Positions 1 to 64,000 of a stretch of 64,000 nt of DNA are shown piece by piece. Below the pieces are notes generated by a model, which was given only the letters and a program-made list of their open reading frames with translations, was not told the origin of the DNA and did not search any database. How positions within the stretch are numbered: the first letter of the stretch is position 1; every line of letters begins with the position of its first letter. The DNA is from Lunularia cruciata. Lineage: Eukaryota > Streptophyta > Marchantiopsida > Lunulariales > Lunulariaceae. The position numbers were made by a program, and so were the translations under genes. The stretch is taken from positions 2,953,303 through 3,017,302 of the forward strand of contig OX419759.1 of the NCBI GenBank assembly GCA_948567375.1. The letters run 5' to 3'.

Positions 1-2153
1 TTTTGGTCTTACAAGGGGTTTCAAATATAGCATTTAGGGTACCCTTAAGATTCCATTGTGAGGGGGATAATTTTCATGGATAGTAAAACCTAGATCAAAA
101 TACTCTTTACCGAGAACCCACAACAATAAAAGTTATATGGGGATTTGATATCATGCCCAAAAAATTTATATAGGCGCATTTCCACATAAATATCCATTTA
201 CATTAATTTTATCTCATTACTTGATTTTGAATTTTAATTGTTGGTAATGACATTAATTAAGAGAGGTAAAATTAATACAAATTTGTGAGTCTAACATCAC
301 CACCACACTTCTATGGTTCATTACACGTCCCTTCACATGTTCCTTTGCTTTCAATTCTTAGTTCCCTTGCTCTTTGCTCCTCCAATTTTGACTATGAAAT
401 CCGAGCTCCCTCTACCTTTGCTCTTTGCCTCTTTTTCTCAATAGACCTCAAGAGTGCAATTTCAATTGTGGAATCCGAACTCCCTTTATTCTTGGCTCCT
501 CTTCCGAAATACCTTGCAATTCTCTCAATACTTATAATCCCTATAGCTTAATTGAAAGTATTATAGTTCATCCTTGCTCTTTGCTCCTCTTCTCGATACA
601 TCCCGTGAGTGCAAGTGCAATCTCAATAGCGGAATCTGGGCTCCCCTTACTCTTGACTTCTCCTCTTAAATACCTTGCAATTCTCTCCATACCTCAGATT
701 TCTATAGTTTAATTGAAAGCATTATATTTGGATCCAAGCCATTGCGAAGCCTTGCACAAGTGTCCGTATTATTAATCTTTAGCAAATTGCAAAATCAATC
801 CGGTTGATTTTGAGGGCAAAATGGAGATTGACCATCTAGTTGCTTGAATGGAGCCCGGATGATGAATTATAAACAAATATAGTTGCCATGTCATTGGTGG
901 TTGAAGAGTTCAAGGGTGCTAATATACACCAATAAGAAAAAGGAAGAGAAGTAAGTGGAGAATTGTTAATGAGATGAAGAGTGCACAACATCTCGAGAGT
1001 TTTAGGAAATTTGAGCAAGAGTTTGAGTTCTTGGGAGAGGTAGATAGCATAGATTAGCTAATCATGATGGATGGAAAATTTTGAGAGTTTAGTTCAAGAG
1101 ACACGATGATGTACGGTCCACAGCTAACCATGATGGAAGACAAATTCAAGAGAAATGAGGAAGAAGAAAGGATGTAAGAGAAAGGAAAAGAAAGGATTTA
1201 AGAAAAAGGAAAAGGAGTACATTTTTTTAAGAAGACACTATGGAGCACAAATTTAAAATTGACAAAAATTGGGAGAGGAAAAATAAGGAAGATATGTTCA
1301 AAGTTGATAGAAACTAGAAACACACATTTTAAATGGTGTTGAGGAGAATTGAGGAGAGACACAATAGGGAGGAGAAGTTTGAAATTGAAAGAAACCAGAA
1401 ATATATAGTCCATGTTTCAAAGGAAGAAGAGAGTTGATAAAAGCACAAATTCAAAATTGATAGAAATTGGGGACGGTGAAAATAGGGAGAAGAATTTTGA
1501 AATTGATAGAAACTAGAAACACAAAGTCAATGTTTCAAAGGAAGGAGAGAGGACATCGATCAAAGAGAGGACCAAAGGAGGACAAAAGGCCCTTCATAGC
1601 AAGAAGAGAGTGTAGGTGCGAGTGCAAGAATCTGGAAAGAGAGGAGAGGATCGAGTTTCATGAAGAGGACAAAAGAAAAAGGAAAAAAGATGAGATAGTG
1701 CTCAGTTTCACACAAAAGAGAAGAGAGAGTGCAAGTGCAAGAATCATTTTGCACAAGAAGGAAGAAGGAAAGAAGGAATCAATAGAGTATGAAACTCAAA
1801 ATTGAAGTACATGTGAGGTGAGAAGGCAATTGAGGAGTATAAGAGAGAAGTTGAACTAGAATACATGGAGAGACATCCAAAGGACCTTGGTTGATCAAGT
1901 TTCATACTATCGTTGATTATATGCTAAGCATGAAGTGGTGCTGGTTGGATACATATCAAATCCAAGAAGTTGTAGAGTCTATCCATGAAATCAATTTGGA
2001 TGCATTTTAGGATTGAAAATTGCAATTGGCATTGAACATCCAAAACCACATGTAAGTTTATATAAATTTCTATCAAATCCTAATTGCAAAATGCCTTATT
2101 TAAATTTAGAATTGCAAAATGCACTGGTAAAATTGCACACAAGCCATGCAACT
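1..2153. other. Unassigned AT-rich flank left of the nested stack
   Basis: No credible gene is seen here. The first 285 bases are plain AT-rich DNA. Bases 416-727 hold an imperfect tandem duplication (separate entry). Roughly 1140-1850 is strikingly purine-rich on the + strand (GAAGGAAAAG-like text) with loose internal repeats around the phrase gatagaaactagaaaca at about 1306, 1387 (variant) and 1507; its open frames of up to 112 codons look like by-products of low complexity. The stretch ends with caact at 2149-2153, the left target-site copy of the DL solo LTR. It may be an old decayed element, but I cannot name one. Confidence 0.5.
416..727. repeat. Imperfect tandem duplication, period about 155 bp
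   Basis: Two diverged copies start with the phrase ttgctctttgc (about 416 and 571) and both contain gagtgcaa, a ggaatc-xg-x-ctcccc/t phrase, ataccttgcaattctctc and tttaattgaaag-like endings. A partial third copy lies just upstream (360-415). Each unit can be read as a short peptide, but no frame is kept across units, so I treat it as a non-coding repeat. Confidence 0.6.
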
Positions 2154-2461
2154 TGTAATAATATGGAGTTTAGCGACAAAGTTACTTAGTGCTAACAAAG
2201 TAACTTTAGACTAAATTAGCCTAAAATATTCCAAAAGTATCCAGCAAGCTTCTTTGGAAGCTTCCCGGCTAGTTTAACTTGCACCCTAAGTAGGTGGCCT
2301 CTAGAAGCTTCCAATTAGCTTAGCTTGCATGCCAAGTTGGCAGCTTCTAAAAGGAAGTTTCTTGAGAAGCTTCTACGTTAAATTGGCTTCCACTCTAAAA
2401 AACGGCTCAAGGAAAATTCTTGAGAAGCTTCTCAAGAGCCTTGGTGTGCTCCTGTAATTAT
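2154..2461 (+). repeat. DL-family solo LTR, left part (interrupted by MP1)
   Basis: The segment begins TGTAATAATATGG and matches the DL1 LTR through the block rich in TTCnnGAA motifs. It stops in the middle of the LTR at ctgtaatta, where MP1 starts. The remaining 3' part of the same LTR lies 43.9 kb away at 46350-46455. Outer flanks are caact (2149-2153) and caatt (46456-46460), a target-site duplication with one mismatch. No DL internal sequence flanks it, so it is a solo LTR left by recombination, and it is the oldest layer of the stack. Confidence 0.85.
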
Positions 2462-2913
2462 TGTCACGCCATTTGTAATGTAGCATCTAGATTGCTTGGA
2501 CATTGGAGTTCCAATGATAGTAGTTAGAGTTATTTCAGCAGTTTCTCAAAGACTACTCTCCGACGGTCAGATTTGGTGTTCAGGTACTGACTTCACGATG
2601 AGGCCACTGTCACTTGCACTATTCGCACCGTCGAATGTGCCGTTAGTGGAACCGTTAGGGTTTCAAGCCTAGCTCGAGTCCAAGGGGTATACTTTCAAAG
2701 TGCAGCTCTAGAGAGCTTACTTGTACGATTTTGAGACTTCAAGTTCCTAGCTATGGTGAACAGAGGCTGGCAAGCGTCACTTGGATTCTCTATGCTGGAG
2801 TAGGTGTGGCTTGACTGTAATCAGTGCCTAGTTGTTGGCAGATTATAGAGTGATAGATCAAGTACTGATTTGAGTTGAGTTGAGTTGAGAGTGGTAAACA
2901 ATCTGATTACATT
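2462..2913 (+). repeat. MP1 terminal block a1 (5' end)
   Basis: About 450 bp starting TGTCACGCCATTTG and ending in aatctgattaca. It matches a2 (45792-46240) along its length with many substitutions and a few one-base gaps. The ~108-bp block b, which follows a2 at the 3' end, does not follow a1; element-specific leader sequence begins directly. The last part holds a short (GAGTT)n tract that varies in length between copies. No TGG-type primer site is visible right after it. Confidence 0.8.
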
Positions 2914-4789
2914 AGATAAGTGAAGGCAAGGGAAATCAGGTACATGAACTGAGTATTGGTGGTATCTCTAAGCTTGATGGATCTTTGGTAGCCCAATTCA
3001 AGTTCAGTTTTTCCCTAGTGTGTAGAAACTTGTTCAATTGATGTAGATTTGGCAGTAAGGCAGACGGTGTGCGGAAGCGCTGGCCAATTTTTGAGCAAAG
3101 AAGGAGCAAATTTTGAGCAGTGGTTGTGATTTTGAGCTCAAGAGGTGAAGGCAGGACCAATTTGTGGCAGGTTGGGCTCAAAAAGTAAAATTGAAGGTGG
3201 AGTTGGAAAACTATTCTTGTGAATTTGTGATTTGGAGAAACCTATGTTTTCAATTTGGCTTGAGTGAAGAGTTAGTGGAGAATTTGGTGGTCAGCCAAAT
3301 TTAGGGTTTATGTCAAATTTTACGTCAGATTTTGGCCAGATTTGGAGGAGTTTTGCTAGTTGGCTAGATTTGGAGGACTTTCGCCAAGTTGGAGGACTTT
3401 CGCAAGTTTGAAGGAGTTTTGCCAGATTTTGGAAGAGGTTCGAAGTGGCAAGAAGAAAGGCCTCATTTGGCTTTTAGAGGCTTTGAGGCATAGGGCTGTG
3501 GGCTATGAAGGTTTAGAAGGGCCAGCTTGCTGGCATGAGGCTAGCTAGTTTAGAGTAGATCTTGGTCATTGGTTGGCAAAATCTGCCTATCCTACTAGAT
3601 TGTGTGCAACAGGGTTTGACTCCTAGATCTCTTGTTCCTAGACTGGTGCCCAAGCCAACTGGTCCACCCTCACTTGTTGTCCTAATGACTACGCCATTGT
3701 TATCTATACACTTGTAGCTTTGGCTAGGAAAGGCAGTTTGATCCCATCCTTGGTGATCTTGGTAGCTTAGAACTTAGATACAAACTTCTCTTATGGCAAA
3801 TGCCAAATGGAGGCAGAGTTAATCCCGTGTTGTTTTATGAGATGGAGGGTTTTGTTTAGATTTCTTGTGATTGGACCCTCTCCATTCTCTACTTCTTGTT
3901 TGTGCACCACGTTTGTGTGATGTGCCTTGACTTTTGAACGTTGGCACTCTGGTGTGCTATCGGTAGTGAGGCTGGAGTGATGACCAGTCAGACTACCTTT
4001 GTTTCTCTCCCACAATTTGCTTGAGGACGCACGGGCAGAGTTGGATATTGCACGCGCGGCACGTAACGAAGCTAGGGCAAACTAGCAGGGCTTTATCATA
4101 TCGCATTTCCAGACACCCATATCAAGTAAGCATTCAAGTCAAGAGCCTTTACTACCTAAAAAAGATAAAGCTATTGACGCCGGAGTGACCTTTGGCCTAG
4201 GCGTGACATCTGAGATATCTGTTTCTGCTGCCCCTCCGGGTACTCATGTCTCGAGTCCTTTACAACTATACAATGACCCGCTGTATTTTTTTTAAAGTTC
4301 TTGTTGGCTTCAGATTTTTTATATAAAAAGGATGATAAAAATGAATCGACGGCGGCTCTGCAATAACGATCCAATTTTTGTGAGGCTCGGCAAAGAAGAA
4401 ATTTGATATATACATATAAAATGTAACTTTATCGAATTTTGGAATGCGGCATTAAAAAAAAGAAGATAATAGTAACTACGCCAAGAATCGACGGGCTACC
4501 TTTCATTGAGGTTTGGAGCGATAATCCGAATCTTTTTTGCCGGGATGCCCAATATATCAGCCCATGGATTTAGCAATGAGGCAAGAAGTGATGACCTGCA
4601 GACCATGAGAGTGCATGTTATGATGGCAAGTTATAGGTTTCCCTTTCTCCTAGTGTAGTTATCTTGATTAGAGTTACATTAGTGGGTGGTGCTTTAGTTG
4701 GTATTGGCACTTGGTGGGGTACTTGCGGTTACGACTTGCAATTGCAGTTTGTGGTTCCAATTTGCAATTGCAATTGTGGTTACTTTGTC
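2914..4789 (+). other. MP1 leader, with a 0.57-kb segment absent from MP2
   Basis: This untranslated leader matches the MP2 leader (14427-15797) except for about 4013-4578. In MP2 the phrase gtttctctc is followed directly by aggtgaagcaagaagtg, while in MP1 the corresponding gtttctctc and gaggcaagaagtg are separated by ~565 bp of different, CpG-containing sequence. That extra block includes an open frame with one stop (about 4022-4292). I find no target-site duplication or terminal repeats around it. It could be an insertion in MP1 or a deletion in MP2. The rest of the leader contains only short spurious frames. Confidence 0.6.
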
Positions 4790-5864
4790 ATGATAGAGTT
4801 TGTTGGAGATTCTAGAGGAGTTAGCCATGCAGGACAAAGTGGGTTTACTCAGAGTGGTGCTCGGTATCAGCCTATATCTTAGGTCCCAATGAGGGAGGAG
4901 ATTGACTTTGAGTTGGAGTTCGACACAGAAGTTGATTCAGTTGAGAGTACACTTGGTGTGTCCACATTGTTGTTGTAGGACATGGACGAGATTTAAGGGG
5001 CCTCCAAAGGCCCTAGGTGTTACCCTGGTACAATGGGTACCATTGAGTTAGATGACTTCATCTAGGAGTTCGATAGTTGGTATGATCTGCAGTAGATGCG
5101 GAACCCGACTTTGTTCATACCTTTCACAACATGGAAGGGATTGTTTCAGCACTTGGAAGGTCTGCTGATGGATGACTATCATGAGTTTAGGAGAGCTCAT
5201 TTGGAGGAGATTGAGTTATGGAGATAGTATTGGTCTCCAAACTATGTCTCTATCACTTTAGGCTCGATGGCCAGGAGTAGATCGGCTGTACCTACGAGTT
5301 CTAGCTCAAGTAGCGTTGGTGAAGCTAGTGGAAGTGCACTAGCTAGAGATAGTGTTACCACGAGTGGAGGTACCACTATAGGAAGTGGTGTGGTACTAGG
5401 GTTTAACCCCATGGTGGAATTCTTCTTGTGTTTGAGGTAAAACTACCAAGGAGTGTGGACTGACAAGCTAAGGAGCTTGTAGGAGTTCCAACAAAAGGTT
5501 GGAGGGAGCCTACGTGAGGCATACACTTGCATGAGGTAGCTGATCGGTTTCACTCAAGGAGTTATTGAGGCCCAAGCAGTCCAGTTTTGGTATGGGATAC
5601 TGGACATGGAGTTGCGACATAGAGTTCATGATGCTACGTTGTTACAAGCTACTTCACCAACTTTGGTAGTGGTCTTTGGTTAGGCTGAGCGTATTGAGCT
5701 CAACATGGTGGAGGAGAGAGTGGTGACATCTAGATTTGGTAGGGAGACCTCCCATGGTTGTGACTTCTTCTAGAGTGTAGTAGAGTGCACCACGCCCAGT
5801 TGGTTTTTGAGGACAAGGTCGACAACCTAGATCCTATGGAGCGAGTGGAGGGCCTACTGTGGTT
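4790..5864 (+). pseudogene. MP1 gag, N-terminal part (capsid region)
   Basis: Gag forms the virus-like particle. I place the start at the ATG at 4790, which matches the ATG at 14426 in MP2 (both begin near GDSRGV). The frame shows an acidic N-terminus, then a capsid-like region with phrases such as EFDSW, EEIELW, SLREAYT and VQFWYGIL typical of Ty3/gypsy capsid domains. It is interrupted by several nonsense codons (for example tag and taa at former CAG or CAA positions near 4880, 4996 and 5064). The gene is cut by KN1 at 5864 and continues at 23655 with its zinc knuckles. Not functional as it stands. Confidence 0.75.
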
Positions 5865-6270
5865 TGTGAGACGGCCTGTCTCTCACTCAAGATGAATCTC
5901 TGATGGCTATTATGGTAGCACACCATGGACTAAGAAGGCAAGGAACCCAAACTCCATCATACTCCTCCAAGGCTAACACTCCAAGACTCAAGACATTACT
6001 CACTAGAGAACTCAATGAGAGAGATAGTTGCAAATGAAAGGATGATGAGTACCTCCTCACCCCTTGTTTATATACTTGTGAAATAGTTACGCACCAAAGT
6101 TACTAATACTGGAGTAACTCAAGTTACTAGGCTAAAAGTCAAGTAAAGTCAAAAAGTAGAAAGGAATATCCATTCACATGGGCATATTCCACTAGCATGT
6201 GATCTTATCTTGACCCAACCACTAAGTCAAGGATTCCTTCACATGGGCTATCCTTGGACTATAGAAGAAT
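5865..6270 (-). repeat. KN1 3' LTR, outer segment
   Basis: Reads tgtgagacggcctgtctctc on the + strand, matching the start of the KN1 5' LTR at 22963. It runs without interruption to ctatagaagaat at 6270, where MP2 begins. The rest of the LTR is at 16261-16530. The gaat at 6267-6270 is the MP2 target-site copy. Confidence 0.87.
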
Positions 6271-6377
6271 TGTCGTGCGTATATACATTGCTACACAACA
6301 TACATCGCTGTCAACATCATACACTATAGAAACACAACTCACACATAAGTCATACATAGACTCTAAAGTGTCACAAT
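6271..6377 (-). repeat. MP2 terminal block b2
   Basis: A 107-bp copy of block b at the extreme 3' end, ending GCACGACA on the element strand. It is closely similar to b1 (6828-6936): both contain the rare string cacaactcacayataagtc and end at the element-strand start ATTGTGRCAC. Confidence 0.85.
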
Positions 6378-6827
6378 CAATCAGATTTTTTACCACTCTC
6401 AACTCAACTCAACTCAGATCAGTACTTGATCTGTCACTCTATAAACTGCCAACAATTAGGCATTGATTACAGTCAAGCCACATCCACTCAAGCATAGAGA
6501 ATCTAGGTGATGCTCGCCGGCCTCTGTCCACCATAGCCAAGAACTCGAAGGCTCAACATCAAAGAAGTGAGCTCTCTAGAGCTCACTTCAAAACTATACC
6601 CCTTGGACTCAAGCTAGCTCTGAAACCCTAACAGTCCTGTTGACGGCACACTCAACAATGCAAATGGTGCAAAGTGATAGTGGGCCCCACCGTGAAGTCA
6701 ATACCCCAAACACAAAATCCGATTGTCGGAAAGTAGTCTTTGAAATACTGCTGAAATAACTCTAACTACTATCACTAGAACTCCAATGTCCGAGCAATCT
6801 AGATGCAACACTACAAATGGCATGACA
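6378..6827 (-). repeat. MP2 terminal block a2
   Basis: About 450 bp homologous to a1 (15798-16260). On the element strand it starts TGTCATGCCATTTG and ends AATCTGATTG before b2. It contains the (GAGTT)n tract. Confidence 0.85.
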
Positions 6828-6936
6828 ACTATTGTGCATATATACATCACTACACAACATACATTGTTGTCAACATCATACACTATAGAAGCACAACTCA
6901 CATATAAGTCATACATAGACTCTAAAGTGCCACAAT
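6828..6936 (-). repeat. MP2 terminal block b1
   Basis: A 109-bp copy of block b lying between the polypurine tract and a2. On the element strand it begins ATTGTGGCAC immediately after the purine tract and runs into TGTCATGCC of a2. Confidence 0.85.
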
Positions 6937-6950
6937 TGCCGCCCTAGTTG
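6937..6950 (-). promoter_or_regulatory. MP2 polypurine tract
   Basis: On the element strand the sequence just before b1 reads AACTAGGGCGGCA, a mutated form of the AACTAGGGGGGCG tract of MP1. Its position defines b1, not a2, as the first base made by plus-strand priming. Confidence 0.6.
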
Positions 6951-7111
6951 GCTGTTAGGTCCCTCTAACTCCAGAGAGCCATCTACTCTAAGTATATGGT
7001 ATACCCTATAATGGGCAAATGGGCAAAGATTAGGAGGCCGGGTGCTATGAAGCCCCATCATTAGTTGCCTGTCTGCAATCTATACCATATAAAGAATGAA
7101 CTAGCTATAGG

Positions 7112-8450
7112 TCAAGTACATCAAGGACATAACCACTATCCCTGAGGAACCACCATGAGGGGAGGAGTCATACATGCCATATGCCATCCTCTCAAACAGC
7201 TATCACACACTAACATAGTAGCAACTCTACCAAAAGAGCCACATAACATGCACCTCAAGCCTGCACGTACAAGTGCCAAGCTTGGGTCCATAATACCATC
7301 AATGTTTGGGAGGTGGCATGGCGCACAATTGTGCACATGATCCTTTCAAACAACACCATCACGTCCTTCTAACACAAGGACTCCAGATGGCAAAATCTCA
7401 TGCACTCTCAAGATAGTGCGGCATGTTGAAACGTTAAGTGTCATCAATGTTGTCTGCTATAGATATACATAGTCGCTTGGATGAAATCGACGGATTGAGG
7501 GTCTATAACCTCCTCCTCAAATGGTAACATAGCATAAAGTATCTCTATGCTGAGCAATCGCCAAGTTCTCAAAGGCCATTGGCATCACTCTCCGAAAGAT
7601 CTTTGCCCGTTGAGAACATGCACTCATCCATACATTGGGGTCGTCTAAGTCCAAAACTACAGTAGCATCTCAACAAATGGCTGTAGGTAAATCTGGATCT
7701 CATCCATAGAGTAGAAAGTACGGAGAGAAGGATGCTAAGGAGGCTTGCCGGCTGAATCGATAGCCCATGGCCAACCAAGGTAACTGGAGATCCCAATCTC
7801 CCAAGTGGCCTCTCTGCAAACCATACTTTTGCAATCCTCTCTTCATCATCTGAACCACTCTCTCTGCTAAGCCATCTGCCTCTAGGTGATCTCAGGATGT
7901 AGTATGATGATCAATCAAAGCCTTGTCACACAAGACCTGAAACTCTCCCAAGAACCCTGTACCCTAATCAGTCAAAACCTCAATTGGTGCACCAAAATGA
8001 CTAAGAACTTGATCTAGGAATGAGTAAGCTGTCCCTTCACTAGACTTATCAGGAAGTGCCACCAACTCAATCCACTTGGAGAAGTGCTCCACCATCACCA
8101 AAACATACCGATGATGTCTCATAGTCAGCGGTAAAGGTCCAGCATAGTCCAAACTCCAATGATAACCCAATCCCATGATAGGTAATGGGTGTAACTGTGG
8201 CATAGGAGCATTGAATGATGCTCTAACTTGGTCACAAACCACACATCTTGCAACAAACTATTGTACCTTGGTCTGCATACCGCGCCACCAATAATGACTC
8301 TGGAGTAAGCTATATGTATGCTTTATTCCAAAATGTCCTAGCTCCTCATGAGCATGATGGACCAACTGTGGTCTTTGTGCTAGAAGTGGTACTACTTGCA
8401 CTCTACCATCCTTCCATACATGCAAAAGGTGTCTGCACTCCAATCTAAAC
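7112..8450 (-). pseudogene. MP2 integrase with C-terminal PHD finger
   Basis: Integrase inserts the cDNA. In order on the minus strand: H2C2 zinc-binding region (HHAHEELGHFG, then CVVCDQ, about 8370-8210), catalytic core with first D in WSLDYAGPL (about 8150), second D in EVLTD (about 7965, followed by an in-frame stop), and the E in ADGLAERV (about 7870). A CAPCHLPNIDG linker follows, then a PHD finger (7112-7250) with ligands CMLC, CDSC, GWHMAC and CPxC, in the C4HC3 spacing. Two stop codons fall at W/R-type codons within the finger. Most Ty3/gypsy integrases end in a plain tail or a chromodomain, so the PHD finger is unusual. The same arrangement occurs in MP1 and MP3. Confidence 0.82.
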
Positions 8451-8734
8451 CGTCTGGCTTACTGAAGAACACGGTCTCTCTCCTTGGTCCTAACGATGTC
8501 ACCCACAACACCAATGCAAAGATAATCCATCACTAAGACATCATCATGAATGTCTCGTTGAACTGTACCAATACCTTCATTCTTTGGATCTGTGACCTCA
8601 ATAACTCCTCCTGTATGTGCTTAGAGAGATACCACCAAAGCCTCTGAAAATATACACAGAAAGGCCAATGCATGCCAACCTGGCACCATCTCCTCATCTG
8701 TCTCACCATGCCAACTTGCTCCGGTCTGATCCTA

Positions 8735-10100
8735 CTAGCTGGGACATGGATTTCTACTCAACCCATCTGCATCACGGTTCACCACTCCAGGTCTGAGAAC
8801 AACTATGAAATCATACTCTTGTAAAATCAGAGCCCATTGTGCAAGCTTCCCTGAAAGATTGTCGGACTCCATCAACCACTTCAGTGGTTGATGATCAGTG
8901 ATGAGAGTGAAGGGGTTACCAAATAGGTAACATCGGAAATGTGCTACTGCCCAAACTGTTGCCAAGCACTCTCTCTCATATGAAGTATACTTCACCTCTG
9001 TTGAATTGTTGGAGCGACTAGCATAGGCCACCACAAACTCCTTCCCCTCATCATCATGTTGGGTGAGCACCACTCCAAGCTCCAACATACTCCAATCAGT
9101 ATGAAATTGAAATGGTTGTCCCTTGATCAGTCTCCTCAAAATAGGAGCAGATGTCAACCTCTCCTTGAGCTCTATAAAAGCTCTCTCTTGCTCATCTCCT
9201 CAACACCACTCTTGTGTAAGCCTAGTCAGCTTTGTCAAGGCCTTGGCAATGGCACTAAATCCTCTAACATAGCGGCGATAGAAGTTCACCAACCCAAGGA
9301 ATGCTTGCACTCTACTCACATCCGTAGGCCAAGGAATACGTGCAATAGCCTCCACCTTGGTCTGTTGAACACCAAGTCCTCCAGGGTAGATAGTGTGACC
9401 CAAATACTCAACCTACTTGTGGAAGAACCTACACTTCCTAAGATGTAATTTGAGTCCATGAGATCTCAACCTCTCAAACACCTCCAACAATTGTCTCTCA
9501 TGCTCCTCCACATTAGTGTTATAGACCAAAACGTCATCAATATAACACCGAGCAAAATCTAATCTAGCTAGGATCCTATCCATGACCCTCTGGAACTCAG
9601 CAAGAGCGTTCTTCAACCCAAATAGTAAGAACCTCCACTGATATAACACATCCTTGCCGTGAGGATCAATAGCCCAGAATGCTATCTTGGACTTATCCTC
9701 CTCCTTGATCAGCAATTGATGATATCCCGCTCGAAGATCCAAAGTACTAAAGACCTTTGTATGCCCAATCACATCAAAAATCTCCTCCGGTGTAGGCATG
9801 GCATATTGATCAGCCTTGGTCTATCGGTTGATAGGATAGTAATCTCCACACATCCACCTATCTATGTAGTTGCCATGCATATCCTTCTTGGCTGGCATCA
9901 CTGTTGCTAATGCATACTCTCCATGTGAAATCTCCACCAAACCAGCTTCAAAAAGGTCACTACTCCAGCTCTAAATCAATGTCCTCTCCATCTCACTATA
10001 TCAATAAGGACATTGGAAAACTAGCATATCACTAGTCAGCTCAATCCATATACCAAGTCCCTTCAAAGCACCCAAATCCTTCATATTGAAGGCAAAACAA
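8735..10100 (-). pseudogene. MP2 reverse transcriptase and RNase H
   Basis: Converts element RNA to DNA. The minus strand shows the RT palm motifs STLDLRAGYHQ (about 9745), FGLKNALAEFQRV (about 9620) and the catalytic CYIDDVLVY (about 9545), then the YLGHTIYP and FLGLVNFYRRYV connection motifs. RNase H follows with FHTDWSMLELG, YASRSNNSTEV, YERECLATVWA, and TDHQPLKWL (about 9100-8870), ending at LSRNPC near 8740. In-frame stops occur near 9410 and 9200. The region upstream (10100-10560) is a linker with three L-G-x-H-P repeats. Confidence 0.85.
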
Positions 10101-10559
10101 CTCGTGTGACTCCTCAAGAACCTCCAAACCCTCCGTCTTTCCTCTCCAGTAAGCTTGGGTCCAAGATCTGGCTCCCAAGTATCCTCTGTAGCTGTAGTAG
10201 GAGTGGAAGACGTATTGATTGGCTGCTACACTGGGCCCTTGGGAGCAATAGTGTCATGCTCCCAACCACTAGAGGTCCTAACCTCTGTGTGAAAAACTCC
10301 CTCCACTCTGGCTACAAGCTCCACATGTCCTCTAGCTGCATCCCAAGTGGACCAAGGGTGTAATCCAAGTAGGCCACGCTCACCTGGATGGACTCCAAGT
10401 AGACCACTCTCCCTAGTAGCTACTGGATGTGTCCCAAGAATACCATGTCCACTCGGTCCATCGCCCCCAACATGTGCCTGAATAGTCTCAATAGGCACAG
10501 GGCTCACAAGTGTCAGAGTGGTGATGCCTATCAAGCGCATCCTACGCTGCACTACCAAG

Positions 10560-11650
10560 CCAAGGCTCACAATCCAAGTCAAACAGTTCAGGTCCATACC
10601 TTGACCTAACACCTAATGCCCAGATACCTCTAACATTGCTGGAATAGTGGTAATACCGGTGCAAAAACCCATCACCCGCTCTCTCTCATTGGCATTGGAC
10701 TCCACCAATTGTTGTAACTATGAGTCCCAAACAAGTCCAAGTCCTCCCTCTCAAAAAGCATGAGAGCTTGGGAAACCCATGATCGTGGGAAATGCATGAA
10801 ATGTTGTCCAACTAGGTTCACCACTGCCAAAGGTGACCTATCAGCCACTATCACTATCTAAGACTAACACCCAACATCCAAGATATCATCAACAAAGATG
10901 TGGTCAAGTCGTTGAATCCCATCATAAGCGCGCTGTAGAACCTCTCTAGATAACAGGTTTTTCCACCAAAGACAAAGACGATGAGCCCGTGATCCCACTC
11001 TGGCTGCATCTAACAATACAGCAGGTCCCATCCAAGAATGGACCTGATGTGTACTTGCCACCACTCTAGTGCAAGAATCACCCATCAGAGGAACGTTCTC
11101 CAAAAGGTAAGTTGGAGAAACGAATTGATGAACTTGGAGATGTCGTACTATCCATATCATCTCCCAAAACACACCAAAAAAAGGATCTTGAAGACCCAAA
11201 CTGCGACGTGCATGTGTATGTCCCTAACATGGCCATCTAGAAATCACCAAGTGAATAGGCCCATGTCTCTCTAGGTCATGCGCCCCCAGTAAAGAAATGT
11301 CTGCCGGTAGGGCCTTTTGGTAACCTCTAACTATTCACATTGGTAATAACTTTAGATACCAATAGGCCAAGTGTGCCACATGATGTAGAGAGACTCGCCT
11401 AGTAGTCTCATCTCTCTCTACATACAAGTACTTATGTACTTGTATACCCGCCTGTAACACCACAACTAGTCCGGTGCTAATCCCACCGAACAACTCCAAT
11501 AGACATATCTCCTCTACTGAATACTGCCAAGCAATGAGTGTGGTATCTAGAGGTGTCAAAGCAATCACTTCTAGAAGCTTGTCCTCACACTCATCTCCTG
11601 ATGGTAGGAAGGCTCCACTCCAAGCCTGCTGCACCAATTGATCTGCATGC
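10560..11650 (-). pseudogene. MP2 C5-cytosine DNA methyltransferase domain (between protease and RT)
   Basis: C5 methyltransferases move a methyl group from S-adenosylmethionine to cytosine in DNA. The minus strand shows, in order: motif I LELFGGISTGL (about 11499-11467), motif II-like LYVERDE (about 11427), motif IV GPIHLVIS then W-P-C at 11228-11236 with the catalytic Cys kept and the next Gln codon turned into TAG, motif VI LLENVPLMGD (ENV at 11092-11100), motif VIII-like DAARVGSRAHR (about 11010-10978), a target-recognition-like stretch FPTIMGFPSSHAF (about 10800), and motif X ANERERVMGFCTG plus LGQGMDLN (about 10690-10595). The AHR-type motif VIII suggests a DNMT3/DRM-like rather than DNMT1-like enzyme; this needs a phylogeny. 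Frameshifts and stops make this copy inactive. Confidence 0.83.
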
Positions 11651-11840
11651 TGCTATAATGCCTCCTTGGAACTCCACAATGGAACATCCAAGGTGGATGG
11701 AACAATCCCACTTGTACTCCAAAGCCAAGTGATCTCCTCTGGTACTGGAGTATCCTCTGCATGGGTGTTCCCTCCAACAAGTCACCAAGCCAAGTAACTC
11801 CACCATTGAAAGCTAAAATTGATGTTGCCATGGTCTTGGA

Positions 11841-12729
11841 CTATAGTGAGCCAAGACTGCCACTACTAAAGCATACTGGTAGGCGACATACCCATCCCTC
11901 ACCAGACTGCCAACCAGGTCTATAAGAGGCTATCTCCTCCCAATAGTCAATGCTGAAACCCATGGGAGATAACACTGCTTCCCCAACTAGCACATCATAT
12001 GACTCAGCTATTGTAGCAATAGCTTGAGCTCTCACCACCAAGCTATCAATTGATGACCAGGTTGAACATGGACAACAAGCTCTCCATGTGTGATGTACTG
12101 TGTCGAACCACCACCTAGAGATGTCTGGATCTGAAATGGACACCTCTCCACATCGGTCTTCCGTAACTCTAGACCGACAACTACAGCCTTCCCCAACATA
12201 AAAGGCTGCACACTAGAGTCTAACAAGACTCTCTGTGGTGTATAGACCTTCCCTAAAGGTCCCACCAAACAAAAAAATCCCTATTTGGTTATCCAATAGG
12301 ACAACACCAGGTGTGAACTGTGCTCTCTCAAAGGCCGGTCTAGCTGGCAACTCCTCCAGTCTATCCGTTGTTGCTTGCCATAAACCAATGGTCACTGAAC
12401 GGATCCCATGCTCCTCAACCAAGTCAGCTCCACTATCAACCACCTCTGCCCTAGTCGTAGGAACCACACCATCCCTACTCTCACACAGCATGGCAGCCAA
12501 CCAAAACACTAGGGCTGGGTCAACTCCTAATGTAAACATGTCATTGGCCAAAAACAAAGGATGCCGTATAATCAGCTGAGCTGCCCCCCAACATCATGCT
12601 AGACTCAATTTGTGTAGTAGTAGGTGGCTGACTAGCAAGGAGTCCATCATGTACTCCATCACCACCTACCACACCTGCACTAAGACATCTAGGAACCATA
12701 GATGTCGTATGCAATGCCTCAAATAGCAT
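11841..12729 (-). pseudogene. MP2 aspartic protease and upstream linker
   Basis: Retropepsin cleaves the polyprotein. The active-site region reads RVLLDSSVQP near 12235-12205; MP1 keeps DSGA at the same place. Downstream YDVLVGEAVLSPMGFSIDYW (about 12000-11945) is the conserved C-terminal protease motif in which a typical member has a leucine-glycine pair before the last strand. The N-terminal half is linker with phrases such as GVVGGDGVHDGL. The domain is split over two frames by a frameshift near 12210. It lies directly before the methyltransferase. Confidence 0.72.
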
Positions 12730-12959
12730 GAAAGACTAGGGAAGTCTAACCTATCTCCCAACCTCTCGTCTCTATGGGTCCAACTCCATTGATGCTCCTC
12801 TAGGCTCTGGAGCACGTACTACGCTCTGGAGCACGTACTACGCTCCTAGTCAGTGCTGCAAATGCATCCACCTATGCTGTTATGCACATGAAGTCCAAAG
12901 CTTCTTTATCACTAGCATATGAGGTGGAAGCCTCAACATCCGAATCTGATCTCCTCTAA

Positions 12960-14426
12960 GCTATAGCCATACTAGCCAATCTTTGCTCCAACTGCTCAAT
13001 CTGAGTAGCCATAGTTGTGTCAGAAGTAAGGGCAGGTAATGCACCCCTACTAGGTGTAGATCCTCTACCACCACCTCTACCACCTCGTCCTCCATGAACT
13101 GGAGCTCCTCTACCATACCTACCATAGCAGCCTTACCACTCTGTAATTCCGGGTGTAGGTCAAAACACCGGTCACTAGTGTGACCAAATTTGTGGCAGTG
13201 CTCACATTGCCTCTATACTGGCTCTGATGCACCCGAGGTATCAAGTCCATTGCCCTAAGTACACTCTCTCTGATGGTGAGGTCCACCTCAAGTCCAACAA
13301 GCAACACCACCACTCATTGGCTACTGTTGACCCAAAAATGAAAGTAAGGGTCTAACTCCACTAGACCCTCTACTCGCTCCATAGGATCTGGGCTATCCAC
13401 CCTATCCTCAAAAACCAACTGGGCGTGGTGCACTCTACTGCACTCTAGAAGAAGTCACAACCGTGGATGAGGTCTCCATACCAAATCCAGATGTCACCAC
13501 CCTCTCCTCTACCATGTTAAGCTCAATACGCTCAGCCAAACCAAAGACCACTGCCAAAGTAGGTGAAGTAGCCAATAACAATGTAGCATCACAAACTCTA
13601 CGTCGCAACTCCCTATCCAATATCCCATACCAAAACTGGACTACTTGGGCCTCAGTAACTCCTTGAGTGAAATTGATCAGCCGCCTCATGCAAGTGTATG
13701 CCTCACGTAGGCTCTCTCCAGCCTTCCGTTGAAACTCCTACAAGCTCCTCAGCTTGTCAGTCCGTACTCCCTAGTAGTTCTGCCTCAAACACAGGAAGAA
13801 CTTCACCATGGGGTTAAAACCTAGTACCACACCACCTCCTGCAACGGTACCTCCACTCGTGGTTACATATCTCCAGCTAGTGCACCTCTACTAGCTCCAC
13901 CAACACTACTCGAGCTAAAACTCGTAGGTATAGCCGGTCTACTATTGGCCACCAAGCTTGAAGTGATGGAGACATAGTGTGGAGACCAATATTGTCTCCA
14001 CAATTCAATCTCCTCCAAATGAGCTCTCCTAAACTCATGGTAGTCATCCATTGGCAGACCCTCCAAGTGCTGAAACTACCCCTTCCATGCCATGAAGGAT
14101 GTGAACAAAGTCAAGTTCCACATCTGGTGCAGATCACACCAACTATCGAACTCTTGGATGAAGTTATCCAACTCAATGGTATCCACTATACCAAAGTAAC
14201 GCCTAGGGCCTTTGGAAGCCCCATAAATCTTGTCCATGTTCCACAACAATGGTGCGTACACACCAAGTGCACTCTCAACTGAATCAGCTCTTGTGTCAAA
14301 CTCCAACTCAAAGTCAATCTCCTCCCTCATTGAGACCTGAGATATAGGTTGATACCGAGCACCACTCCAAGTAAACCTACTACGTACTACAGGGTTAACT
14401 CCTCTGGAATCCCCAAAGAACTCCAT
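12960..14426 (-). pseudogene. MP2 gag with two zinc knuckles
   Basis: I choose the ATG at 14426 because it precedes the stretch shared with MP1 (GDSRGV). Capsid-like phrases include EFDSWCDLHQMW, EEIELWRQYW, and VQFWYGILDRELRRRV (about 13640-13590). Zinc knuckles lie at about 13290-13130 in a mix of frames; the second matches CENCHRFGHTSDRC of MP1. Several frame changes occur (for example between 13863 and 13689), so the protein is not made intact. Confidence 0.72.
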
Positions 14427-15797
14427 CGTGACCAAGTAACCGCAACAACAAACCAGAACCACCAATTACAACCGCAAGTCACAACCGCAAGACCCCACCA
14501 AGTGCCAACACCACCACGTGCCAACACCACCAAGTGCCAATACTAACTAAGCACCACCCACTAATGTAACTCTAACCAAGATAACTACACTAGGGGAAAG
14601 GGCAACCTGTAACCTACCATCATAACACGCACTCTCACGGTCTGCAGGTCATCACTTCTTGCTTCACCTGAGAGAAACAAAGGTAGCCTGATTGGTCATC
14701 ACTCCAACATCACTACCGAGAGCACACCAGAGCACCAACGCTCAAAAGTCAGGGCACCTTGCACAAATAGGAAGCAAAGAATGGAGGGGGTCCAATCACA
14801 AGAAATATAAACAAAAACCCTCCATCTCATAACACAACACGTGATTAACTCTACCACCATTTGGCATTTGACATAAGAGAAGTTCGTATCTAAGTCCTAA
14901 GCTACCAGGATCACCAAGAATGGGATCAAATTGCCTCTCCTAGCCAAAGCTACATGTGTATAGATAATAGTGGCATAGTCACTATGACAACAAGTGAGGG
15001 TGGACCAATTGGCTAGGGCACAAGTCTAGAAACAAGAGATCTAGGAGTCAAACCCTATTGCACATAGTCTTGCAAGAATGGCAGATTTTGCCAACCAATG
15101 ACCAAGATCTACTCTAAACTAGCTAGCCTCACACCAGCAAGCTGGCTTGCTGGCCCTTCTAGGCCTTTGTAGCCTCTCATAGCCCACATCTCTATGCCTT
15201 TAAACGCCAAAATTCAGCCAAATGAGGCCTTTCTTCTTGCCACTTAGGACCTCCTCAAAAATTGGCAAAACTTCTCCAAATCTACAAAGTCTTCCAAACT
15301 AGCAAAAGTTCTCCAAATTTGGCCAAAATCTGACATAAAATGTAGCCAAAATTTGACGTAAAATCTAACATAAACCCTAAAGTTGGCTATCTGCCAAATC
15401 TCCCACTAACTTTCCACTCAAGCCAAATTGATAACATGGGTTTTTCCACATCACAAATTCATGAGAATAACTTCCCAAATCCACCTTCAATTTGACTTTC
15501 TGAGCCTAGCTCGTAGCAAATTGGTCTTACCTTCACCTCTTAAGCTCAAAATCACAACCACTGCTCAAAATTTGCTTCTTCTTTGCTCAAAATTTGGCTC
15601 AAAATTTGCTTCTTCTTTGCTCAAAAATTTGCTTCTTCTTTGCTCTGCCTTACTGCTAAATTTGCATCAATTGAATGAGCTTCTCCACACTAGGGAAACA
15701 CCAAACTTGAATCAAGCTACCAACGATCTATCGAGCTTGGAGATATCACCAACACTCAAAGTTCTTGCACCCAATTTCCCCTCACTTCACTTCTTTG
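14427..15797 (-). other. MP2 leader between a1 and gag
   Basis: About 1.4 kb without a credible gene. It matches the MP1 leader (2914-4789) minus the ~565-bp extra block. The long open stretch at 15428-15862 on the + strand is an antisense shadow caused by pyrimidine bias. I find no sequence complementary to a tRNA 3' end next to a1. Confidence 0.6.
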
Positions 15798-16260
15798 ATG
15801 TAATCAGATTGTTTACCACTCTCAACTCAACTCAACTCAACTCAACTCAGATCAGTATTTGATCTGTCACTCTATAAACTGCCAACAATTAGGCACTGAT
15901 TACAATCAAGCCACACCCACTCAAGCATAAAGAATCCAAGTGATGCTCGTCGGCCTCTGTCCACCATAGCTAGGAACTCGAAGGCTCAACATCAAGGAAG
16001 TGAGCACTTTGGAGCTCACTTTGAAACTATACCCCTTGGACTTGAGCTAGCTCTGAAACCCTAATGGTCCCATTGATGGCATACTTGACGGTATGAATGG
16101 TGCAAAGTGATGGTGGGCCCTACCGTGAAGTCAATACCTCAAACACGAAATCTGACCGTTAGAAAGTAGTCTCTGAGATACTGCTGAAATAACTCTAACT
16201 ACTATCACTGGAACTCTAGTGTCCGAGCAATCTAAACGCGACACTACAAATAGCATGACA
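15798..16260 (-). repeat. MP2 terminal block a1 (5' end)
   Basis: About 463 bp; on the element strand it starts TGTCATGCTATTTG directly against the target gaat, and ends GATTACATC followed by leader sequence. No block b follows or precedes it, in contrast to a2. It has a longer (GAGTT)n tract than a2. Confidence 0.85.
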
Positions 16261-16530
16261 GAATCCAAAACAAAAAGGCTTGCAGGCCCAAGAATTCTCA
16301 ACTCTTTCCTAGGAATAATACCAAGTGAACACACTAGAATCCAAAATAGTGGTGCTCATCTTTTCCACCTCCTCTAAAGTAAGGTCCTCTCTATTTTAGC
16401 TATGACTAACTCTAGCTAATCATGACTAATGTAGAACCATCCTTTATCTATATATAAATAATATTCTCAAGTACTTGTAATACCAAGCTAAATATCACAA
16501 TACCACACATATGCACAAATGGGTGTTACA
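16261..16530 (-). repeat. KN1 3' LTR, inner segment
   Basis: Begins with the second gaat target copy and continues ccaaaacaaaaaggcttg exactly where the outer segment stopped at 6270, as judged against the intact LTR at 22963-23654. It ends gggtgttaca at 16530. Confidence 0.87.
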
Positions 16531-16545
16531 TTTACCCCCGGACTA
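16531..16545 (-). promoter_or_regulatory. KN1 polypurine tract
   Basis: On the element strand the sequence just before the 3' LTR reads TCCGGGGGTAAA, a purine run suitable for plus-strand priming. KN2 has ATGGGTAAA at the same place (36251-36259). Confidence 0.6.
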
Positions 16546-16589
16546 AGTTTTCACTTTGTCCTCAAAGTGAAGATCTCTCTACCTTCTAT

Positions 16590-18235
16590 GATACATCTTC
16601 AACTTATCATGGTTAATCCTATCAAAGTGTCTTCCTCCCAACTCCTTGAGATCATAGGTGTAATTGCCCCACACCTTCTCCACTATGAAAGGTCCAAAGT
16701 ATTTAGGCAAAAACTTCTTTTGCACTCTCTTGAATCGAACAGAATCAAACAACATTACCTAATCACCTTCTTTGAAAAGCTCTACCTTCTTGTTGCCTTA
16801 CCTCTTGTCATAGCTCTCCTTTTGTTTCCTTTGGGCTTGCTCCACTTGAATAGCAATTGCTCTTACCTCTTCCAACTTCATGAGTTGTTCCTTTCTTGAC
16901 TTCTTTGCATCACCTCCTTGTGCTTTCTTCAATCTCTTATGAATGCTTTGGAAGGTAGGAAGATCAAAGTGAATAGGTAAGGTAGACTCAATACCATATA
17001 CCAATTGAAATGGAGAATATCCGGTGGAAGTCTTCATGATTGTCCTATACTCCCACAAAACTGCATGAATCCTCTTGTCTCAATGATGTTTAGCCCCCTC
17101 CATTTCTGCATCTTTAGCCAACATCATGCACAAGGTCTGATTGGTTCTCTCTGCCAAGCCATTGGAATTTGGCTTATAGGATGTAGTTACTCTATGTGTG
17201 ATAGAGAAATGTCGTAGCATGGCTGTAGTGATGCTTCATGTAAACTCTCCTCCTCTATCAAAAACTATCTCCAAAGGGCACCCAAACCTAGTGATAATGC
17301 GTTCATAAAGAGATCTCCCAACTTCATCTTGATTCTTCTCCTTCAATGGTCTAACCTCAACCCACTTGGTAAGATAATCAATAACTACAACAATGTACCG
17401 ATTGTTCCTTAGGGTTCTATTGAGAGGACCTACAAAATCAATTCCCCACTTCTCAAAAGGTCCTAAGAATGGAATTGATCTAAGAAGTGGAGTGGAAGTA
17501 GACTTTCTAGCAAAAGCTTAATAAACATGACAAGTTTTGCAATAATCAAGACAATCCCTGAAAATCCCTCTCCAATGGTGACATGCATCTAGAATCTTGA
17601 AAGCAATCACCTTTCATGCAAAGTGTCCTCCACACACTAAACCTTCATGAAACTCCTTTATAAGTAGGATAGACTCTTCCTTACCCACCGCTCTTTGAAG
17701 TAGACCATCTGCTCCTTGGTGAAAAAGAATATCCTCCACCATTGTGTAAGGTCTAGATCTTGCTGCAAGGGCTTTCCTTTCCCTAGCATGCATCCCTTCT
17801 AGATAGTTACCTCTTATCACAAAATCCACAATCTCCTTGTACTCCATTGGAACCTCTTGAGTGACTGAGATTGTCATGAGCTCCTCATCTGGGAAGGAAT
17901 CATCCACTGGCTCATTTCCATCATGATCATAGGCTCTAGATAACAAATCAGCATTTGCATGTTTCTTTCCTGGCCTATCTTCAATGGTGTAGTCATACTC
18001 AGACAAGAGTATCATCCACCTTGCTAGTCTCCTTCAACATTAGGCTTGTTGAAGATGTACTTCAAAGCCTTGTGATCTATGACAATGGTGGCTTTCCCTC
18101 CAATCAAGTAGTGTCTAAACTTCTTAAGACCAAAGATCATTGCCAACCCTTCTCTCTCGGTGACAAAGTAGTTCTTCTCTGTTGAAACCATCTACCTACT
18201 AGCATAAGCTATTAGATGATCATGCCCATCTTGGT
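16590..18235 (-). pseudogene. KN1 RNase H and integrase
   Basis: From right to left on the minus strand: end of RNase H (TIEDRPGKKHANADLLSRA, about 17990-17940), H2C2 zinc region (HFA at 17618, then a CKTCHV phrase near 17550), integrase core with WGIDFVGPL (about 17440), second D in FDRGGEF (about 17250) and E in SNGLAERTNQ (about 17155). A C-terminal tail with DRINHDKLKMYHRR ends near 16590. No chromodomain is present. Several stops, for example at 17617 and within 17100-17000, inactivate it. It matches KN2 closely. Confidence 0.83.
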
Positions 18236-19073
18236 CTATTGACTAAGAGTGCATCCTATATCTACACTAGAAGCATTTGTATAGAGGATGAAAGGCTTAT
18301 TCCAATCAGGTTTAGCAAGAATTGGAGCTACAACAAGGGATTGCTTGAGCTCCTCAAAAGCTTTGAGAGCCTTCTTGTCCTCCAAAATCACTATGTAATC
18401 TACACTCTTCTTCATGTAGATGGTCAATGCATAAGCCTTGTTGGAAAATGAGAAGATGAACCTCCTATAGTATGCAACCATCCCCAAGAATTGGCGTAAC
18501 TTTGTCAGGCTTGAAGAGAATGGAAGGTCTGAGATTTTCCTCACCTTCTCAAGATCAACTGCTATTCCATCCTTGGAGATGATGTGCCCCAAAAGTAGAC
18601 CTTCTTCATATCCAAAAATGCACTTCTCTAGGTTGAGTGATGCATTTGCCTCATCCAAGCGTTGCAAGACTTTGATTAGGTGTTCAAAGGGCTCCTCCTT
18701 GCTCCCATAGACACAAAAGTCATCAATGAAGTCTCTCATAAATTTCCCAATGAAAGGTTCAAATACCTTGTTCATGAACCGATGGAATGTGGCTAGAGCA
18801 TTGCAAAGCCCAAAAGGCATGACCTTGAAAGCATAAGTTCCCCAAGGTATGGTGAACGTGGTGAGTTGTTGATGCTCTGGTGCAATCTTGATTTTGTTAT
18901 ATCCACTATAACCATCTCCAAAACTGTACCTCATGACCTACAACCTCCTCCAAGATCTCATCAATGAATGGCATTGGGTAGTAGTCATTCTTGGTAACAA
19001 CATTGAGCTTCTTGTAATCCACACATACCTGAAGCTTACCATTCTTTTTCTTCACAATGATAATTGGAGACAC
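18236..19073 (-). pseudogene. KN1 reverse transcriptase
   Basis: An open stretch of 232 codons (18934-18236) carries YSFGDGYSGYN, MPFGLCNALATFHRFM, and the catalytic FMRDFIDDFCVYG (about 18730), then GHIISKDGIAV and LRQFLGMVAYYRRFI. The DGYSGYN and IDDF-xVYG phrases are typical of the Athila/Tat side of Ty3/gypsy, not of chromoviruses. The N-terminal part (19073-18935) is separated by a stop at 18937. Confidence 0.85.
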
Positions 19074-20620
19074 CTATTCTGAATTCTCCACCTCAAAGTT
19101 AAATCCAGCCTCCTTGAACTTATCAATCTCCTCCTTCACAACCAAAGATATTGGTGGGCTAATGCAATGTTGCTTTTGGCGGATTGGTCTTGCATTTGAT
19201 TCCACCTCTATCTTGTGCTCCTCCAAGGTGACTTCCTTCAAATCCTTGTAACTAAAAGCAAACACATGGATGAACTTGCAGAAAATCTCCTCAAATCTCA
19301 CCTTCTCCTCCTTGGTAACATTTGGGCCATACTTGAGGGTAGCTAACCTTCTCTCTACCTCCTCAAGTGTCAATGGTGATTTATCTGGGTCCTTCAAAAC
19401 CTCTGGCTTAGGTGCAAAATCCATAGCACACAAGGGATACACATCTGAATCAGATTTAGATTCATCCTCCTCCGTGGAAGTCTCCTCTTCCATGCTTGTG
19501 TCTACATCTAAAGATCCTTCTTCAAAATCTGATTCCCAATAATCAAAAGATGGTGTATTTGAATGTGAAGTGTTGGTGGTGTTAGTCACAGGAACTATGA
19601 CTCTATGGTTTGATGGCCCAATCCTCAAGTATCCTTTGTGCCATCTATCAATTGTGCATGCTACTCTCAACCATGGCCTTCCAAGAAGTAAGTCATAGCT
19701 TGAATCTTTCAAGACTTGGAAAGTCATGAGATTTTGAACTCCCATAACTGAAACTACCACTTTATCCGTCACCCCTACTGTTCGAACTTGTTGCTTGTTT
19801 GCCATACTCACCACAAATGTTGAAGGTCTTGAGGGTATCATACCCAAATTCTTCATCAACCTTTCTGATATGGCATTCATTGCTGATCCTCCATCAACCA
19901 ATGCATCCTTGATGTTGTGACCATTCACTCTCACATCAATCTTGGAGGCATATTCACAAGCCTCCCATGGTGTTGGCTTGGCATCCACCACCCCCATTGA
20001 TACTAGAGTTTTTGCCTTCTTCTTCCTCTTGCTTCTTGTAGAACTCAAACCACCTCTAAACTCCTTTCTCAAGGTAGGGTTCAAAGCAATCAATTGGCCC
20101 ACTATGATGTTAGCCTTGTGACTACCAACATCCTCCAACACATTGTAGTTCCATTGTTGCTTTGAAATCAAGAAATCCTCCATCCCCAACTTCTTCCTTG
20201 GAGTCTTTGTTGTTGATGGTGTTGAGGTGCGAGTGCTCCTAGTAGACAAAGGAGTATCCTTGCTTGGAGTAAAGCCTTGAGAAGAGTGTACATCCTTTGC
20301 AAAATGAGCTCTCTTCTTCTCTTGTGCCAAAAGGTCCAAATTAAAACCCTTGTAGTTTGAGCACTCTCCCTTCTCATACTTGCTCTCAACCACATCTATG
20401 GATGCTATTCCCTTACCTTTGTTTGGATTAGGAGCCACTTGGGTTTCACTACCTCCCTCTTTCACTCTATTGGCTCCCTCATGACCCCTTCTTCCATGGT
20501 AAGTGGAATTTAGGCAATTCCTTTGGATATGGCCTCTTCCTCCACAACCACAACAATTTCTATCATTTAAATTGTTGGTTGGTTGACCTCATCTATATGG
20601 ATAGTTTCCATAACTCCTAG
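19074..20620 (-). pseudogene. KN1 gag C-terminus, zinc knuckle and protease region
   Basis: The knuckle CCGCGGRGHIQRNC is coded at about 20560-20519 with all four ligands (KN2 has lost the last Cys). A long open frame (20465-19074) follows with low-complexity Ser/Thr/Lys-rich sequence, a basic RSKRKKKAK patch, then the protease: ALVDGGSAMNAI (about 19920-19885) and LLLGRPWLRV (about 19690-19660). The D-G-G-S form of the active site is also known from Tat-type elements. An acidic linker (EEETSTEEDES) precedes the RT N-terminus. A one-base frameshift near 20625 separates it from the capsid region. Confidence 0.82.
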
Positions 20621-21397
20621 CCCTCTCCCTACATTTTGATCCACCTCTCTCTTCTCCCATAGTTGCACCACATTGATCTTAAGATCTGCAAGTTGTTCTA
20701 TGATGGTTTGAAGTGGATCCTTTGGTGGAAGTGCAAGAATTGGAGCAACTACTACTTGTGGTGCAACCTTTGCCACCAAACTATCAGAAGTTCCACCATA
20801 CTTGTAACCTTGAGGAGGATGCACAACCTCCTTCACCACCAAATCACTCTCATCCCCTTCCAAATTCTCCTCCATACGAATTGCAATCTTGATAGCTTCA
20901 ACCTTAGAAGAAGGTTTCTCATATCTCACCTTGCTTCTAATTTGTGGTCTCAACTCTCCCACAAAATTCTTGGTGAGCATGGCCCCAATGCCAATCATTG
21001 TAGTCTCCACATCATCCCCACCCTTCCTCAACACTATGCAAAATCTGGACTCTAATTTTTCCACTCTTTCCATATAGACTCTCACTTTCTCTCCATCTCC
21101 TTGCTTGAGAAAGGTAACTTCACTCATCAATCTCTCATATTTCTCATCAGGAAGAAAATTCTCAATGAGTGCTGAAGTCAAAGTCTCCCAAGACTCTTCT
21201 TGCCCATCTCTTGTCTCTCTCTTTAGGTATTCTGACTCATACCATGTAAGTGTTGCATCCTCAAAGAAATCTGGTAATAATGAGGCCCACTCATTCTTCC
21301 TCCTCTCATTGTTTCCTATGCAAGCTCTCTTGAAGTCTCTCACAAAGGCCTCCACATCTTCTCCATCCTTGCGAAAGAAAACCGAAAGTTTCCACAT
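20567..21397 (-). pseudogene. KN1 gag capsid region
   Basis: A 276-codon frame from the ATG at 21397 has the Ty3/gypsy capsid pattern (DFKRACIG, EWASLLPDFFEDATLTWYES, LIENFLPDE, VRVYMERVEKLESRF, LTKNFVGEL). The homologous KN2 gag shows the frame should continue into the zinc knuckle; here a frameshift near 20625 ends it early. Confidence 0.82.
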
Positions 21398-21462
21398 CTT
21401 AATCCCTCACTATCTTTCTTTTCTCTCAATTTTTTTTCTCTTTTCTTTCTCTCACTCTATAA

Positions 21463-21645
21463 CTAATAGAGTATGTACATGACTAACACCATTTTAGAAT
21501 AATCCACCCTAGGGAATACAAAAGGTTCAGGTTGCTCCAAGATTTCTATAGCAACATCAAATCCTAGAGTGCATATTAATTGAACCCTCATGGATAGTTT
21601 ATCCATAAGTTGAAAGATTATCTCCATCACTAATCTTGAGAACAA
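21463..21645 (-). CDS. KN1 leader ORF 2: small conserved domain just before gag
   Basis: A 60-codon ORF. Its core (SMRVQLICTLGFDVAIEI, then PEPFVFPRVDYSKM, ending MYILY) has the same spacing of an L-G or F-G pair, a Pro followed by aromatic/hydrophobic residues, a Y-D or Y-G turn and a closing IYIL as the other leader ORFs in KN2, DL1 and CH1. Function unknown. It overlaps the end of the zinc-knuckle ORF by 16 bp. I do not recognise a named family. Confidence 0.62.
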   Translation of the reverse strand: MFSRLVMEIIFQLMDKLSMRVQLICTLGFDVAIEILEQPEPFVFPRVDYSKMVLVMYILY

Positions 21646-22103
21646 GTTGATGAAGGTGGTAGTATTTTTGTGGCTATACTAAGACTCTCTCCAAGATCCT
21701 TCACCAAAGTCTCCAAAAGTGATTTTACTCCACTACACTCGTGTCCTTTTGGAAGTCCTTCAACTCCACAAACCTCACACAACTCCTTGGTCTTAGATCT
21801 TCTCCCTCCCAATCTTGGTGAAGAGGGTCCAACATGCAAACCCAAGTCAAGTAAGTCTCTCCTTTCCCTCAATCTCTTGCTCTCAAAGGTCAATGGACAT
21901 GAACTTGCTTTATGTCCCTTCTCTCCACATAGAAAGCACTTAGACTCACTCTTTCCTCCAAGTGGTGTAGGTTTTTGGATCTTCTCAACACTCTTTTCAA
22001 ATTCTATTGTAAACTCTCTTTTCCTCAAATCCACCCCTACAATCACCTCAAACCCTTGGGGAACCTTGCATTGTCTCAATTTCCACTCTTGATGACCCTC
22101 CAT
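21630..22103 (-). CDS. KN1 extra zinc-knuckle ORF upstream of gag
   Basis: A 157-codon ORF from the ATG at 22103. It has CFLCGEKGHKASSC (C-x2-C-x4-H-x4-C zinc knuckle, about 21937-21896) and a second Cys/His cluster CEVCGVEGLPKGHEC (about 21780-21735). The N-terminal part is charged (KREFTIEFEKSVEKIQ). Ogre-type Tat elements are known to have an additional ORF before gag; whether this is related cannot be told by eye. A possible role in RNA binding is inferred only from the knuckle. The homologue in KN2 (27026-27356) keeps the second cluster. Confidence 0.7.
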   Translation of the reverse strand: MEGHQEWKLRQCKVPQGFEVIVGVDLRKREFTIEFEKSVEKIQKPTPLGGKSESKCFLCGEKGHKASSCPLTFESKRLRERRDLLDLGLHVGPSSPRLGGRRSKTKELCEVCGVEGLPKGHECSGVKSLLETLVKDLGESLSIATKILPPSSTCSQD

Positions 22104-22750
22104 GTTCCTAAGATGAATCTAAACACTCAAACATGCTTTTTGTTGCTCTCAAACTCCTCATGCATGAGATCTCCACTCTACAAAATTGACCTTTCCTCAC
22201 AATGTTACTCAAATCTCCCACCCAGTAAGTCATAGTCCTTTGAAATTTTTCACACTTAATTACAACTCCAGGGCGTCCCTCCCTACAAAATTTCAGATCT
22301 TATCATCAAGCCATTTTGCCTACACACCTTTCTATTCAGCTCACATATTTCAGATTTGGTCTGAAAAACACCCCCTTCCCTTCAAAAACTCATAACCCCC
22401 TGCACAAGAATGATCTCTCTTTAATTTTTGTATCAACAAGTAGAATACCATGCAGCAAATTTTCTTTGAAAGTTTCAAAACCATCCATTGAAAATTGAAG
22501 AAATGGCAGACTTTGTACAATTTTCCAAAGAGCATGTAGTTACAGGAGCAGTTTACCCTATCAACTTTCAAAAATTCTAGCCCAGTGCACAAAGTAGTTC
22601 TCACAATAATTATAAGTGTACTAACTGGAAGATAGCCCAAGCTATCATTTGTAGACATTTCAAATCCAGATCTCAAACTTGAGATTTTGCCCAAAATCAA
22701 CTCAATCCCCAAAATCTGCAATCCACCTCACACGATCTCTCCAATTCCTC
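22104..22750 (-). other. KN1 leader between the small ORFs
   Basis: About 650 bp with no convincing gene. It contains short frames on both strands. It matches 26680-27025 of KN2 only partly; KN2 is shorter here. Confidence 0.45.
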
Positions 22751-22921
22751 TCATGTGTACAAGATGTACAAAATCACCTCAAAGACATCATAATGAATGA
22801 CAAGGTATACAAATGGATCTTGGTTTTCTAACATAAGTTCAGCCCTCTCCTCTCCTAATGTTCTCTCCAAGTGAGCTCTCATAGCCTACTTCTGCCTAGT
22901 GTAAAATTGAACGCGGAACAT
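22751..22921 (-). pseudogene. KN1 leader ORF 1: small conserved domain after the primer site
   Basis: From an ATG at 22921 the frame reads MFRVQFYTRQK, then a TAG, then AMRAHLERTLGEERAELM, an N-Q-D-P-F-V-Y-L-V phrase, HYDVFEVILYIL and stop at 22751. The KN2 copy has no stop at that codon (GAG), so TAG here is probably a point mutation. It is similar in pattern to leader ORF 2 of the same element and to the leader ORFs of DL1 and CH1. Confidence 0.6.
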
Positions 22922-22943
22922 TATCTTGCCTTCTAGAGAGGTC

Positions 22944-22958
22944 TCGATAACGGAACCA
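22944..22958 (-). promoter_or_regulatory. KN1 primer-binding site, tRNA-Asp-like
   Basis: Four bases after the 5' LTR the element strand reads TGGTTCCGTTATCGA. This resembles the tRNA-Asp-complementary site used by many Athila elements (TGGCGCCGTTGCCGG) at TGG, CCGTT and CG, with differences between. It does not fit tRNA-Met. The KN2 site is further degraded. Confidence 0.5.
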
Positions 22959-22962
22959 AAAA

Positions 22963-23654
22963 TGTGAGCCGGCCTGTCTCTCACTCAAGATGACCCTTTG
23001 ATGGCTATTATGGTAGCACACCATGGACTAAGAAGGCAAGGAACCCCAACCCCATCATACTCCTCCAAGGCTAACACTCCAAGACTCAAAGACATTGCTC
23101 ACTAGAGAACTCAATGAGAGAGAGATAGTTGCAAATGAAAGGATGATGAGTACCTCCTCACCCCTTGTTTATATACTTGTGAAATAGTTACCCACTAAAG
23201 TTACTAATTACTGGAGTAACTCAAGTTACTAGGCTAAAAGTCAAGTAAAGTCAAAAAGTAGAAAGGAATATCCATTCACATGGGCATATTCCACTAGCAT
23301 GTGATCTTATCTTGACGCAGCCACTAAGTCAAGGATTCCTTCACATGGGCTATCCTTGGACTATAGAAGAATCCAAAACAAAAAGGCTTACGGGCCCAAG
23401 AGTTCTCAACTCTTTCCTCAAAGCCAAACACCTAGGAATAATACCAAGTCAACACACTAGAATCCAAAATAGTGGTGCTCATCTTTTCCACCTCCTCTAA
23501 AGTAAGGTCCTCTCTATTTTAGCTATGACTAACTCTAGCTAATCATGACTAATGTAGAACCATCCTTTATCTATATATAAATAATATTCTCAAGTACTTG
23601 TAATACCAAGCAAAATATCACAATACCACACACATGTTTATAATGGGTGTTACA
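22963..23654 (-). repeat. KN1 5' LTR
   Basis: 692 bp, TGTAACACCC to GGCTCACA on the element strand. A TATATAAAC box lies at about 23167-23175 (element strand). It is followed on the + strand by ggttagaccc, where MP1 gag resumes. Confidence 0.88.
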
Positions 23655-24062
23655 GGTTAGACCCTTACCTTCATTTTTGGATCAACAACATCTAGTGAGT
23701 GGTGGTGTTGCTTGTTGGAGTTGTGGTGGACTTCACCATAGGAGAGAGTGTACTCAGGGCAACGGACTTGACATCTCTGGTGCATCACAACTAACACAAA
23801 GGCAATGTGAGAATTGCCATAGATTTGGTCATACTAGTGACCGGTGTTTTGACCTACACCCGGAGTTACGGAGTGGTAGGGCTGCTATGGCAAGGAGTAG
23901 AGGAGCTCCAATTCATGGAGGACAAGGTGGTAGAGGTGGTGGTAGATGATCTACACCTAGTAGGGGTGCAATACCTGCCCTTACTTTTGATACAGCTATG
24001 GCAACTCGGATTGAGCAGTTGGAGTAGAGATTAGCTAGTATGGTTATTGCTTAGAGGAGATG
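23655..24062 (+). pseudogene. MP1 gag, zinc-knuckle part
   Basis: Continuation of MP1 gag after KN1. It shows CWSCGGLHHRREC and CENCHRFGHTSDRC (about 23710-23850). The second is a perfect C-x2-C-x4-H-x4-C knuckle; the first has one residue fewer before the last Cys. A Gly/Arg-rich tail follows, then stops at 23949 and further on. Confidence 0.8.
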
Positions 24063-24249
24063 AAATTCAGGTGCTACAGCTTCCACCTCATATGCTGGTG
24101 ATAGAGATGCTTTGGACTTCATGTGCGGAGTAGCATAAGTAGACGCATATGCAATAGTGACTAGGAGTGCAGTACATGCTCCAGAGCCTAGAGGAGCATC
24201 AGTGGAGTTGGACCCACAAAGAGGAAAGGTTGGGAGATAAGTTAGACTT

Positions 24250-25200
24250 CCCCTGTCTTTCACGCTATCTGAGGCATTGCAGATGACATCCATGGTTCCT
24301 AAACATCCCAGTGCAGGTGTGGTAGGTGGTGATGGAGTACATGATGGACTACCTGCTAGTCAGCCACCTACTACTACACAGACTAAGTCTAGCATGATGT
24401 TGGGGACGGCTCAGCTGATTATGCAACATCCTTTGTTTTCAGCCAGTGACATGTTTACATTGGGAGTTGACCCAACCCCAATGTTCTGGTTGGCTGCCAC
24501 ACTTTGTGAGAGTAAGGATGATGTGGTTCCTACTACTAGAGCAGAGGTGGTTGATAGTGGAGTTGACTTGGTTGAGGAGCATGGGATCTGTTCAATGACC
24601 AGTGGTTTATGGTAGGCAATAACGGCTAGAGTGGAGGAGTTGCCAAATAGGCCGGCCTTTGAGAGAGCATGGTTCACACCTAATGTTGTCCTATTGGATA
24701 ACCAGAGGGGGATTTTACATTTGTGGGACCTTCAAGGAAGGTCTATACACCACAAAGAGTCTTGTTAGACTCTGGTGCGTAGCCCCTTATGTTGAGGAGG
24801 CTGTAGTTGTCGGTCTGGAGTTACGGAAGATCAATGTGGAGAGGTGTCCATTTCAGATCCAAGCATCTTTAGGTGGTGGTTTGACACAGTACATCACATG
24901 TGGGGAGCTTGTTGTCCAAGTTCAGCCTGGTCATCTAACCGATAGCTTGGTGGTGAGAGTTCAAGCTATTGCAACAATAGTTGAGTCATATGATGTGGTA
25001 GTTGGGGGAGTAGTGTTATACTCCATGGGTTTTAGTATTGACTATTGGGAGGAGACATCCTCCTACAGACCAGGTTGGCAGTCTGGTGAGGGACGGGTAT
25101 GTCGCCTACTAGTATGCTTCAATAGTGGCAGTCTTGGCTCACTACAATACGAGACCATGGCAACATCAGTTTTAGCTTTCAGTGGTGTAGTTACTTGGCT
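24250..25200 (+). pseudogene. MP1 aspartic protease and linker
   Basis: The active-site loop D-S-G-A is intact (24768-24779), preceded by RVLL and followed by a TAG at a former Gln codon. The second half is in another frame (24659-25336): GLELRKINVERCPFQI, SLGGGLTQYI, and YDVVVGGVVLYSMGF, the C-terminal protease motif. At least one frameshift lies between 24620 and 24780. Confidence 0.75.
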
Positions 25201-25784
25201 TGGTGACTTGTTGGAGGGGAACACCCATGCAGAGGATACTCTAGTACTAGAGGAGATCACTTGGATTTGGAGTATGAGTGGGATTGCTCCATCCACCTTG
25301 GATGTTCCATTGTGGAGTTCAGAGGAGACATTGTAGTAGTATTCAGATTGGTTGGTGCAGTAGGCTTGGAGTGGAGCCTTCATACCATCAAGAAATGAGT
25401 GTGAGGATGAGCCTCTAGAGTCGATTGCTTTAACACCTCTCGATACCACACTCATTGCTTGGCAATATCCAAGAGAGGAGATATGTCAATTGGAGTTGTT
25501 TGGTGGGATTAGCACCGGATTAGTTGTAGTATTACAGATAGGTATACAAGTATAGAGGTACTTGTATGTAGAAAGAGATAAGATTGCTTGGCAAGTCTCT
25601 CTACATCATGTGGCACACTTGGCCTATCGGTATCTGAAGTTATTACCGATGTCAGCAATTAGAGGTTACCAGAACGCCCTACCATTAGACATTTCCTTAC
25701 TAGGAGCGCATGACCTAAAGAAACATAAGCCTATTCACATGGTGATTTTTGGATGGCCATGTCAGGGACATACACGTGCGGGCC
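25201..25784 (+). pseudogene. MP1 C5-methyltransferase domain, N-terminal half
   Basis: After the protease, a linker leads to LDTTLIAWQY and motif I LELFGGISTGL (about 25492-25524), then LYVERDK, ISLLGAHDL and motif IV HMVIFGWPCQGHTRAG (about 25735-25784), in which catalytic Pro-Cys-Gln is intact, unlike MP2. KN2 is inserted directly after this motif; the domain continues at 36950. Confidence 0.82.
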
Positions 25785-26474
25785 CATAACACCCATTTAT
25801 GCATGTGTGTGGTATTGTGATATTTAGCTTGGTATTACAAGTACTTGAGAGATATTATTTATAGAGATAAAGGATGATTCTACATTAGTCATGATTAGCT
25901 AAAGTTAGTCATAGTTAAGATAGAGGGGACCTTACTTTAGAGGAAGTAGAAAAGATGAGCACCACTATTTTGGATTCTAGTGTGTTGACTTGGTATTATT
26001 CCTAGGTGTTTGGCTTTGAGGAAAGAATTGAGAACTCTTGGGCCCGTAAGCCTTTTTGTTTTGGATTCTTCTTTAGTCCAAGGATAGCCCATGTGAAAGA
26101 ATCCTTGGCTTAGTGGTTGGGTCAAGATAAGACCACATGCTTATGGCAATATGCCCAAGTGAATGGATATTCCTTTCTACTTTTTGACTTTACTTGACTT
26201 TTAGTCTAGTAACTTGAGTTACTACCGTAATTAATAACTTTGGTACGTAACTATTTCACAAGTATATAAACAAGGGGTGAGGAGGTACTCATCATCCTTT
26301 CATTTGCAACTATCTCTCTCTCATTGAGTTCTCTAGTGAGCAATGTCTTGAGTCTTGGAGTGTTAGCCTTGGAGGAGTATGATGGAGTTGGGGTTCCTTG
26401 CCTTCTTAGTCCATGGTGCGCTACCATAATAGCCATCAGAGGTTTATCCTGAGTGAGAGACAGGCCGGCTCACA
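25785..26474 (+). repeat. KN2 5' LTR
   Basis: Starts cataacaccc (canonical TGTAACACCC with two changes) and ends ggccggctcaca. A TATATAAA box lies at 26263-26270, a plausible core promoter giving a start site some 30 bp later. Confidence 0.88.
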
Positions 26475-26502
26475 TTTTTTGCTTGGTTGCCAAGACCTCT
26501 CT

Positions 26503-26679
26503 AGAAGGCAATTCCGCATCCAATTCTACATTAGGCAGAAGGAGGCTATGAGAGCTCACTTGGAGAGAACATTAGGAGAGGAGAGGGCTGAACTAATGTT
26601 AGAGAACCAAGATCCATTTGTATATCTTGTGGTTCATTATGATGTCTTTGAGGTGATTTTGTACATCTTGTACACATGA
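26503..26679 (+). CDS. KN2 leader ORF 1: small conserved domain after the primer site
   Basis: Part of an 88-codon open frame. The conserved part reads FRIQFYIRQKEAMRAH, TLGEERAELM, DPFVYLV and YDVFEVILYIL, ending at 26679. The true start is unclear since the ATG seen in KN1 is lost (ATT here). Same domain type as in KN1, DL1 and CH1. Function unknown. Confidence 0.6.
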   Translation, partial: RRQFRIQFYIRQKEAMRAHLERTLGEERAELMLENQDPFVYLVVHYDVFEVILYILYT

Positions 26680-27025
26680 GAGGAATTGGAGAGATTGTGT
26701 GAGATGGATTGCAGATTTTGGGGATTAAGTTGATTTTGGGCAAAATCTCAAGTTTATGATCTGGACTTGAAATTTCTGCACATGATAGCTTGGGTTATCT
26801 TTCAGTTAGCACACTTGAAATTATTGTGAGAGCTACTATGTGCACTAGGCTAGAAATTTTGAAAGTTGATAGGGTAAAGTGCTCACACAATTGCATGCTC
26901 TCTAGAAAATTGTATAGAGTCTACCATTTCTTCAATTTTCAGTGAATTGTCCTGAAAATTTCCAAGAAAATTCAGTGCATTTCATCCTACCTGCTGTCAC
27001 AAAAACTAGAGAGACATCATTCTTG

Positions 27026-27356
27026 CACAAGGAGTTATGAGTTTTTGAAGTGAGAGTGAATCTAAGTGTTTTCTATGTGGAGAGAGGGACATAAGGCAAG
27101 TTCATGTTCATTGACCTTTGAGAGCAAGAGATTGAGGGAAAGGAGAGGCTTAATTGACTTGGGTTTGCATGTTGGACCTTCTTCACCAAGATTGGGAGAG
27201 AGAAGATCTAAGACCAAGGAGTTGTGTGAGGTTTGTGGAGTGGAAGGACTTTCAAAAGGACATGAGTGTAGTGGAGTAAAAGCACTTTTGGAGACTTTGG
27301 TGAAGGATCTTGGAGAGAGTCTTAGTACAGCTACAGAAATACTACCACCTTCATAA
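27026..27356 (+). pseudogene. KN2 extra zinc-knuckle ORF upstream of gag
   Basis: Homologue of the KN1 ORF at 21630-22103. The first knuckle is frameshifted near its first Cys (KCFLCGE becomes broken) but GHKASSC remains; the second cluster CEVCGVEGLSKGHEC is intact. The N-terminal third is missing or frameshifted. Confidence 0.65.
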
Positions 27357-27375
27357 GCTAGTTCTCAAGATTAGT

Positions 27376-27543
27376 GATGGAGATAATCTTTCAACTTATG
27401 GATAACTAACTATCCATGAGAGTAAGATTAATATGCACTCTAGGATTTGATGTTGCTGTAGAAATCTTGGAGCAACCTGAACCTTTTGTGTTCCCTAGAG
27501 TGGATTATTCTCAGATGGTGTTAGTCATATATATATTCTATTA
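27376..27543 (+). pseudogene. KN2 leader ORF 2: small conserved domain just before gag
   Basis: Reads MEIIFQLMDN, TAA, then SMRVRLICTLGFDVAVEI, PEPFVFPRVDYSQM and IYIFY. One nonsense codon relative to KN1. An (A)n/AG-rich tract (27551-27600) separates it from gag. Confidence 0.6.
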
Positions 27544-27616
27544 GTAATAGAGTGAGAGAGAAAAAAAGAAAAAAAGAAAAAAAATTGAGAGAAAAGAAAG
27601 ATAGTGAGAGGTTAAG

Positions 27617-29360
27617 ATGTGGAAACTTCTGGTTTTCTTTGGCAAGGATGGAGAAGATGTGGAGGATTTTGTGAGAGATATCAAGAGAGCTTGCATAGGA
27701 AAAAATGAGAGGAGGAAGAATGAGTGGGCCTCATTATTACCAGATTTCTTTGAGGATACAACACTTACATGGTATGAGTCAGAATACCAAAAGTGAGAGT
27801 AGAGATGGGGAAGAGGAGTCTTGAAAGACTTTGACTTCACCACTCATTAAGAACTTTCTTCCTGATGAGAGTTATGAGAGATTGATGAGTGAGGTTACAT
27901 TTCTCAAGCAAGGAGATGGAGAGGAAGTGAGAGTCTATGTGGAAAGAGTGGAAAAGTTGGAGTCCAGATTTCGCATAGTGTTGAGGAAGGGTGGGGATGA
28001 TGTGGAGATTACAATGATTGGCATTGGGGCCATGCTCACCAAGAATTTTGTGGGAGGGTTGAGATCACAAATTAGAAGCAAGGTGAGATATGAGAAACCT
28101 TCTTCCAAGGTTGAAGTTATCAAGATTGCAATTTGTATGGAGGAGAGTTTGGAAGGGGATGAGAGTGATTTGGTGGTGAAGGAGGTTGTGCACCCTCCTC
28201 AAGGCTACAAGTATGGTGGAACTTCTGATAGTTTGGTGGCAAGGGTTGCACCACAAGTAGTAGTTGCTCCAATTCTTGCACCTCCACCAAAGGATCCACT
28301 TCAAACCATCATAGAACAACTTGCGGATCTCAAGATCAATGTGGTGCAACTATGGGAGAAGAGAGAGGTGGATCAAAATGTAGGGAGAGGGCCTAGGAGT
28401 TATGGAAACTATCCATATAGAGGAGGTCAACCAACCAATAATTTCAATGATAGAAACTGTTTTGGTTGTGGAGGAAGAGGCCATATCATAAGGAATTACC
28501 CAAATTCCACTTACCATGAAGGAAGGGATTATGAGGGAGCCAATAGAGGGAAAGAGAGTGGTAGTGAAACCCAAGTGGCTCCTAATCCAAAAAAAGGTAA
28601 GGGGAAAGTATCCATAGATGTGGTGGAGAGCAAGTATGAGAAGGGAGAGTGCTCAAACTCCAAGAGTCTTAATTTGAAGCTTTTGGCACAAGAGAAGAAG
28701 AGAGCTCGTTTTGCAAAGGATGTTCACTCTTCTCAAGGATTTACTCCAAGCAAGGATACTCCTATGTCTACTAGGAGCACTCGCATCTCAACACCATCAA
28801 CAACAAAGACTCCAAGGAAGAAGTTGGGGATGGAGGATTTCTTGATTTCAAAGCAACAATGGAACTACAATGTATTGGAGGATGTTGGTAGTCACAAGGC
28901 TAACATCACAGTGGGCCAATTGATTGCTTTGAATCCTACCTTGAGAAAAAAGCTTAGAGGTGGTTTGAGTTCTACAAGGAGCAAGAGGAAGAAGAAGGCA
29001 AAAGCTCTTGTATCAATGGGGATGGTAGATGCCAAGCCAACACCATAGGAGGCTTGTGAATATGCCTCCAAGATTGATGTGAGAGTGAATGGTCACAACA
29101 TCAAGGATGCATTGGTTGATGGAAGATCAGCAATGGATGCCATGTCGGAAAGGTTGATGAAGAAGTTGGGTATGATACCCTCAAGACCTTCAACATTTGT
29201 GGTGAGCATGGCAAACAAGCAACAAGTTCGACTAGTAGGGATGATGGATAAAGTGGTAGTTTCAGTTATAGGAGTTCAAAATCTCATGACTTTCCAAGTC
29301 TTGAAGGATTCAAGCTATGACTTACTTCTTGGAAGGCCTGAGAGTAGCACGCACAACTGA
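27617..29360 (+). pseudogene. KN2 gag and protease
   Basis: Capsid region from the ATG at 27617 with frameshifts near 27795-27835, then a long open frame (27831-29048). The zinc knuckle is CFGCGGRGHIIRNY: the last Cys ligand is Tyr, so it would not bind zinc normally. The protease follows with ALVDGRSAMDAM at about 29107-29142 (the DGG of KN1 is DGR here) and LLLGRP at 29322. A stop at 29046-29048 separates them. Confidence 0.82.
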
Positions 29361-29399
29361 TCAATGGCACAAAGGATACTTGAGGATTGGGCCATCAAA

Positions 29400-30894
29400 C
29401 CATAGAGTCACAGTTCCATGACTAACACCACCAACACTTCACATTCAGATACACCATCTTTTGATTATTGGGAATCAAATTTTGAAGAAGGAGCTTTAGT
29501 GTGGACACAAGCATGGAAGAGGAGACTTCCATGGAGGAGGATGAATCTGAATCTGATTCAGATGTGTATCCTTTGTGAACTATGGATTTTGCACCTAAGC
29601 TAGAGGTTTTGAAGGACCCAGATAAATCACCATTGACACTTGAGGAGGTAGAGAGAAGGTTAGTTACCCTCAAGTATGACCCAAATGTTACCAAGGAAGA
29701 GAAGGTGAGATTTGAGGAGATTTTCTGTAAGTTCATCCATGCGTTTGCTTTTAGTTACAAGGATTTGAAGGAAGTCACCTTGGAGGAGCACAAAATAGAG
29801 GTGGAGTCACATGCAAGACCAATCCACCAAAAGCAACGTCGCCTTAGCCCACCAATATCTTTGGTTGTGAAGGAGGAGATTGATAAGCTCAAGGAGGCTG
29901 GATTTATCTTTGAGGTGGAGAATTCAGAATGGGTGTCTCCAATTGTCATTGTGAAGAAAAAGAATAGCAAGCTTCGGGTATGTGTACATTACAAGAAGCT
30001 CAATGTTGTTACCAAGAAGGACTACTACCCATTGCCATTCATTGTTGAGATCTTGGAGGAGGTTGCAGGTCATGAGAGGTACAGTTTTGGAGATGGTTAT
30101 AGTGGATATAACCAAATCAAGATTGCACCAAAGCATCAACAACTCACCACGTTCACCACACCTTGGGGAACTTACGCTTTCAAGGTCATGACTTTTGGGC
30201 TTTGCAATGCTCCAGCCACATTTCATCGGTTCATGAACAAGGTATTTGAACCTTTCATTGGGAAATTTATGAGAGACTTCATCGATGACTTTTGTGTCTA
30301 TGGGAGCAAGGAGGAGCCCTTTGAACACCTAATCAAAGTCTTGCAACACTTGGATGAGGCAAATGCATCACTGACCCCAGAGAAGCGCATTTTTGGATGT
30401 GAAGAAGGTCTACTTTTGGGGCACATCATCTCCAAGGATGGAATAGCAGTTGATCCTAAGAAGGTGAGGAAAATCTCAGACCTTTCATTCCCTTCAAGCT
30501 TGACAAAGTTACGCCAATTCTTGGGGATGGTTGGGTACTATAGGAGGTTCATCTTCTCATTTTCCAACAAGGCTTATGCATTGACCATCTACATGGAGAA
30601 GGGTGTAGATTACATGGTGATTTTGGAAGACAAGGAGGCTCTCAAAGCTTTTGAGTAGCTCAAGCAATCCCTTGTTGTAGCTCCAATTCTTGCTAAATTT
30701 GATTGAAGTAAGCCTTTCATCCTCTACACAAATGCTTCTTATGTAGCTATAGGATGCACTCTTAGTCAATTAGACCAAGATGTGCATGATCATCCAATAG
30801 CTTATGCTAGTAGGCAAATGGTTTCAGTAGAGAAAAACTACTTTGTCACGGAGAGAGAAGGGTTGGCAATGATCTTTGGTCTCAAGAAGTTTAG
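29400..30894 (+). pseudogene. KN2 reverse transcriptase and start of RNase H
   Basis: The open frame 29582-30658 carries VSPIVIVKKKNSKLRVCVHY, YSFGDGYSGYNQI, GLCNAPATFHRFMNKV and the catalytic FIDDFCVYG (about 30277-30303). After a TAG at 30656 the RNase H start follows (FILYTNASYVAIGCTL, YASRQMVSVEKNY, EREGLAMIFGLKKF), where NA1 is inserted. First 180 bases are acidic linker with frame changes. Confidence 0.85.
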
Positions 30895-33800
30895 TGTGAC
30901 AACCCGGCAAATATCACTTTTGCAGTAATTGGGTAAGTAAAGTTCGTTCCCGCAGAGATACAAGTCAGAATTGGTCAAATACGAAGTCAAACAGTAACAT
31001 GTAGTTCTTCTTGGTTGCATCTTTAATCTCTCAGGTAAAAACCACACCCAGAAGAGAGTAACAAGCACTGACTCGTAGTCTTGTCACAAATTCACACTCC
31101 ATAATCACAACTCCATCAAATCTTTCCAAACAATCTTGATTGTGATGATTCAGGCTCTCCCGAAAACAGCATTTTACTGCAAATCAACTTTGCCTCAGAA
31201 TTGTGTTCCACCCCTCCACTGAAGGCACAACTTCCTTGATCAAAATTGCTTCACATCAACTTCACACTGCACTCACAACTGCAAAATACTACCAACACTA
31301 CAATTCCTCTCAGATCTGTCAAGGCATTGCTTTGATTGCACTTCACTCAAGATCAAACACACAGAATGAAGATCAAGGCTGTGGAATCTAACATCCAACA
31401 AGCACACTGACTTGCACTTCAAAATTCTCCAAACACTCACAAACACAATTGCAAAGTTGATACTTGAAATCAAGCTCAAGCGACGAGCACTACTTCACAG
31501 CACTTTGCTTTATCTATTCTTAGAAATAATGAGCACTGAACAACATTTTCCTACGAATGCCACTCTTAAGTAGTGAAGCAATCGACAGTTCTAACAACTA
31601 TACCGTTCTACAACAACTCTTCTAACCTGCAGATCCAAAATGACAATGCACCTCTACATATCTACCTCTTCAAATCTCAAAACTGTTACTAATCTGATCC
31701 GATGTCTACTTCTTCCTCTGCTTTCAAACCCGAACCCGACGTAATCTTACTTCCTATCACTTTTTCCTCGGGTTTCAGATCTCCTACTTCTTCTACCAGA
31801 TCCAACAATTCTCTTTCCTGATCTGAAATTCCACTAATGGGTAATCTATCTAACTCCTTATCTCCCGACCCACTCTTCTCTAATGTCTCTGATGGCAACT
31901 CCAAAGACATTTGGACTCCTATGTTATCTACTTCAGGTTTTGCTCTAACATCCTTTCGAAGTTTTTCTAGCTCTATTTTCACTAAGTCTAGTCTAATGGA
32001 AATATTTTCTTCTACTTCTAATATCTTTCTATCTACACGAGTTCTTAATTTAATCAACAAGGCGTTCATATCAATATCCTTTGCTTGTCTTTGCCTCGTC
32101 TCCTACACCAACAACTTCAACTCGTGCAGTCTCGCTTCTTCAATTCAAATGTTGGCTTCTGTACTCAACATTGCATTCACCCTGAGGACAATCTCCTTCA
32201 ATGGCTCCAATCTTGTCTTCCTTTCCTGTTCCCAATCTGCAAGCCATTCCTCTCGATACATTGCCAATTCTTCCTTGAATTCGGCTTTCACCGTCTCCTT
32301 CTCCTTCTCCTTCTGAACTACCTTCTCCTCCTGATTACAAAGTAACTCTCGTAATCTCTCTTCTTCCCTATACCTTGCAGCCAACTCTTGTTGCCAGAGT
32401 TGCTTCTTCTCCTCCATACTCTCCATCACTCTATCGAGCTCTTGATCCTTCGTTGCTACCCTTGCCATAGCATGGATTACTTCTACTCTTGAATCAGCAA
32501 ACTGTTGCTTCAAGATTTCATATTCAGCTACTTGTCTCTCTCTTGCTATGTCACTCTTCCTCGCAAGATCCTCTCGATAGCTCATTTCCCTCTTCAGGTC
32601 TTCAATTACCTGACTTCTCTCTATTGCCTCCACTTGTAGTACTTCTCTCTCCTCCTCACCTTGGGTTATACTTCTCTTCAACTCCAAGTTCTCTTCTTCT
32701 AATCTCGATAAGACTTGCAAAATAGTCTTTACCTCTGGACAAGTCAACTGCATCTCCTTCTTCTTGTGCTCCAACTTCACCAACAATGGGCACACTATCT
32801 CTTGCAGGTACTCCACTCCATCACTAGCAACTACTTCATTCCGCGGAGTGGTCTCTCTTCTCTCTTCGTGTTCTCCCAATACTCGCCTTCTTCTCCTGGA
32901 GTCTTTGTATCAGGATGGACGCTTCACTTCTCGAGCTTTCTTCTACCTCTTCCTTCACTTTACTCGGCCCCGCTTCACACTTTGCCTTACGTCTCGAGCA
33001 AACTCCTCGCTGTACTGCGATCTTCTTTTCCTCGGGCACCGTTACTTCATCTTCCAGCATTGTGTTGTCTTCGGCTTCCAACTCGGCTTGCACTTCTTCT
33101 TCGTATTTGTCAGCCGCTGGCACCGATGTCATCTCCCCTCTTTCTTCACTATCACTGCTCGTATCTCCGCTCTGCAATGTCAGCTCAGGTTCCTCCTCAT
33201 GTTCCAAGTCTTCCATTTTGAGCTCGGCCTTGCCTTCTGAGTCTTCATCTTCCGACTCAATTACCACCATTCCTCGCCTCGGGTTACTTCTCTGCATCTT
33301 CTGAGGTTTCTTGCTGTCTTTGGCTTCTCCTTGCCGACTCCTCTTCTTCGCCGGGATACTCATTGTGACCTCCACGTTCTTCCCTGTCTTTGCATAGTAG
33401 TTGTCCATGCTCCGGATTTGGAGAATGTATTGCTGCTCCTTGACATCGACCTCCTTTCGCACATTAGGATGGAAGTGCGACACCATCTGCATCCGCTCCA
33501 CCGAGTTCAGCAAATTGAGCCCAAAGTAGAAGTGTGCTGCAAATGGCACAATGTAGTGTGAAGGTGACTTATCCCGCAAATTCCACACCATCTGCCTTGT
33601 TCTCCCATGAAAACACCTTGCCCAATTTATAGGTTCTCTTGCAAACAACTTATGGAAGAACACCGCTTGGTGTTTCATCACATAAGTTGTTCTCTCCGGC
33701 TTCAAGATCACCATGAGAGCACTCACGATCCCTCTCTTCACTGGATCCTTGTAACTCTCAACTTTATACCCATTCTTTGTTCTTTTCAACAAGAAGGCAT

Positions 33801-34673
33801 CTCTCACCTCCTGAGTCTCTTGAGCTATCTCTCCCTTTCCCAAGAACGTGGCTCCCTGCTCCAAGCCTGCCTCCTTCCCGAGTACGAGTCTCCAATCCAA
33901 CTCTATCCAGCAAGCCGGATTTCCTCTCTTCCCTTCTTCCTTGGGTCCATCAAGACACTTACTCTCGATGATTTCTGTCATGAATCCTGGAAAACTTACA
34001 TTCCAGTTCCATGCCAGAAATGTAATCCAAAGTTGGCTCAAGACCTCGATCCGCGCTATCACATCTAACCTCCGAATCACATGATTTTACACTATGAATT
34101 TGGAGTTCTTCTTCCCTCCTCCCATCTCTTCTACTTTCTCACTTTCCCTCGATTTCACTCTCACGACTTCTCCCTTGCGCACTAACACGATCTCAACTCT
34201 ATTTCCCTTTCCTCGATCACCTGCAAGACGACTCCTCAATGGCGAAGGAAAATTGCTCGACATTTTGTCGTTGCAGTTTCAATTTTTATAGAGTTGCGCT
34301 TCTTCATCTTCCGTCACTTCGAGTTCCTAACAAGAAATCACACCTCTGGCATGCACCTTTCACTGTCAATCAACCTTCGCGCGTATGGGCTGCCCGTTTT
34401 AAAATGGCCTCTTCTTGAATTTCTCACCCCGACAAAAGGTTGTTAGACTGTCTTTGCCTCGGGTTGAGCTCCCCCCGATACAAAGACAATTTACTTTGGG
34501 CTGTATGCTGACAGGGCATTTCTGAGTACTTTGCCTTATGGCCCAAAGTCACTTTACTTTGGGTTTCATCCCAAAGACTCTTTTCTTTGCCATCTTCAGC
34601 CATACAGGCGCAATTCGACTTCTCTGTACACTTCTTCTCCTTTATTTTGAGAAAAAAAAATGTGGGCACCACA
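30895..34673 (-). mobile_element. NA1: non-autonomous insertion with one long broken gene
   Basis: A 3.78-kb block that interrupts the KN2 RNase H coding sequence. Ends on the + strand are TGTGACAACCCGG and GGGCACCACA, flanked by tttag and tttac; KN1 has an unbroken aagtttagacactac at this site. Base composition is visibly different from its neighbours, with many more CpG dinucleotides. No LTRs, RT, transposase or long terminal inverted repeats are visible. TG/CA ends and a 4-5 bp duplication suggest integrase-type insertion; a LARD-like derivative or a terminally eroded element are options. Confidence 0.7.
31689..34263 (-). pseudogene. NA1 gene: ~860-codon protein with globular N-terminus and acidic coiled-coil C-terminus
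   Basis: From the ATG at 34263 (MSSNFPSPLRSRLAG) the frame meets a TAA at 34087-34089, then stays open to 32836, shifts frame near 32850, stays open to 32145, and passes TGA and TAG before its end at 31689. The N-terminal 250 residues look globular (FLAWNWNVSFPGF, PERTTYVMKHQAVFF, IVPFAAHFYFGLNLL). The middle is Lys/Glu-rich with KKRSRQGEAK, and the C-terminal half is a long coiled coil rich in E, K, L and Q. The globular part vaguely resembles plant transposon-associated proteins of unknown function. I do not recognise the family. Confidence 0.65.
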
Positions 34674-36210
34674 TTTACACTACTTGATTGGAGGGAAAGC
34701 CACCATTGTCACAAATCATAAGGCTTTGAAGTACATCTTCAACAAGCCTAATGTTGAAGGGAGACTAGCAAGGTGGATGATACTCTTGTCTGAGTATGAC
34801 TACACCATTGAGGATAGGCCAAGAAAGAAACATGCAAATGCTGATTTTTTCTCTAGGGCCTTTGATCATGATGGAGATGAGCCAGTGGATGATTCCTTCT
34901 CGGATGAGGAGCTCATGACAATCTCAGTCACTCAAGAGGTTCCAATGGAGTACAAGGAGATTGTGGAATTTGTGACAAGAGGTAACTATCCACAAGGGAT
35001 GCATGCTAGGGAGAGGAAAGCCCTAATAGCAAGATCTAGACCTTACACAATGGTGGAGGATATTCTTTTTCACCAAGGAGCAGATGGTCTACTTCAAAGA
35101 GCAGTGGGTAAGGAAGAGTCTATCTTACTCATAAAGGAGTTTCATGAAGGTTTAGTGTGTGGAGGACACTTTGCAGGAAAGGTGACTGCTTTCAAGATTC
35201 TAGATGCATGTTACCATTGGAGAGGGATTTTCAAGGATTGTCTGGATTATTGCAAAACTTGTCATGTTTGTCAAGCTTTTGCTAGAAAGTCTACTTCCAC
35301 TCCACCACTTAGATCAATTCCATTACTAGGACCTTTTGAGAAGTGGGGAATTGATTTTGTAGGTCCTCTCAATAGAACCCCAAGGAACAATCGGTACATT
35401 GTGGTAGTTATTGATTGCCTTACTAAGTGAGGCTAGACCATTGAAGGACAAGAATGAAGATGAAGTTGAGAGATTTCTTTATGAACACATTATCACTAGG
35501 TTTAGGTGCCCTTTGGAGTTGGTTTCTGATAGAGGAGGAGAGTTTACAAGAAGCATCATTATAGCCATGCTATGACATTTCTCTATCCCACATAGAGTAA
35601 CTACATCCTATAAGCCAAATTCCAATGGCTTGGCAGAGAGAACCAATCAGACCTTGTGCATGATGTTGGCCAAAGATGCAGAAATGGAGGGGGCTAAACA
35701 TCATTGGGACAAGAGGATTCATGCAGTTTTGTGGGAGTATAGGACAACCATGAAGACTTCCACTAGATATTCTCCATTTCAATTGGTATATGGTATTGAG
35801 TCTACCTTACCTATTCACTTTGATCTTCCTACCTTCCAAAGCATTCATGGGAGATTAAAGAAAGCACAAGGAGGTGATGCAGAGAAGTCAAGGAAGGATC
35901 AACTCATGGAGTTGGAAGAGGCAAGAGCAGTTGCTATGGTTCAAGTGGAGCAAGCCCAAAGGAAGCAAAAGGAGAGATATGACAAGAGGCAAGGCAAGAA
36001 GAAGGTGGAGCCTTTCAAAGAAGGTGATTGGGTAATGTTGTTTGATTCCATTCGATTCAAGAGAGTGCAAAAGAAGTTTTGGCCTAAGTACTTTGGACCT
36101 TTCAGAGTGGAGAAGATGTGAGGCAATTACACCTATGATCTCAAGGAGTTAGGAGGAATACACTTTGATAGGATTAACCATGATAAGTTGAAGATGTATC
36201 ATAGAAGGTA
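34674..36210 (+). pseudogene. KN2 RNase H end and integrase
   Basis: Resumes after NA1. RNase H ends at TIEDRPRKKHANADFFSRA (about 34800-34860). The H2C2 zinc region keeps CKTCHVCQ (about 35254-35277). Core residues: WGIDFVGPL (about 35346), SDRGGEF (about 35527) and SNGLAERTNQ (about 35622), all catalytic acids present. A stop and frameshift near 35428 split the domain. The tail ends DRINHDKLKMYHRR near 36210; no chromodomain. Confidence 0.85.
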
Positions 36211-36245
36211 GAGAGACCTTCACTTTGAGGACAAAGTGAAAACTT

Positions 36246-36259
36246 AGTCCATGGGTAAA
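36246..36259 (+). promoter_or_regulatory. KN2 polypurine tract
   Basis: The bases before the 3' LTR include atgggtaaa. It is weaker than the KN1 tract (CCGGGGGTAAA), with G to A changes. Confidence 0.45.
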
Positions 36260-36949
36260 TGTAACACCCATTTATGCATGTGTGTGGTATTGTGATATTT
36301 AGCTTGGTATTACAAGTACTTGAGAGATATTATTTATAGAGATAAAGGATGATTCTACATTAATCATGATTAGCTAAAGTTAGTCATAGTTAAGATAGAG
36401 GGGACCTTACTTTAGAGGAAGTAGAAAAGATGAGCACCACTATTTTGGATTCTAGTGTGTTGACTTGGTATTATTCCTAGGTGTTTGGCTTTGAGGAAAG
36501 AGTTGAGAACTCTTGGGCCCGCAAGCTTTTTTGTTTTGGATTCTTCTTTAGTCCAAGGATAGCCCATGTGAAGGAATCCTTGACTTAGTGGTTGGGTCAA
36601 GATAAGACCACATGCTTATGGCAATATGCCCATGTGAATGGATATTCCTTTCTACTTTTTGACTTTACTTGACTTTTAGTCTAGTAACTTGAGTTACTAC
36701 CGTAATTAATAACTTTGGTATGTAACTATTTCACAAGTATATAAACAAGGGGTGAGGAGGTACTCATCATCCTTTCATTTGCAACTATCTCTCTCTCATT
36801 GAGTTCTCTAGTGAGCAATGTCTTGAGTCTTGGAGTGTTAGCCTTGGAGGAGTATGATGGAGTTGGGGTTCCTTGCCTTCTTAGTCCATGGTGCGCTACC
36901 ATAATAGCCATCAGAGGTTCATCCTGAGTGAGAGACAGGCTGGCTCACA
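36260..36949 (+). repeat. KN2 3' LTR
   Basis: 690 bp, TGTAACACCC to ggctcaca, followed by the ggcc target copy. It differs from the 5' LTR mostly by transitions. Confidence 0.88.
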
Positions 36950-37610
36950 GGCCATGGTTTGGGTCTTCAAGATCCTTGTTTTAGTGTGTTTTGGGAGATG
37001 TTATGGATACTACAACATCTCCAGGTTCATTAGTCCGTTCTCCAACTTACCTTTTGAAGAACGTTCCTTTGATGGGTGATTCTTGCACCAGAGTGGTGGT
37101 GAGTACACATCAGGTCCATTCTTGGATGGGACCTATTGTATTGTTAGATGTAGCCAAGGTGGGATCATCATCTTTGCCTTTGGTGGACAAACCTCTTACC
37201 TAGAGAGGTTTTACAACATGCTGATGATGGGATTCAACAACTTGACCACATCCTTGTTGATGACATCTTGGATGTCGGGTGTTAGTCTCAAACGGTGGTA
37301 GTGGTTGATAGGTCACCTATGGTAGTGGTGAACCTAGTGAGATAGCCTAGAGCTGTATTTCCCACACTCATGAGTTTCCCAAGCTCTCATGCTTTTTGAG
37401 AGGCAGGACCTGGACTTGTTTGGGACTCATAGTTATAGTAGTTGGTGGAGCCCAATGCTGATGAGAGAGAGCAAGCAATAGGTTTTTGCATTGGTATTAC
37501 CGCTATTCCAATAATGTTAGAGGCATCCAAGTGCAAGTGTTAGGTCAGGCTATGGACCTAAATTGTTTGACCTGGATTGTGAGCCTTGGCTTGTTAGAGT
37601 AGCGTAGGAT
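36950..37610 (+). pseudogene. MP1 C5-methyltransferase domain, C-terminal half
   Basis: Continues after KN2. Motif VI reads LLKNVPLMGDS (about 37050-37080); the catalytic ENV glutamate is Lys by a G-to-A change. Then HSWMGPIVLLDVAKVGS (motif VIII region, partly degraded), FPTLMSFPSSHAF (about 37360-37398), and motif X with ADERE at about 37460 and LGQAMDLNCLTW at about 37540-37575, in two or more frames. With the N-terminal half, all key motifs are present in the same order as in MP2. Confidence 0.8.
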
Positions 37611-38036
37611 GCGCTTGACGGGCATCACCACTTGGACACTTGTAAGCCTTTTGCCTATTGAGATAATTCAGGCACATGCTGGGGGTGATGGACCGAGTGG
37701 ACATGTTATTCTTAGGACACAACCAGTAGCTACTAGGGAGAGTGGTCTACTTGGAGTCCATCCAGGTGAGCGTGGGCTACTTGGATTACACCCTTGGTCC
37801 ACTTGGGATACAACTAGAGGACGCATGGAGCTTGCAACCAGAGTGGAGAGATTTTTTCACACAGAGGTTGGGACCTCTAGTTGTCAGGGGCATGACTCTA
37901 TTGCTCCCAAGGGCTTAGTGTAGCAGCCAGTCAGTACGTCTTCCACTCCTATGACATTTACAAAGGATACTTGGGAACCAAATCTTGGACCCAAGCTTAC
38001 TAGAGAGGAAAGACGGAGGGTTTGGAGGTTCTTGAG
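37611..38036 (+). pseudogene. MP1 linker between methyltransferase and reverse transcriptase
   Basis: Reads GPSGHVILRTQP, ATRESGLLGVHPGERGLLG, then LHPWSTWD, EVGTSSCQ and REERRRVWRF before the DL1 insertion. MP2 has three L-G-x-H-P repeats at the same place. Function unknown; it may be a flexible spacer. Confidence 0.65.
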
Positions 38037-38461
38037 TGTAACAATATGGAGTTAGGGACGAGGTCAGTCAGGCTCACGAAGTAGCACATAAGACAAATTA
38101 GCCTAGAATATTCTGGAAGTATCTAGGAAGCTTCTTGGGAAGCTTCTCGGTTAGCTTAGCTTGCACCTTAAGTAAGTAGCTTCTAGAAGGAAGCTTCTAG
38201 AAGCTTCCAACTAGCTTACCTTGCACGCCAAGTAGGCGGCTTCTAGAAGGAAGCTTCTTGAGAAGCTTCCTAGTTAACTTGGCTTGCACTCTAAGAAAGC
38301 GGCTTGAGGAAGCTTCTTGAGAAGCTTCTCAAGGGCCTTGTATGCTACCTATAATTACCAAAGCCAAAGCTCATGCTAGGCATTTGGATTTTTCCCTCAT
38401 TCAAGTGTCCCAATGTGAGTTTCCATTCTCCTATTTCTCTCCTCGGTTTTGGTCTTTTACA
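38037..38461 (+). repeat. DL1 5' LTR
   Basis: Starts TGTAACAATATGG and ends GGTCTTTTACA. It carries a dense array of alternating GAA/TTC blocks (separate entry). The TATAAATA box seen in DL2 is TATAATTA here (about 38350). Confidence 0.9.
38106..38336 (+). promoter_or_regulatory. Heat-shock-element array in DL1 LTR
   Basis: The heat-shock factor site is nGAAnnTTCn repeated. Here GAAtaTTCtgGAA lies at 38106-38118 and GAAgcTTCtaGAAgcTTC at 38190-38207, both perfect in spacing. More GAAgcTTC blocks lie around 38128-38148, 38245-38270 and 38310-38330. Arrays of the same type are in all DL LTR copies (2235-2440, 42163-42393, 48340-48560 reversed, 50060-50210). Heat control is inferred by analogy with the Arabidopsis Copia element ONSEN. 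Confidence 0.7.
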
Positions 38462-38462
38462 T

Positions 38463-38474
38463 TGGTATTAGAGC
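38463..38474 (+). promoter_or_regulatory. DL1 primer-binding site (initiator tRNA-Met)
   Basis: TGGTATTAGAGC one base after the LTR; the plant consensus is TGGTATCAGAGC, so there is one C-to-T change. Confidence 0.85.
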
Positions 38475-38483
38475 AGGAATGGG

Positions 38484-38699
38484 ATGGATGGAATTTATGG
38501 ACCACTAAATCCACTTCTGCCAAACCATTAGGACTTTCATGTCCAGATATTACCAAAGCATCGTTTTACACAATTCATCACCTCACGCTTTGGGCAGGAT
38601 TTTCTACATATGATCACCATGTCAGAGGAACCCTTGATACTTCCAGTTGTAACTTATGGAGAACGGTGGACGTGTTGTATCTATGTGTTAATCAACTAG
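38484..38699 (+). pseudogene. DL1 leader ORF: small conserved domain before gag
   Basis: From the ATG at 38484: MDGIYGPLNPLLPNH, TAG, then DFHVQILPKHRFTQF, RFGQDFLHMI, EEPLILPVVTYGERW and CIYVL. DL2 has TGG at the TAG codon, so this is a nonsense mutation. It is aligned without gaps over most of its length with CH1 leader ORF 1 (FHIKVMYIQR, HFGAEFMDRV, NPVILPVVIYDREW, IYIL), although the two LTRs are unrelated. Function unknown. Confidence 0.65.
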
Positions 38700-38732
38700 A
38701 TAAGTTGAGGGTAGTGGAATAGAGTAGTAGCA

Positions 38733-39584
38733 ATGGCGGCAATACCAGATGTTATCCTTGCAATGCAACAACAAATCGAGCATCTTACTCAATTGTCGGA
38801 TGAACAAGACCAACAACGACGAGAACAGATAGACAGAGCGCAAGTTCGAGATGGAGAAGATCACATTCGATTTCTGAAACCCAAGGTGTTTGAAGGCAAG
38901 AATCTTCCAGGCACAGTGGAGAATTTTTTGTTTGACTGTGAACGTTACTTTGAAGCCACCAATCTTCAAGACAAGCGGAAACAAATTCTCTTGGCTTATA
39001 GCCAGTTGGATGGCGTGGCAAAACTTTGGTGGCAATTCCGAGTAGAAAGAGCTGAACGACAAATTGTTACACCAATTTTGACATGGGCAGAATTCAAGGA
39101 TGCAATACTTGGTCGATTTCAGACTATAAATGCCACCCGAGCTGCACGAGATAAATTGGCGGAGTTGAGGCAGATTGGCTCAGTGAGAAGCTATATCACA
39201 CAATTTTAGAATATCATCATGGAAATTCTAGATATCCAAGAAGGTGAAGTTCTGGATCGATTTGTGTGAGGATTGAAGTCACAAACTAGATTGGAGGTGA
39301 CCATGCGAGAGCCACAGAACGTAGAAGAAGCCATGCAATTGGCTGAGCATTTTGACTCCTTAGTTGTGACAACTTGGTCTCGACCTCGACCTACACAAAA
39401 CCTACCAGTACCACGAGTGGAAGAACCGGTACCAATGGAGATTGATGCTATCCAACAAAGACCACTTGGCATAGTAGATAGAGAAAGATTACAAAAAAAT
39501 GGAGGTTGCTTTTATTGTCACCAAGTTGGACATTGCATTGCTGAATGTCCACTTAAGAATGGGCAACCTCGACAAGTTGCCTAG
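38733..39584 (+). pseudogene. DL1 gag with zinc knuckle
   Basis: One frame with two in-frame stops (about 39207 and 39267). Capsid phrases: FLKPKVFEGKNLPGTVENFL, LLAYSQLDGVAKLWW, RFQTINATRAARDKLAELRQ. The zinc knuckle CFYCHQVGHCIAEC (about 39508-39550) has all four ligands. Starts at ATG 38733, 34 bp after the leader ORF. Confidence 0.85.
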
Positions 39585-39658
39585 ATGGAGTTTGTAGAAT
39601 AGAATGATCAGGGAAACAAAGAATCCCAGTAGGAGATTTTGAGCCGCCTACTGGGAGC

Positions 39659-42078
39659 TTGATTAGTTCCAATGGGATTGAAGGCTTGACCTATGCAATT
39701 TTGCTTCATTTCCAAGGTATGATATCTAATCGGGGTTGTAGGATTTTGGTTGATTCTAGAAGTTCAAAGAATTGCATATCTATGCAAGTAGCAAAGGAAT
39801 TGGGTATTCCTATCAAGCCAGTGATTGGAAGTAGTTTGATGATGGCGGATGGTAGAAAAGGTTCTACATTCTGCACCTCGCATCTTGTTACCTTCAAGAT
39901 TGGGAAGGAGTATTTGGAGTGTATGAGGTTTGTAGTGGCACCTCTACACTATGATATCATTCTGGGTCTACCTTGGCTTGAACGTCATAAGGTTCAATTT
40001 GATTGGACCCGACATCAAATTCAAGTACAACACCGAGGTAGGAATTTCTAATTAGGTTGTCTGGCACCTCTGAGTAAGACACCTAAGAATAGTGAGTCCC
40101 AAGATGGGAAGTTTGCCAAGAAGGCAACCATGGAGCAAGCTTGGAAGAAAGATGAGTCACTAGAAGAGAAGTTTGTTAATGAAGTAGCCATAGAGCAAGC
40201 TTTGGAGGAAGATAAGTTTGTATTTGCGGTGTGAATCAAGCCGATTGCACAAGAACAATCTGAGGAGAGCCAAGTGTCGCATCAAGCAACGGTTGATCGG
40301 ATAGTTCAAGAGTTTGCAGATGTGTTTCCGGATGATCTACCAAAGGGATTACCCTCTGATCGAGGTATGCCCTTCAAGATCGAGTTATTGCCAGGGAGTA
40401 CTCTAGTGAGTAGACCAATCTATTGGCTCTCACCAAAGGAGTTGGAGGAGTTGCAAACAACACTTACAGAGTTGTTGGAGAAGGATTTCATACAACATAG
40501 TACCTCTCCGTGGGGAGCACCAATACTATTTGTTCCAAAGAAGGATGGAGGACTTTGTTTATGTATTGATTACCGTGGGCTCAATAAGCAGACCGTGAAG
40601 AATGTATATCCTTTGCCTCAGATCGATGACCTGCTTGATCAATTAAGTGGAGCACGCTACTTTTCCAAGCTAGATCTTTGTAGCAGCTATTGGCAAATTC
40701 CTATTGAAGGAGAAGACGTGCAAAAGACTGCCTTTCGCACAAGGTATGGACATTTTGAGTAGAGAGTTCTACCTTTTGGACTCACTAATGCTCCAGCAGT
40801 CTTCATGGATCAGATGCATCGGGTGGTGGAGGGACTATTGGATCAGTCCGTGGTAGTGTTCTTAGATGATATCTTAATCTATAGTAGGACAGAGGCAGAA
40901 CATAGGAATCATGTGCGAGAAGTCCTAAGACGACTACGACAATGGAAATTTTACTGCAAGAAGTCAAAGTGCACTTTTTGGTGGAAGGAGGTTACCTTCT
41001 TGGGTCATAAGATCTCATCAAAGGATATCAAGATGGAAGAAGAGAATATCAAGGCCATTACTGATTGGCGTACCCTGAAGGATGCTACCAAAGTACGAGC
41101 ATTCAATGGATTGGCCAATTTTTACCGACGGTTCATCCACTATTATGCTCACGTGGCTGCACCATTGACTAACCTCTTGGGAAAGAACTCAAGCTTCCAA
41201 TAGACCACCAAGCATGAAGAAGCATTCCAAAAGTTAAAGCATATGGTGTCTTCAAGACCCATTCTTCAACCATATGATCCTCAACTACCTTGTGTGGTTG
41301 ATTTTGATGCTTCTAACTTTGCAATTGGAGCTATGTTGCAACAAGAATTTCCATATGGACTACATCCTATTGCCTTTGTGTCTTGCCAACTAAATACAGC
41401 TGAAAGAAATTACTCTGCTTGAGATTGGGAACAACTTGCAATGGTATATGCCACCAAGGTATGGAGGCATCATCTCTTGGGGAAACAAGTGATCATGCAA
41501 ACTGATCACAAGCCATTGTTGCAGACCTTACACCTAGAGCACATGAAGAGTCAACATCATCGATGGGAAGAGCAACTCCAATTGTTTAACATCAAACTTG
41601 AGTACAAACCAGGTCGGTTCCATGTCATCCCTGATGCTCTATCACGATGACCTGATTTGAAGTCTCTTCCTCTCATTGCGGCAGCAATTGGGCCGGTGTC
41701 AATTGATCCCAAGATTCATAACGAGTTTTGGTTAGCTCTACAGCAAGATCCCTTCTTCCAAATGGTACATGGTCGGCTAACAACAGGTGACAAGGAGTAC
41801 AACACCTTCTTCTTCAAGGAAGGCCTTCTATTCCATGCGGACCGGATCTATGTTCCAGCCAAAGGTGATCTTCAACTTGTGCACCTTCAAGAAGCCCATG
41901 ATTTACCCATTGCTGGTTACATGGGTGTGGACAAGACCTTGGGTACCCTCAAACGTCAATGGTGGTGGGCCAACATGACATAGGATGTTTGAGAATTTGT
42001 CCGATCGTGTGAGAGCTGCCAACGTAACAAGACCAACAACCAAAAGCCGGGTGGACTCCTTCAACCGCTTGCCGTTCC
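39659..42078 (+). pseudogene. DL1 pol: protease, RT, RNase H and truncated integrase
   Basis: All parts are in one frame with several stops. Protease active site ILVDSRSSKNCIS (Gly of DSG replaced by Arg) and [49 protein letters not shown], catalytic VVFLDDILIYS (about 40853-40885), GHKISSKDI, FNGLANFYRRFI. RNase H: VDFDASNFAIGAML, TDHKPLLQTL, PDALSR (41650). Integrase keeps only the H2C2 zinc region (ESCQRNKT, about 42015) and ends GGLLQPLAVPSAGE at the 3' LTR. No catalytic core is present. Confidence 0.88.
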
Positions 42079-42081
42079 ATC

Positions 42082-42093
42082 AGCAGGGGAATA
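42082..42093 (+). promoter_or_regulatory. DL1 substitute polypurine-like tract
   Basis: AGCAGGGGAATA directly before the 3' LTR, inside former integrase coding sequence. It is purine-rich enough to serve as plus-strand primer, which could explain how the shortened element was copied. Confidence 0.45.
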
Positions 42094-42518
42094 TGTAACA
42101 ATATGGAGTTAGGGACGAGGTCAGTCAGGCTCACGAAGTAGCACATAAGACAAATTAGCCTAGAATATTCTGGAAGTATCTAGGAAGCTTCTTGGGAAGC
42201 TTCTTGGTTAGCTTAGCTTGCACCTTAAGTAAGTAGCTTCTAGAAGGAAGCTTCTAGAAGCTTCCAACTAGCTTAGCTTGCACGCCAAGTAGGCAGCTTC
42301 TAGAAGGAAGCTTCTTGAGAAGCTTCCTAGTTAACTTGGCTTGCACTCTAAGAAAGCGGCTTGAGGAAGCTTCTTGAGAAGCTTCTCAAGGGCCTTGTAT
42401 GCTACCTATAATTACCAAATTCAAAGCTCATGCTAGGCATTTGGATTTTTCCCTCATTCAAGTGTCCCAATGTGAGTTTCCATTCTCCTATTTCTCTCCT
42501 TGGTTTCAGTCTTTTACA
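42094..42518 (+). repeat. DL1 3' LTR
   Basis: 425 bp, same ends as the 5' LTR, followed by ttgag. It carries the same heat-shock-element array. Confidence 0.9.
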
Positions 42519-43920
42519 TTGAGGAGTCACACGAGTTGTTTTGCCTTTAGTATGAAGGATTTGGGTGCTATGAAGGGACTTGATATACAATTTGAGCTGA
42601 CTAGCAATACACCAATTTTCTGACATCCTTATCAATATAGTGAGATGGAGAGGACATTGATTCAGAGCCAGAGTAGTGACCTTTTTGAGGTTGGTTTGGT
42701 GGAGATTTCACATGGAGAGTATGCATCAGCGACAATGATGCCAGCCAAGAAGGATATGCATAGTAACTACACAAATAGGCGGATGTGTGGAGATTACCAT
42801 CCTATCAACCGATAGACCAGGGCTGATTGGTATACCATGCCTACATCGGAGGAGATTTTTGATGCGATGGGGCATGCAAAGGTCTTTAGTACTTTGGATC
42901 TTTGAGCGGGATATCATTAGTTGCCAATCAGGGAGGAGGATAAGTCCAAGACAACATTTTGGGCTATTGATCCTCACAGCAAGGATGCCTTATATTAGTG
43001 GAGGTTCTTACCATTTGGGTTAAAGAATGCTCTTGTTGAGTTCTAGAGGGTCATGGATAGGATCCTAGCTGGATTGGATTTTGCTTGGTGCTATATTGAT
43101 GACATTTTGGTCTATAGCACTATTGTGGAGGAGCATGAGAGATAGTTGTTGGAGGTGTTTGAGAGGTTGAGATCTCATGGACTCAAATTACATCTTAGGA
43201 AGTGTAGGTTCTTCCATGAGTAGGTTGAGTATTTGGGTCACACTATCTACCCCAAAGGACTTGGTGTTCAGTAGACCAAGGTGGAGGCTATTGCATGTAT
43301 TCCTCAACCTATGGATGTGAGTAGAGTGCGAGCATTCCTTGGGTTGGCAAACTTCTATCACCACTATGTTAGAGGATTTAGTGCCATTGTCAAGGCCTTG
43401 ACAAAGCTGACCAAGCTTACATAGGAGTGGTGTTGGGGAGATGAGCGAAAAGAACTTTTGTCGAGCTCAAGGCGAGGTTGACATCTGCTCCTATTTTGAA
43501 GAGACCAATCAGAGGATGACCATTTCAGGTTCATATTGATTGGAGTATGTTGGGGCTTGGAGCGGTGCTCACCCAACATGATGATAAGAGTAAGGAGTTT
43601 GTGGTGGTCTATGCTAGTCGCCCCAACAAATCAGCAGAGGTGAAGTATAGTTCATATGAGGGAGAGTGCTTGGCAGTAGTTTGGGCAATAACACGTTTCC
43701 GATGTTACCTATTTGGTAACCCCTTCACTCTCATCACTGATCATCAGTCTCTGAAGTGGTTGATGGAGTCCAACAAGCTTTCAGGGAAGCTTGCATGATG
43801 GGCTCTAATTTTATAGGAGTATGATTTCACGGTTGTTCACAAACCTAGAGTGGTGAACCGTGATGCAGATGGGTTGAGTAGAAACCTATATCCGAACCAG
43901 CAGGATCAAACCGGAGCATG
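42519..43920 (+). pseudogene. MP1 reverse transcriptase and RNase H
   Basis: Resumes after DL1 at gaggagtcacacgagttg, matching MP2 near 10120. Motifs: PAKKDMHSNYTN, PTSEEIFDAMGHAKVFSTLDL (a frame with stops), FGLKNALVEF, catalytic CYIDDILVYS (about 43090-43115), then TIYPKGLGV, FLGLANFYHHYV, and RNase H YASRPNKSAEV, YEGECLAVVWA, TDHQSLKWL (about 43550-43790). Many stops are TAG or TGA at former CAG, CAA or TGG codons. Confidence 0.83.
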
Positions 43921-44239
43921 TTGGCATGGTGAGACAGATGAGGAGATGGTGCCAGGTTGGCATGCATTTGCCTTTCTATGTATATTTTGAGGCTTTGGTG
44001 GTATCTCTCTCAACGCATACAAGAGTTATTGAGGTCACAGATCCAAAGAGTGAAGATATTGGTACAATTCAGCGAGACATTCATGATGATGTCTTAGTGA
44101 TGGACTATCTTTGCATTGGTGTTGTGGGTGGCACAGTTGGGGCCAAGGAGAGAGATTGTGTTCTTCAGCAAGCTAGATGGTTCAAATTGGAGGGCAAATA
44201 CCTTTTGCGTGTGTGGGAGGATGGTAGAGTGCAAGTAGT

Positions 44240-45515
44240 ACCACTTGCATCTCAAAGACCATAGTTGGTCTGTCATGCTCATGAGGAGCTATGACATTTT
44301 GGAGTAAAGCATACATATAACTTACTCTAGAGTCATTATTGGTGGTGCGGTATGTAGACCCAAGTACAATAGTTTGTTGCGAGATGTGTGGTTTACGACC
44401 AAGTTAGAGCATCATTCAATGCTCCTATGCCACAGTTAAACCCATTACCTATCATGGGATTGGGTTACCATTGGAGTTTGGACTTTGCTGGACCTTTACC
44501 GTTGATTCTGAGACATCATCGGTATGTTTTGGTGATGGTGGAGCACTTCTCCAAGTGGATTGAGTTGGTGGTCCTTCCCGACAAGTCTAGTGAAGGGACA
44601 ACTTACTTGATCTTGGATCCAATTCTTAGTCATTTTGGTGCACCAGCTGAGGTTTTGACTGATAAGGGTACAGAGTTCTTGGGAGAGTTTCAGGTCTTGT
44701 GTGACAAGGCTTTGATTGATCATCGTACTACATCCCGAGATCACCTTGAAGCAGATGGCTTAGCAAAGAGAGTGGCTCGGATGGTGAAGAGAGCATTGAA
44801 AAAGTATGGTTTGCAGAGAGGCCACTTGGGAGATTGGGATCTCCAATTACCTGGTTGGCCATGGGCTACCAATTCAGCCGGCAAGCCTCCTTAGCATCCT
44901 TCTCTCCTTACTTCATACTCTATGGACGAGATCTAGATTTACCTGTAGCCATTTGTCAAGATGCTACTATAGTTTTGGACTTGGATGACCCAGATGTATG
45001 GATGAGCGCATTTTCTCAACAGGCAGAGATCTTTTGGAGAGTGATGCTGATGGCCTTTGAGAACTTGGCGATTGCTCAACATAAAGATACTTTATGCTAT
45101 GCTACCATTTGAGGAGGAAGTTATAGACCCTCAATCCGTCAATTTCATCCAAGAGACTATGTATATCTACAGTAGACAACACCAACGACATGATAATTTG
45201 ACAGGCCACACTATCTTGAGAGTGCGTGAGGTTTTGCTATCTGGAATCCTTGTGTTAGAAGGACATGATGGTGTTGTTTGGAAGGATCATGTATGCAATT
45301 ATGCGCCATGCCACCTCCCAAACATTGATGGTATTGTAGACCCAAGCTTGGCACTTGTACGTGCAAGCTTGAGGTGTATATTATGTGGTTCTTCTGGTGG
45401 AGCTACTATTATGTTAGTGTGTGATAGCTATTCGAGAGGATGGCAAATGGCATGTATAATTCCTCCCCTCACGGTGGTTCCTCAAGGACAATGGTTATGT
45501 CCTAGATGTACTTGA
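44240..45515 (+). pseudogene. MP1 integrase with C-terminal PHD finger
   Basis: H2C2 zinc region HAHEEL to CVVYDQ (second Cys of the pair lost). Core: WSLDFAGPL (about 44474), VLTDKGTEF (about 44656), DGLAKRV (Glu replaced by Lys, about 44754). Then the C-terminal LRVREVLLSGILVLEG and YAPCHLPNIDG linker, and the PHD finger at about 45370-45512: CILC, CDSY, GWQMAC, CPRC; two ligands are mutated (C to Y, H to Q) but kept in MP2. The stop at 45513-45515 follows CPRCT directly, so the finger is the protein's end. Confidence 0.83.
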
Positions 45516-45670
45516 CCTATAGCTAGTTCATTCTTTATATGGTATAGATTGCAGACAAGCAATTAACGATGGGACTCCATAGCACCTGGCCTCCTGATCT
45601 TTGCCCATCATAGGGTATACCATATACTTAGAGTAGATGGCTATCTGGAGTTAGAGGGACCTAACCGCCA

Positions 45671-45682
45671 ACTAGGGGGGCG
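45671..45682 (+). promoter_or_regulatory. MP1 polypurine tract
   Basis: AACTAGGGGGGCG immediately before b1 (ATTGTGGCAC). A strong purine run, less mutated than in MP2. Confidence 0.7.
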
Positions 45683-45791
45683 ATTGTGGCACTTTAGAGT
45701 CTATGTATGACTTATGTGTGAGTTGTGCTTCTAAAGTGTATGATGTTGATAGTGATGTATGTTGTGTAGCGATGTATATACGCACGACAAT
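45683..45791 (+). repeat. MP1 terminal block b1
   Basis: 109 bp from ATTGTGGCACTTTAG to gcacgacaat, repeated as b2 at 46241-46349. Lies between the polypurine tract and a2. The join with a2 reads gcacgacaattgtcatgc, a near-perfect palindrome. Confidence 0.85.
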
Positions 45792-46240
45792 TGTCATGCC
45801 ATTTGTAGTGTCGCATCTAGATTGCTCAAACACTAAAGTTCCAATGAGAGTAGTTAGAGTTATTTTAGTAGTTTCTCAGAGACTACTTTCTGACGGTCAG
45901 ATTTGGTGTTCAAGGTACTGACTTCATGGTGGGGCCCAACGTCACTTTGCACGGTTTCCACTGTCGAGTGTGCCATTAGCAGGACTGTTAGGGTTTTAGG
46001 CCTAGCTTGAGTCTTGGAGTATACTTTCAAAGTGCAGCTCCAAAGAGCTCACTTCTCTAATGTTGAGCCTTCGAGTTCCTGGCTATGGTGGACAAAGGCC
46101 GGCGAGCGTCACATAGATTCTCTATGCTGGAGTGGGTGTGGCTTGACTGTAATTAGTGTCCAGTTGTTGGTAGTTTATAGAGTGACAAATCAAGTACTGA
46201 TCTAAGTTAAATTGAGTTGACAATGGTAAACAATCTGATT
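45792..46240 (+). repeat. MP1 terminal block a2
   Basis: 449 bp matching a1 (2462-2913). Starts TGTCATGCCATTTG and ends caatctgatt, directly followed by b2. Confidence 0.85.
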
Positions 46241-46349
46241 ATTGTGGCACTTTAGAGTCTATTTATGACTTATGTGTGAGTTGTGTTTCTATAGTGTATG
46301 ATGTTGACAACGATGTATGTTGTGTAGCGATATATATATATGCATGACA
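46241..46349 (+). repeat. MP1 terminal block b2 (3' end)
   Basis: 109-bp second copy of block b, ending GCATGACA against the target sequence ttacc of the DL solo LTR. Confidence 0.85.
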
Positions 46350-46455
46350 TTACCAAAGCCAAAGCTCATGCTAGGCATTCAAAGTTTCCCACACTCAAGT
46401 GTCCCAATATGATCTTCCATTCTCCTATTTGTCTCCTTAGTCTCAATCTTTTACA
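46350..46455 (+). repeat. DL-family solo LTR, right part (interrupted by MP1)
   Basis: The sequence resumes with taccaaagccaaagctcatg, exactly where the left half (2154-2461) broke off when compared with the uninterrupted DL1 LTRs, and ends cttttaca followed by caatt. It shows that everything from 2462 to 46349 was inserted into one DL LTR. Confidence 0.87.
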
Positions 46456-47439
46456 CAATTAGCAAACCTAACTATAGTTGCCATGCAAACAAGGCCTGTA
46501 GGCCGTGCAAACTAGGGCTTGCCACACAAACCAAGTCATGCATGCCGCACAAACTCCTAGAAGTTGTTTTTGTGGCAAGCCTTGGTTTGCATGATAGCCA
46601 TGGTTTATGTGGTATTTATGCTTTGTTTATGTGGCCTAGGAAATAGAGCTTGGGTTTTTGTATGAGATGTTAAATATTGAAATAATTAATGACATGTTTG
46701 CAGGTATTAATGTGCATGAAGTTTGCATGCACTTGAGAGAGGGAGACTCATAGAGAAATAGTCCATAGGAGAGATTTTGTTCTCACCACATCTGTCATTT
46801 GCTAAGCATTTTGTTTCCCAATAGGTACTACATAGGGGAGGAAGATAGTTTTGCAAAGCGTGGTAGAAGATTGGTTTTTGACAAGAGATAGGATACCTAG
46901 GAGATATCTAGGTAAGCAGTGTGCATATCTGGCATTTAGACAAATTTTCCAACTCTTGTGTTCACTAATTATTCCTACACAACAACCTAAAGTTGTGCAT
47001 GGGAACATCATTCTCATTGTAAAGAGTAAAATGGCATGATCTACTCTAGTAGACTATGATTGGGCCAAGCTTATGTTGTTGGCTATTGAGGTGGAGCTTG
47101 TTGTAGTCCAAAGGCAGCTTGGGCACCTAAATGCTAGATGCTTTTGTATGACCTATGTGGGACAAGTTCTCACCCATTTATTCACAGAGTAGACTTCTTA
47201 GAGAGTACAAGATTGTATATAACATTGGAGGTGCAAAGGAAGAGGTTTATATTCATAAGAGGGCAAACTAGGGGGAGCTTGAACATGATGAGCAGCCGGG
47301 TGGGTGAGATTTTAGTTTTAGTTTAGTGCACCTTTGAGTATGGATTAGCTAGCCCTATGCACATATTTATATAGTTTTGAGATTTATATACATTGTTTTG
47401 TTTTGTAGAAAGGAACACATACACATTATGGATGAGAGT
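46456..47439. other. Unassigned sequence right of the MP1 stack
   Basis: It starts with the caatt target copy. A loose inverted repeat is present (caaactagggcttgccac near 46517 against gtggcaagccttggtttg near 46570). A short decayed coding stretch (46848-47140; phrases RYLGKQCAYLAF, WAKLMLLAIEVELVVVQRQL) has no family I recognise. Nothing else is supported. Confidence 0.4.
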
Positions 47440-48039
47440 TGTTATACTCTAAGGATAGGATAACTCTCCAAGAGAGATACAAGAGAGAAAACATAAGCTC
47501 CACACTCAATACTCTGATGCTCCAAAGGAGCACCTTCTCGTTACTATATAGAAAAGAGGATCCACTCAGAGGAACCTCCACCCTTGGACCAGATACATAG
47601 ATTGGTGCATGTCAATGAGCTCCACCCTTAGATTAGTTGCATGGATAGGTGATTATCAATCCTTGTCCTATTTGGTTGGTCAAATAGGTTTGACAATAGG
47701 GAATATTTAGGGAATATTCTTGTAGGAATCTCATAATTATATGGGTGAGGTACCATTGGAAAGTTCTTGATGAGACAAACTTGGGGGAGGGAAGGCTAAC
47801 GTTTTTTTCCATTTGGGACGGAGGGAGGAATTTACACATCTTTGAGGTCTAATTCATCTATTTAGGCCTTTTAAATTGACTTTGAAGTTTCTAGGCTACT
47901 CTCGGCTCCTACTCTATTAGTAGAAGTACTATTTTGGTAATATCTCTATCTGATCTACTTAGTCTATCATATATAAAATGTTCCCAAATGTACCAAACCA
48001 ATTTACCCCTAGATAATATGTCTAGCTATTGGTATTACA
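47440..48039 (-). repeat. CH-family solo LTR
   Basis: On the minus strand it starts TGTAATACCAATAGC and ends near the TATA and AGAGTATAACA region, matching the CH1 LTRs in order: the start, the repeated gtttggtaacat and aggtatcaccaaaa phrases in diverged form, the gagacaaac block, and tatatag core promoter. It is about 140 bp shorter than the CH1 LTR and clearly diverged. I found no convincing target duplication (agagt and aggtg flank it). Confidence 0.72.
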
Positions 48040-48040
48040 A

Positions 48041-50028
48041 GGTGGGTTGGCCTCTCATAAGGGTAGCCTAGGAGAGAGATGAGCATATTAGGCTAGAGGA
48101 GTACCTTTTGAGTGAGGGGGAGAGTAGGCTAGTTGAGCATGAGAGAATACTTGCATTGAGGGAGGAGTAGTTGCTTGAGGAGCACATTGTGTTTGAGAGA
48201 GAGAGAGAGAGTAGACTAGCAATGCAAAAGACCAAGACCAAGGAGAGAAATAGGAGAATGGAAGCTCATATTGAGACAATTGAATGAGAGAAACTTCAAA
48301 TGTCTAGCATGAGCTTTGGCTTTGGTATTTATAGGGAGCATACAAGGCTTTGAGAAACTTCTTAAGAAGTTTCCTTGAGCCACTTTCTTGGAGTGCAAGC
48401 CAAGTTAATTGGGAAGCTTAGTCAATAAGCTTCCTTCTAGAAGTTGCTTACTTGGCATGCAAGCTAAGCTAGTTGGAGGCTTCTAGAAGCTTCCTTCTAG
48501 AAGTTACCTACTTGAGGTGCAAGCTAAGCTAACCAGGAAGCTTCCTAAGAAGTTTCTTAGATACTTCTAGAATATTCTAGGTTAATTTGTCTTATTTGCT
48601 ACTTTGTTAGCCTTGACTAACTTTGTCGTAGAGAGGGAGATGCATTTATGTATTGAGGAAAGTACTATGAATGAGTGGTTAGTAGAGCTAGTTAGAGTTA
48701 TTAGGGAGAAAGAGTGTAATATGAGAGCTTGAGTAAAGAGATTCACTAAGTTAGAAGGACTCATGAGAGATAGTAAGGAGAGAGCAAAAGGATATTGAGT
48801 TCATGAGATATGTATGGTATATGAGAGAGTTTTCCATTATTATGGAACTATTGGAGAAGACCTAAAAGAAGTACATGAGGTGAGTACTCAACTAGATACT
48901 CTTAGCATACCATATGAGGATGATTGCTAAGAGGCTAGAGAGTGGTTAGAGGCAAATATGTCATAATATTCTTGGAGGTTTCCCCAAAAGGAGGCAGGGA
49001 CTTAGACAAATCAAGGTGTTGATCTTTATGGTGTGGTAGGGGTTCAAATGGAGGCTACTTCAGTTGATATGGGAGCTCACACCTTGAGCAAGGCTTTGTT
49101 TACAGATATTGGGACTCAAACCCATAGTCCATTTAGAGATCCTACCATAGAGGAGAGCACATCCTACAATACCACCACCACCACCACAAACTTCAAGTTC
49201 TTCATTTGGAGTGCATCATGTTAGAGAGACTACTACTCCATCAGATGGGAGAGCATCATCTTTGCAAGCTACACAATCTAGTCAAACTTGGTTGACTCTT
49301 GTAGATGGCTCAAGAGAGGAGCCTTACTTGCATTTGGGAGAGGATATTGTCTCATGAAGACCTCACACTAGTGCACCCTCTTGGAGTTTTTCATGTACTT
49401 GCTACAAATACTTGTGGCTTCAAGAGCAAAATGCATCTTTGAGTGATGAAGTATAGAGACCCACTTGTTTGAGAGGAGAGATGAGTTTATCTAGATTAAT
49501 CATTCCTTGTATCATTTTCCATATAGATTTGAGGAGGAAGATTATAGTGTTAGATTTGTGTTACATAGTAGTTATGAGAGATCCTAATCGACTTCATTTC
49601 TTGGAGTGGTGTTCCAAGAACATGAGGAGGAGATGGCACTATTTTACCATGAGTAGTGAAGTGCTTCATGGTATATTCCATAGCCTAACATTAGAGAGTT
49701 TGTGGATTATTTTACACTCACTTTTAGATGATCATATGGACTAAGTTGTTTGAAGTGTGATGCGGAAAACTTATTGCATTCTATGTGGGAGCTTGGTCAC
49801 GTATTGGCAAGAGTTCATATTGATTTGTGTTTGATGACATGCCTTGATGAGACAAATGGGTATTTTGATGAGTTTAGAGATTTTATGGTTAGACCATACA
49901 ATACTTTTACCTCTTTAGATTTATCTATCTGAGATATATTATTTGTGGATAGTGAGGCTCTTCCTTATTGTAGGAACCATCTTCATAGAGCCATATATCC
50001 TCCACCTTCATCATTGAGTGATACTCTT
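48041..50028 (+). pseudogene. Decayed Glu-rich coding sequence of unknown origin
   Basis: Frames on the + strand read LLSEGESRLVEHERILALREE and, after the DL solo LTR (48223-48631), VEREMHLCIEESTMNEW, DLKEVHEVSTQLDTL and, further on, CDAENLLHSMWELGHVLARV (49757 on), with many stops. The charge and heptad-like spacing of the first part suggest a coiled coil. The solo LTR lies in the middle of the frame. It may be an old element gag or a host gene relic; I cannot tell. Confidence 0.4.
48223..48631 (-). repeat. DL-family solo LTR
   Basis: On the minus strand it runs from about the cgacaaagtta region through the GAA/TTC arrays to the TATAAATACC box and ends GGTCTTTTGCA at 48223. It resembles the split solo LTR (2154 variant) more than DL1 in its first part. 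The first ~18 bp of the LTR are not recognisable, and no target duplication is evident. Confidence 0.75.
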
Positions 50029-50325
50029 TGTAACATGCATGCCAAGTTGTGACTTCTAGGAGGAAGCTTCTTGGGAAGCTTCTTGGCTAGCTTAGCTTGC
50101 ACTCCAAGTAGGTAGCTTCTAAAAGGAAGTTTCTAGAAGCTTCTAACTAGTTTAGCTTGCATGCCAAGTAGACAACTTCTAGAAGGAAGCTTCTTGAGAA
50201 GTTTTTCAAGAGCCTTGCATGCTCCTTATAAATACCAAAGCCAAATCTCATGCTAGACATTTGAAGTTTCCCACACATCAAGTCTTTGATTCTCCTATTT
50301 CTCTCCTTGGTCTTGGTCTTTTACA
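50029..50325 (+). repeat. DL2 5' LTR (shortened)
   Basis: Starts TGTAACATGC and ends GGTCTTTTACA. Compared with DL1 it lacks about 130 bp near the start. The heat-shock-like arrays remain and a TATAAATA box is at 50227-50234. Confidence 0.8.
50227..50234 (+). promoter_or_regulatory. DL2 LTR TATA box
   Basis: TATAAATA in gctccttataaataccaaag, downstream of the GAA/TTC array. The reversed solo LTR at 48223-48631 has the same box; DL1 has a mutated form. Confidence 0.6.
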
Positions 50326-50326
50326 T

Positions 50327-51411
50327 TGGTATTAGAGTAGGAATAGGATGGATGGAATTTATGGACCACCAAATCCATTTCCACCACACCATTGGGATTT
50401 TCATGTCTAGGTACTACTCAAGCATCACTTTATATAGTTCATCATCTCATTCTTTGGGTAGAATTTTTTAATGCAATCACCTTGTCCGAGGAACTCTTGG
50501 TACTTCAAATTGGAACTTAGGGAGAATGGTGGATGTGTTGCATCTATGTTAATAAATTAGATAAATTAGGTTAGTGTGATAGAGTAGTAGAAATGGTGGC
50601 AATGCTTGAGGTTATCATTGCTATGTAGCAAAAAATCAAGCACCTTGCTTGATTATTGGATGAATGAAACCATCAATGACAAGAGCACGTACAAAGAGCA
50701 CCAATTTGAGAAGGAGAATACCAAATTTGATTTTCAAAACCCAAGGTATTTGAAGGTAGAATCTCTTGGGTGTAGTGGAGAATTTTGTGTTGATTGCAAA
50801 TATCATTCAAAGTAACCAATCTTCAAGATGAATAAAAACAAGATTCTCTTAGCTTCTAACCAATTAGATAAAGTAACGTAATTATGGTGGTGATTCCAAT
50901 TGGAGCGAGTTGTAATGGTAATTTGTTGTGCCAATCTTGACTTGGGAAAAATTCAAGAGTGCAATAATTGGTTGATTCTAAGCTATAAATGCCACACAAG
51001 CTGCACAAGATAGATTGGTAGAGTTGAAGCAGATTGGCTTTATAAGAAGTTACATCACGTAATTCCATAACATCATCATGCAGATTTTATATATATATTG
51101 GAAGGTGAAGCTCTAGATCAATTTGTGAGGAGCTTGAAGTCACAAACCAAATTAGAGGTGACTATGCAAGAGCCAAAACACTTGGAAGAAGCCATGCAAT
51201 TGGTCAAATGTTGTGATTCTTTGTTCTTGATCTCAACTTCTACAAAACCTACCAATACAGTATACATGGGTGGAGAAGCCGGCACCAATGGAGATTGATG
51301 CCACTAAAAGGAGTCCACTTGGCACTATAGATAGAGAAAAATTGTGACAAAATAGTGGTTGTTTTCACTAATGCCAAATTGGACATTGCATTGTTGAATG
51401 TCCACTTAAGA
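50327..51411 (+). pseudogene. DL2 primer site, leader ORF remnant and gag
   Basis: Primer site TGGTATTAGAGT (50327-50338). Leader ORF remnant from the ATG at 50348 with MDGIYGPPNPFPPHHWDFHV, then stops and a frameshift. Gag is recognisable from 50594 by similarity to DL1 (AINATQAAQDRLVELKQIG, EKPAPMEIDATKRSPLGTI, and a knuckle remnant IGHCIVEC near 51380). Confidence 0.72.
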
Positions 51412-51416
51412 ATAGG

Positions 51417-52155
51417 TGTAATACCAAGGGTTAGCCATATGATCTAGATGTGAAATTTGGTTTGGTAACATCTAGAATGATGTTATACAGGATGGTCAAA
51501 ATAGATCAGATAGAAGTATCACCAAAAGAGTACTTCTACTAATAGTGCAGAAACCGAAATAGACTTGAGAACCTTAGAACCAATAGCTAGACATATGATT
51601 AAAGGTGAGAATTGGTTTGGTAACATCTGGAAGGATGTTCCACATGATGGACTAAATAGATCAGAAAGAGGTATCACCAAAAGGGGACTTCTACTAATAG
51701 AGTAGGAACTGAAATATGCCTGAAATCTTTGAAGGCAATTTTGGAGGCCTAAACGGATGAATTAGGCCTCGAAAATGTGCAGATTCCCCCCCCCAACGGA
51801 GGAGAGGCTGGCCTTCCCTCCCCTTAGGTTTGTCTCGTCGAGAGCTTTCCAACAGTACCTTACTCATGTGATTCTGAGATTCTTACAAGAAGATTCCCTA
51901 AAAGATTCCCTCTGGTCAAAGCTCGTTTGACCAACCAGATAGGACCTAGACCAGACAGGTCACCCATCCAAGTAAGTAATCCAAGGGTGGAGCTTGTTGA
52001 CATGTCACCTATCTGTGTCCCTAATCCTATGGTGGAGCTTCCTTGGAAGAGATCCTCTTTGTCTATATAATAAAGAGAAGGTGCTCCCTTGGGGCATCGG
52101 AGGTTTGAGTGTGCAATCTGTGTTTTCTCTCTTCTCTTGTCCTCGGAGTATTACA
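51417..52155 (+). repeat. CH1 5' LTR
   Basis: TGTAATACCAAGGG to GAGTATTACA. It contains two similar segments beginning gaaatttggtttggtaacatc and gagaattggtttggtaacatc (an internal duplication of about 170 bp), a C-homopolymer at 51787-51796 and a TATATAA box at 52064-52070. Confidence 0.92.
52064..52070 (+). promoter_or_regulatory. CH1 LTR TATA box
   Basis: TATATAA in tttgtctatataataaagag, about 90 bp before the LTR end; repeated in the 3' LTR near 57920. Confidence 0.6.
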
Positions 52156-52156
52156 A

Positions 52157-52168
52157 TGGTATCAGAGC
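52157..52168 (+). promoter_or_regulatory. CH1 primer-binding site (initiator tRNA-Met)
   Basis: TGGTATCAGAGC, the exact plant consensus, one base after the LTR. Confidence 0.93.
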
Positions 52169-52295
52169 GAGTGTTCTAGTCCAAGAGAGTGGATCACCCC
52201 TCTTGGAATAGCATGAACTACTGAAACTGAGTAATTTGAGGTGGAGAACATAGAGTAATTGCTAGACTTAGGAAGGACTTTAGAGAGCGGATGGG

Positions 52296-52517
52296 ATGGA
52301 TGCACCGGGAGGACAATTTCCCGCACCTAGCTTTCCATTCTCAAACCCATTCCACATCAAGGTTATGTACATCCAACGTGAGCAGATGAGAGTATCGTTA
52401 GTTTATCACTTTGGTGCGGAATTCATGGACAGAGTGATGAACTCACCAAACCCGGTGATTCTACCTGTAGTGATATATGACAGAGAGTGGGATTTGACGA
52501 TCTACATTCTATTATGA
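52296..52517 (+). CDS. CH1 leader ORF 1: small conserved domain
   Basis: 73 codons, intact. MDAPGGQFPAPSFPFSNPFH, then IKVMYIQREQMRVSL, HFGAEFMDRVM, NPVILPVVIYDREW, TIYILL. It matches the DL1 leader ORF in start context (ATGGGATGGATG), length and motif order, although the LTRs differ. Function unknown. Confidence 0.7.
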   Translation: MDAPGGQFPAPSFPFSNPFHIKVMYIQREQMRVSLVYHFGAEFMDRVMNSPNPVILPVVIYDREWDLTIYILL

Positions 52518-52521
52518 TAAT

Positions 52522-52725
52522 ATGGATATGAATGTCCCAAATCCTCTCCCTTTCAACACTCAAGTAGAAATCCGTTATGTAGTGAGGCCAAAATTGATGT
52601 TTAGAGATTTTGTGGTTAGGAATTTTGGTGAGGAGTATTATCAACAAGTGATAGCTTCTGAGGTCCCAATGGTAGTTCCGATAGTTCGTGCGCCCTCCAG
52701 AGTGATTATATTGACTCTGTATTGA
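52522..52725 (+). CDS. CH1 leader ORF 2: second copy of the leader domain
   Basis: 67 codons, starting 4 bp after the ORF 1 stop. PFNTQVEIRYVVRPKLMF, RNFGEEYYQQVI, VPMVVPIVRAPSRV, ILTLY follow the same pattern as ORF 1, so the two look like a tandem duplication. Gag begins 33 bp later. The close spacing suggests reinitiation or readthrough, which is inference. Confidence 0.65.
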   Translation: MDMNVPNPLPFNTQVEIRYVVRPKLMFRDFVVRNFGEEYYQQVIASEVPMVVPIVRAPSRVIILTLY

Positions 52726-52758
52726 AGTAGACGTTAGCAATTGGGTGTTGCAGGAACC

Positions 52759-53846
52759 ATGGATCCGTAGTTGCAAGAGCTGGTGCAAGGAATGCAAGGG
52801 ATGTTGAATGAATTTCGAGAGATTAAGATGACCATGGAGACATTGCAAAGTCAAGTGCAGATCCTCAGGAACGATCAAGCCATGCAAGAAGAAGAGCAGT
52901 CTCAAAACCCAGTACCTACGACTGAAGTACTTGGAGAGGCACCCGTGCCTATGAACCCTATCAACGATGAAGCCACATTGCTACTCCGGATGAAGAAGAC
53001 CTGCAACATCGAGCCTTACAAGGGGCAGCGTACGATGGGAGTAGTGGAGAATTGGATCTCGAGAATGAATTGATATTTCGATTGTTCTCAACAGAGATCA
53101 CAGAGCATGCTGCATGCGTGTTTGCATGTGGGTACTTGACCGATAAAGCCCTCACATGGTATGATGCTTGGGAACGATCCATGCTGGCAGAGAGAAGGGA
53201 GGTCACATGGACAACAATGCAAGAAGGACTGCTCAAGAATTTCCAATCGGTGGATTCAGTGCAGATGGCTCGACCCCGACTATGGGGATTGAGACAAAAG
53301 AATAGCGTACAAGAGTATGTGGAGGCATTTCTGGATCTACAAGTCGCAATTACCGACATGAGTCCAGCAGAGGCTCTCGACAAATTCAAACGAGGGTTGA
53401 AAGAGCGGATTTGCCAAGAAGTCATGGTGCAAAACCCTCGCACGGTATTTGAAGCTATTGCTTGTGCGCAGAGAATAGCCGGAGCATTAGGTGGAGGTGA
53501 AGAAGTAGTTCCACCTCAACATTATCGGGCAGAAATGCCACACATGGGTGGACCAGTACCGATGGAATTGGGCAACCTTCGATTCCGGGATCAAGGAGCA
53601 CGGCCGCTTCAAGGAGAGCGGGGACGGGTAGAAGAACAAAGAGATGGAGTCCCACAAGGAGAAGGGACTCGAGGAGAACAACGCCGTTGTTACAATTGTG
53701 GCCGTATTGGGCACATATCTACCAATTGTCGCACTCGTTTCCCTAGAGGCCCTCGGCCTTTGTACAGGCAATCTTTGAACAACATGGAGAGGCACATTGA
53801 AGAGGAGGAGGTGGAAACCACTTCGGAAAACAAAGATCGCCAGTAA
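52759..53846 (+). pseudogene. CH1 gag with zinc knuckle
   Basis: ATG 52759 with a TAG at codon 4, then a coiled-coil start (VQGMQGMLNEFREIKMTMET), and a frameshift between 53052 and 53073. The second part holds the capsid phrases FACGYLTDKALTWYDAWERS, KNFQSVDSVQMARPRL, KFKRGLKERICQEV and the zinc knuckle CYNCGRIGHISTNC near 53690-53730. Typical chromoviral gag length. Confidence 0.88.
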
Positions 53847-53941
53847 ATGTACCTTGCGGCCTTATTGGCTCAATAAGGAAGCAGAGAAGCGAGGGAAGGA
53901 AGAAGAATAATGCACAAAGATCCCGAAAGGAAACCTCACAA

Positions 53942-56900
53942 TTGATTGTCGTGAATGGAATCCTAGAAGGTAATCAAGTGAGAGTATTAATAGATCCGAG
54001 AGCAACAGAGAATTTCTTGTCTCGCTCTATTGCAATAAGCTTGGGAATGGATCTAGAGAGAGATGGAAGTGAAGAAGTAGAGTTACCAAATGGGCAAACA
54101 GAGAGGATTGAATCATTACCTAGATGGATAACCCTCTCTGTAGGAGAGTATCAGGAAGCAATTGAGTGGAGAGTGATACAGTTAGCCCGTTATGATGCAA
54201 TTCTAGGCATGCCATGGATGGAGCAGTACAACCCAATGGTGGATTGGAGGAAGAAAGTAGTGCAAACCCACCAATGGTCAATCATTGGGGTTAAAGAAAA
54301 ATCACATAGGCAGAAACTGCCTCTATATGTCGTAGGGACGACAACTGTCTGTAAAACCGATAGATGTTATCTGGGTCTAATAAGAGAAGTCCAGAGTGCA
54401 CAACTCGCTGGACAAATTCCTAAGAAATTGAAGGATGTGGTGGATGAGTTTCAAGATGTCTTTCATGATGATCTACCCTCAGGATTACCACCTAAAAGGC
54501 GAGTAGATCACAAAATAGAGACACTCCCGGGGAAGACACCTCCTTGTAAGGCCCCATATCGCCTATCACCTCATGAATTGGAAGAGTGTAAGACTCAAGT
54601 TGAGGAGATGCTACAGAAAGGGTTCATCCAACCTAGCGTATCACCATATGGGGCCCCTGTCTTGTTTGTGAAGAAGAAGGATGGTACAATGCGCATGTGC
54701 ATTGACTATCGGGGTCTCAATCAGCAAACAGTGAAGAACAAATACCCCTTACCTTGCATGGATGACCTGTTTGATCAACTCCATGGAGCGAGGTACTTCA
54801 CCAAACTGGACTTGCGGAGGGTTTACAATCAAATCCGAATTGCAAAGGAGGATGTGTACAAAACTGCCTTTTGAACCAGGTATGGCCACTTTGAGTATCT
54901 TGTGATGCCTTTTGGCCTCACCAATGCGCCTGCCACTTTCATGAGCCTAATGAATGACATATTTCGTCCATACTTGGATAAGTCTGTTATCGTCTTCTTG
55001 GATGATATCTTAGTATATAGTAGCACGATGACAGAACACAAACAACATTTACGAGAGGTCCTCCAGATTCTAAGACAGAATCAATCATACGCCAAAATCT
55101 CAAAGTGTGAGTTTGGCAAGTCTGAAGTAGACTACTTAGGGCATAGAGTAAGTGCAGAGGGCATTCAAGTATTGATAGATAAAATAGAAGTCATTCAAAA
55201 ATGGAGTGCCCCAGAAGATCAGACTCAACTTAAGAGCTTCTTGGGGTTGACGGGGTTCTATCATAGATTTGTCAAGGACTTCTCCAAGGTTGCATAGCCT
55301 TTAACGGCACTACTTGGCAAGGGGAAGAAGTGGACATGTGGAACTGCACAAGAGTTGGCCTTTCAAGAATTGAAGGCCGCCTTGCTACATGCACCAATCT
55401 TGAAGTGGTATGACCCAAAACGTCCAATCAAGTTGGCTACGGATGCATCAAGCGTAGCAATACGAGCAGTCCTACAACAAGAGTGGCATGACGGATGGCA
55501 TCCAATTGCATATTTCTCTCGAAAGTTGTTACCGGCAGAGCGCAACTACCACACCACAGAACGAGAAGAGCTGGCCATCGTTCTAGCAACCAAGCATTGG
55601 AAGCACTACCTGGGCGAGAAGGCATTTGTAGTAGAGACAGACCACAAACCTCTAGTCTACCTCAAGACGCAGAAGGATCTATCTCGTCGCCAAATTCGGT
55701 GGGCAGAGTGGCGACAACGCTTCAACATGACAATCACCTACGTGGAAGGTAAGAAGCAACTTGCAGATGCATTCACCCGCATGCCAATGGCCAACAACTT
55801 GGCGACAGAGGTTAAGATTAACCTTGAATTCTGGCAAGAGATTCTAGCTGCTACAAAAACTGATCCACAGATTGTAGAAGCGCAATTGTCCAAAGGTGTC
55901 ACCAGCACCCAAGGACTCACCTTTTGGGAGGGCCGATTGTGGATCCCAAATGTCCCAGCATTATGCACCACCATTCTAGCGGAATGTCATGATTCGGCCA
56001 TTGCAGCTCATGTTGGAGTGGACAAGACCTTGGAGGCAGTCAAGCGCCATTACTATTGGCCCAAGATGAGCAACAACGTGATGGACTATGTGCGTAGCTG
56101 CCTACTTTATCAACAGAACAAAGCTTCTAATCAAGCTCCTGCAGGGCTCCTTCAACCTCTTCCCACTCCTACCCAACGTTGGGAACAAGTGAGTATGGAT
56201 CTCGTCTGTGAATTACCCAAGACCACCTCAGGGTTTGACTCCATTGTGGTCTTTGTGGACCGGCTCAGCAAAATGATTCATGTACGCCCTACCACCAAGG
56301 AGGTGACCACTCCACAACTAGCTCAACTATACTTAGATGCAGTCTTTGCTCACCATGGCTTGTCTAGAGTACTCATCACCAATAGAGGCACCCAATTCAC
56401 CAGTTTGTTTTGGCGAACACTCTTTGGTTTCTTCAAAACCAAGTTGGCCATGTCTACAGCTTACCACCCACAAACAGAGCGGGCTAACCGCACGATTGAA
56501 GACATGTTACGCAGTTTCACCTTAGAAGAGCAAGAGAGGTGGGACACCCTACTACCGTTGGTGGAATTCGCTTACAACAATTCAGTGAATGCCTCCACCC
56601 AGGTCACTCCGTTCTTCCTCATGTATGGTGAGCATCCCTTCACACCTTCTAGCTTGATGAAGATCCATCCAGTGACTACCAAGGTTGATGCAGTCAACAC
56701 ATTTGTTTCTAGAATCCAACAAGGTGTGGAGAGCGCCAAGCACAGGTTACAGATTGCACAAAATCAACAAAAGTAGTATGCTGATGCACACCGTAGGCAC
56801 ATGGAGTTCAATGTTGGGGATCAAGTATGGCTATCGACAACCAACCTCACATTAGTTGGATCTCGTAAGCTCAGACCTCGTTTTATTGGGCCTTTCTCGA

Positions 56901-57259
56901 TTCTTCGTCGCATCGGCGCTGTGGCCTATCACCTTGAGCTACCACCACACATGAAGATCCATCCCGTGTTCCATGTCTCCCTATTACGCAGATATGCTCC
57001 CCGATCAGGCCAAGGTACTTCCACACAGGACATTTGACCTTGTCCGACAGTCATTGATGGCATAGAGGAATATGAAGTGGAGCGGATTCTCCAAAAGCGC
57101 ATGCGTGGTACTTGCCATCCGCGGGTGGAATATCTAGTACAATGGAAAGGTTACCCTCTCTATGAAGCAACCTGGGAACCCGCTACCAATTTGGCACATG
57201 CACCAGTGTTGGTGCAAGCATTTGAGCAACAATTGCACAACGAGGACGTTGCGTCTTAA
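53942..57259 (+). pseudogene. CH1 pol: protease, RT, RNase H, integrase, chromodomain
   Basis: One frame with four stops (TGA 54872, TAG 55295, TAG 56774, TGA 57035). Protease: [12 protein letters not shown] (DSG degraded to DPR), [38 protein letters not shown], catalytic [12 protein letters not shown] (about 54987-55020). RNase H: LATDASSVAIRAVL, TDHKPLVYL. Integrase: H2C2 zinc region with one Cys lost, VSMDLVCEL, ITNRGTQF (second catalytic Asp is Asn), QTERANRTIE. Chromodomain near the end: YEVERILQKRM, VEYLVQWKGYP, ATWEPATNL (about 57070-57200). Confidence 0.92.
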
Positions 57260-57272
57260 AAGGAGGGAGGTC
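57256..57272 (+). promoter_or_regulatory. CH1 polypurine tract
   Basis: TAAAAGGAGGGAGGTC directly before the 3' LTR and right after the pol stop. Confidence 0.8.
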
Positions 57273-58011
57273 TGTAATACCAAGGGTTAGCCATATGATC
57301 TAGATGTGAAATTTGGTTTGGTAACATCTAGAATGATGTTATACAGGATGGTCAAAATAGATCAGATAGAAGTATCACCAAAAGAGTACTTCTACTAATA
57401 GTGCAGAAACCGAAATAGACTTGAGAACCTTAGAACCAATAGCTAGACATATGATTTAAAGGTGAGAATTGGTTTGGTAACATCTGGAAGGATGTTACAC
57501 ATGATGGACTAAACAGATCAGAAAGAGGTATCACCAAAAGGGGACTTCTACTAATAGAGTAGGAACCGAAATATGCCTGAAATCTTTGAAGGCAATTTTG
57601 GAGGCCTAAACGGATGAATTAGGCCTCCAAAATGTGCAGATTCCCCCCCCAACAGAGGAGAGGTTGGCCTTCCCTCCCCCCTGGTTTGTCTCGTCAAGAG
57701 CTTTCCAACGGTACCTTACTCATGTGATTCTGAGATTCTTACAAGAAGATTCCCTAAAAGATTCCTTCTGGTCAAAGCTCGTTTGACCAACCAGATAGGA
57801 CCTAGACCAGACAGGTCACCCATCCAAGTAAGTAATCCAAGGGTGGAGCTTGCTGACATGTCACCTATCTGTGTCCCTAATCCTATGGTGGAGCTTCCTT
57901 GGAGGAGATCCTCTTTGTCTATATAATAAAGAGAAGGTGCTCCCTTGGGGCATCGGAGGTTTGAGTGTGCAATCTGTGTTTTCTCTCTTCTCTTGTCCTC
58001 GGAGTATTACA
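57273..58011 (+). repeat. CH1 3' LTR
   Basis: 739 bp, TGTAATACC to GAGTATTACA, followed by the atagg target copy. Confidence 0.92.
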
Positions 58012-58016
58012 ATAGG

Positions 58017-60121
58017 TGACCTTGACAAGTCATCCAAATAGATTTGTGGAGCAAATTAATCAAGAAAACAAGGAATCCCAATGTGAGATTTGACCTGTAT
58101 ATTGGGACCTTGATTAGTTCTAATGGGATTGAAGGCTTGACCTATGCAGGTTTGCTTTATTTGCAAGGTATGATATCTAATCATAGCTATAGGATTTTGG
58201 TTGATTTTAGAAGTTCAACAAATTGCATGTCTATGCAATTAGCAAAGGTATTATGTATTCCCATCAAGCTAGTAATTATAAGTAGATTGATGATGGTGGA
58301 TGGTACAAAGTGTTATGCATTTTTAACATCACATATTGTTACATTTAGGATTGGGAAGGAGTATTTGGAGTGTATGAGGTTGTAGTGGCATCTGTAAGCT
58401 ATGATGTCATTATGGGTTTGCCTTGACTTGAACTTCATAAGGTTCAATTTGATTGGACCCAATGACAATTTCAAGTACAACACCAAGGTTGTAGTGGCAT
58501 CTCTACATTATGATATCATTATGGGTTTGCCTTGACTTGAACTTCATAAGGTTCAATTTGATTGGACCCAATGACAATTTCAAGTACAACACCAAATTCT
58601 AATTAGGTTGTCTAGCACCTTGGAGTAAGAATAATTAGTCCCAAGATGAGAAGTTTGTCAATGAAGCAACCATAAAGTAAGATTTGGAGCAATCTAAGTC
58701 TATTTTCACTATGTGGATCAAGCTAATTGCACAAGGAGAATCTGAGGAGGGTTGGAAGTTTCATCAAGCAATGGTTGATCAAATAGTTCAAGAGTTTGTG
58801 AATATTTTTTTGGATGATCTACCAAAGGGATTACCCTTTGATTGTGGTATGCCTTTCAAGATTAAGTTATTACCAAGGAGTACTTTAGTGAGTAGACCAA
58901 TCTATTGACTCTCACCAAAGGAGTTGGAGGAGTTGCAAATAACACTTACGGAGATTTTGGAGAAGGATTTCATACAACATAGTATATCTTGTTGGGGAGC
59001 ATTGGTACTATTCATTCCAAAGAAGGATGGAGGATGCATCTATTGGAAAATCCACATTGATAGAGCAGATGTGCAAAAGAATATATTTTGCATAGGTACA
59101 AGATTTATGGGTATTTTGAATAGAGAGTTCAACCTTTTGGGCTTACTAATGCTCTAATAGTCTTCATGGATCAAATGCATTGGATGTTGGATGAACTATT
59201 GGATTTGTATGTGGTGGTGTTCTTGTATGGCACTTTAATTTATAGCAAGACATAAGCAACACAAAGGAATTCTTGCAAATCACATGTAAGAAGTCCTAAG
59301 ATGACTACATCAATGGAAGTTTTATTGCAAGAAGTTAAAGTGTACCTTTTGGTAGATGCAAAGTTACCTTCTTAGATCACAAGATCTCATCAAAAAGGAT
59401 CAGGATGGAAGAGGAGAAAATCAAGGCCATTACTGATTGGTCTATCCAAAGGATGCCATAAAAATCCAAGCATTTAATGGATTGGTAAGTTTTTACCAAT
59501 GGTTCATCCACTATTAAGCACACTTGGTAGCACCATTGACCAACCTCTTGGAGAACAACTCAAAATTTTAGTGGACTGCCAAGCATGAAAATTCATTCTA
59601 GAAGTTGAATCATATGGTGTCTTCAAGACCCATTCTTCAAACATATGATCCTCAACTACCTTGTGGGGTTGATTTTGATGCTTCTAACTTTTCCATTGGA
59701 GTTGTGTTATAGCAAGAATTCCTATATGGGTTCCATCCCATTACCTTTGTGTCTCACCAATTAAACACCACCAAAAAGAATTACTCTATATGAGATTGAG
59801 AAACAACTAGCAATGGTATATGCCATCAAGGTATAGAAGCATTATCTCTTGGGAAAACAAGTGATCATGTGAATCAATCACAAACCCTTGTTGCAAATAT
59901 TACATTTGAAACACATGAAGAGTCAACAACATCAATGTGAGGAACAACTCCAATTGTTTGACATCAAACTTGAGTGCAAATCCAATTGGTTCTATGTCAT
60001 CTCTAATGCTCTATCATGACAACCTAATTTGACTCTTCCTGTCATCATGGTGGCAATTACAATGGTGTCATTCGACTCCAAAGTCCAGATCAAGTTTAGG
60101 ATAGCTCTACAATAAGATCTC
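58017..60121 (+). pseudogene. DL2 pol remnant: protease, RT, RNase H
   Basis: Continues DL2 after CH1. Protease: ILVDFRSSTNCMS and IMGLP phrases. A 109-bp tandem duplication follows (separate entry). RT is recognisable by similarity to DL1 (YRILV, FIQHSISCWGALVLF, LGLLML, about 58900-59160) but the palm motif is damaged (VVVFLYGTLIYS near 59210, where DL1 has FLDDILIYS). RNase H remnants reach VIMxINHKPLLQIL near 59890. Dense stops and indels show long decay. Confidence 0.75.
58381..58597 (+). repeat. 109-bp tandem duplication in DL2 protease region
   Basis: The unit starting tgtagtggcatct is present at 58381 and again at 58490, both running through aacttcataaggttcaattt and caagtacaacacca. 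DL1 has it once. The copies are nearly identical, so the duplication is later than most of the decay. Confidence 0.85.
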
Positions 60122-60126
60122 TATGA

Positions 60127-60207
<81 letters not shown>

Positions 60208-60294
60208 CTACACAACATAAATCATTTTCAATATCATACACTATGGAAGCATAACTCACACATAAGTCATACATGAACTCTAAAGTGCCACAAT
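60122..60294 (-). repeat. MP3 terminal block b2, expanded by a TA microsatellite
   Basis: Block b as in MP1 and MP2, but the short tatatata run near its end has grown to about 76 bp. Confidence 0.8.
60130..60205. repeat. (TA)n microsatellite, about 38 units
   Basis: Uninterrupted TA dinucleotides. MP1 b2 has tatatatatata-like short tract at the same place, so it arose by expansion within b2. Confidence 0.95.
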
Positions 60295-60799
60295 GATGTA
60301 ATCAACTTGTTCACACAACTCGAATCACATCCAATCAAATCAATACTTGCTCTATCACTCAATAATCTACCAACAACTAGGTTTTGATTACAATCAAGCC
60401 TCACCTACTCTAGCTAAGATAATCTAGTGATACTTACCGACCTCTATCCACCATAGCCAAGAACTTGAAGGCTTAACATCAAAGAAGTGAGCTCTCTAGA
60501 GCTGCACTTTGAAAGCATACTCCTTGGACTTAAGCTAGGTCTGAAACCCTAATGATCCCATTGATGACACACCCAATGGTGCAAATAGTGCAAGTGATGG
60601 TGGGCTCCACCATGTAGTCAGTATAAATGAAATCTGATTGTCAAAATATGAAATATGAAATCTAAATATGGTGGGGCCCAAATATGAAATCTGATTGTCA
60701 AAATGTAGTCCATGAGTAATTGCCAAAATACCTCTAATCATTATCACTACTAGTCTAGTGTCCAAGCAATCTAGATGCAACACTGCAAATGGCATGACA
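60295..60799 (-). repeat. MP3 terminal block a2
   Basis: Homologous to a1/a2 of MP1 and MP2, ending ggcatgaca on the + strand. It carries an internal duplication of about 50 bp around aaatctgattgtcaaaat (60625-60690) with the phrase ggtggggccc between copies. Confidence 0.8.
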
Positions 60800-60909
60800 A
60801 CTATCACGCATATATACATTGACACACAACATACATCATTGTTAACATCATACACTATAGAAACACAACACACAACATAAGTCATACATGAACTCTAATA
60901 TGCCATAAT
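60800..60909 (-). repeat. MP3 terminal block b1
   Basis: 110 bp matching b1 of MP1 and MP2, followed on the + strand by ttccacttagttggc, a degraded polypurine tract. The b1-a2-b2 order is the same as in the other two copies. Confidence 0.82.
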
Positions 60910-61075
60910 TTCCACTTAGTTGGCGGTTAGGTCCCTCTAACTGCATATAGCCATCTACTCCAAGTATATGGTATATCTTATCATGGGCAAAGATCAAGAG
61001 GCCAAGTGCTATCAAGCCTCATTGTTAGTCATCTATTTGCAATCTATAGCATATAAAGGATGAACTAGCTATAAG

Positions 61076-62420
61076 TCAAGTACATCTAGGACATAACCAC
61101 TATCCTTGAGGAACCACCATGAGAGGAGGAGTCAAACATACCATATGCCATCCTTTTGAATAGCTATTACACACCAACATAGTAGTAGCTCCACCAAAAG
61201 AGCCACATAACATACATCGCAAGCCTACACGTACAAGTGCCAAACTTGGGTCCATAGTACCATCAATGTTCAGGAGATGGCATGGTGCATAATTGTGCAC
61301 ATGATCCTTCCAAAAAACACCATCATGTCCTTCTAATACAAGGACTCTAGATGGTAAAACCTCGTGCACTCTCAAGATAGTGTGGCATGTAGAAACATCA
61401 AGTGTCATTGATGTTGTCTACTATGGATATACATAGTCACATGGATGAAATTGCCGGATTGAGAGTCTATATCCTCTTCCTCAAAAAATAGCACAACATA
61501 AGGTATCCTTATGTTGAGCAATCACCAAGTTCTCAAAGGCCATTGGCATCACTCTCCAAAGATATTTGCCCTTTAAGAACATGCACTCACCCATATGTTT
61601 GGATCATCCAAGTCCAAAACTACAATAACATCTTGACAAATGGCTGTAGGTAAATCTAGATCTTGTCCATAGAGTAGAAACTAAGGATAGAAGGAGGCTT
61701 ATTGGCTAAACCAATAGCCCATGGCCAACCAAGGTAATTGGAGATCCCAATCTCCTAAGTGGCCTCTTTGCATGCTATACTTCCGCAATCCTCTCTTCAT
61801 CACTTGAACCACTCTCTCTGCTAAGCCATTTGCCTTAGGTGGTATGGGGGAGGTAGTATGATGATCAATCAAAGCCTTATCACATAGGACCTGAAACTCT
61901 TCCATGAACTTTGTACCCTGATCAATCAAAACCTCAACTGGTGCACCAAAATGACTAAGCCGTCCCTTCACTAGACTTGTCACGAAGTGCCACCAACTCA
62001 ATTCACTTGGAGAAGTGCTCCACCATCACCAAAACATACCAATGATGTCTCATAGTCAATGGTAAAGGTCCAACAAAGTTTGGCAAACTCTAGCGGTAAC
62101 CCAATCCCATGATAGGTAATAGATGCAATTGTGGCATATGAGCACTACATGATGCTCTAACTTGGTCACAAACCACACATCTAGCAACAAACTACTATAC
62201 ATCAATCTACATACCGTGCCACCAATAATGACTCTAGAGTAAGCTATAGTATGTTTTACTCCAATATGTTTTAACTCCTCTTGAGCATGATGGGCCAACT
62301 GTGGTTGAGAAAATGGAAGTGGACTACTTGCACTCTACCATCTTTACACAAAGAAGGTGTCTACCCTCCAATCTAAACCACTTGGCTTGCTGAAGAACAC
62401 GGTCTCTCTCCTTGGCCTTA
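61076..62420 (-). pseudogene. MP3 integrase with C-terminal PHD finger
   Basis: PHD finger at about 61076-61220: CMLC, CNSY, GWHMVC and a stop at the codon before WLCP. Preceded by LRVHEVLPSRVLVLEG and YAPCHLLNIDG. Integrase core in 61699-62001 and beyond: VLIDQGTKF (second D), NGLAERVV (E kept); the first-D region (about 62060-62100) is damaged. H2C2 zinc region with HHAQEEL and FVTK in place of the second Cys pair (about 62230-62290). Confidence 0.8.
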
Positions 62421-62569
62421 ACTATGCCACCCATAACACTAGTGTGAAGATAGTCCATCATTAAGACATCATCATAAAAATCTCCTTAAACTATACCATT
62501 GTCTCCACTCTTTGGATATGTGACCTCAATAATTCCTCCTAGATGCACTAAGAGAGATATCACTAAAGC

Positions 62570-64000
62570 CTCTAAAATATACATAAAAAAGCAAATGCAT
62601 GCCAACCTTGCACCATCTCCTCATCTCTCTCACCACGCCAACATGCTCTGGTTTGATCTTGTTGGTTGGGACATAAGTTTCTACTCAACCCATATGCATC
62701 ATGGTTCACCACTCTGGGTGTATGTATAATTGTGAAATCATACTCTTGTAAAATCAAAGTCCATCATGCAAGCTTCCCTAAAAGCTTGTCGGACTTCATC
62801 AACCACTTCAATGGCTGATAATTAGTGATAAGAGTAAAGGGGTTACCAAATAGGTAACATAAAAAATGTGCTACTGCCCATATTGCTACTAACCACTTTC
62901 TCTCATATGAACTATACTTCACCTCTTCTGAATTGTTGGAGCAACTAGCATAGGCCACCATAAACTCCTTCTCCTCATCATCATGTAAGATGAGCATTGC
63001 TCCAGGCCCTAAAATACTCAATCAATGTGAACCTAAAATGGTTATTTTATGATTAGTCTCCTCAAAATAGAGGTAGATGTTAACCGCTCCTTGAGCTCTA
63101 CAAAAGTTCTCTCTTGCTCATCTCTCCAACACCACTCTTGTGTAAGCTTGGTTAGCTTCATCAAGGCTTTGGCAATGACTCTAATCCTCTCACATAATGG
63201 TGATAGAAGTTTGCCAACCCAAGGAATGCTCTCACTCTACTCACATCAATGGGCTGAGGAATACATGCAATAGCCTCCACCTTGGTTTGTTGAACACCAA
63301 GTCCTCTAGGGTAGATAGTATGACCCAAAAACTCAAATTGCTTGTGAAAGAACCTACACTTCCCAAGATGTAATTTGAGTCTATGAGATCTCAACCTCTC
63401 AGACACCTCCAACAAATTCCTCTCATGCTCCTCCACACTAGTGGTATAGACCAAAATGTCATCAATATAGCACCAAATAGAATCCAATCTAGCTAGGATC
63501 TTGTCCATGACTCTCTGAAACTCAGTAGGATTGTTCTTTAACCCAAATGGTAAGAACCTCCACTAATATAACACATCCTTATGTGAGGATCAATAGCCCA
63601 AAATGCGGTCTTGGACTTATCTTCCTCCTTGATCAACAATTGATGATATCTTGCTCAAAGATCCAAGGTACTAAAGACCTTTGCATGCCCAATCCCATTA
63701 AAGATCTTCTCTGGTGTAGGCATTGCATGCCAATCAGCCCTAGTTGGTTGGTTGATAAGACAATAATCTCCACATATCTACCTATTTGTGTAGTTGCCAT
63801 GCGTATCTTTCTTGGTTGGTATCACTATAGTTGATGCATATTCTCAATGTGAAATCTCCACCAACCTAGCCTCAAAAAGATCTCTACTCTGGCTCTAAAT
63901 CAATGTCCTCTCCATGTCACTATATTGATAAGGACATCAAAAAGTTATGTATTACTAATCAATTCAATCCAAATACCATCTCCTTTTAGAGCACCCAAAT
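62570..64000 (-). pseudogene. MP3 RNase H and reverse transcriptase (runs off window)
   Basis: RNase H phrases YASCSNNSEEVKYSSYE, FTLITNYQPLKWL (about 62990-62800). RT: CYIDDILVYT catalytic motif (about 63475-63445), YPRGLGVQQTKVEAI, FLGLANFYHHYV, then upstream FSTLDL-type region decayed near 63680. Stops and frameshifts occur throughout. Confidence 0.8.

What the first reader, a model, noticed from the sequence alone, without database searches (positions are those of the whole stretch)
10560..11650. A Ty3/gypsy element (MP family) encodes a C5-cytosine DNA methyltransferase between protease and RT
Seen: in MP2 the minus strand shows, in order, LELFGGISTGL, LYVERDE, W-P-C in a GPIHLV context, LLENVPLMGD, DAARVGSRAHR, a target-recognition-like stretch and ANERERVMGFCTG with LGQGMDLN. 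MP1 has the same set at 25437-25784 and 36950-37610, with an intact WPCQ. In both copies the domain lies between the protease (DSGA motif) and RT. Known: retrotransposon-borne C5 methyltransferases have been reported from dinoflagellates and charophyte algae (de Mendoza et al. 2018). Inference: this is a further, possibly separate, case of DNMT3/DRM-like capture, and the element might methylate its own or host DNA.
Basis: partly seen in the sequence, partly recalled or inferred. Interest (0 to 1): 0.95.

Follow-up and report, generated by a model that had tools for sequence, protein, structure and literature searches.

The report
Retrotransposon family carrying a DNA methyltransferase
A Ty3/gypsy jumping element, repeated thousands of times in what looks like a bryophyte genome, carries its own DNMT3-like DNA-methylating enzyme placed just before a leaky-type stop codon, which suggests that the element marks DNA itself.

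The parts
10560..11514 (-). MP2 DNMT3-like C5-MTase domain (pseudogene): motif I 11499, IV WPC-stop 11235-11224, VI ENV 11106-11092, VIII 11010-10978, X 10693-10586; frameshift near 10790
25470..25786 (+). MP1 MTase, N half, WPCQ intact at 25754-25765
36950..37620 (+). MP1 MTase, C half, beyond the nested element 25787-36949
10220..10228 (-). MP2 leaky-type stop TAG CAG CCA between MTase and RT, in frame with RT
37921..37929 (+). MP1 leaky-type stop TAG CAG CCA (its RT lies beyond a nested element, so the frame was not checked)
6271..16260 (-). MP2 element, ends TGTCATGC...GCACGACA, inserted in an LTR of another element, 4-bp target duplication GAAT (6267-6270, 16261-16264)
15802..16260 (-). 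MP2 repeat A1 (5' end; no B follows it)
6834..6936 (-). MP2 repeat B1, preceded by a G-rich tract
6379..6829 (-). MP2 repeat A2
6271..6378 (-). MP2 repeat B2 (3' end)
13132..13689 (-). MP2 gag part; zinc-knuckle-like CCHC at 13206-13132 (named by its motif)
   Evidence: tblastn with P0133, P0127
12053..12280 (-). MP2 protease stretch (DSG decayed to DSS; DSGA kept in MP1 at 24762-24803)
9416..9820 (-). MP2 reverse transcriptase, YIDD (RVT_1 E 1e-21)
8738..9199 (-). MP2 RNase H (PF17917 E 2e-35)
7967..8458 (-). MP2 DDE integrase: H2C2 (E 1e-11) and rve (E 7e-8)
7154..7252 (-). MP2 PHD finger after the integrase (E 2e-6; first 33 of 47 profile positions)
45682..45789 (+). MP1 repeat B1 (A2 45790-46240 and B2 46241-46349 follow directly)
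60190..64000 (-). MP3, 3' part; its MTase and a TAG-CARYYA lie just beyond the window (L044)

Best explanation
Shown, in MP2 and L002 and in parts in other copies: a Ty3/gypsy family laid out gag - protease - DNMT3-like MTase - UAG(CAR YYA) - RT - RNase H - DDE integrase - PHD finger; MP copies have split repeats A ... B-A-B. Inferred: the leaky UAG makes most product stop after the MTase, so the MTase is made at Gag level, packaged in the particle as Gag-protease-MTase and freed by the protease, while a minority of ribosomes read on to make RT and integrase. Inside the particle or pre-integration complex it methylates cytosines of the element's own new cDNA, giving it a mark that the host reads as self or heterochromatic before the integrase (with a PHD reader of histone tails) inserts it. 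Identity and architecture: about 0.95. Gag-level packaging: about 0.6. Own cDNA as main substrate: about 0.5.
For: DNMT3 identity. Layout in the window; in L002, an open-frame relative (MTase about 50% identical to P0001; protease match below cut-off), a single in-frame TAG CAA TCA parts the MTase frame from RT-RH-IN-PHD. Stop: TAG in 22 of 22 sampled copies, exact CAR YYA in 21 of 22; in frame with RT in 20 of 20 distinct copies where could check it. Of 810 genome matches to fixed flanks (the pattern demands CAR YYA), the 100 listed, all on contig C1, have 96 TAG, 2 TAA, 1 TTG, 1 GAG (my count). CAR YYA after UAG is essential for TMV readthrough (PMC2754532, passages). Selection: MTase variants shared by copies are 42 silent: 44 replacing, singletons 36: 92 (Fisher p 0.0024); RT-RNase H likewise, 37: 31 against 48: 118 (p 0.0003). 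MP1-MP2 dN/dS in the MTase 0.43 (0.23-0.83), 133 codons. SymbioDIRS DNMTs methylate CG in yeast (PMC5890265, section 10).
Against: No activity was measured here. The Klebsormidium enzyme gave no methylation in yeast (called inconclusive by its authors). Not all parts show the selection signal: protease p 0.61, linker 0.30, integrase 1.0, MTase tail 0.49. Six of the shared MTase variants are stops, so dead lineages or recurrent deamination feed that class. WPCQ is kept in 22 of 22 copies, but the copies were found by a PF00145 match over that very stretch, so this is biased. CpG observed/expected in MP copies (0.13-0.34) is not apart from other parts of the window (0.10-0.45). A divergent branch has ECQ at the catalytic motif, and P0143 of it joins MTase and RT in one protein (P0028, P0116, P0142 by eye), so the leaky stop is not general to the clade, though gene models may skip a stop.
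Confidence: 0.6

Rival explanations
1. The MTase works on host chromatin rather than on its own cDNA: it marks the target site or nearby genome, and the PHD-bearing integrase follows such chromatin.
For: PHD finger after the integrase in MP2 and L002; DNMT3-type fold; high copy number.
Against: In this family the MTase is joined to the Gag-protease frame and parted from the integrase by a stop. No targeting data.
Confidence: 0.2
2. The domain is a nucleic-acid binder or RNA methyltransferase that aids packaging or reverse transcription; DNA methylation is not its job.
For: It sits in the Gag-protease frame. A sister branch has ECQ instead of PCQ and, in Closterium, EHL for ENV (by eye), which may cost catalysis. 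KnitGypsy enzyme gave no methylation in yeast.
Against: Full DNMT3 catalytic fold and WPCQ in 22 of 22 sampled copies (biased sample). PDB matches to DNMT2-type tRNA MTases reach 18.6 bits against 48.4 for DNMT3A.
Confidence: 0.2
3. A passenger: a captured host exon multiplied with the element, without function.
For: Both window copies are dead.
Against: Shared-variant test and dN/dS; protease and MTase in one protein in Calypogeia P0048, and the MTase with recognisable gag or protease stretches in Marchantia, Sphagnum and L002 proteins (by eye).
Confidence: 0.04
4. Host DNMT3 pseudogene or assembly artefact next to an element.
For: None beyond the broken frames.
Against: Three copies in the nest and 22 sampled genome copies carry it; 3,262 motif matches in the assembly, control 0; host DNMT3 genes are elsewhere, in exons.
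Confidence: 0.01

Closest known systems
KnitGypsy-Dnmt3 of Klebsormidium nitens (de Mendoza et al. 2018, PMC5890265; abstract, passages and sections 6, 9, 10, 11 read)
   Same: Gypsy domain set with an unrearranged DNMT3-type MTase in the Pol frame, no introns, purifying selection on the MTase (Ka/Ks < 0.2 there), and DIRS-like repeats (figure 4 legend).
   Different: Here land plants, thousands of motif matches in one genome, MTase upstream of a leaky-type UAG, PHD finger after the integrase. The word 'protease' does not occur in the paper's main text; I did not look for a stop in it, and could not compare sequences.
SymbioDIRS-Dnmt3 (same paper)
   Same: DNMT3 MTase inside a retrotransposon with A-coding-B-A-B repeats.
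   Different: DIRS with tyrosine recombinase; here a DDE integrase and 4-bp target duplications.
DNMT3A/DNMT3B catalytic domain
   Different: No PWWP or ADD found (Pfam); WPCQG in place of SPCND; lies in a polyprotein.
DRM (plant de novo MTase)
   Same: Distant sequence match (37.6 bits, half domain).
   Different: DRM has the halves swapped; this one does not.
Gypsy elements with a readthrough candidate stop, such as rice RIRE2 (named in PMC2754532, passages)
   Same: A stop codon inside the coding region that may be read through.
   Different: No MTase known there (recalled, not tested).

Membership tests
DNMT3-type C5-MTase | Best relatives by sequence and fold are DNMT3 | tested here: met
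DNMT3-type C5-MTase | Canonical motif order I-IV-VI-VIII-X | tested here: met
DNMT3-type C5-MTase | Groups with host DNMT3 in a tree | tested here: inconclusive
   25 retro rows one clade 100/100 on a stem of 1.17; 4 host and 5 bacterial rows on the other side, root not known
DRM | Rearranged motif order | tested here: not met
Ty3/gypsy | PR-RT-RNase H-DDE integrase in this order | tested here: met
Ty3/gypsy | Identical full LTRs at both ends | tested here: not met
   5' end A only, 3' end B-A-B in MP1 and MP2 and in sampled copies as far as the stretches reach
DIRS | Split direct repeats A-coding-B-A-B | tested here: met
DIRS | Tyrosine recombinase; no target duplication (the latter recalled) | tested here: not met
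   rve integrase; 4-bp duplications GAAT, ACTT, TTTG
KnitGypsy-Dnmt3 lineage | Gypsy pol, DNMT3 in the coding frame, DIRS-like repeats, selection on the MTase | tested here: met
   held against the text of PMC5890265
KnitGypsy-Dnmt3 lineage | Same clade by sequence | not tested
TMV-type leaky stop | UAG followed by CAR YYA, in frame with the next coding part | tested here: met
   one of 22 copies departs (L016)
TMV-type leaky stop | Actual readthrough | not testable with these tools
   needs a reporter test

The most novel reading that the evidence does not exclude
An old streptophyte retrotransposon lineage makes a DNA methyltransferase at Gag stoichiometry through a conserved leaky UAG, methylates its cDNA in the particle, and integrates with a PHD-bearing DDE integrase from a circular form cut at the palindromic B|A junction (GCACGACA-NN-TGTCACGC), which would explain the A...B-A-B ends. 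It would be the same lineage in Klebsormidium, Closterium, mosses and liverworts.
Probability: 0.25. Interest if true: 0.88.

Novelty: new variant of a known kind. Interest (0 to 1): 0.74.

Why it matters
DNMT capture by retrotransposons was described from dinoflagellates and a charophyte alga. Here it is in land plants, including the model liverwort Marchantia (P0133, P0138), in one genome at thousands of motif matches, and under constraint. That turns 'why would an element methylate DNA, the very signal that silences it?' into something testable in a plant that can be transformed. It also warns annotators: such copies bear the name DNA (cytosine-5-)-methyltransferase in Sphagnum records and, as far as the cut-off name shows, a Marchantia one (P0021, P0029, P0094; names).

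Tried and rejected
DRM origin: rejected by motif order. Host exon or pseudogene: rejected by repeated order and by separate host genes. Viral or bacterial source: P0001 found nothing in viral contigs; alignment A3 found one viral contig (L001, 34%) and, besides L002, three bacterial loci (L003-L005, 29-32%), which fall outside the retro clade; no near source was seen in these collections. A special CpG trace: not seen. MTase-free relatives: 5 RT matches without a nearby motif match were fetched (4 have the MTase, 1 is cut). Own-genome searches with a DNMT3A segment and with repeat B did not complete. Papers: 10 searches. Among the titles and abstract starts listed I saw no report of DNMT-bearing retrotransposons in bryophytes; four of these lists were cut at 20 rows, and only open-access papers are held. 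PMC12344493 (section 5 and passages) says that some DNMT3 members sit in LTR Copia and DIRS elements, as reported in streptophytes and dinoflagellates; its text has no 'Gypsy' or 'bryophyte'. Passages only were seen of PMC10538959, PMC5784723, PMC6453930, PMC10952607, PMC6338049 and PMC2754532.

Full report
Check of the observation. The window copies are pseudogenes: MP2 has several in-frame stops, one just after WPC, and a frameshift near 10790; MP1 is split by an 11.2-kb nested element. Pfam gives the MP2 piece only E 0.33, but phmmer against the PDB gives 29 matches, all DNMT3A, 3B or 3C, best E 4e-6.

The nest. Self-comparison reads as MP1 being the outer element (2462-46349, plus strand; flanks TTAT and TTAC), cut by N2 (5865-23654, which itself holds MP2, 6271-16260, minus strand), by N1 (25787-36949) and by N3 (38037-42521). 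MP3 begins at 60190 and runs out of the window; the next 4 kb (L044) hold its MTase and a TAG-CARYYA in frame with the second RT piece of MP3 but not the first (MP3 is broken too).

Relatives. A search with the MP2 piece gave 17 proteins at E <= 10 of 566 candidates, the best at 64% identity, among them Calypogeia fissa and Marchantia polymorpha. A profile of ten relatives gave 645 proteins at E <= 0.01 (120 listed; 7,996 candidates scored), among them Sphagnum troendelagicum and S. tenellum. A third search from P0063 gave 45, among them Closterium. PF00145 is over its cut-off in 6 of 8, 10 of 10 and 6 of 10 of those scanned; P0010, P0017, P0137, P0145 and P0147 have no PF00145 hit, P0143 one just below the cut-off. 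A protease domain over its cut-off is in the same protein in P0048, P0124 and P0126. In P0141 (1,104 aa) RT, RNase H and MTase share one protein, with the MTase after RNase H.

A natural open-frame relative. A contig filed under a cyanobacterial MAG (L002, 9,206 of 9,285 bases held), in my view a eukaryotic contaminant, has one frame with MTase (E 7e-12) and a protease match below cut-off, a single in-frame TAG, then a 1,047-aa frame with RT, RNase H, integrase and PHD. A 48-base repeat joins its first bases and the end of the stretch. Its pol matches MP2 from 10216 to 7118 at 58% in one frame.

The stop. L002 has TAG CAA TCA, MP2 and MP1 TAG CAG CCA. Of 22 distinct genome copies all have TAG there and 21 have CAR YYA (L016 has CAG CAA); could check the frame in 20 of them, all in frame with RT. 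With flanks held fixed the genome has 810 matches; of the 100 listed, all on contig C1, 96 are TAG, 2 TAA, 1 TTG, 1 GAG (my count; the pattern itself requires CARYYA and near-intact flanks). The passage I saw calls CAR YYA essential for TMV readthrough and mentions gypsy candidates from rice.

The genome. It is unnamed, 565.8 Mb in 74 contigs; PF00145 scored 123 of 2,161 candidates. A codon pattern for WPCQGHT with up to one mismatch gives 1,618 + 1,644 = 3,262 matches, reversed control 0; a pattern for the RT YIDD box gives 4,839, control 0. Host DNMT3 genes (L006, L009) lie in exons, and a DRM (L007) has the swapped order (my reading of the frames). For one copy (L026) the nearest named relatives are Calypogeia (72.5%), Sphagnum (70.8% over 267 residues) and Marchantia (67%), so the host is probably a bryophyte; that is inference.

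Selection. In the MTase, variants seen in two or more copies are 42 silent, 44 replacing, 6 stops; singletons 36, 92, 11; neutral ratio about 2.7 (p 0.0024). RT-RNase H behaves alike (37, 31, 9 against 48, 118, 14; p 0.0003). Protease (0.61), linker (0.30), integrase (1.0) and tail (0.49) show no significant difference, some with small numbers. Pairwise MP1-MP2 dN/dS: MTase 0.43, protease and linker 0.66, pol 0.79. The copies were picked by a PF00145 match around motif IV, so conservation of WPCQ itself (22 of 22) is biased; the stop and RT are not so picked.

Ends. MP2 is flanked by GAAT on both sides and runs TGTCATGC...GCACGACA. The 5' end has A alone in MP1 and MP2; the 3' end has B1-A2-B2 in both, and B1 and B2 are seen in MP3. 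In five further copies B1-A2-B2 was seen in 4 (the fifth stretch starts at A2). At the 5' end A without a following B was seen in 3; in a fourth the stretch ends inside A, in the fifth nothing matched. A1-A2 identity is 97-99% (3 measured) and B1-B2 94-100% (4 measured); in the older MP1 and MP2 85-92%. So both pairs seem to be renewed at replication. Duplications ACTT and TTTG were read in two of the five copies, the others not settled. De Mendoza et al. describe DIRS-like repeats in KnitGypsy-Dnmt3. My guess is integration from a circle cut at the B|A palindrome; it is untested.

Tree. 25 retro-MTases form one clade (100/100) apart from 4 host and 5 bacterial rows; the ECQ rows P0048, P0028, P0031, P0137, P0141 and P0142 group together (90/84) although their MTase sits in two different places of the polyprotein. 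Limits: retro rows were found by likeness to each other, few outgroup rows, long branches, no K. nitens row; whether the clade springs from host DNMT3 is not settled by it.

Mechanism. The anatomy says that the MTase belongs to the Gag-protease product and is parted from RT and integrase by a leaky-type stop. From that I infer packaging and methylation of the cDNA in the particle. De Mendoza et al. proposed cDNA self-methylation for SymbioDIRS and showed CG methylation by it in yeast, but saw none with KnitGypsy, which they call inconclusive. Nothing here measures activity.

Verdict. It is a new variant of a known kind: the known kind being DNMT3-bearing retrotransposons; the new parts being land plants, copy number, the leaky-type stop and the PHD finger.

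Noticed in passing
P0048, P0028, P0031, P0099, P0116; P0137, P0141, P0142-P0144: A branch of the retro-MTases has ECQ instead of PCQ at the catalytic motif; in Closterium also EHL for ENV. Whether they still methylate is unknown.
   Followed up: partly
P0141, P0137, P0145: In some unnamed relatives the MTase lies after RNase H or before the integrase rather than between protease and RT, so the domain has moved within the polyprotein.
   Followed up: partly
window 6271-6936, 45682-46349, 60196-60909; L034-L038: Split repeats A...B-A-B with a palindromic B|A junction and a G-rich tract before B1, in an element with a DDE integrase and 4-bp target duplications; how it replicates is not explained by the usual LTR cycle.
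   Followed up: partly
L002 (CADCWO010000201.1); P0053: Retrotransposon pieces filed as bacterial: in a Synechococcales MAG and in an Obscuribacterales MAG record; probably contamination.
   Followed up: partly
P0010 (AXG93_3964s1130): The Marchantia gene model lacks the motif IV stretch, perhaps a false intron.
   Followed up: no
window 1-64000: Much of the window is nested LTR elements, with strong CpG depletion (observed/expected 0.28).
   Followed up: partly
L008 (G000:C8:50012091-50015366): Another PF00145 gene fragment of the genome, with no tblastn match to DNMT3A or the retro-MTases; class not determined.
   Followed up: no
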